A stretch of DNA of 33,787 bases, from positions 1-33,787 of the forward strand of contig VGEV01000024.1 of assembly GCA_016869175.1 (NCBI GenBank), given 5' to 3'. The position numbers and the translations under genes were made by a program. Origin of the DNA: Alphaproteobacteria bacterium (GTDB lineage Bacteria > Pseudomonadota > Alphaproteobacteria > GCA-2731375). The notes below the pieces were generated by a model that saw only the letters and a list, made by a program, of their open reading frames with translations, did no database searches and was not told the DNA's origin. This document shows, in pieces, positions 1 to 33,787 of the stretch. Position 1 is the stretch's first letter, and each line of letters begins with the position of its first letter.

Positions 1-50
1 GCGATCTTCGCCTTGAATGCCGCATCAAACTTCCGTCTTGTCTTCGCCAT
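1..50 (-). CDS. IS3-type transposase OrfA, N-terminal fragment (runs off left edge)
   Basis: Reading the minus strand from the ATG at 50 gives MAKTRRKFDAAFKAKI before the window ends. A short basic start followed by 'RRKFDAAFKAKIA' is characteristic of the first open reading frame of IS3-family transposases, where it begins the DNA-binding helix-turn-helix. A strong Shine-Dalgarno (GGAGGGAG on the minus strand, about 51-60) lies just upstream of the ATG. Only 16 codons are visible, so the family is inferred from this motif and from the terminal sequence that follows. The intact element would continue to the left of the window. Confidence 0.7.
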   Translation of the reverse strand, partial: MAKTRRKFDAAFKAKI

Positions 51-58
51 CGCTCCCT

Positions 59-73
59 CCGTCACAATGACGG
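59..73. promoter_or_regulatory. Perfect inverted repeat in the transposase leader
   Basis: CCGTCA-CAA-TGACGG is a perfect six-base inverted repeat with a three-base centre. It overlaps the upstream edge of the transposase ribosome binding site. It could form a small hairpin in the transposase mRNA or be a protein site limiting transposase expression; both are inferences. Confidence 0.3.
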
Positions 74-143
74 ATCAGAACGCGGCTCCACTCAAGCCCC
101 TGGTCCCAAAACCGGGGTCCACTTCTCAAGTCGCTGCATCGGA

Positions 144-601
144 GTGACCGCCACGCTAGGCGCAGACCTGATATCCACGGCCCGCCGGCTCACCGACAGT
201 GGCCGGGGCAAACCGCGACAGACGGACCTGCGGCGAGCGATCAGCACAGCGTATTACGCGCTGTTTCACACGTTGGCTCAAATGTGCGCCGATGTGGTTG
301 TCGGCCGTTCACAAGGGTACAGCGAAGCCGCATGGGTGCAAGTCTACAGGGCCTTAGATCACGGCACGATCAAGGCGGCGTGCGAGCAGGCGAAGAGCCT
401 AGGTTTCCCGACTGACGTCGTTGGGTTCGCAACTACTTTTCTCCGGCTGCGCAACGAGCGGCACAAGGCGGACTACGACCCCAGCCAGCGGTTCAGCCGT
501 ATGGACGCACTCGACTTATCGCGGACGCAGAGAAGGCTGCCCATGCGTTGAAACACGCTAACAGGTCAGATCGCCGCGCATTCGCCGCCTTGGTGCTCTG
601 A
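144..601 (+). pseudogene. HEPN-like (UPF0332-type) protein gene, frameshifted
   Basis: The GTG at 144 opens a 135-codon frame ending at 551. Its central part (AISTAYYALFHTLAQ, then RLRNERHKADYD) matches the compact helical HEPN/UPF0332 family, whose members are small nucleotide-binding or RNase-like proteins, often partners of nucleotidyltransferases in toxin-antitoxin pairs. The last residues of that frame are non-homologous filler. If one base is regained near 513-518, the other frame continues as LIADAEKAAHALKHANRSD and ends at a TGA at 599-601, a natural C-terminal helix for this family. I therefore read it as one gene of about 152 codons broken by a one-base deletion. No nucleotidyltransferase partner is visible. 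The nearby IS end (about 127) may have removed the original start or promoter. The family call is by motif only. Confidence 0.6.
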
Positions 602-620
602 GAAGGCGTTAAGCGTTCTC
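600..620. terminator. Small hairpin between HEPN remnant and purA 3' ends
   Basis: GAGAAGGC-GTTAA-GCGTTCTC forms a stem of seven pairs with one mismatch, in the 23-bp gap between the convergent HEPN-like gene (stop 601) and purA (stop 625). It lacks a T-tract on either strand, so termination activity is doubtful. Confidence 0.3.
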
Positions 621-624
621 CCGC

Positions 625-3062
<2,438 letters not shown>

Positions 3063-3088
3063 GCGAGCGTGGAGTATAGCGCAGACGG

Positions 3089-4666
3089 CTAGAAACTCAG
3101 CGCCCTGGCCTGCGCAACGCTGGGCAAGGCCCGCACCTTGGCCAGCACGTCCTCGCTCACCAGCTGGTCGGTCTCGATCAGCGCAATGGCATCGCCGCCC
3201 GCCGAGGCGCGGCCCAGGTGGAAGGACGCGATGTTGATGCCCGCGCCGCCCAACAGGCTGCCCAGCCGGCCGATGTGACCGGGCCGGTCTTGGTTGGTGA
3301 CATAGAGCATGTAGCGGCCGAGTTCGCCTTCCAGCTTGATCCCCTTGACCTGCACCAGGCGGGGATGCTGGCCGGCGAACAATGTCCCGGCGACATCGCG
3401 GGTGTAGCGCTCGGTCCGCACCGTCAGGCGGATCAGCGTCTGGTAGTCGCCGGCCCGGTCGGTACGCGTATCGCGCACCTCGATATTGCGTTCGCGGGCG
3501 ATGACCGGGGCGTTCACCATGTTCACGCTGTCGACTAGCGGGTGCAGCAGCCCCTCCAGCGCCACCGCGGTCAGCGGCCGGGTATTGAGCCCGGCGACAT
3601 GGCCTTCGTATTCCAGATGCACCGCCTGGACGGCGGTGTCGGTGAGCTGGCCTGCGAAACTGCCGAGCAGGCGGGCTAGCCGGATATACGGGCTCAGTTT
3701 CGGCGCTTCCTCGGCGGTGACCGAGGGCATGTTGATGGCATTGGCGACGGCTCCCTGCAGCAGGAACGCCGCCATCTGCTCGGCGATCTGCACCGCGACA
3801 TTCTCCTGCGCCTCGGCGGTGGCCGCGCCCAGATGCGGCGTCGCCACCAGGTTGTCGAGGCCGAATAGCACGTTCTGCCGGGCGGGTTCGACCGCGAACA
3901 CATCGATCGCGGCCGCCGCCACCCGACCGCTTGCCAGCGCCGCGCGCAGATCCTCCTCCACCACCAGATCGCCCCGCGCGCAATTGATCAGGCGCACCCC
4001 GGCCTTCATCTTGGCAATGTTGGCGGCATTGATCAGTCCGCGGGTCTGGTCGGTCAGCGGCGTATGCAAGGTGATGAAATCGGCCCGCTCGAACAGTTCG
4101 TCGAGTTCGACCCGCTCGACGCCCAGATCCCTGGCGCGCTCCTCCGACAGGAAGGGGTCGAAGGCCAGCACCTTCATTTTCAGGCCCTGCGCCCGGTCGG
4201 CGACGATCGAACCGATATTGCCGCAACCGACGATGCCAAGCGTCTTGCCATAGAGTTCGACGCCCATGAAACGGTTCTTCTCCCATTTCCCGGCTTGGGT
4301 CGAACGGTCGGCCAGCGGAATCTGCCGCGCCATCGCCAGCAGCATGGCGATGGTGTGTTCGGCGGTGGTAATGGAATTGCCGAACGGCGTGTTCATCACG
4401 CAGATGCCGCGCTGGGTGGCGGCGGCAACGTCGATATTGTCGACGCCAATTCCCGCGCGGCCCACCACTTTCAATCGCTTGCCGGCCTCCAGCACAGTTG
4501 GGGTGACCTTGGTGGCGGAGCGCACCGCGAGGCCGTCGTAGTCGCCGATCGCCTCGATCAGCGCCTCCGGTTTCAGGCCGACCTTGTGTTCCGCCAGTAC
4601 GCCCCATTCGCAGAACTTGTCGGCGGCGCGGGGGCTCAAGTCATCGGCAATCAGCACTTTCACCAT
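3089..4666 (-). CDS. serA: D-3-phosphoglycerate dehydrogenase
   Basis: SerA oxidises 3-phosphoglycerate to 3-phosphohydroxypyruvate with NAD+, the first step of the phosphorylated serine pathway. The 525-residue product is the long form: a substrate/NAD core, an intervening ASB domain and a C-terminal ACT domain. The Rossmann motif is GIVGCGNIGSIVADRA, the catalytic His lies in TPHLGAATAEAQENVA, and the ACT domain begins at YMLYVTNQDRPGHIGRLG. The ACT domain suggests allosteric control by serine. The start at 4666 (MVKVLIADDLSP) has AAGGA seven to eleven bases upstream, overlapping the serC stop region; serC ends 11 bp away. It therefore belongs to the serC-serA-hisZ-purA operon. Confidence 0.96.
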   Translation of the reverse strand: MVKVLIADDLSPRAADKFCEWGVLAEHKVGLKPEALIEAIGDYDGLAVRSATKVTPTVLEAGKRLKVVGRAGIGVDNIDVAAATQRGICVMNTPFGNSITTAEHTIAMLLAMARQIPLADRSTQAGKWEKNRFMGVELYGKTLGIVGCGNIGSIVADRAQGLKMKVLAFDPFLSEERARDLGVERVELDELFERADFITLHTPLTDQTRGLINAANIAKMKAGVRLINCARGDLVVEEDLRAALASGRVAAAAIDVFAVEPARQNVLFGLDNLVATPHLGAATAEAQENVAVQIAEQMAAFLLQGAVANAINMPSVTAEEAPKLSPYIRLARLLGSFAGQLTDTAVQAVHLEYEGHVAGLNTRPLTAVALEGLLHPLVDSVNMVNAPVIARERNIEVRDTRTDRAGDYQTLIRLTVRTERYTRDVAGTLFAGQHPRLVQVKGIKLEGELGRYMLYVTNQDRPGHIGRLGSLLGGAGINIASFHLGRASAGGDAIALIETDQLVSEDVLAKVRALPSVAQARALSF

Positions 4667-4677
4667 GTCGCGATCCT

Positions 4678-5841
4678 TCAGGCGACCTTCTGCGCCGCGG
4701 CCTTGGTTTCGCCATAGGCCCAGTCGAGCCAGGGCAGGAGGGCGGCCAGGTCCGCCGCCTGCACCGTGGCGCCGCACCACAGCCTGAGTCCCGGCGGCGC
4801 GTCGCGATAGCTGCCGATATCGTAGGCAACCCCCTCCTTCTCCAGGCTGGCCACCAATCGTTTGGCGGTCTCTGCCTGAGCCGGCGCGGAGAGCGATCGG
4901 AACCAGGGATCGGCGAAGGCAAGGCAAACCGAGGTGCAGGACCGAATGGCAGGCCGGCGCGCCAGAAAGGCGACCCAGGGCGTGCGTTCCACCCAGTCCG
5001 CCACCACCGCCAGGTTGGCTTCCGAGCGGGCGATCAGCGCCGGCAACCCGCCAACGCTTTCGGCCCAGCGCAGCGCGTCCAGATAGTCCTCGACGCACAG
5101 CATCGACGGCGTGTTGATAGTATCGCCCTTGAAGATCGCCTCGTCCAGCTTGCCGTTCTTGGTCAGGCGGAACAGCTTGGGCATCGGCCAGGGCGGGCTG
5201 TGGTTTTCCAGGCGCTGCACGGCGCGCGGGCCCAACAGCAGCATGCCGTGCTGCGCCTCGCCCCCCAGCGCCTTCTGCCAGGAAAACGTGACGACATCGA
5301 GCCTGTCCCAGGGCAGCGGCATGGCGAAAGCGGCAGAGGTGGCGTCGGCGATGACCAGGCCCTGGCGGTCGGCCGCGATCCACGCTCCGTCGGGCACGCG
5401 CACGCCCGACGTCGTGCCATTCCAGCACAGCACGACGTCGCGGCGGAAATCCACCGCTGCCAAGTCCGGCAGTTCGCCGTAAGGCGCCTCCAGCAGCCCC
5501 ACGTCCTTCAGGCGCAATTGCTTCAACACGTCGGTCGCCCAGCCCTGGCCAAAGCTCTCCCAGGCCAGCAGGTCGACGCCCAGCGGTCCAAGCAAGCTCC
5601 ACAGGGCCATTTCCACCGCGCCGGTGTCGGAGCCTGGCACGATGGCGATGCGCCAACCGACCGGCACGCCCAGCAGGCGGCGGGTGCCTTCGATGGCCGC
5701 GTGCAGCTTGGCCTTGGCGGCGCCAGCCCGGTGCGAGCGGCCGAGCAGCGCGCCGGCCAGCGCATCCGGCGTCCAGCCCGGCCGCTTGGCACAGGGGCCG
5801 GAAGAGAAATTGGCCACCTTCGGGCGCAAGGTTGGCTGCAT
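4678..5841 (-). CDS. serC: Phosphoserine aminotransferase
   Basis: SerC transfers an amino group from glutamate to 3-phosphohydroxypyruvate using PLP, the second step of serine synthesis; it also serves PLP biosynthesis in many bacteria. The 387-residue product belongs to the class V fold and to the subgroup common in alphaproteobacteria and some archaea, recognisable by [16 protein letters not shown] near the start and LLGRSHRAG shortly after. The PLP lysine is in [16 protein letters not shown], preceded by the Asp-containing strand [13 protein letters not shown] chose the ATG at 5841 rather than the upstream in-frame ATG at 5883, because a strong AGGAGG lies about six bases ahead of it. It is the first gene of the minus-strand operon, divergent from the aminotransferase gene at 6017. 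Confidence 0.95.
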
Positions 5842-5892
5842 GCCGCCCTCCTGTCGCGGCCGGCCAGACACCCCGGCCGGCAAGGCCGGCGA

Positions 5893-5921
5893 TCAATCGT
5901 CGCCCCTCGGCCGGCTGTCAA
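5893..5921 (-). promoter_or_regulatory. Candidate promoter for the serC operon
   Basis: A perfect -35 hexamer TTGACA lies on the minus strand at 5921-5916. The hexamer 17 bases downstream (GATTGA, 5898-5893) is a poor match to the -10 consensus, so only the -35 is convincing. It sits about 50-80 bp ahead of the serC start at 5841, inside the 175-bp divergent gap. Confidence 0.35.
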
Positions 5922-6016
5922 TCCCTTCATTTGTCGCATTGCAGCATCAGACCGATGGTTGACTTGTCCGGCGCCACCCCTGACATGAACGGCGGCTCCA
6001 GCCGGGAGGACGGCCA

Positions 6017-7150
6017 ATGATCCTATGCCAGCGCCACCTGTTCGACCTGCCGGAGGAGGTGGCCTATTTCAACTGCGCCTACATGTCGCCGCTGCTGAAC
6101 AGCGCGGTCGCCGCCGGCCGCGAGGCGGCGGCGCGCAAGGCGCAGCCCTGGCGGATCACGACACCGGACTTCTTTTCCGGCCCCGAGCGTGCCCGAGAGC
6201 TGTTTGCCCGGCTGATCGGCGCCGCGGCGGGCGATATCGCGCTGGTTCCCGCGGCCAGCTATGGCCTCTCGGTCGCGGCCGCGAACCTGAAGCCGCCCGC
6301 CGGCAGCCGAATCCTGTTGCTGCAGGACCAGTTCCCCTCCAACGTCTATGTCTGGCGCAAGCTGGCGACCGAGCGGGCGGCGGATCTGCTGACGGTGGCC
6401 CGGCCGCCCGACGGCGACTGGACCCAGGCGATCTTGGCGGCGCTGGACGACAGCGTTTCGTTGCTCGCTCTGCCGCACTGCCACTGGACCGATGGCGGGC
6501 TGATCGACCTCGCGCGGATCGGCGGCCGCGCCCGCGAGGTCGGTGCCGAACTGGTGCTCGACCTGACTCAGTCGGCGGGCGCCCTGCCGTTTGATGTGCG
6601 GGACGTGCAACCGGCCTTCGCCGTCGCCGCCACCTACAAGTGGCTGCTTGGCCCTTATTACTGCGGCTTCCTCTATGTCAGCCCGCGCTACCAGGACGGG
6701 CGGCCCATCGAGTTCAACTGGATCGCGCGCGCCGGCAGCCAGGATTTCGCGCGCCTGGTCGACTACCGCGAGGACTTGCAGCCGGGTGCTCGGCGCTTCG
6801 ATGTGGGCGAGGGCGCCAATTTCGGCCTGTTGCCGGTCGCGACGGTGGCGTTGGAGCAGCTCAACGCCTGGGGTGTGCCGGCGATCCAGGCGAGCCTGCG
6901 GGGGTTGACGGACCGCATCGCCGAGCGGGCCCAGGAATTGCAATTGCGGGCGGCACCGCGTGACTTGCGGGCCGGCCACTTTCTCGGGCTGCGCCTGCCG
7001 CAAGGCGGTGCCAGCGACCTGGCCCGTCGGCTCGCGGCGGAGAACGTGCATGTCAGCGTGCGCGGCGACGCCATGCGGGTTACCCCGCATCTTTACAACA
7101 ACGACGCCGATATCGACCGGCTGTTCGGCGCGCTGCATCGGGCGCTTTGA
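6017..7150 (+). CDS. Class V aminotransferase-fold PLP enzyme (first of tandem pair)
   Basis: This 377-residue product has the class V aminotransferase / cysteine-desulfurase-like fold. The PLP-binding Asp is in LVLDLTQSAGALP (D182) and the Schiff-base lysine in AATYKWLLGPYYCGF (K208). A late RVTPHLYNNDADIDR segment is the usual C-terminal substrate-arm motif. Family members include isopenicillin N epimerases, kynureninases and lyases acting on amino acids. The context lacks desulfurase partners and no mobile-loop cysteine is obvious, so a desulfurase role is not favoured. The start has GGAGG about seven bases upstream. A second paralogue follows seven bases after the stop, then a DHDPS-family lyase, likely one transcript. 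The substrate is unknown. Confidence 0.85.
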   Translation: MILCQRHLFDLPEEVAYFNCAYMSPLLNSAVAAGREAAARKAQPWRITTPDFFSGPERARELFARLIGAAAGDIALVPAASYGLSVAAANLKPPAGSRILLLQDQFPSNVYVWRKLATERAADLLTVARPPDGDWTQAILAALDDSVSLLALPHCHWTDGGLIDLARIGGRAREVGAELVLDLTQSAGALPFDVRDVQPAFAVAATYKWLLGPYYCGFLYVSPRYQDGRPIEFNWIARAGSQDFARLVDYREDLQPGARRFDVGEGANFGLLPVATVALEQLNAWGVPAIQASLRGLTDRIAERAQELQLRAAPRDLRAGHFLGLRLPQGGASDLARRLAAENVHVSVRGDAMRVTPHLYNNDADIDRLFGALHRAL

Positions 7151-7157
7151 GCCGGCG

Positions 7158-8339
7158 ATGACCGCGAACCTCGATCTCGCCCGTGCGCGGGCCGAAACGC
7201 CAGGTGTCGGCCACGTCGTGCACCTCAACAATTGCGGCGCTGGGCTGATGCCCGAGCCGGTGCTGCGTGCCCTGACCGAGCACTTGCGCCTGGAAGCCGA
7301 GATCGGCGGCTACGAGGCGGCGGAACGGCGCGAGGACGCGGTCGAGGCCACCTACGACGCCCTCGCGCGCCTGCTCAATTGCCGGCCCGAGGAGATCGCG
7401 GTGGTCGAGAATGCCACGGTCGCCTGGGACATGGCGTTCTACGGCCAGCGTTTCCGCGCCGGCGACCGCATTCTGACCGCGATGGCGGAATACGCCTCCA
7501 ACTATATTGCTTTCCTGCAGATGGCGGAACGCACGGGCGTCGAAGTCGTCGTCGTGCCGAACGACGAAAGCGGGCAATTGGATGTGGCGGCGCTCGCCAA
7601 CCTGCTGGATGCGCGCACGAAGCTGATCGCCGTCACCCATGTGCCGACCAACGGCGGGCTGGTCAATCCAGCGGCCGCGATCGGCCGCTTGGCGCGGGCC
7701 GCCGGCGTGCCCTTCCTGCTGGATGCCTGCCAGTCGGTCGGCCAGATGCCGATCGACGTCGAGGCGATCGGCTGCGACATGCTGTCGGCCACGGCGCGGA
7801 AGTTCCTGCGCGGTCCGCGCGGCGTCGGTTTCCTCTACGTGCGCCACGCCATGCTGGATCGCCTGTCGCCGCCCTTCCTCGATCTGCATGCCGCCACCTG
7901 GACCGCGCGCCATCGCTACACGCTGCGGCCCGACGCGCGGCGCTTCGAGAACTGGGAGAACTACATCGCCGGAAAGCTCGCGCTGGGTGTGGCGGCCGAC
8001 TACGCGCTCGGCTGGGGTCTGCCGGCGATCTGGTCTCGCGTGCACGCCCTGGCGGAAGACTTGCGCCAACGGCTCGCCGGCTTGCCCGGCGTGACGGTGC
8101 GCGATCTGGGCCGCCTGCGCTCCGGCATCGTCAGCTTCCAGGCGGCGGGCCGGGATCCGCTGGCGCTGAAGGCGGCGCTCGCCAAGGAAGGCATCAACAT
8201 CTCCACCACCTCGGTCGCTTCGACCCGGCTCGACATGGAGGCCCGCAGCATACCCCTGATGAACCGGCTGGGCGTGCATTACTACAACAGCGAAGACGAA
8301 CTGGAGCGGTTTGTCGGCGCCCTGCAACGGCAGCTCTGA
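7158..8339 (+). CDS. Class V aminotransferase-fold PLP enzyme (second of tandem pair)
   Basis: This 393-residue product is a second class V PLP enzyme, distantly related to its upstream neighbour. The PLP Asp is in FLLDACQSVGQMPID (D189) and the lysine in SATARKFLRGPRGVGFLY (K215). That stretch is typical of the isopenicillin-N-epimerase-like subgroup. The C-terminus has NRLGVHYYNSEDELERFV. I start it at the ATG at 7158, seven bases after the previous stop, because the protein then opens with a normal family N-terminus (LNNCGAGLMPEPVL); the frame is open further upstream only as a shadow of the previous gene. The two proteins differ around the active-site lysine, so they may act on different substrates or as a hetero-oligomer. 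Function is unassigned. Confidence 0.85.
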   Translation: MTANLDLARARAETPGVGHVVHLNNCGAGLMPEPVLRALTEHLRLEAEIGGYEAAERREDAVEATYDALARLLNCRPEEIAVVENATVAWDMAFYGQRFRAGDRILTAMAEYASNYIAFLQMAERTGVEVVVVPNDESGQLDVAALANLLDARTKLIAVTHVPTNGGLVNPAAAIGRLARAAGVPFLLDACQSVGQMPIDVEAIGCDMLSATARKFLRGPRGVGFLYVRHAMLDRLSPPFLDLHAATWTARHRYTLRPDARRFENWENYIAGKLALGVAADYALGWGLPAIWSRVHALAEDLRQRLAGLPGVTVRDLGRLRSGIVSFQAAGRDPLALKAALAKEGINISTTSVASTRLDMEARSIPLMNRLGVHYYNSEDELERFVGALQRQL

Positions 8340-8400
8340 ACAGGCTTGACCTGGACGCCGGCGCGCGGGAACGTCGGCCAAGAGTGGCAAGGAGGCGGCG

Positions 8401-9363
8401 ATGCCGCGATTCAACGACTTCCAGCCACGCGGCGTGATACCTGCCACGCTGCTGGCGCTGCACGACGATTTCTCGATCGACGAGGTCAGCAGCCGCGCGC
8501 ATCTGGCCGAGGTTTGCGCGACGCCTGGCCTCGCCGCCGTCACGGTGAACGGCCATGCCTCGGAAGTGCATGCCTGCGGCTTCGCGGAGCAGCGGCGCAT
8601 CCTGGACTTCTCGCTGGCGGAAGTGGGCGACCGGCTGCCGGTGATCAACGGCATCTACGCCGACGGCAGCCTGGAGGCGGCCCGGCTGGCCCGCATGGCG
8701 GACGCGGCCGGGGCCTCGGCCCTGCTCTGCTTCCCGCCCAACAGCATGAGCATGGGCGGGCAACTCCGGCCGGAAATGGCCCTGGCGCATTTCGCCACCA
8801 TCGCCGATGCCAGCAGCCTGCCGCTCATCGTCTTCCAGTATCCGGCGGCAAGCGGCCTGGGCTACCCGTTCGATACCCTGCTGAAGCTGTTCGATCGGGT
8901 GCCGAGCATCCGTGCCATCAAGGACTGGTCGGCGGACCCCATGCTGCACGAACGGCAGATCCGCGCGTTTCAGGCGCTCAGCCGGCCGGTCAGTGTGCTG
9001 ACCACGCATTCGGCTTGGCTGATGGCCTCGCTGGTGATGGGCGCGGACGGCTTGTTGTCAGGGGCCGGCAGCGTCATTCCCGACCTGCAGACCCAGCTCT
9101 TCCAGGCGGTCAAGGCCAAGGACCTGGCCGCCGCGCAGGCGCTCAACGAGCGCATCTATCCCCTGGCGCAGGCGTTTTACGCGGCCCCCTTCCTTGACAT
9201 GCACAACCGCATGAAGGAGTGCCTGGTGCTGCTGGGCCGCCTGCCCAAGGCCGTGGTCCGCCCGCCGCTGGTCAAGCTGCCGGCCGCCGAGATCGCGCGT
9301 CTGGCCGAGGCGCTGCGCCAAGTCGGCCTTACGCCCAAGGCGGCATTGCGCGCCGCCGAATAG
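8401..9363 (+). CDS. Dihydrodipicolinate synthase / N-acetylneuraminate lyase family protein
   Basis: This 320-residue product is a class I aldolase/lyase TIM barrel. The Schiff-base lysine is in SIRAIKDWSADP (K174), and the catalytic tyrosine is in LIVFQYPAASG (Y147). The strand-2 motif that is GTTGE in true DapA reads NGHASE here, so it is not a housekeeping dapA. Relatives cleave or form 2-keto acids, such as keto-deoxy sugar acids or pyruvate adducts. A strong AAGGAGG lies a few bases before the ATG. It follows the two PLP enzymes by 61 bp, probably in the same operon, and converges with the dehydrogenase on the other strand with only three bases between stops. The substrate is unknown. 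Confidence 0.85.
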   Translation: MPRFNDFQPRGVIPATLLALHDDFSIDEVSSRAHLAEVCATPGLAAVTVNGHASEVHACGFAEQRRILDFSLAEVGDRLPVINGIYADGSLEAARLARMADAAGASALLCFPPNSMSMGGQLRPEMALAHFATIADASSLPLIVFQYPAASGLGYPFDTLLKLFDRVPSIRAIKDWSADPMLHERQIRAFQALSRPVSVLTTHSAWLMASLVMGADGLLSGAGSVIPDLQTQLFQAVKAKDLAAAQALNERIYPLAQAFYAAPFLDMHNRMKECLVLLGRLPKAVVRPPLVKLPAAEIARLAEALRQVGLTPKAALRAAE

Positions 9364-9366
9364 GCC

Positions 9367-10479
9367 TCAACCCCGGCCAAGCTCGGCCAGCACGGCATCG
9401 GTCATAGCGCGCGTGCCGTCCCGCCCGCCGGCATCGAAGGGCCGCGCCCGGCCGCCGGCGAACACGGCGCCGACCGCCTTCTCGATCAGTCTCGCGGCCT
9501 GGGCGGCGGCAGCGACGTTCTTCCGCTCGGCCAACCAGTCGAGCATCATCGCCGCCGACAGCAGCGCGGCGGTCGGATTGGCCTTGCCTTGGCCGGCGAT
9601 GTCGGGTGCCGTGCCGTGCGCCGGTTGGAACACCGCGTTGGCATCGCCGATGTCCGCGGAAGCGGCGAAGCCCATGCCGCCCACCAGGCCCGCCGCCAGG
9701 TCGGACAGGATGTCGCCGAACATGTTCTCGGTCACCAGCACGTCGAACTCCCAGGGCCGGCGCACCAGGTCGAGCGCGCAGGCATCGACGTAGAGCCGCT
9801 CGGCGGCGATGCCCGGAAAGCGGGCTGCGCGCTCGTCGAACACCTTGCGGAAGAACGCGAAGGAGCGAAACACGTTGGCCTTGTCGACCAGCGTCACCTT
9901 GCCGGGGCGGCCCTGCGTCTTGCGGCGTTCGGCCAGGCCGAAAGCGAAGTCGAATAGTCGTTCCGAAGTGGCGCGCGTGATCACTTGCGTGTCGCGTGCC
10001 TCGCGATCGTCGATCAGCTCGCCCTTGCCCCGGCTGGCGAACAGACCCTCCGTGCTCTCGCGGATCAGCACGAAATCGATCTCGGCCGCGCGCGGATGGC
10101 GCAGCGCCAAGGGCCCACCCGACAACGCCCGGCACGGCCTGACGCCGGCATAGAGGCCGTAGCGAAAGCGCAAGTCGAGCTGCGGCGCGATCTCCGTGCC
10201 ATCGGCGTTGCGGATCTCCGGCTGGCCCATGGCGCCCAGCAGGATGGCATCGGCCCGGTCGGCTGCGGCCTGCGTGGCGGCCGGCAGCGCCTCGCCCGTG
10301 TCGCGATGGCAGAAGGCGCCGGCCGGATGGTTGGTCAGCTGCAATCGAAAGCCGCCGACCTTGGCTTCGACCGCGCGCAACACTTCCAGCGCCGCTTCTG
10401 TCACCTCGACGCCGATGCCGTCGCCCGGCAGCACGCAGACCTCGAAGGCGACCTCGTTCGTCAAAAGCGAATTTCCCAA
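9367..10479 (-). CDS. Isocitrate/isopropylmalate dehydrogenase family protein
   Basis: This 370-residue enzyme belongs to the beta-decarboxylating dehydrogenases, which oxidise a 2-hydroxy acid with a 3-carboxylate and release CO2. It shows VLPGDGIGVEVTEAALEVL at the N-terminus, DFVLIRESTEGLFASRGKGE in the substrate loop, a lysine in VDKANVFRSF, and the metal and cofactor motifs NMFGDILSDLAAG and PAHGTAPDIAGQGKANP. The substrate-loop sequence differs from that of typical LeuB (RELTGGIY) and tartrate dehydrogenase (RENSEGEY), so its substrate is open. The start at 10479 overlaps the 3' end of the SMP-30 gene by 19 bases, and no good Shine-Dalgarno is seen, so translational coupling is likely. 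An alternative start is the TTG just downstream. Confidence 0.85.
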   Translation of the reverse strand: MGNSLLTNEVAFEVCVLPGDGIGVEVTEAALEVLRAVEAKVGGFRLQLTNHPAGAFCHRDTGEALPAATQAAADRADAILLGAMGQPEIRNADGTEIAPQLDLRFRYGLYAGVRPCRALSGGPLALRHPRAAEIDFVLIRESTEGLFASRGKGELIDDREARDTQVITRATSERLFDFAFGLAERRKTQGRPGKVTLVDKANVFRSFAFFRKVFDERAARFPGIAAERLYVDACALDLVRRPWEFDVLVTENMFGDILSDLAAGLVGGMGFAASADIGDANAVFQPAHGTAPDIAGQGKANPTAALLSAAMMLDWLAERKNVAAAAQAARLIEKAVGAVFAGGRARPFDAGGRDGTRAMTDAVLAELGRG

Positions 10480-11441
10480 TGCGACGGCTTCAGGCCGGCG
10501 ACCGGCGCGCGGAAGGCATAGACGCGGGCGTCCTGCAGGTTGCCCATATAGCCGATGCGCCGGTCGGGGCCGCCGAAATTGATCGAGGCGATGTTCTTCG
10601 CCACCTGGAACTTCATCTCGCTCATCGCGGTCGGCCGCATCGCGTTCGCCTGATAGGACGCCTCGATCGCCGCCACGTCTGCCGCATCGCTCTCCTCATA
10701 GACGACCGTCTGCCGGCCGTTCGGCGCGATGTGGATCAGCCTGTTGGAGACGACGCTGGTCTGCCAGATGCCGCCTTCCTCGTCGAATGCCAAGCCGTCG
10801 GGAAAGGTGCCGGGGCCGTATTCAGCGATCACTTCGCGCTGCCGCAGGCCGCCGTCGGCGGCGATGCGGTAGCGCGAGGTGCGCCGCCCGAAGGTCTCGT
10901 TGACATAGAGGTACTCGCCGCTCGGGTCGGGGATCGCCTCGTTGGTATAGCCGATGCCGTCGGCGACGATGCGGGCGCCCTTGCGATCGACCAGCACGAT
11001 AAAGCCGCTGGCCACATCCTTGCGATAGGCCTGCTGGGGCGGGCTCATGCGGGTGCTGACGGTGATGTAGCAGCGTGCCAGGTGGTCGACCATGCAGAAG
11101 TTGCAGGAGTCGAGCAGAATGCCATCGGCCTCCAGGCAGACCGGATATTGCTGGCCCTGCCGCGTGACGCGCCAGACGCCGCCCGGCGGCTCCAGATTGG
11201 CGCACAGAAAGTCGCCTTCGGGTGAGATGGCGAAGCCGTTGGTACGGATGGTCGGGTTGCCCGGTCCCAGATAGTCGGTCTGCCGGCCGTTCGGCTCGAT
11301 GCGGGTGACGCCGCCCTCCCAATGCGAGACGAAGATGTCGCCGGCCGCGGTGCACAACACGCATTCCGGCCGCTTCAGCCCCTGACCGACAAACCGCAGA
11401 TCGGCCGCGTTCAGGCGAAAGCCGCTCAAATCCGTCGCCAT
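10461..11441 (-). CDS. SMP-30/gluconolactonase-like beta-propeller protein
   Basis: This 326-residue product is a six-bladed propeller of the SMP-30/gluconolactonase/LRE type. It carries the metal-ligand Glu in LKRPECVLCTAAGD (E26), repeated NGRQT blade turns and the FPDGLAFDEEGGIW motif with the ligand Asp. Relatives hydrolyse lactones of sugar acids with a divalent metal. There is no signal peptide, so a cytoplasmic role is expected. The ATG at 11441 is preferred over the long upstream extension because GAGGGAGAG lies about five bases upstream. It is the first gene of a two-gene minus-strand unit with the dehydrogenase, and diverges from the MFS transporter gene. Confidence 0.85.
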   Translation of the reverse strand: MATDLSGFRLNAADLRFVGQGLKRPECVLCTAAGDIFVSHWEGGVTRIEPNGRQTDYLGPGNPTIRTNGFAISPEGDFLCANLEPPGGVWRVTRQGQQYPVCLEADGILLDSCNFCMVDHLARCYITVSTRMSPPQQAYRKDVASGFIVLVDRKGARIVADGIGYTNEAIPDPSGEYLYVNETFGRRTSRYRIAADGGLRQREVIAEYGPGTFPDGLAFDEEGGIWQTSVVSNRLIHIAPNGRQTVVYEESDAADVAAIEASYQANAMRPTAMSEMKFQVAKNIASINFGGPDRRIGYMGNLQDARVYAFRAPVAGLKPSHWEIRF

Positions 11442-11521
11442 CCCGTCTCTCCCTCGGCAGGCGGACCCATTATGCCTGCGGCGGAGCGCGAAGCCTATGC
11501 CTCCGCCCGAAGGCAGCTTAA

Positions 11522-11547
11522 GCGCAATCGCGCCTTGACGGTTGCGC
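11522..11547. promoter_or_regulatory. Candidate operator over a -35 box in the SMP-30 / MFS divergent region
   Basis: GCGCAA at 11522-11527 and TTGCGC at 11542-11547 form an inverted repeat separated by 14 bases. Between them lies TTGACG (11535-11540), a good -35 hexamer for the MFS gene starting at 11594; no clear -10 follows. An inverted repeat covering a -35 in a divergent gap is where a regulator would bind, but no regulator gene is adjacent. Confidence 0.3.
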
Positions 11548-11593
11548 GACCGACTCCGCCTTATGGCGGCGAATACCCACCGGACCGTTCCGC

Positions 11594-12778
11594 ATGCGCC
11601 AAGTCCTCTGGCCGCTCTTCGCCACCACACTGATCCAGTCGCTGGTCGCCATGGCGCAGCTGGTGGTGCCGGTGCTGGCGCCCGCCATCGCGCCCGACAT
11701 CGGCGTGTCGACCGAGGACGTCGGCCTTTACTCGGGCGTCATGTTCCTCGCCACCACGCTGTTCTCGCTGATCACCGGCAGCCTGGTGCTGCGGTTCGGC
11801 GGGGTGCGACTGGGGCAGTTCGGCCTTTTGCTGTCGGTGGTGGCCTTGCTGGCCTCGGCCAGTGGACAGCTGCCGCTGCTGGCGGCGGGCGCGGTGCTGA
11901 TCGGCCTCGGCTATGGCCCATCCACGCCGGCCGGCAGCCATATCCTGGCGCGCTTCTCGCCGCCGCATCTGCGCAACGTGGTGTTCTCGATCAAGCAGGC
12001 CGGCTCGCCCTTGGGCGGGCTGCTGGCCGGCGCCGTGCTGCCGACCCTGGCCATCGCATACGGCTGGCGGGCGGCGATGCTGCTCGCGGCGCTCGCCTGC
12101 CTGCTTGCGCTGATCGCCGTGCAGCCGTTGCGCCGGCACCTCGACGATGACCGAAGGCCCGACCGGCGGATCCTGGCGGACGGCCTGTTCGCCGGGTTGC
12201 GGGTCCTGCGCGAGGCGCCCGCGTTGCAGCGCATGTGCTTCTGCACCTTCTGGTACGCGGTCATGCAGATGGCGATCTGGACCTACCTGACCGTTATCCT
12301 GGTGGAACGCGTCGGGCTGAGCCTGGTGCAGGCCGGACTCGCCTTTTCCTGCATGCAGGTGTCCGGCGTCAGCGCCCGCATCCTGTGGGGCTGGGTGGCC
12401 GACCGGCTGGGGCGCGGTCGCCAAGTGATCGGCTGGCTGGGCCTCGTCACCGCGCTCGGCGGCCTGGTGGCGGCGGAACTGGACGCCCGCTGGAGTTTCG
12501 TCGCGGTCATCGCCTTCATCATTCCCTACGGCGCCTGTTCCAGCGGCTGGAACGGCGTGTTCCTGGCCGAGATCGCCCGCCTGGCGCCGCCCGGCCGCAT
12601 TGGCCCCGCGACGTCGGGCGTGATCTTCTTTACCTATCTGGGCGTGTTTGCCGGCCCGTTATTGTTCCATGCCATCGTCAGCGGAAGCGGCGGCTATTCC
12701 GCGGGCTTCTATGCACTGGCGGCGATGACGGCGCTGGCGGCATTGACGCTGCTGCGACTACCGGAGAAACCGGCATGA
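11594..12778 (+). CDS. MFS transporter
   Basis: This 394-residue product is a major facilitator with about twelve hydrophobic segments, from LWPLFATTLIQSLVAMAQLV to the last helix near ALAAMTALAALTLL. A short basic loop (PLRRHLDDDRRPDRR) lies between the two halves near residue 180-195, as is usual for the family. A glycine-rich GYGPSTPAGSHI sits in the helix 4-5 region. The substrate cannot be told from sequence. It is coupled to the next gene: its TGA overlaps the ATG of the DRE-TIM enzyme (ATGA), so transport and enzyme probably serve one substrate. The Shine-Dalgarno is weak. Confidence 0.85.
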   Translation: MRQVLWPLFATTLIQSLVAMAQLVVPVLAPAIAPDIGVSTEDVGLYSGVMFLATTLFSLITGSLVLRFGGVRLGQFGLLLSVVALLASASGQLPLLAAGAVLIGLGYGPSTPAGSHILARFSPPHLRNVVFSIKQAGSPLGGLLAGAVLPTLAIAYGWRAAMLLAALACLLALIAVQPLRRHLDDDRRPDRRILADGLFAGLRVLREAPALQRMCFCTFWYAVMQMAIWTYLTVILVERVGLSLVQAGLAFSCMQVSGVSARILWGWVADRLGRGRQVIGWLGLVTALGGLVAAELDARWSFVAVIAFIIPYGACSSGWNGVFLAEIARLAPPGRIGPATSGVIFFTYLGVFAGPLLFHAIVSGSGGYSAGFYALAAMTALAALTLLRLPEKPA

Positions 12779-13674
12779 GCGCGCGAACGATCCGCATCTA
12801 TGACACGAGCTTGCGCGACGGCCTGCGCAATTCCGGCCTGACCATGGAACTCGACGACAAGCTGCGCTTCGTCCGGCAACTCGAGCGGCTGAAGGTGGAT
12901 GCCATCGAGCTGGGCTTCGGCGGGCCCTCGCAGGTCGAGACCATGGAGCGCCTGGCCCAAGCCGTAACCGGGCCGGTGCTCTATGGCCTGTCGCGGGTCA
13001 ACCGGCCGGACGTGGAACGCGTGCTGGTCGCACTCGCCAAGGCGAAGCGGCGCGGCGTCACCATCTTCCATCCGGCGTCGCCACGCTTCCTGGAACATGT
13101 CGGTCGCACGCCCGGGCAGGCGCTGGCCGCCACGGTCAAGGCCATCGCCCTGGCGCGCGGCCAGGTGAGCGAGATCGCCTTCAATGCGCAGGACGCGACG
13201 CATGCCGAGCCCGCCTTCCTCGCCGAACTCGTCGCCGCAGCCATCGAAGCAGGCGCTGGATGCATCTCGCTGGCCGACACCACCAGCCAGGCGCTGCCGA
13301 CGGAGTTCGGCCGGCTCGTGGCCGGCTTGCGGCAGGCGGTGCCGGGCGGCGCGGCGGCGCGCTGGAGCGTGCATTGCCACAACGACCTGGGCCTGGCGGT
13401 GGCCAATTGCCTCGCGGCCATCTCCGCCGGCGCCGACCAAGTGGAGTGTACCGTGGGTGGTATCGGCGAACGCGCCGGCAACACCGCGCTGGAACTGATT
13501 GCCCGCGCCCTGGCGGTGCGGGGGCCGGACCTGGGCGGCATCGCAACCGGCCTGGATGCGGCTGAACTCGAGCCGACCCGGCGGCTGCTGGCGGAACTCG
13601 CGCGTCCCGCCGCGGCCGATCAGAAGTCCGACGTGGTCGACCTGTTGCGGCGCTGGCGGCCGAGTGCCGCGTGA
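12775..13674 (+). CDS. Short DRE-TIM metallolyase-type enzyme (isopropylmalate-synthase/HMG-CoA-lyase-like)
   Basis: This 299-residue TIM-barrel protein has the family signature IRIYDTSLRDGLRNSG (D10, R14, D15), the metal histidines in WSVHCHNDLGLAVAN (H200, H202) and the closing motif GGIGERAGNTALE. The latter two resemble 2-isopropylmalate or homocitrate synthases more than HMG-CoA lyase. It has no C-terminal LeuA regulatory domain, so leucine feedback is not expected. Relatives join or split acyl-CoA and 2-keto acids using a divalent metal. It starts inside the MFS stop (ATGA overlap) and ends four bases from the convergent priA stop. A dehydrogenase of the isopropylmalate type lies nearby on the other strand, but no aconitase-type isomerase is present. 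Confidence 0.82.
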   Translation: MSARTIRIYDTSLRDGLRNSGLTMELDDKLRFVRQLERLKVDAIELGFGGPSQVETMERLAQAVTGPVLYGLSRVNRPDVERVLVALAKAKRRGVTIFHPASPRFLEHVGRTPGQALAATVKAIALARGQVSEIAFNAQDATHAEPAFLAELVAAAIEAGAGCISLADTTSQALPTEFGRLVAGLRQAVPGGAAARWSVHCHNDLGLAVANCLAAISAGADQVECTVGGIGERAGNTALELIARALAVRGPDLGGIATGLDAAELEPTRRLLAELARPAAADQKSDVVDLLRRWRPSAA

Positions 13675-13678
13675 GGCG

Positions 13679-15880
13679 TCAGAGGAAAGTGTAGGGATCG
13701 ACGTCGACCTGCACGCGCACGCCGCCCGGCGGCCGCCCCGCCGCCAGCCAGCGCCGGGTCAATTCAGAGGCATTGGTCTGGCGGGGCGTTTTCAGCAGCA
13801 GACGGAAGCGGAAACGGCCGCGCAGCAGGCTGAGCGGGGCCGGCGCCGGCCCCAGCACCACGATGCCAGGTCCCCCGGGCGCGGCTGCCACCAAGGCGCG
13901 CGCGGCCCGCGCGGCGGCCGCTTCATCGGCGCTGGAGACGATCAGCGCCACCAGCCGGCCGAAGGGCGGCATACCCGCTGTCCGGCGGGCGGCCTTCTCG
14001 CGCGCAACGAAGCCGTCGCGGTCGCCGGCGATCAGCGCCTGCATCACCGGGTGTTCCGGCATGTAGGTCTGCAGCAGCACACGGCCCGGTCGGGCCTCGC
14101 GTCCGGCACGGCCGGCCACCTGGTGCAGCAATTGATAGGTGCGTTCGGTCGCTCGCAGATCGCCGCCGGCCAGTCCCAGATCGCCGTCCACCACGCCGAC
14201 CAGCGTCAGGCGCGGAAAGTGATGGCCCTTGGCCACCATTTGCGTGCCGACAATGACGTCGATCTCCTGGCGCTCGACCCGACCGACCAGTTGGGCGATC
14301 GCCTCGGGCCCGGCCATCGTGTCGCTCGCCACCACCTCGGCGCGCGCTGCGGGGAAGAGCGCCCGCACTTCTTCCAGCAGCCGTTCGACGCCAGGGCCGC
14401 AGGCGGCGAAACGGTCCTCCGCGCCGCAGGCGGGGCACGCCGCCGGCAATCGCGTGTCGTAGCCGCAATGGTGGCACATGAGCCGGCCGTGGAAACGATG
14501 CTCGACCAGCCAGGCCGAGCAGTTCGGGCATTGCAGGCGATGGCCGCAGGCCCGACACAAGGTGAGAGGCGCATAGCCGCGGCGATTGAGGAACAGCAGC
14601 GCCTGTTCGTTGGCCTGAAGCGTCGCCGCCAGCGCCTCGACCAGCCGCTTCGACAGCCACGCTCCGCGCGGCGGCGGCTCGCGGCGCAAGTCGATCGCCT
14701 CGACGCCGGGCAGGCCGGCGCCGCCGAAGCGCTCCGGCAGGTGCAGCCGGGCGTAGCGGTCGGCGTCGACATTGACCAGCGTCTCCAGGCTGGGCGTGGC
14801 CGAGACCAGCACGACCGGCAGTGCGGCCAGTTGCGCCCGCACGATCGCCATGTCGCGAGCATGATAGGCAACGCCGTCGTCCTGCTTGTAGGCATGCTCG
14901 TGCTCCTCGTCGACGACGACGAGGCCGAGTTTTGGAAAAGGCAAGAACAGGGCCGAGCGCGCGCCCACCACGACCCGCGCCTCGCCCTCCGCCACCCAGC
15001 GCCAGGCGCGCCGCCGCTCGGCCGTCTTCAACTCCGAATGCCAGGCGATGGGGGCGACACCGAAACGCGCCGCGAAGCGCTGCAAGAAACCCGCCGTCAA
15101 GGCGATCTCCGGCAACAGCACGAGCGCCTGCCGTCCCGCCGCCAGCGCCGCGGCGACGGCCTCGAAATAGACCTCGGTCTTGCCCGAGCCGGTGACGCCG
15201 TCCAGCAGCGCGACGCTGAAGCCGCCGGTCCGCACCCGCTCGGCAAGCGCGGTCGCGGCCGCTTGCTGCGCCGGTTCCAGCCGCGCGCCCGGCCGTTGCC
15301 AGTCCGGCCTGGGCGGCAGCGGCAGCGGCAGCGGCACGACGTCCAAGGCACCGCAATCCCGCAAGCCGTGCACCACGGACGGCCCGACATCGGCCAGCTC
15401 GGCCAATTCGGACGCCGTGCGCGCCAGGCCATCGGCGGCGATTCGCAACACCCGCTCGCGCGCCGGCGTCAGCCGGGCGGGCGCGCCGGAAGCCGGCCGC
15501 AGCCCCAGGCGCGCCGTCTCGGGCTCGAGCGCCGCATTGACCCTGAGGCACATCCGCAGGACGGCGCCGGGCGCGCTGACAGTATAGGCCGCCATCCAGT
15601 CCACGAAGCGGCGCATCGCCGTCGGCATCGGCGGGATGTCGAACTTTCGCAGCACCGCCTTCAGCTTCTCGCGCGCCACTGCGGGTGCGGCACCTGGCGA
15701 CGCGTCCCAGACGACGCCCGGCACCGCGCGGCCCGCCAGCGGCACGGCGACATGTTCGCCCGGCATCAGCGCCATGCCCGCTGGCACCAAGTAGTCGAAG
15801 GCGCCATGCAGCGGATAGGGCAGCAGCACCGCGACGCGCCCGGTCGCGGCAGGCTGCGAACTGGCGCGTTCATTCCCCAT
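13679..15880 (-). CDS. priA: Primosomal replication-restart helicase PriA
   Basis: PriA recognises stalled forks and reloads the replicative helicase. The 733-residue product has an N-terminal DNA-binding region ([16 protein letters not shown]), Walker A GVTGSGKT (228-235), the DEEH box in [16 protein letters not shown], and a zinc-binding insert with eight cysteines beginning [13 protein letters not shown] and ending CPACG. Later come the helicase motifs [16 protein letters not shown] and the QVAGRAGR motif VI. All catalytic motifs look intact. It is divergent from the transaldolase gene (59-bp gap) and convergent with the DRE-TIM gene, with only four bases between stops. An in-frame ATG about 35 codons in is an alternative start, but the upstream residues are conserved in the family. 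Confidence 0.96.
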
Positions 15881-15939
15881 CGGCTAGATTGCCTTGCGCC
15901 GCTTGGCATGCGCCGTGGCGGGCAGGCGCAGTGGGAATC

Positions 15940-16611
15940 ATGAAGTTCTTCGTCGACACCGCGGACGTCACTGAGATCAGGGATCTTGTGGCAACGGGAC
16001 TGATCGATGGTGTGACCACCAATCCCTCGCTGGTGGCCAAGACCGGGCGCGATTTCTTCGAAGTGCTGAAAGAGATCTGCGGCCTGGTGGACGGACCGGT
16101 CAGTGCCGAGGTGACGGCAGTCGAATTCCAGCGCATGGTCGACGAAGGGCGCAAGCTGGCGGAACTCAGCGAGAATATTGCGGTCAAGGTACCGCTCACC
16201 TGGGATGGCCTGAAAGCCTGCCGCACGCTGAGCCAAGCTGGCACCATGGTCAACGTCACCTTGTGCTTTTCCGCCAACCAGGCGCTGCTGGCGGCCAAGG
16301 CCGGGGCCAGCTTCGTCTCGCCGTTCATCGGCCGGCTCGACGACCAGGGCCATGACGGCTTGCAGCTGATCGAGGATATCCTGGAGATCTACGACAACTA
16401 CGAGGATATCCGCACCGAGGTTCTGGTCGCCTCGGTCCGCCATGTCACGCATGTGCTGCAAGCGGCCAAGCTGGGGGCCGACATCTGCACGATCCCACCC
16501 AGCGTGCTGCGCCAGTTGGCGCAGCATGTTCTGACGGACAGGGGCCTGGCCGCTTTCCTGGCCGATTGGGAGAAAACCGGCCAAACCATTCTGGACCGGA
16601 AGAACGGCTGA
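15940..16611 (+). CDS. tal: Transaldolase (short, TalC/FSA type)
   Basis: This 223-residue product is the compact transaldolase type. It moves a dihydroxyacetone unit between sugar phosphates in the pentose phosphate pathway; the closely related FSA enzymes act on fructose-6-phosphate. It begins [16 protein letters not shown], followed by [11 protein letters not shown], and has the Schiff-base lysine in [12 protein letters not shown] (K83). The C-terminal half holds [11 protein letters not shown] and [13 protein letters not shown]. The ATG at 15940 gives the canonical N-terminus. Its stop overlaps the next start by one base (TGATG), so it is coupled to the DUF484 gene. The priA / transaldolase / DUF484 / xerC neighbourhood recurs in alphaproteobacteria. 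Confidence 0.95.
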
Positions 16612-17342
16612 TGGCCGGCCCCTCGCCGCAGCCGGAAGGGGCGGGCCAAGCGCCGGCGCCGGCCGACCCGCAACCGGAGGCGGTGCGGGCGTTCCTGGCG
16701 CGGCATCCGGAGTTTCTTGCCCAGCATCCCGATCTGCTGCTGGCGCAGGACCCGCCGACGCGCTTTGCCGCCGGGAATGTGCACGACCTGCAGGCGGCGA
16801 TGCTGCGTCGGCTGCAGGCCGCACTCGGCGAACTGACGCGACAGCGTGGTGAGCTGATCGCCGCCGGACGGCACAACATGGCGGTGCAGACGCAAGTGCA
16901 CGAGGCGGTGCTGGCCATGCTGGAGGCCACCAGTTTCGAGCACTTGATCCACATCGTCACCAACGACTTGCGCGACACGCTGCTGCTCGATGCGGTGACG
17001 CTGGGCGTGGAAGCGCAACAGGGCGAGGCGGCGCGGCGGGCCAAGACACCGGGCGTCTTCGTGCTGGCGGCCGGTGGCATCGACCTGCTGCTCGGCCGTG
17101 GCGAAGTCTTGCTGGCGCAACCCGGCAAGGGCGATGCCGCGATCTTCGGGCCGGCCGCCAAGCTGGTTGCCAGCCAGGCGCTGGTTCGGCTGAGCGCCAG
17201 CCGGCTGGCGCCGGTTGGTTTGCTGGCGCTGGGCAGCCGCGATCCCGAACGCTTTCATCCAGGCCAGGGAACGGAACTGCTGCAGTTCCTGGCGCATGTG
17301 CTGGCCCGGCTGATCCGCGGATGGCTGCACCTGCCCCGCTGA
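16611..17342 (+). CDS. DUF484 family protein
   Basis: This 243-residue protein is recognisable as DUF484 by [19 protein letters not shown] near the start and [20 protein letters not shown] after it. A GAF-like region with [22 protein letters not shown] follows at the C-terminus. The N-terminal 22 residues are Pro/Ala-rich and probably disordered. Its biochemical function is unknown; it is very often encoded next to xerC, which suggests a link to chromosome dimer resolution or cell division, but that is inference. The start overlaps the transaldolase stop by one base, and its 3' end overlaps xerC by 22 bases, so the three are co-translated. Confidence 0.9.
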
Positions 17343-18265
17343 CCGGCGCTTCGGCCGATGTGGCGGCGCTGGCAGAGCGTTTTTTCGCCTGGCTCGCCGG
17401 CGAGCGGCGCGTCTCGCGGCACACATTGCTCGCCTATCGCCGCGACCTTTCCGGCTTTATCGCCTTCCTGTCCGAGCATCTGGCGGGGCCGGTCGACGTG
17501 GCCGGCCTGAGGCGGCTGGGCCCGGCCGAACTCAGGGCGTGGCTCGCCGCCCGCCGCCGGGCCGGCCTCGCGCCCGCCTCGACCCAGCGTGCGCTGGCGG
17601 CGGTGCGTGGCTTTTTCCGCCATGCCGAGCGACAGGGCTGGTTCGCCAATGCCGCCGTCGCCGCGCAGCGCGGCCCCAAGCTGCCTCCGGGTCTGCCCAA
17701 GCCGCTCGCCATCGCCGAGGCCAAGCGGACTGTGAGCGGCGTCGACTGCGTGGTGGCGGAGCCCTGGATCGCCGCTCGCGACGGCGCGGTTCTGGCTCTG
17801 CTCTATGGCGCGGGCCTGCGCATCGGCGAGGCACTGGGCCTCAAACGCGGCGTGGCGCCGCTCGGGACGGCGCTGACGGTCGCCGGCAAAGGCAACAAAC
17901 AGAGGCTGGTGCCGATCTTGCCGGCCGTTGCCCGCGCGGTGGCGGACTACCTGGCGCTCTGCCCATACGCCTTGACGGCGGACGGCCCCCTATTCGTCGG
18001 CGCCAGGGGCGGGCCGCTGTCGCCGCGCATCGTGCAGGGGCGGATGGCGGAACTGCGGGGCGCGCTCGACCTGCCGGCGCACGCGACGCCGCATGCCTTG
18101 CGCCATTCCTTCGCCACCCATCTGCTGTCGGCGGGCGGCGACCTGCGCACCATCCAGGAACTGCTGGGCCATGCCAGCCTGTCGACCACGCAACGCTATA
18201 CCGGCCTGGATGCCGGCCGGCTGCTGCAGGTCTATGACGCGGCGCATCCTCGCGCCAAGCGCTAG
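17321..18265 (+). CDS. xerC: Tyrosine recombinase XerC
   Basis: XerC works with XerD at dif to resolve chromosome dimers. The 314-residue product has an N-terminal SAM-like domain ([20 protein letters not shown]) and a C-terminal catalytic domain. All catalytic residues are present: R167 in [13 protein letters not shown]190 in [10 protein letters not shown]258 and R261 in [15 protein letters not shown]284 in [11 protein letters not shown], and the nucleophile Y293 in QRYTGL. Its context (transaldolase, DUF484, xerC) is chromosomal housekeeping, so a phage or integron integrase is unlikely. It starts within the DUF484 gene, and its 3' end overlaps the convergent MFS gene by four bases. Confidence 0.94.
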
Positions 18266-19473
18266 CCGCGTGGCCGGGTCAGCCAGAGCGCCAGCGGACC
18301 GAGCGCGACGCCCGCGCCCATGCTGAGGAAGGCCAGGCTCCAGGCGACGGCGCTGCCCGTGCCGCCGGCGGCATCCAGCACCAGGCCGGGTGCCAGCGAG
18401 CCCAGGAAGGCCAACGCGAAACCCAGGGTCGAATGCAAGGCCATGGTGGCGCCCTTGCGCTCGGGCCTGGCCGCCTGCACAGCGCCGGTGGTGACCGCGG
18501 CCGACTCGCTCATCAGCAGCATGGCATAAAGCCCGAGCAGGCCGATCAGCATCGGATACGCGATGCCGACCGACAGGGCGACGCAGCCGGCGAAACCCGC
18601 CGAGACGAGCTGGAAACAGGCCGCCATCCGTCGACGGCCGAAGCGGGTCGCGGCCTCGTTGCCCAGGATGCTGGCTGGGGTGCCCAACAGGTTGAGTAGC
18701 GCGGCGATGGCGGTGGCGCTCCAGAAGCCGGCCGTCTCGGCCTGCGCCTGGCTGGCGGCGAACACCAGGAAGGCGACGATCCACGAGCGCAGGCCGAACA
18801 ATTCCCAGTTGTGCGCGGCATAGGCCAGCACATAGCCCATTGCCTCTCGGTTGCGCAGCACCGGGCGGAAATCCAGCACCCGCCAGGCCGAGGCCGGCGC
18901 GGTGGGCGGCAGCGGCCGCAACGCCGCGGCCACGATCGCGAAGGCGGCGAGCCCGCCCAGCCCCGCCAGCGCGAATGCCCAGCGCCAGTCCGCCAGGGCG
19001 GCGACTTCGCCGGAGAGGAAGTACGAGGCGCTGGCGCCCAGCCCGAAGCTGGATGTGTAGAACGAGACGGCGCGCGGCTGGGCGGCGGGCGCCAAGCGGT
19101 CGGTCAGCGCCTTCAGCCCGGGCATGTAGGTGCCGGCAAGCCCGGCACCCGCCAGCAGCCGCAGCGGCACCGCGCTCCAAAAGTCTTGCGCCAGGAGCGC
19201 GAACAGCAGGCTGGCGAGACCGCTCAGCAGGCTGCCGCAAAGGAAAATCCGCCGGGCGTCGAAGCGGTCGGTCAGCGCCGTCAGCACCGGCACCGCGCCC
19301 ATGTAGCCGGCGAAGAACACGCCCGACAGCCAGCCCGCCTCGCCGGCGGAAAGCCGCCAATCGCTTAGGAAAATCGGCAGCAGCGCGGGAAACACTGCGA
19401 AACCCAGCATGCTGGCGATTTCCGCCAGGCAGAGCAGGAACACCAGGCGACCCGCGGTCATGCGGGCCAGCAT
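18262..19473 (-). CDS. MFS transporter
   Basis: This 403-residue product has the twelve-helix MFS pattern. The A-loop region reads [16 protein letters not shown] and a basic segment (RFGRRRMAA) marks the symmetric loop of the second half. The N-terminus ([21 protein letters not shown]) starts the first helix. It does not closely resemble the other MFS protein in the window. The start could be the ATG at 19473 or the one four codons later. It stands alone on the minus strand, between xerC (3' overlap of four bases) and the divergent small membrane protein. No substrate can be proposed. Confidence 0.83.
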
Positions 19474-19492
19474 AGAGCCTCCACGGCCGCCG

Positions 19493-19508
19493 TTAACTTG
19501 CTATTTAC
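19493..19508. promoter_or_regulatory. Possible CtrA-like box in the MFS / small-protein divergent gap
   Basis: TTAA-N7-TTTAC at 19493-19508 matches the CtrA half-site pattern TTAA-N7-TTAA(C) in all but one position, in an AT-rich patch of an otherwise very GC-rich gap. CtrA is the cell-cycle regulator of alphaproteobacteria. A single match could arise by chance. Confidence 0.25.
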
Positions 19509-19566
19509 AAGCGCTGGCCTAGCCTCGTTTCCTGGCCGTCAAGGCCGACCGCGCGGAGGCGCCGTC

Positions 19567-19800
19567 ATGACCTGGTGGATCGTCGGGTTCGCATGCTGGC
19601 TGTTGCTGGGAATGGCGGCCGCCATGGCCTTCGGGCGCCTTGTGCGTTTCGTCGATGTCGAGCAAACCGACAGCCTGGATGTGGTGCTGTCGCGCGCCCG
19701 GGTCGAGCTGGCCGAATTGGTCGGTCGTCAGCGCCTGGCCGAGCCGCTGGCGCCCGCTGCCGAGGCGCCGCCGCTGTCCGCCGACCGGCGCGCCGCCTAG
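19567..19800 (+). CDS. Small single-pass membrane protein, unknown function
   Basis: The 77-residue product starts MTWWIVGFACWLLLGMAAAM, a membrane helix at residues about 4-22. A short charged cytoplasmic part follows, with a helical ARVELAELVGRQRL segment and a Pro/Ala-rich tail. A good Shine-Dalgarno (GGAGG, about 19554-19558) precedes the ATG. I do not recognise a family. The predicted topology, codon use like its neighbours and the good ribosome site support a real gene. It converges with the formamidase-like gene, with six bases between the stops. Confidence 0.6.
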   Translation: MTWWIVGFACWLLLGMAAAMAFGRLVRFVDVEQTDSLDVVLSRARVELAELVGRQRLAEPLAPAAEAPPLSADRRAA

Positions 19801-19806
19801 CTGCTG

Positions 19807-22059
19807 CTAGCGACCGCAGTCGGGTATCCGGAACGGCGTTGGATCGAGGAAGCGGCGCAACACGTTTGCAGTGAGCCGCGCGATATTGTTGTCGAAGTTG
19901 TTGCTGCCCAGGCTGCCGGCATAGGCGATGGAGCCGGTGGAGAATACCGCGCCGCCGCCAGCGGTTTCGAAGAACACCAGGTCGGCCCGCACGCGCGGGT
20001 TCTGCACCCCGTCGGTGGCGCCGTGCGCGACGGCGATTTCCTCGGCGACCAGTTGATAGACGTTGGAATGGTTTTCCGAACTCGCCAGCACCAGCGCATG
20101 CGGTGGCGAGCCCAGGCCGGCATCGTAGCAGTCCAGTTCCAAGCCGGCGGCGCCGCCCTGCAGCATGCCGAAATCGCCCAGCAGTTCGCCGTCGATCCCG
20201 TCGAACACAAAGGCGGCCCGCGGGTCCCGACTTTGTGGCGTGCGGCGGTAGGGCGTTGAAGCGTCGAATCCCTGGCTGATGAAGCCGACGCCGGCCAGCA
20301 GGTTGGGCGGCCGGCCCTGGCGGCGCCACAGGCCGCCATATTCGCCGTCGAAGCTGTGATAGTATTCGCCCACCTCGGCGATCCATGCGCGCGTGCCGTC
20401 TTCCGCGCGGCGCACCTCGATGATGCCCGGCTGCTGCGGGTGATAGGCGATGCGCCAGTAGAAGCCGTTGCCGCCCAGATACATCAGCCGGCCGCCGCCG
20501 CGTGTGAACGCGTCGAGCGCATCCAGCATCGCGCCCGAGAAATATTCCGGATGGCTGCCGGTCACCAGGCAGCGATAGGGCCGCAGGATGCCCAGTCCCT
20601 CGCGGTGCAGGTCCTCGTCGGTGATCACATCGAACGGCTCGCCGCTGCGCGACAGCCAGTCGACGACGAACATGTCGGCGCAGTAGTTCCACAGCCGACC
20701 CTTGGGCCTGACGTTGGTCGCCGGCCTGAGCCGCGAACTGTAGCAGACGCCGCTGCCATCGCGGTGCCGGTCGTAGGTCGACAGGCCGAGTTCGGGATGC
20801 TTCAACAGCAACTCGTCGGTTGCATCCAGCACGGTCAGCCGGCCGTGATGCAGTTCCGGCGTGCCGGTGAAGCGGCCCAGGTTGTTGGTATAGACCGTGT
20901 AGGTGGCGGTTGAGGCGAGGTAGACCAGTTTCGCCACCGACTGGCCCCGGCTCGGCCGCACGAAGAACGGCACGTGAAACTCAGCCTCGCCGGCGCGGAG
21001 CCGCACAGTATAGCAGCCGCTCGGCAAGTCTTGCGGCACCGGGAACTCGAGGTCCGGCAGCCAGCATGCATCCGCCAGGTCGTCGTCGTGGAAGTGGATG
21101 GCGCCATACTCCCGCGGCGCCTTGAGCCAATGCATCTCATGTCCGCGCCAGTTGTGGCCGGTCACCGCGCGGGTCGGCAGATTGACCGTCACGCCGTCCA
21201 GCCGGTTGGGCGACAGGTCGCGGATCCGCTCGCTGGCGATATCGGCGGAGAAATCCCAGGCTGCCACCATGGCGGCTTCCAGGCCGCTTGGCGGTGCGTC
21301 GCCGGCCAGCGCCAGTGCCTCCGCCTCGCTCAGCGCACGCCGGCTGAGCCGGGGGCTGTCGAGCTTGCCGTTGAAGAAGCCGCCGGCCCGCAGGCCGCCG
21401 CCAGGCGTCGGCCGGGCCACGTCCTCGACATGCCAGGCGGCGAACAGAAACGGCCCCGGCCGAACCAGATGCTCCACGTCGGTCTGCGCTTCGGCGCTCA
21501 CCCGGCGCGCTGGGTGGAAGCTCTTGTCGGCGAGCGGTTGCTGCAACAGATGCAGCCGGCCGCTCGCGGCATCGAAGCTGGCGGCAAGGAAATACCAGCG
21601 GCGCGCGTAGAGCGGGATGTCGGTCGACAGCCGGCCGATCCGCCCCTTGCCGTCGCCCAGCAGCACTTCCGGTGCGCCGGCCTCGTTCAGCACCAAGGCG
21701 AAGCCCGAACGGCTTGCCGCCGACCACGTGCCGGCCAGCCCCTGCCGACCCTGGCCGGGCAAGGTCGGGTAGACGTAAAGCGACAGCGTGAAGCTCTCGC
21801 AGGCGGCAAGTTCGGGCGATGGCGGCACCAGGGCGAACGAGCCGATCTCGATCGGCTGGCGGCGCGCGGGGTAGTCGCGGTTGACCGGATTGGCCACGAC
21901 TTCCTCGCGGAATGGCGGATGGTCCGGCCCCGCCTCGGCACTCAGCACGCGCACGATGTCGCAGCGGAAGGCATCGGCGCCCAGGCAACTCACCATGACG
22001 CGCAGCGTATCGCCCGGCGCCAGCGATTGCGGATCGCAATAGCCCATCAGATCGGTCAT
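19807..22059 (-). CDS. N,N-dimethylformamidase-like large (beta) subunit
   Basis: This 750-residue protein matches the size and layout of the large subunit of N,N-dimethylformamidase, which hydrolyses dimethylformamide to dimethylamine and formate. A lectin-like (LamG) region covers about 70-270, with FTLSLYVYPTLPGQG and WYFLAASFDAASGRL. A C-terminal catalytic region follows from about 300. The known enzyme has a mononuclear iron held by two tyrosines and one glutamate. Good candidates here are Y387/Y390 in STATYTVYTNN, Y429 or Y440, and E505 in VTGSHPEYFSGA; this assignment is inferred. AAGGAG precedes the ATG. The small-subunit gene lies 19 bp upstream. The true substrate may be another amide; the symbol dmfA2 would be by analogy only. 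Confidence 0.82.
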   Translation of the reverse strand: MTDLMGYCDPQSLAPGDTLRVMVSCLGADAFRCDIVRVLSAEAGPDHPPFREEVVANPVNRDYPARRQPIEIGSFALVPPSPELAACESFTLSLYVYPTLPGQGRQGLAGTWSAASRSGFALVLNEAGAPEVLLGDGKGRIGRLSTDIPLYARRWYFLAASFDAASGRLHLLQQPLADKSFHPARRVSAEAQTDVEHLVRPGPFLFAAWHVEDVARPTPGGGLRAGGFFNGKLDSPRLSRRALSEAEALALAGDAPPSGLEAAMVAAWDFSADIASERIRDLSPNRLDGVTVNLPTRAVTGHNWRGHEMHWLKAPREYGAIHFHDDDLADACWLPDLEFPVPQDLPSGCYTVRLRAGEAEFHVPFFVRPSRGQSVAKLVYLASTATYTVYTNNLGRFTGTPELHHGRLTVLDATDELLLKHPELGLSTYDRHRDGSGVCYSSRLRPATNVRPKGRLWNYCADMFVVDWLSRSGEPFDVITDEDLHREGLGILRPYRCLVTGSHPEYFSGAMLDALDAFTRGGGRLMYLGGNGFYWRIAYHPQQPGIIEVRRAEDGTRAWIAEVGEYYHSFDGEYGGLWRRQGRPPNLLAGVGFISQGFDASTPYRRTPQSRDPRAAFVFDGIDGELLGDFGMLQGGAAGLELDCYDAGLGSPPHALVLASSENHSNVYQLVAEEIAVAHGATDGVQNPRVRADLVFFETAGGGAVFSTGSIAYAGSLGSNNFDNNIARLTANVLRRFLDPTPFRIPDCGR

Positions 22060-22078
22060 CGCCGCTCCTTGAGGTCGC

Positions 22079-22381
22079 TCAGTCGAGTTGCAGCGGCTGG
22101 CCGGTCAGCATCTGCCAGCGCAGCTTGAAGACGTGCCACTCCGCGGCTTCCAGCGAGGTGAAGACCTGGCTCGGCTGCAGCCGCGGTCGGGGTGGGCGGC
22201 CGCCCATCACCGCCAGGGTCCATTCGCGATGCGGCTTGCTCATCACCAGCACGTGGTGGCCCTCGACCGGCAGGGCGCGCATCAGGTTGAGCACCATCTG
22301 CAAGTCGCCGCTATGCACGCCGAACGGCCGCGCCTTGTACTCGCGCGCGAGATCGACACGATTGGGATCGATACGAAACAT
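22079..22381 (-). CDS. N,N-dimethylformamidase-like small (alpha) subunit
   Basis: The 100-residue product begins MFRIDPNRVDLAREYKARPF and contains HREWTLAVMGGRPPRP and a C-terminal amphipathic helix (EAAEWHVFKLRWQMLTG). Its position 19 bp ahead of the large-subunit gene and its small size fit the alpha subunit of dimethylformamidase (about 130 residues in the characterised enzyme), which packs against the large subunit. I chose the ATG at 22381 because GAGG lies five to nine bases upstream; the open frame further upstream overlaps soxY on the other strand and looks spurious. The family call rests mainly on context and size. Confidence 0.7.
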   Translation of the reverse strand: MFRIDPNRVDLAREYKARPFGVHSGDLQMVLNLMRALPVEGHHVLVMSKPHREWTLAVMGGRPPRPRLQPSQVFTSLEAAEWHVFKLRWQMLTGQPLQLD

Positions 22382-22455
22382 GGCGCCCTCGCTAGGTCGT
22401 GCAAGGCTGGGCGGCCGAAACCGCGACTGGCGATGCGTTCGATCAATGGACCCGT

Positions 22456-22461
22456 TAGAAT
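22456..22461 (+). promoter_or_regulatory. Candidate -10 element for the sox operon
   Basis: TAGAAT, five of six consensus bases, stands out in the GC-rich 133-bp divergent gap between the formamidase-like genes and soxY, about 54 bp before the soxY ATG. No convincing -35 lies at 16-18 bp. Shortly downstream, CCGCT-GGCA-AGCGG could form a small leader hairpin. Confidence 0.3.
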
Positions 22462-22514
22462 GGCGGCATAGAAACGCTCCGCTGGCAAGCGGTGCGGGGC
22501 GGAAGCGAGGAAAG

Positions 22515-22991
22515 ATGCGGGGAGCCAAGCCGACGGCCGCGTTGCGCCCGACGCGACGACACCTGTTGGGCAGGGCGGCGGGGCTGCCGCTCGTCATGCT
22601 GTCGCCGGGCGGGGCCTGGGCTGACAGCGGCGCGGAGCTCAAGCAGGCGCTGGCGGCGGTCGGCAAGGGCCGCAAGCCGCTTTCCGGGCGGCTCAAGCTG
22701 GACGCGCCGGAGATTGCCGAGAACGGCTCCTTGGTGCCGATCGAGGTCAGTTTCGACAGCCCCATGACCGAGCAGGACAGGGTCACCGCGATCCACGTCT
22801 TCGCCGACGGCAATCCGCGGCCGCAGGTGGCGGTGTTCCGCTTCGGCCGGCTGTCCGGCCAGGCGCGGGTGGCGATCCGCGTGCGCCTGCAACAGACCCA
22901 AGAGCTGATCGCGCTGGCGGAGACCGGCGAGGGCAATCTCTATGAGACGCGCGCCCTGGTTAAGGTCACCATCGGCGGCTGCGGCGGCTAG
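22515..22991 (+). CDS. soxY: Thiosulfate oxidation carrier protein SoxY
   Basis: SoxY carries sulfur intermediates covalently on a C-terminal cysteine during periplasmic thiosulfate oxidation. The 158-residue product ends IGGCGG, the swinging-arm motif with the carrier cysteine C156. A twin-arginine signal (TRRHLLGRAAGLPLVMLS, about 13-30) fits export as a folded SoxYZ complex. The core region IEVSFDSPMTEQDRV is typical of SoxY. The ATG at 22515 has GAGGAAAG immediately upstream. It is followed 11 bp later by soxZ and then soxB, soxC and soxD, all on the plus strand, forming one operon. Confidence 0.95.
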   Translation: MRGAKPTAALRPTRRHLLGRAAGLPLVMLSPGGAWADSGAELKQALAAVGKGRKPLSGRLKLDAPEIAENGSLVPIEVSFDSPMTEQDRVTAIHVFADGNPRPQVAVFRFGRLSGQARVAIRVRLQQTQELIALAETGEGNLYETRALVKVTIGGCGG

Positions 22992-23002
22992 GAGGAACCG
23001 AG

Positions 23003-23332
23003 ATGTCGACCACCGCGAAGCCGCGGGTGCGGGTGCCCAAGAGCGTCAAGCGGGGCGAGGCTTTCGAGATTCGCACGCTGATCACCCATCCCATGGAATC
23101 CGGCCAGCGCAAGGACGACAGCGGCAAGACCATTCCCCGCAAGATCCTCAACAAGTTCGTCTGCACGCTGGATGGCGAGATGGTCTTCACGGCCGAACTG
23201 GCGCCTGCGGTCGCGGCCAACCCGTATCTCGCGTTTTTCTGCCGGGCCGAGAAAAGCGGCACCCTGAGATTCGCCTGGACCGACGACGACGGCACGGTGA
23301 TCGTCGAGGAAGCGGCCGTGAACGTGGCCTGA
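23003..23332 (+). CDS. soxZ: Thiosulfate oxidation carrier complex protein SoxZ
   Basis: SoxZ forms the heterodimer with SoxY that presents the sulfur-carrying arm to the other Sox enzymes. The 109-residue immunoglobulin-fold protein shows the family signatures RVRVPKSVKRGEAFEIRTLI, THPMESGQRKD and GTLRFAWTDDDGTV. It has no signal peptide, as is usual: SoxZ is exported by riding on the Tat signal of SoxY. AGGAGG lies about six bases before the ATG at 23003. It sits between soxY (11-bp gap) and soxB (seven-bp gap). Confidence 0.96.
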   Translation: MSTTAKPRVRVPKSVKRGEAFEIRTLITHPMESGQRKDDSGKTIPRKILNKFVCTLDGEMVFTAELAPAVAANPYLAFFCRAEKSGTLRFAWTDDDGTVIVEEAAVNVA

Positions 23333-23339
23333 GCCAGGC

Positions 23340-25019
23340 ATGCTCGGGCGCCGCGAGTTCCTGGCCTTCGCGGCCGCCGTGGCGGCCAGCCTGGGGATGC
23401 CGGGGCTTGCCCGCGGCCAGCGCCAGGCGATCGACCAGGAGGCGCTGTTAGGGTTCCGGCCGCTCGGCCAGGTGACGCTGCTGCATTTCACCGACCTGCA
23501 CGCGCAGCTCGTGCCGCTGCATTTCCGCGAGGCGGCGGTCAACATCGGCCTGGGCGACTTGGCCGACCGGCCGCCGCGGCTGGCTGGCCGTCGCCTCATC
23601 GAACGGCTGGGCCTGGCACCCGACAGCCTGGAAGCCTACCTCCTGGGAAGCGACAATTTCGCGGACCTGGCCAAGAGCTTCGGGCCGATCGGCGGCCTCG
23701 ACCGTCTGGCCACCCTGGTCGCCGCCATCCGCGCCGAACGAGCGGAACGCGTCCTGCTGTTCGATGGCGGCGACAGTTTCCAAGGCGCCTATACCACGCT
23801 GGCGAGCGCGGGCGCCGACCTGCTGCAGGCGCTCAACCTGCTGCGTCTCGACGGCATGACCGGGCATTGGGAGTTCACGCTGGGCGAAGCGCGCTGGCGC
23901 GAGATCGTGGACGCCCTGAACTGCCCCTTCCTGGCCGGCAATGTGCGCGAGCGGGATTTCGAGGATCCGGTGTTCGAAGCCTCCCGCGTGTTCGAGCGCG
24001 GCGGGCTTGCGATCGGCGTGATCGGGCAGGCGTTTCCCTATACCCCCATCGCCAATCCGGCCTGGCTGATTCCCAACTGGACCTTCGGCATCCGCCACGA
24101 GGCCTTGCGCCAGGAGGTGGCGCGGCTGCGCCAGGCCAAGGTCGACCTGGTGGTGCTGCTCAGTCACAACGGCTTCGATGTCGATCACAAGCTGGCGCGT
24201 CTGGTGCCTGGCATCGACGTGATCTTGTCGGGCCACACGCACGATGCCTTGCTGGAACCGGCGGTGGTCGGCCAGACGTTGATCGTGGCCTCGGGATCGC
24301 ACGGCAAGTTCCTCTCCCGCCTCGACCTCGACATGCGGGGCGGGCGCATCGCCGAGTGGCGCTATAGGCTGATCCCGGTGCTGGCCCAGGCGATCGCCCC
24401 CGATCCCGGCATGGCCAAGGCCATCGCCGAACTCCGTGCCCCGCACGCCGCGCGCCTGGCCGAGCCGGTTGCGCGCACCGAGACGCTGCTCTACCGGCGC
24501 GGCAACTTCAACGGCACGGCGGATGACCTGATCTGCGATGCGCTGCTGGCGGAACTCGATGCCGAGATCGCCTTTTCGCCCGGCTTCCGTTGGGGGGCTA
24601 CGCTATTGCCCGGCCAGGACATCACGCTGGAAGATGTCTACAGCCTGACCGCGATCAGCTATCCCGGCACGACGCGGCGGCAGCTGAGCGGCCGGCAGAT
24701 CAAGGCGATCCTTGAGGATGTGGCGGACAACCTGTTCAACCCCGATCCGTTCTACCGGCAGGGTGGCGACATGGTGCGGACCGGGGGCCTGGGCTTCCGC
24801 ATCCGGCCCGCGGCGCCGATCGGTCAACGCATCGACGAGCTGCGCTTGTTGGCGAAAGACGAACCGCTGGCCGCCGACAAGAGCTACTGGGTGGCCGGCT
24901 GGGCGCAAGTAGCCGAACCGGCCGCCGGCGAGCCGGTCTATGATGTACTGCTGCGCTATCTGCGGCGCCAAGGGACGGTGCGGGTGGAAGAGCGCCGTGC
25001 GGTGCGGATGGCGGTCTGA
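23340..25019 (+). CDS. soxB: Thiosulfohydrolase SoxB
   Basis: SoxB is a dimanganese periplasmic enzyme that removes the terminal sulfone of SoxY-bound intermediates as sulfate. The 559-residue product has a Tat-type signal (GRREFLAFAAAVAASLG). Metal-site motifs of the 5'-nucleotidase-like domain follow: HFTDLHAQ (D52, H54), FDGGDSFQGA (D145), TGHWEFT (H176, E178), LLSHNGFDVDHK and LSGHTHDALL. The C-terminal substrate domain contains YSLTAISYPGTTRR. The usual DTWQGS segment reads DSFQGA here. It starts seven bases after soxZ with a weak Shine-Dalgarno, so translational coupling is likely. GHWEFT instead of GNHEF separates SoxB from ordinary 5'-nucleotidases. Confidence 0.95.
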   Translation: MLGRREFLAFAAAVAASLGMPGLARGQRQAIDQEALLGFRPLGQVTLLHFTDLHAQLVPLHFREAAVNIGLGDLADRPPRLAGRRLIERLGLAPDSLEAYLLGSDNFADLAKSFGPIGGLDRLATLVAAIRAERAERVLLFDGGDSFQGAYTTLASAGADLLQALNLLRLDGMTGHWEFTLGEARWREIVDALNCPFLAGNVRERDFEDPVFEASRVFERGGLAIGVIGQAFPYTPIANPAWLIPNWTFGIRHEALRQEVARLRQAKVDLVVLLSHNGFDVDHKLARLVPGIDVILSGHTHDALLEPAVVGQTLIVASGSHGKFLSRLDLDMRGGRIAEWRYRLIPVLAQAIAPDPGMAKAIAELRAPHAARLAEPVARTETLLYRRGNFNGTADDLICDALLAELDAEIAFSPGFRWGATLLPGQDITLEDVYSLTAISYPGTTRRQLSGRQIKAILEDVADNLFNPDPFYRQGGDMVRTGGLGFRIRPAAPIGQRIDELRLLAKDEPLAADKSYWVAGWAQVAEPAAGEPVYDVLLRYLRRQGTVRVEERRAVRMAV

Positions 25020-25041
25020 GGGGGCAGGCAGGAGGCATGGG

Positions 25042-26289
25042 GTGAGCGGGCGCGGACGCAATCGACGGGGTTTCCTGGCGGCGGCGGGCGGCGTGTTGGG
25101 CGCGGCCGGCTTGGCGCCTGTGCTGCGCGCGGCCGAGTTCAAGCCGGAGGCGCCGGACTGGACCAAGAATCTGGGGCCAGGCGTCGACGCGGCGCCCTAT
25201 GGCAAGCCCAGCCCGCACGAGAAGCATGTCATCCGCCGCTCGGTCGAATGGCTGACGGCGACACCGCAATCCTCGGTCAATTTCACGCCGCTGCACGAAC
25301 TGGACGGCATCGTCACGCCGAACGGGCTGTGCTTCGAGCGCCATCATGCCGGCGTGCCCGACATTCCGCCGGCCGAGCACAAGCTGCTGGTGCACGGCTT
25401 GGTCGAACGGCCGCTCAAGTTCAGCATGGCCGAACTGCGACGCTTTCCGCCGACCAGCGTGTTCCATTTCCTCGAATGCGCGGCCAACGGCGGCATGGAA
25501 TGGCGCGGCGCGCAGTTGAACGGCGTGCAATACACGCACGGCATGCTGCATTGCGTGCAGTATACCGGCGTGCCGCTGCGCCTGGTGCTGGAGGCTGCCG
25601 GCCTCAAGGGCCAGGCCAAATGGCTGCTGCTGGAAGGTGCCGACGCGGCGGCGATGACCCGCAGCCTGCCGCTGGCCAAGGCGCTCGACGACTGCCTGTT
25701 GGCCTATTCGATGAACGGTGAGCGGCTGCGCTCCGAACAGGGCTATCCGCTGCGCCTCGTCGTGCCGGGCTGGGAAGGCAACATCTGGGTCAAGTGGCTG
25801 CGCCGCATCGAGTTGGGCGACCAACCCTGGCAAACGCGCGAGGAAACCGCGAAATACACCGACCTGATGCCAGACGGACGCGCCCGCCGCTTCACCTGGC
25901 TGCAAGAGGTGAAGTCGGTCATCACCGACCCGGCCCCGGAAGCGCGCCTGGCGGGCAAGGGCTTTCGCTGCATCAAGGGGCTGGCCTGGTCGGGCGAGGG
26001 CCGCATCGCGCGGGTCGATGTCTCGCGGGACGGCGGCCGCAACTGGACGACGGCGCGGCTGGAGCCGCCGGTGCTGCCGAAATGCCTGACGCGCTTCTAT
26101 CTGGATTGGCAATGGAGCGGCGAGGAAGTGCTGCTGCAAAGCCGCGCCATCGACGAGAAGGGCTTCGTGCAGCCGAGCCCGGCGGTCCTGCAAAAGACGC
26201 GCGGTGTCAATCCGATCTACCACAACAACGGCATCCAGACCTGGGCGGTCAATCGCGATGGCACGGTGGAGAACGTTCGCCTGGGTTAG
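25042..26289 (+). CDS. soxC: Sulfane dehydrogenase molybdopterin subunit SoxC
   Basis: SoxC is the molybdenum-cofactor subunit of Sox(CD), which oxidises the SoxY-bound sulfane sulfur. The 415-residue product belongs to the sulfite-oxidase family. A Tat signal (RRGFLAAAGGVLGAAGLA) is followed by the cofactor domain with the molybdenum-ligand cysteine C146 in FHFLECAANGGMEW, then VVPGWEGNIWVKWLRRIE. A C-terminal dimerisation domain carries RVDVSRDGGRNWT and NHG-like HNNGIQTW near the end. I start at the GTG at 25042: AGGAGG lies eight bases upstream, while the nearby ATG at 25034-25039 is out of frame. It overlaps soxD by 32 bases. Confidence 0.95.
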   Translation: MSGRGRNRRGFLAAAGGVLGAAGLAPVLRAAEFKPEAPDWTKNLGPGVDAAPYGKPSPHEKHVIRRSVEWLTATPQSSVNFTPLHELDGIVTPNGLCFERHHAGVPDIPPAEHKLLVHGLVERPLKFSMAELRRFPPTSVFHFLECAANGGMEWRGAQLNGVQYTHGMLHCVQYTGVPLRLVLEAAGLKGQAKWLLLEGADAAAMTRSLPLAKALDDCLLAYSMNGERLRSEQGYPLRLVVPGWEGNIWVKWLRRIELGDQPWQTREETAKYTDLMPDGRARRFTWLQEVKSVITDPAPEARLAGKGFRCIKGLAWSGEGRIARVDVSRDGGRNWTTARLEPPVLPKCLTRFYLDWQWSGEEVLLQSRAIDEKGFVQPSPAVLQKTRGVNPIYHNNGIQTWAVNRDGTVENVRLG

Positions 26290-26887
26290 CCTGCTGCTGG
26301 CGGCGGGCGGCGCGGCGGCTCAGCCGGCGGGTCTTGGCCTGGGCCGCCCGGCGACGCCAGCGGAGATCGCCGCCTGGTCGATCGCCGTGCGCCCCGACGG
26401 CCAGGGCCTGCCGGCGGGCAAGGGCAGCGTGGCCGAGGGCGAGCAGCTTTATCTGCAACACTGCGCTGCCTGCCATGGCGAGTTCGGCGAGGGCGCCGGC
26501 CGCTTCCCGGCGTTGATGAGCGGCCAGGGCAGCCTGCGCGACCACGACCCGGTCAAGACCATCGGCAGCTACTGGCCCTATGCCACCACCGTTTGGGACT
26601 ACGTCTTTCGCTCCATGCCGTTTGGCAATGCGCAGAGCCTGACCGCCGACGAGACCTATGCCGTCGTCGCCTACCTGTTGCATCTGAACGACGTGGTGGA
26701 CGCCGATTTCGTGGCCGACGCCAAGCGCCTGCCGGCGGTGCGCCTGCCCAATGCCGCGGGCTTCTTCGAACTGGCCGAGCCCGACCTGCCGCGGGGCGAG
26801 CCGTGCATGCGCGATTGCGCCGTCTCGACCAGGGTGATCGGCCGGGCGAGAGCGATCGACGTGACGCCCGAGCGGCGCCTGGAATAG
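26258..26887 (+). CDS. soxD: Sulfane dehydrogenase cytochrome c subunit SoxD
   Basis: SoxD takes electrons from SoxC and passes them to the respiratory chain. The 209-residue product has a Sec signal (FAWVSLLLAAGGAAA), one c-type heme motif CAACH (69-73) and a likely axial methionine in FRSMPFGNAQSL (M120). This is the shorter, monoheme form; the Paracoccus protein is longer with a second heme domain. A C-terminal pair of cysteines (CMRDC) could form a disulfide. The start at 26258 overlaps soxC by 32 bases and gives a proper signal peptide. No soxA or soxX follows; the next gene is 226 bp away beyond a repeat element. Confidence 0.92.
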   Translation: MARWRTFAWVSLLLAAGGAAAQPAGLGLGRPATPAEIAAWSIAVRPDGQGLPAGKGSVAEGEQLYLQHCAACHGEFGEGAGRFPALMSGQGSLRDHDPVKTIGSYWPYATTVWDYVFRSMPFGNAQSLTADETYAVVAYLLHLNDVVDADFVADAKRLPAVRLPNAAGFFELAEPDLPRGEPCMRDCAVSTRVIGRARAIDVTPERRLE

Positions 26888-26924
26888 GCGCGACAGGCCG
26901 TCTTGCGGTTGGCCGGCGGGGGTG

Positions 26925-27053
26925 TCCGATCAGAGGGATCGCGACCAGCGAGCCCTCGGATCGGAGCCCACCGCGCTGCACTCATGGTTGCAGGGCAATG
27001 GCTTGCAGTGAAACCGAACATGCCAATTCGATTTGTACGGAAATTGCCCTAGT
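26925..27053. repeat. Two-hairpin intergenic repeat, copy A
   Basis: This 129-bp stretch is about 80% identical by hand alignment, with three single-base gaps, to 33446-33577. Its first palindrome pairs 26926-26937 with 26953-26964, giving a 12-bp stem with one central mismatch. A second, weaker one pairs 27011-27018 with 27027-27034 (AAACCGAA / TTCGATTT, seven of eight). Both stems recur at the same places in copy B. The copy fills most of the gap between soxD and the fccA-like gene, ending 60 bp before the latter. It is like two-palindrome intergenic elements known in rhizobia, but I cannot claim identity. Confidence 0.8.
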
Positions 27054-27113
27054 ATTCGCGGCCCGCGGCCAACGCGGGCGGCAAGGCAAGACGACAACAC
27101 CAAGGGGGGAGCG

Positions 27114-27410
27114 ATGCGAAAATCCGCCATCCTGGCGGGGCTGGTTCTGGCCATGCCCTTCGCCGCGTCGGCGCAGTCGGTGACGCCGACGCAAGTGATG
27201 GCCGCGACCTGCGCCGGCTGCCATGGCAGCGAACTGACCGGAGCCGGCGGCGTGCCCAGCCTGAGGGGTCAGCAGAAGGACTATCTCGAACGCACGCTCA
27301 ACGACTTCAAGTCCGGCCAGCGTCCGGCCACGGTGATGAACCGCTTGGCCAAGGGCTACAGCCCCGAGCAGATCGCCGAACTGGCGCAATACCTTGCTGG
27401 CCTGAAGTAG
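27114..27410 (+). CDS. Flavocytochrome c sulfide dehydrogenase, monoheme cytochrome subunit
   Basis: The 98-residue product has a Sec signal (ILAGLVLAMPFAASA) and a single c-type heme motif CAGCH (33-37), with the axial methionine in ATVMNRLAKGYS (M75). Such small cytochromes partner with the flavoprotein encoded nine bases downstream, accepting electrons from sulfide oxidation; they are named FccA or SoxE. The ATG at 27114 has a purine-rich GGGGGGAG site about four bases upstream. The gap from soxD (226 bp, with repeat copy A) suggests a separate promoter for this pair, though none is clear. Confidence 0.88.
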   Translation: MRKSAILAGLVLAMPFAASAQSVTPTQVMAATCAGCHGSELTGAGGVPSLRGQQKDYLERTLNDFKSGQRPATVMNRLAKGYSPEQIAELAQYLAGLK

Positions 27411-27419
27411 GAGGGAGCC

Positions 27420-28703
27420 ATGGGACGCATCGATCGACGCGGATTTCTCAAGTTGGCCGGCGCAACGACCTTGGCAGGCGCGGTTGGCGCGCCCTATGTG
27501 GCGCGGGCGCAAGCGGCGCCCAAGGTGGTGATCGTTGGCGGTGGCTTCGGCGGTGCCAGCGCCGCCAAGGCCCTGCGCCGCTGGGCGCCCAGCATCCAGG
27601 TGACGCTGGTCGAGGCCAAGCGCAGCTTCGTCACCTGCCCCTACAGCAACCTGGTGCTGGCGGGTTGGCGCACGATGGAACAGATCACCTTCGGCTATGA
27701 TGGCCTTGCCAAGGCCGGCGTCACCATGGCGCATGACACCGCAACGGCGATCGACGCCGCCGGCAAGACCGTGAGCTTGGCCGGCGGGCAGAGCCTTGCC
27801 TATGACCGGCTGATCGTCTCGCCCGGCATCGACATCAAGTGGGGTGCCATCTCCGGCTATGACGAAGCGGCGGCGCAGAAGATGCCGCATGCCTGGCTGC
27901 CGGGCGAGCAGACCGTACTGCTGCGCAAGCAGCTCGAGGCGATGCCGGACGGCGGCGTGGTGATGATGGCGATCCCGGCCAACCCGTTTCGTTGCCCGCC
28001 CGGCCCCTACGAGCGCATCTCGATGATCGCGGCCTATCTCAAGCAGGCCAAGCCGAAGTCGAAGCTGATCGCGCTCGATGCCAAGGACGCCTTTTCCAAG
28101 AAGCCGCTGTTCGAGGACGGCTGGAAGAAGCTCTATGGCGACATGGTGGAATGGGTGGCGCTGTCGAAGGATGGCCAGGTGAGCAAGGTCGATCCGGCGG
28201 CGATGACGCTGGAAACCCAGCTCGGCACGGTGCACAAGGCAGCGGTCGCCAATGTGATCTGCCCGCATTACGCCGGCCGGATCGCCCGCGACGGCGGCCT
28301 TGCCGACGGTTCCGGCTGGTGTCCGATCGACGCGCGCACGTTCGAATCGAAACTGATCAAGGACATCCACGTGATCGGCGATGCCACCATCGCCGCGCCG
28401 GCGCCGAAGTCCGGCTTCGTTGCCAACAGCATGGGCAAGGTGGCGGCGGCTGCCGCCATCGACATGCTGGCCGGCCGCGAGCCGTCCGCCAAGACCTGGG
28501 TCAATACCTGCTACAGCCACATCGCCAAGGACTATGCCATCTCGGTCGCCGGCGTGTTCAGCGCCGACGCCAATGGCGCGGTGGTGGAGATCAAGGACTC
28601 TGGCGGAGTGAGCCCGCGCGAAGCGGCCGACGAATTCCGCCGGCAGGAGGCGATCTACGCCGATAGCTGGTACGACAGCATTACCAAGGATACCTGGGCC
28701 TAG
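27420..28703 (+). CDS. Flavocytochrome c sulfide dehydrogenase, flavoprotein subunit
   Basis: This 427-residue flavoprotein (FccB/SoxF type) oxidises sulfide to sulfur with covalently bound FAD. It has a Tat signal (RRGFLKLAGATTLAG), an FAD dinucleotide motif VVIVGGGFGGASAAK (36-50) and FVTCPYSN with C73. Removing a 31-residue signal puts C73 at 42, the position of the FAD-linked cysteine in the characterised enzyme. Cysteines in NPFRCPPGPYER and GSGWCPID can form the redox disulfide. A late FAD motif VIGDATIAAPAPKSG and a C-terminal helical domain complete the family layout. It is co-transcribed with the cytochrome subunit (nine-bp gap). Confidence 0.92.
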   Translation: MGRIDRRGFLKLAGATTLAGAVGAPYVARAQAAPKVVIVGGGFGGASAAKALRRWAPSIQVTLVEAKRSFVTCPYSNLVLAGWRTMEQITFGYDGLAKAGVTMAHDTATAIDAAGKTVSLAGGQSLAYDRLIVSPGIDIKWGAISGYDEAAAQKMPHAWLPGEQTVLLRKQLEAMPDGGVVMMAIPANPFRCPPGPYERISMIAAYLKQAKPKSKLIALDAKDAFSKKPLFEDGWKKLYGDMVEWVALSKDGQVSKVDPAAMTLETQLGTVHKAAVANVICPHYAGRIARDGGLADGSGWCPIDARTFESKLIKDIHVIGDATIAAPAPKSGFVANSMGKVAAAAAIDMLAGREPSAKTWVNTCYSHIAKDYAISVAGVFSADANGAVVEIKDSGGVSPREAADEFRRQEAIYADSWYDSITKDTWA

Positions 28704-28715
28704 GCTGCGCGGCGT

Positions 28716-28721
28716 TTGACG
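28716..28721 (+). promoter_or_regulatory. Candidate -35 box ahead of the amidase gene
   Basis: TTGACG lies 74 bp before the amidase ATG in the 91-bp gap after the flavocytochrome gene. No matching -10 hexamer is obvious 16-18 bp downstream, so this is weak support for a separate amidase promoter. Confidence 0.25.
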
Positions 28722-28794
28722 GGCGGCGGCGGACGGTCGAGCGACGCGAGCCGCCCGTTCGCCATGGCGGCGCCAGCAACGAATGGGGGAAAAC

Positions 28795-30192
28795 ATGGCA
28801 GTGGCCGATTTGGCCTTCCGGCCGATGCACGAACTGATGCCGGCGATCGGCGAGGGGCGGTTGTCGCCCATCGCCGTGACCGAGTCCTGCCTGGACCGCA
28901 TCCAGCGCTTCGACGGCAAGCTGCATGCCTTCGTCGCGGTCTATGCCAAGGACGCGCGGCTGGCCGCCGAGGCGGCCGACAAGGCGATCCGCTCGGGTCA
29001 TCGGATCGGCCCGCTGCATGGGCTGCCGATCGCCTTCAAGGACCTGGTCGACCTCGAGGGCCGCGTCACCACGGGCGGCTCGCGTTACTGGGAAAAGCGC
29101 GTCTCGCCCGTGACGGCAACGCTGGCCCGCAAGGCCATCGCCGCCGGCATGATCGTCATCGGCAAGACGCATACGGTGGAGTTCGCCTTCGGCAGTTGGG
29201 GTACCAATGAGCATCTCGGCGCGCCCTGGAACCCGTGGGACGACAAGCTGCAGCGCACCCCGGGCGGTTCGTCCTCCGGTTCCGGCGTGGCGGTCGGCGC
29301 CGGGCTGGTCCCGGCCGCCATCGGTACCGACACCGGCGGCTCGGTGCGCGTGCCGGCCGCCTGGTGCGGCCATGTCGGCCTGAAGGTAACGATCGGCCGC
29401 ATTTCGACCTATGGCGTGCTGCCGCTGTCCACCACGCTCGACACGCCGGGCCCGATGGTGCACAGCGTCGAGGATGCCGCGATCCTGCTCGAGCTGTTCC
29501 AAGGCCCGGACGAGAACGATCCGCAGACCCTGCGGCTGCCGCGAGCGGATGCGCTGAGCGGGTTGAAACGCGGGGTGCGCGGGCTGCGCCTGGCGCGCAT
29601 GCCGGCGGCTGAGCGCCAGGGCTGCGAGCCGGAAGTGCTGGCGGCCTATGACGCCTCGCTGGAGAAATTGGCGGCGCTGGGCGCGGAAATCGTCGAGGCG
29701 CGTCTGCCCAGCTCGCTGGCCGATTATGCCGCCGCCACCGGGCGCATCATCAGTTCCGAGGGCTACCGTTTTCTGGCCGAGCTGGTCGACAACATGAACC
29801 TGCCGCTGGATTCGGCGGTTCGCCCGCGCGTGCTCGCGGGCAAGGGCGTCAGCGCCAGGGACTACCTGTTGACGATGGCCGAGCGCGACGCGCGCAAGCG
29901 CGCCTACCTGGCCGCCATGGCCGGCATCGACGCCCTGCTGACGCCGACATGCCAGACGGTCGCCATTCCCCTGACATCGGTCGACCAGGGCAAGACCGCG
30001 GCCTATTTCACCCGACCGGTCAACTATCTGGAACAATGCGCGCTCAGCCTGCCCAACGGCTTTACCGCCGGCGGGTTGCCGACCGCCTTGCAGGTCGTTG
30101 CCCGCGGCGGCGACGAGGCGATGGCCTTGCGCATCGGCTGGGCGTACGAGCAGGCCACCGACTGGCATCGGCGCCGGCCCCCGGGGCTGTAG
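28795..30192 (+). CDS. Amidase signature family hydrolase
   Basis: This 465-residue enzyme belongs to the Ser-cisSer-Lys amidase family and hydrolyses a carbon-nitrogen amide bond; relatives include GatA and fatty or aryl amide hydrolases. The triad is visible: K82 in PIAFKDLVDLEG, cis-Ser S159 in TPGGSSSGSGVA and nucleophile S183 in GTDTGGSVRVPAAW. A late NGFTAGGLPTALQVV is the usual C-terminal motif. No gatB or gatC is nearby and there is no signal peptide, so a cytoplasmic catabolic amidase is likely. The ATG at 28795 is chosen over the in-frame ATG at 28783 because GGGGGA lies directly ahead of it. Confidence 0.92.
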   Translation: MAVADLAFRPMHELMPAIGEGRLSPIAVTESCLDRIQRFDGKLHAFVAVYAKDARLAAEAADKAIRSGHRIGPLHGLPIAFKDLVDLEGRVTTGGSRYWEKRVSPVTATLARKAIAAGMIVIGKTHTVEFAFGSWGTNEHLGAPWNPWDDKLQRTPGGSSSGSGVAVGAGLVPAAIGTDTGGSVRVPAAWCGHVGLKVTIGRISTYGVLPLSTTLDTPGPMVHSVEDAAILLELFQGPDENDPQTLRLPRADALSGLKRGVRGLRLARMPAAERQGCEPEVLAAYDASLEKLAALGAEIVEARLPSSLADYAAATGRIISSEGYRFLAELVDNMNLPLDSAVRPRVLAGKGVSARDYLLTMAERDARKRAYLAAMAGIDALLTPTCQTVAIPLTSVDQGKTAAYFTRPVNYLEQCALSLPNGFTAGGLPTALQVVARGGDEAMALRIGWAYEQATDWHRRRPPGL

Positions 30193-30210
30193 GATCGAGG
30201 CCGCGGTTTC

Positions 30211-30226
30211 TAACGAGCGCTCGGTA
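30211..30226. promoter_or_regulatory. Probable TetR-type operator upstream of the monooxygenase/P450/TetR genes
   Basis: TAACGAGCGCTCGGTA is a 16-bp palindrome with seven of eight pairs matching. Its core CGAGCGCTCG and outer A/T bases are the style of TetR-family operators. It ends seven bases before a perfect -35 hexamer (30233-30238), upstream of the LLM oxidoreductase start at 30298. A TetR gene ends the same run of genes, so self-regulation is a natural inference. Confidence 0.55.
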
Positions 30227-30232
30227 GATTTC

Positions 30233-30238
30233 TTGACA
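30233..30238 (+). promoter_or_regulatory. -35 box of the monooxygenase/P450 promoter
   Basis: A perfect TTGACA lies 60 bp before the start of the LLM oxidoreductase gene and just downstream of the TetR-like palindrome. The expected -10 region (about 30256-30262) is GC-rich and unconvincing, as is common in such genomes. Confidence 0.45.
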
Positions 30239-30297
30239 ATCGCGCGCCCGGGGGCAAGGCTCGCTCTGGCCGCCGGGGCGGGCCGCGGGAGAGCAAC

Positions 30298-31413
30298 ATG
30301 CATGTCGGAATGAGCGCCTTTTTCCAGAACGTCGTGCCGGGCATGAGCGACCGCGAGGTCTATGTGCACGAGGTCGGCCTGGCCGACATGGCCGAACCGC
30401 TGGGCTTCGACAGCATTTGGTCGGCGGAGCATCATTTCGACAACTACACCATGTGCCCCAATGTGCTGCAGTTCCTGACCTACATGGCCGGGCGCACCAG
30501 GCGCGTGGGGCTCGGCTCGATGGTGGTGGTGATCCCCTGGCATGATCCGCTGCGCGTGGCGGAGGAAGTCGCGGTGCTCGACCACCTGTCCGGCGGCCGC
30601 GTCATCCTGGGCATCGGCCGTGGCCTCGGCCGCATCGAGTTCAACAATTTCCGCCTCAACATGGGCGAGAGCCGCGAACGCTTTGTCGAGTACGCCGAAG
30701 CGATCCAAATGGGGCTGGAAAAGGGCTTTGTCGAATACGACGGCAAGTTCTTGCGCCAGCCGCGCGCACAGATCCGTCCGTTTCCGTTCAAGAGCTTCAA
30801 GGGACGCATGTACGCCGCCGCGGTGTCGCCCGAATCGGCCCGCATCATGGCCCGGCTGGGCATCGGCATCCTGATCATCGCGCAGAAGCCGTGGGACAAG
30901 ACCGAGGCGGAAGTGCGCATGTACAACGACATCTACCGCGAGATGCATGCCGGCGCCGAACCACCCAAGCCGATCATCGCCAGTTTCGTTGCGGTCAACG
31001 AGGACGCCGCGCTGGCCAAGGACATGCTGGAGAAATACATCCGGCGTTACTCCCGCTCGGCGCTGGAACACTACGAGTTCCACAACGAGGGATTGGCCGA
31101 CATCAAGGGCTACGAGTACTACGCCGGGCTGGCCAAGAACATCAACAAGCACGGCGTCGAGACGTTCGTGAACTTCCTGGCGGATCTGCAGGTCTATGGC
31201 ACGCCGGACCAAGTTTATGCCCGCATGGCGGACTATCAGAAACGCGTGAACGCCGGCGGCTATCTCTGCATGTTCAGCTATGGCGGCATGCCGCATGCGC
31301 TGGCCCGGCAAAACATGCTGCTGTTCGCCGACAAGGTGCTGCCGCGCCTGAAGGCGTTGGCGGTCGACGAAGTGATCGGTGCCGGCAAGCCGTTGTCGAT
31401 CGCCGCCGAATAG
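30298..31413 (+). CDS. LLM-class flavin-dependent oxidoreductase (luciferase-like monooxygenase)
   Basis: This 371-residue TIM-barrel protein belongs to the bacterial luciferase-like family, which uses reduced FMN or F420 to oxidise small molecules. It shows GFDSIWSAEHHFDNY, VGLGSMVVVIPWHDPLRVAE, LDHLSGGRVILGIGRGLGR and ESRERFVEYAEAI in order, the standard signature series. GGGAGAG precedes the ATG by about five bases. It starts a probable operon with the P450 and TetR genes, 22 bp and 77 bp apart. Its flavin reductase is not adjacent. The substrate is unknown; some relatives cleave C-N or C-S bonds. Confidence 0.9.
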   Translation: MHVGMSAFFQNVVPGMSDREVYVHEVGLADMAEPLGFDSIWSAEHHFDNYTMCPNVLQFLTYMAGRTRRVGLGSMVVVIPWHDPLRVAEEVAVLDHLSGGRVILGIGRGLGRIEFNNFRLNMGESRERFVEYAEAIQMGLEKGFVEYDGKFLRQPRAQIRPFPFKSFKGRMYAAAVSPESARIMARLGIGILIIAQKPWDKTEAEVRMYNDIYREMHAGAEPPKPIIASFVAVNEDAALAKDMLEKYIRRYSRSALEHYEFHNEGLADIKGYEYYAGLAKNINKHGVETFVNFLADLQVYGTPDQVYARMADYQKRVNAGGYLCMFSYGGMPHALARQNMLLFADKVLPRLKALAVDEVIGAGKPLSIAAE

Positions 31414-31435
31414 GGCGTCGCGGGGAGGACGCGCG

Positions 31436-32698
31436 ATGGATCGCGAGACACCCACGGCGGCGCGGTCGGCCGGCAAGCCGAGTTGCCCGTTCGACAGCAC
31501 GGCGCCCGGCTTCGCCGCCGATCCCTATCCCACCTATCGCCGCCTGCGCGAGCACGCGCCCATCGTCTGGAGCGAGGAACTCAAGGGCTGGCTGGTGACC
31601 GGCTACGACACCGCCCAACAAGTGCTGAAGCACGATCATGCGTCGGTCGAGAAACTGGCGCCCTACATGGCGCATATCTCGGAGGAGGAACGGCGCGAGG
31701 TGGCGCCGGTCAACCGCCTTCTGGCCGACTGGATGGTGTTCAACGATCCGCCCAGGCACAGCCGGTTGCGCGCCACTTTCGGGCGCGCCTTTCTTCCGCA
31801 TGAGGTGGAGCGGATGCGGCCGCGCGTGCGCCGGGTGGTGTCGGGGCTGATCGACGTCCTGAAGGGCCGCGAGGAGATCGAGTTCATTCGGGACTTCGCC
31901 TTTCCCTTGCCGGCCTACGTGATCACCGACCTGTTCGGCATCGCGCAGCGGGAAGCTCCGCTCTTGCGCGACTGGTCGAACGATCTCGCGCGTTTCGTGT
32001 TCCGTGCGCCGGCCAGCCGCGAGCGCAACCGACGCGCCTCGGCAGCGGCGGTCGAGATGAGCGCATTCTTCCGCCGGCATGTCGAGGCAAGGCGCGGCCA
32101 GCCGCCGCAAGGCGACCTGATGGACTTGCTGTTGCAGGCGAGCGAGGGGCCGGACGCGCTGAGCCTGGACGAACTCAACGCCACGCTCGTCTTCCTGCTG
32201 TTCGCCGGCCATGAAACGACCATGAACCTGCTCGCCAATGGCCTTTACTGGCTGTTGCGCAGGCCGGCGGCGATGGCCCGGCTCAAGGCCGAACCGGCAC
32301 TGGTGACGCGGGCGGTGGAGGAGTTCCTGCGGTTCGAGGGGCCGGCGCATACCATGGTGCGGCTGGCGGCCGTCGACTTCGCGGTCGCCGGGCAGGCGAT
32401 CGCCAAGGGTGAGCGGCTGTTCATCAGCCTGGGCGCCGCCGACCGTGATCCGGCCCGCTTCGCCGACGCGGAGAACCTGGACATCGCCCGCCGCGGCAAC
32501 CAGCACATCGCCTTTGGCTTCGGCATACATTTCTGCCTGGGCGCGCCGCTGGCGCGCCTGGAGGCGCAGGAGGCCTTCGGGCAGTTGCTGCGCCGCTTTG
32601 CCTCGTTCGAGATGACGGGCGGCGAACCGGAATGGCACGAGGGCCTGGTGGTGCGCGGCATGCGCTCCCTGCCGCTCAAGGTGCGCATTGCCGACTGA
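31436..32698 (+). CDS. Cytochrome P450
   Basis: This 420-residue soluble bacterial P450 inserts oxygen into an organic substrate using heme and electrons from ferredoxin partners. The I-helix oxygen-activation motif is LLFAGHETTMN (258-262 core), the K-helix ExxR is E296-R299 in EEFLRFEG, and the heme-ligand cysteine is C367 in FGFGIHFCLGAPLAR. All are intact. No ferredoxin or reductase gene is in the window, so it relies on redox partners encoded elsewhere. The ATG at 31436 has GGGGAGG about eight bases upstream; the open frame before it overlaps the end of the LLM gene. It is probably co-transcribed with the LLM oxidoreductase and controlled by the TetR gene that follows. Confidence 0.95.
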   Translation: MDRETPTAARSAGKPSCPFDSTAPGFAADPYPTYRRLREHAPIVWSEELKGWLVTGYDTAQQVLKHDHASVEKLAPYMAHISEEERREVAPVNRLLADWMVFNDPPRHSRLRATFGRAFLPHEVERMRPRVRRVVSGLIDVLKGREEIEFIRDFAFPLPAYVITDLFGIAQREAPLLRDWSNDLARFVFRAPASRERNRRASAAAVEMSAFFRRHVEARRGQPPQGDLMDLLLQASEGPDALSLDELNATLVFLLFAGHETTMNLLANGLYWLLRRPAAMARLKAEPALVTRAVEEFLRFEGPAHTMVRLAAVDFAVAGQAIAKGERLFISLGAADRDPARFADAENLDIARRGNQHIAFGFGIHFCLGAPLARLEAQEAFGQLLRRFASFEMTGGEPEWHEGLVVRGMRSLPLKVRIAD

Positions 32699-32725
32699 GC
32701 GCGATGGCGCGGGCGGCGGAGGGCC

Positions 32726-32791
32726 GCGCTGCCGCGCGGCACCCCCGGCCAGATCCAGCGCCACGAGGTGGAGAAGTGGCTGAAGGCGTGA
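32726..32791 (+). pseudogene. C-terminal remnant of an acyl-CoA synthetase
   Basis: This frame reads ALPRGTPGQIQRHEVEKWLK, one more Ala, then stop. It closely resembles the last residues of AMP-dependent acyl-CoA synthetases, whose conserved end is LPRTPTGKIQR followed by a charged helix. The catalytic lysine of that motif is glutamine here. The upstream sequence (32699-32725) does not continue the family, so only the tail survives, probably after a deletion. Its stop overlaps a GTG (GTGA) at the TetR start region, the arrangement of an operon. Twenty-one residues are little to go on. Confidence 0.5.
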
Positions 32792-33438
32792 GCATCCGCC
32801 CCAGGAACGGCAAGGGCGAGGCGGCGACCGCCGCCTTCGGGCAGGCCAAGCCCGGCAAGTCGGCCGCCACCCGTCAGCGCATCCTGGACGTCGCCGCCGC
32901 CACCTTCCTGCGCAAGGGTTACGCGGCCACCACCCTCAACGACATCGCCAAGGCTTCCCGCTTGCGCGCCGCCAGCCTCTACTACCATTTCGACAGCAAG
33001 GAGCAGTTGCTCGACGTCGTGCTGCTGACCGGCGTCGAGCGGCTGTTCCAGGCGGTGCGCCAGGCCGTGGAAGCCGTGCCGCCGGAAGCGAACCGCCTGG
33101 CCCGGGTGGAAGCCGCGATCGGCGCGCATCTTGCCGTGCTGATCGAGGGCGGTGACTACACCTCGTGCGCCATGCGCATCTTCGGCCAACTGCCCCCTGC
33201 CGTGCAGCGCCGGCAGATGCCGCGGCGCGAGGCGTATGGCGAATACTGGCGGACCTTGCTGGCGGACGCGGCGGCGGCGGGCGAACTGCGTCCGGACCTC
33301 GACCTCAGTCTCGCGCGCATGTTCCTGTTCGGCGCACTCAATTGGACGCCCGAGTGGTTCAAACGCGGCCGCGGCGCCACTGCCGCCGCCGCCCGGCAGC
33401 TGTCGCGGCTGTTCCTCGCGGGCCTGGCCCGCGACTAG
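32776..33438 (+). CDS. TetR/AcrR family transcriptional regulator
   Basis: The product is 220 residues. The N-terminal helix-turn-helix domain has TRQRILDVAAATFLRKGYA and the recognition part LNDIAKASRLRAASLYYHFD, which is the TetR signature; the C-terminal part is a helical ligand-binding domain. The start is uncertain. GTG at 32776 has GAGG seven bases upstream and is preferred; GTG at 32788 overlaps the stop of the CoA-ligase remnant. The open frame further upstream is a shadow of the P450 gene. It probably represses the LLM-P450 operon through the palindrome at 30211-30226. Repeat copy B begins eight bases after its stop. Confidence 0.88.
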   Translation: MAEGVSIRPRNGKGEAATAAFGQAKPGKSAATRQRILDVAAATFLRKGYAATTLNDIAKASRLRAASLYYHFDSKEQLLDVVLLTGVERLFQAVRQAVEAVPPEANRLARVEAAIGAHLAVLIEGGDYTSCAMRIFGQLPPAVQRRQMPRREAYGEYWRTLLADAAAAGELRPDLDLSLARMFLFGALNWTPEWFKRGRGATAAAARQLSRLFLAGLARD

Positions 33439-33445
33439 CACGGCT

Positions 33446-33577
33446 TCCGATCGGATGGCATCGCGATCCGCGAGCCGTCGGATCGGCGCCCACCGCGCCG
33501 CCGGCATGGTTGCGGGGGCAATGGCTTCGCTTCAAACCGAACCGGCCGGTTCGATTGCAACGGAAATTGTCCCTAGT
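33446..33577. repeat. Two-hairpin intergenic repeat, copy B
   Basis: This 132-bp copy aligns along its full length with 26925-27053, and flanks differ on both sides. The first palindrome pairs 33447-33459 with 33474-33486 (13 bp, one mismatch at the same central place as copy A plus one G-T pair). The second is a perfect 16-bp palindrome CGAACCGGCCGGTTCG at 33538-33553, extended by further pairs. The element begins just after the tetR stop and its far end supplies the stop codon of a thioesterase remnant on the minus strand. Confidence 0.8.
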
Positions 33578-33662
33578 TTCTCGCCGGCAGCACGAGCTGG
33601 GTCTGCGTGACCAGTACCGCGAGGCGGCCGTCGGCGCGGGCGATGCGGGTCTGCCAGACCAT
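33573..33662 (-). pseudogene. C-terminal remnant of a hotdog-fold thioesterase
   Basis: On the minus strand this reads MVWQTRIARADGRLAVLV, then TQTQLVLPARN and stop. The pattern WQTRI-x-x-x-x-GRL-x-x-x-VTQTQLVL is typical of the C-terminal strand pair of PaaI-type acyl-CoA thioesterases. Upstream (above about 33662) the frame hits a TGA within 24 bases and the homology ends, so only the tail remains. The terminal TAG lies inside the repeat copy B, which may have been inserted at the gene's end. It is short, so the family call is moderate. Confidence 0.5.
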
Positions 33663-33706
33663 CGGACACCTCGAAGAACCCCATCATTGACGACGAAGCA
33701 TCGCCG

Positions 33707-33787
33707 ATGAGGGCATGGCCTGCGGCCCAGCCTGCGGATTGGGTGCTGTGGCGGGGTCTATTTGGTCTGCGGTGGCGTGTCGATGCA
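33707..33787 (+). other. Open frame running off the right edge, unidentified
   Basis: From an ATG at 33707 the frame is open for 27 codons to the window end. It is Trp-rich (MRAWPAAQPADWVLW) and I do not recognise it. There is no good ribosome site. The minus strand is also open across part of this stretch. It may be the start of a gene or chance; the stretch from about 33665 does not match its neighbours and could be part of another mobile element. Confidence 0.15.

Follow-up and report, generated by a model that had tools for sequence, protein, structure and literature searches.

How did a short stretch resembling the end of an acyl-CoA ligase gene come to stand directly in front of a tetR gene, and what might it say about the ligand of the TetR protein? 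The locus lies towards the end of the window, by which we mean the whole stretch of DNA analysed here (33,787 nucleotides of an alphaproteobacterial draft genome). On the plus strand, a gene for a luciferase-like monooxygenase (Bac_luciferase; 30298–31413), the first gene of a presumed operon, is followed by a cytochrome P450 gene (31436–32698; 420 residues, stop at 32696–32698) and by tetR (32788–33438), whose product carries TetR_N and TetR_C_24 domains, both above their curated cut-offs (56.9 versus 24 bits and 67.4 versus 26.4 bits, respectively). The P450 is not visibly truncated, and its relative in Bradyrhizobium (407 residues) has a similar end. Between the P450 gene and tetR lie a 30-base spacer (32699–32728, plus strand) and the stretch in question (32729–32791, plus strand), made up of 20 codons and a TGA. 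Elsewhere the window holds a set of sulfur-oxidation genes (23003–28703) that encode SoxZ, a 5'-nucleotidase-C protein, which we take to be SoxB, two cytochromes c and a flavocytochrome c sulfide dehydrogenase, and on the minus strand (19807–22059) a gene for a protein with an N,N-dimethylformamidase beta-like C-terminal domain.

The codons in front of tetR match one ligase subfamily

Read in the frame of the P450 gene, positions 32729–32788 give LPRGTPGQIQRHEVEKWLKA, and the longer interval 32699–32788, which is open throughout, gives ARWRGRRRAALPRGTPGQIQRHEVEKWLKA. The reading ends at TGA (32789–32791), which overlaps the GTG start of tetR (32788–32790) to form GTGA, in agreement with the overlap described in a first-pass annotation of this DNA. 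A 19-column profile was built from the C-termini of 29 members of one ligase subfamily (several of them near-identical) and searched against six-frame translations of the window and of the fetched loci (2.65 million residues). The remnant matched it with E 8.4e-7 (29.3 bits), while the next match outside such ligases reached 12.7 bits (E 0.13); the subfamily had been chosen as the best-matching one, which amounts to a factor of about 25 and leaves the conclusion unaffected. The six frames of the window contain 593 stop-terminated ends that are 19 residues or longer; on a simple weight matrix the remnant scored 39.4 and the runner-up among them 2.0. Single full-length relatives matched the tail at E values from 1.3e-4 to about 0.16, and a Pfam scan of the 30-residue peptide gave no match. 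A profile made from the other ligases of the genome did not match the tail significantly (E 4.9), which argues against a generic ligase likeness and for one that is specific to a subfamily.

The likeness extends to the DNA. An intact ligase gene of another genome (L237), which lay outside the profile and whose product carries AMP-binding and AMP-binding_C domains, ends FPRSTTGKIQRHEVEKWL; the remnant is 90% identical to it over 50 bases (E 1.4e-10), with 28 of 30 bases identical under IQRHEVEKWL. Over the full 60 bases the identity to this gene is 50, compared with a median of 40 across 37 ligases of the type. From 32729 on, all third codon positions of the tail frame are G or C, and the codon score of 32729–32788 is +0.64 bits per codon in that frame versus −1.15 and −1.13 in the others (−1.13 in the tetR frame). 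In the spacer, by contrast, the tail-frame score is negative. Judged by these matches, the remnant is the 3' end of a gene for an acyl-CoA ligase (adenylate-forming, FadD-like). The resemblance to acyl-CoA synthetase C-termini that was first proposed by eye thus holds, at both the protein and the DNA level, and is narrower than supposed.

Within the source genome itself (3.97 Mb), 38 AMP-binding_C matches were found at E 0.001, 37 of them above the cut-off, a number that gives the impression of being high for a genome of this size taken by itself. Reading frames were obtained for 24 of the 30 of these loci that were fetched, and among those 24 the best match to the tail was the intact ligase L156 on contig C60 (62% over 21 residues). 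This gene was considered as a donor, but it shares only 42 of the 60 bases with the remnant, so a recent copy is unlikely.

The A10 motif of adenylate-forming ligases is Px4GK.x(R/K), a pattern taken, like the role of its lysine, from an excerpt of PMC8388817. In the remnant the position of this lysine is occupied by Q, whereas GK is present in all 31 ligase C-termini that were printed (33 rows, of which two were blank and two were the same gene). The change of the catalytic lysine to glutamine that had been read from the sequence is therefore real in this alignment, and may have come later than the loss of the gene.

The body of the ligase gene is missing

Full-length relatives were compared with the window, and among the best 45 matches there was no convincing ligase stretch besides the tail. 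The best match outside it (E 0.006; 31% over 73 residues) fell inside the gene at 13679–15880 on the minus strand and was judged to be due to chance. Neither the ATP-binding P-loop nor the N-terminal domain of such an enzyme was found in the window. Since no convincing ligase sequence was found elsewhere in the window, the remnant does not belong to a working ligase gene, and the absence of the gene body, as originally noted, was corroborated. Bacterial genomes contain 3' gene remnants, or pseudogene scars, in which the in-frame end of a vanished gene survives as a short piece next to an intact neighbour. The remnant described here is the same in kind and shows nothing unusual; the ligase tail is a real but ordinary gene scar.

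Ligase genes and tetR homologues in other genomes

The first-pass annotation had proposed an ancestral operon in which the ligase gene stood between the P450 gene and tetR and was lost by deletion, and had suggested a comparison of orthologous loci. We assembled 130 loci with tetR homologues (the best 80 of at least 563 from named genomes, together with the best matches from drawn genome sets; some overlap and a few are too short to judge). In none of the 130 did a ligase gene end within 400 bases upstream of the tetR homologue on the same strand, so that an intact ligase–tetR junction was unseen. Likewise, the order P450–ligase–tetR did not occur around relatives of the luciferase-like and P450 genes, most of which were viewed with 1.5 kb flanks. 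At three of the closest tetR homologues (L004, L005 and L018), the neighbour is a divergently transcribed Rieske ring-hydroxylase gene, and no ligase separates the pair. At L018, this Rieske gene is the single gene that separates the tetR homologue (51%) from a relative of the luciferase-like gene (68%). A further locus, L251, combines two ligases with a remote TetR_C_24 relative (23%), and was set aside because its arrangement is not that of the scar.

A looser association was nevertheless seen. Of the 43 distinct genes gathered for ligases of the tail type, nine are preceded by a tetR homologue at a distance of about 4 kb, a count that is not a rate, because most of the other ligases were fetched with short flanks. 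These nine comprise eight Bradyrhizobium loci, fetched through tetR, and one genome (G654) that was reached independently by both searches; where the two are linked, tetR comes first and the ligase follows downstream. Across 398 genomes searched, G654 and the source genome gave the only tetR matches at E ≤1e-45, and G654 was one of two genomes, out of 398 searched, with a ligase match at E ≤1e-140; there the two matches are about 4 kb apart. Enoyl-CoA hydratase and AMP-binding genes adjoin tetR homologues, and in two regions from plasmid records tetR homologues lie among acyl-CoA genes, with no annotated ligase that ends at tetR. A conserved leader that lacks a ligase was not found: among the fetched loci, the tail profile convincingly matches only ligase genes and the window. 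The proposal of an ancestral operon is partly supported: the ligase 3' end and the missing body agree with it, while the order it supposes was met at none of the loci. We regard this history as plausible.

A palindrome shared with tetR homologues heads the gene row

Similar-looking palindromes are present upstream of several tetR homologues. The pattern TCTAAYN8RTTAGA, with at most two mismatches and within −250 to +100 of the tetR start, was found at 17 of 59 distinct loci (at least 40% identity), with two of the 17 sites off register; the background was 9 matches in 412 kb of more distant sequence, 20 times as much. With 59 permuted half-sites, at most 3 of 62 loci were hit (mean 0.5), as against 18 of 62 for the real motif. 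This enrichment is partly circular, as the motif was first spotted in, and the matrix built from, the same loci; the window was left out of the matrix, though its site had been seen at the same time.

In the window, this family palindrome heads the gene row as TCTAACGAGCGCTCGGTAGA (30209–30228), which precedes the luciferase-like gene and lies beside a TTGACA at 30233–30238. The site scores 20.3 bits, the next best in the window 3.1 bits and the highest in 60 random windows 12.0 bits. A looser two-half pattern allowing three mismatches matched the window twice, a count equalled or exceeded in 44 of 100 shuffled windows; the better of these two matches, with one mismatch, is the same site. When the fuller pattern was run over the whole 3.97 Mb genome with at most three mismatches, 30209–30228 was the only match, itself at the three-mismatch limit, and a reversed-pattern control returned no match in those 3.97 Mb. 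We refer to 30209–30228 as the predicted operator.

Sites of this kind also occur in front of some ligases. At loci without a tetR relative (n = 90, 341 kb), two sites of at least 14 bits were found: one upstream of a ligase in G005 (20.4 bits, reached by 0 of 300 shuffles) and one upstream of a relative of the luciferase-like gene in G041 (18.4 bits, reached by 1 of 300). The G041 gene stands beside PaaX, so its site may belong to another regulator. At this locus (L253; G041:C1:38000-52000, positions 4678–7944), the luciferase-like relative points away from the genes for PaaX and a PaaA/PaaC protein, and the operator-like palindrome lies in between. Weaker sites (13.8 bits) precede the estimated ligase start by 43 to 60 bases in G654 and in 6 of the 8 Bradyrhizobium loci. 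Overall, 8 of the 43 distinct ligases of the type have a site of at least 13 bits near their start, and the other 35, including L237 and the intact paralogue of the source genome, have none in the fetched stretch. A perfect 16-base palindrome downstream of tetR, CGAACCGGCCGGTTCG (33538–33553), was also considered as a TetR site and rejected, as it is not the motif of the homologues; a pattern related to it had some match near the homologues' starts at 4 of 62 loci and is not common. A variant palindrome, CCTAACAAGTGTTTGGTAGG, recurs about 0.9 kb before distant tetR homologues at Streptomyces loci such as L043:5155 and L069:5137.

Origin of the remnant

We consider it likely that the remnant is the scar left by an acyl-CoA ligase gene that overlapped the tetR start with its final codons, in a row repressed by TetR and induced by a CoA thioester. 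Deletion or replacement would have removed the body of the gene, with the join probably in the spacer (32699–32728); the retention of the final 20 codons is plausibly explained by the translation start region of tetR, which lies within them. The luciferase-like monooxygenase gene, the P450 gene, the scar and tetR probably form one transcription unit, which TetR would repress from the predicted operator. If the regulator behaves like PaaR, MbdR and KstR2, its inducer would be a CoA thioester, presumably supplied today by a ligase encoded elsewhere.

A possible, though clearly less probable, course of events is that the scar arrived together with tetR: recombination would have put a ligase–tetR end beside an existing luciferase-like/P450 pair, and the ligase would never have stood behind this P450. 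The absence of an upstream ligase end at all 130 tetR loci and of the P450–ligase–tetR order fits this history, as does the downstream position of the ligase in the linked clusters. However, the genome has a single predicted operator, and it stands at the head of the luciferase-like/P450 row, so that tetR and the row look matched; the one-gene distance between the two relatives at L018 also speaks against this history.

A variant of the deletion history, in which only the inside of the ligase gene was deleted, appears doubtful. Five bases past the P450 stop, an ATG (32704) in the tetR frame, which is open from 32632, offers an alternative tetR start and begins a run of eight codons (MARAAEGR) whose third positions are G or C in 8 of 8 cases. 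The ligase itself could once have started with these codons, which would now be joined in-frame to tetR; with only eight codons in a GC-rich stretch, this reading is weak. If it were true, TetR would have a 28-residue N-terminal extension, in which the ligase start is followed by the ligase tail read out of frame, and TetR production would be coupled to translation of the P450.

Very unlikely, in our view, is an assembly chimera in which unrelated contig ends were joined in or beside the ligase tail. In its favour, the draft genome is split into 285 contigs, and the one studied here stops at 33787, about 1 kb past the tail; yet codon usage is similar on both sides of the tail, contamination is given as 0.13, and the predicted operator links the two sides. 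Slightly less credible again is the idea that the stretch serves tetR as a conserved leader or coupling element and only looks like a ligase end. The GTGA overlap, with GAGGTGGAG before the tetR start, makes translational coupling possible, but the fetched loci have no convincing tail of this sort upstream of any tetR homologue, and the remnant DNA matches a ligase gene. That the codons belong to a longer tetR starting at ATG 32704, with an accidental ligase likeness, can practically be dismissed: the tetR frame is indeed open there, but the profile and DNA matches and the codon score, negative in the tetR frame and positive in the tail frame, all run counter to it.

Relation to known TetR regulators and likely ligand

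Three characterised TetR-type regulators invite comparison. PaaR responds to phenylacetyl-CoA (PMC9493321, in part), and its consensus operator is given as CNAACGNNCGTTNG in excerpts of PMC6651687 and PMC9493321; the predicted operator, from 30210, differs from it at 1 of 10 positions, the only such place in the window. Unlike the setting of PaaR, no paa gene was found among the window genes scanned with Pfam. MbdR has 3-methylbenzoyl-CoA as inducer and a regulon that includes a ligase, to whose expression an MbdR-dependent promoter contributes (sections of PMC4424350). It is likewise a TetR regulator, with an aryl-CoA inducer, but its operator, ATACN10GTAT, is unlike the predicted site. KstR2, of steroid-ring catabolism, has as effector HIP-CoA, the product of the co-regulated acyl-CoA ligase FadD3 (portions of PMC5380842). 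KstR2 chains match the TetR protein of the window (P0001) with an E value of about 2e-16, and six other PDB sequences rank ahead of them; here, in contrast to the KstR2/FadD3 system, the ligase is only a scar in the window, and the predicted operator was compared with that of PaaR, not of KstR2. Four NCBIfam families match the protein at E 1e-10, none of them named for PaaR (the library may or may not include a PaaR model) or KstR2, and no NCBIfam model names it above its cut-off.

Because the protein is related to solved TetR proteins and its predicted site is PaaR-like, it may work like PaaR, MbdR and KstR2. As far as sequence can tell, the TetR of this row may sense a CoA-linked acid; the operator likeness and the sites before ligases weakly favour a CoA thioester as its ligand. 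The earlier hint that the ligand is an acyl-CoA, drawn from the tail itself, has thus gained indirect support from the tetR–ligase linkage, the sites before some ligases, the acyl-CoA neighbour genes and the PaaR-like operator, and it is strengthened mainly by the predicted operator.

Scars of this sort reveal which enzymes may at one time have been controlled together. Taken jointly, the scar, the predicted operator and the linkage in other genomes point to a TetR group for acyl-CoA catabolism with a PaaR-like site, and lead to the prediction that this TetR binds 30209–30228 and would be released by a CoA thioester.
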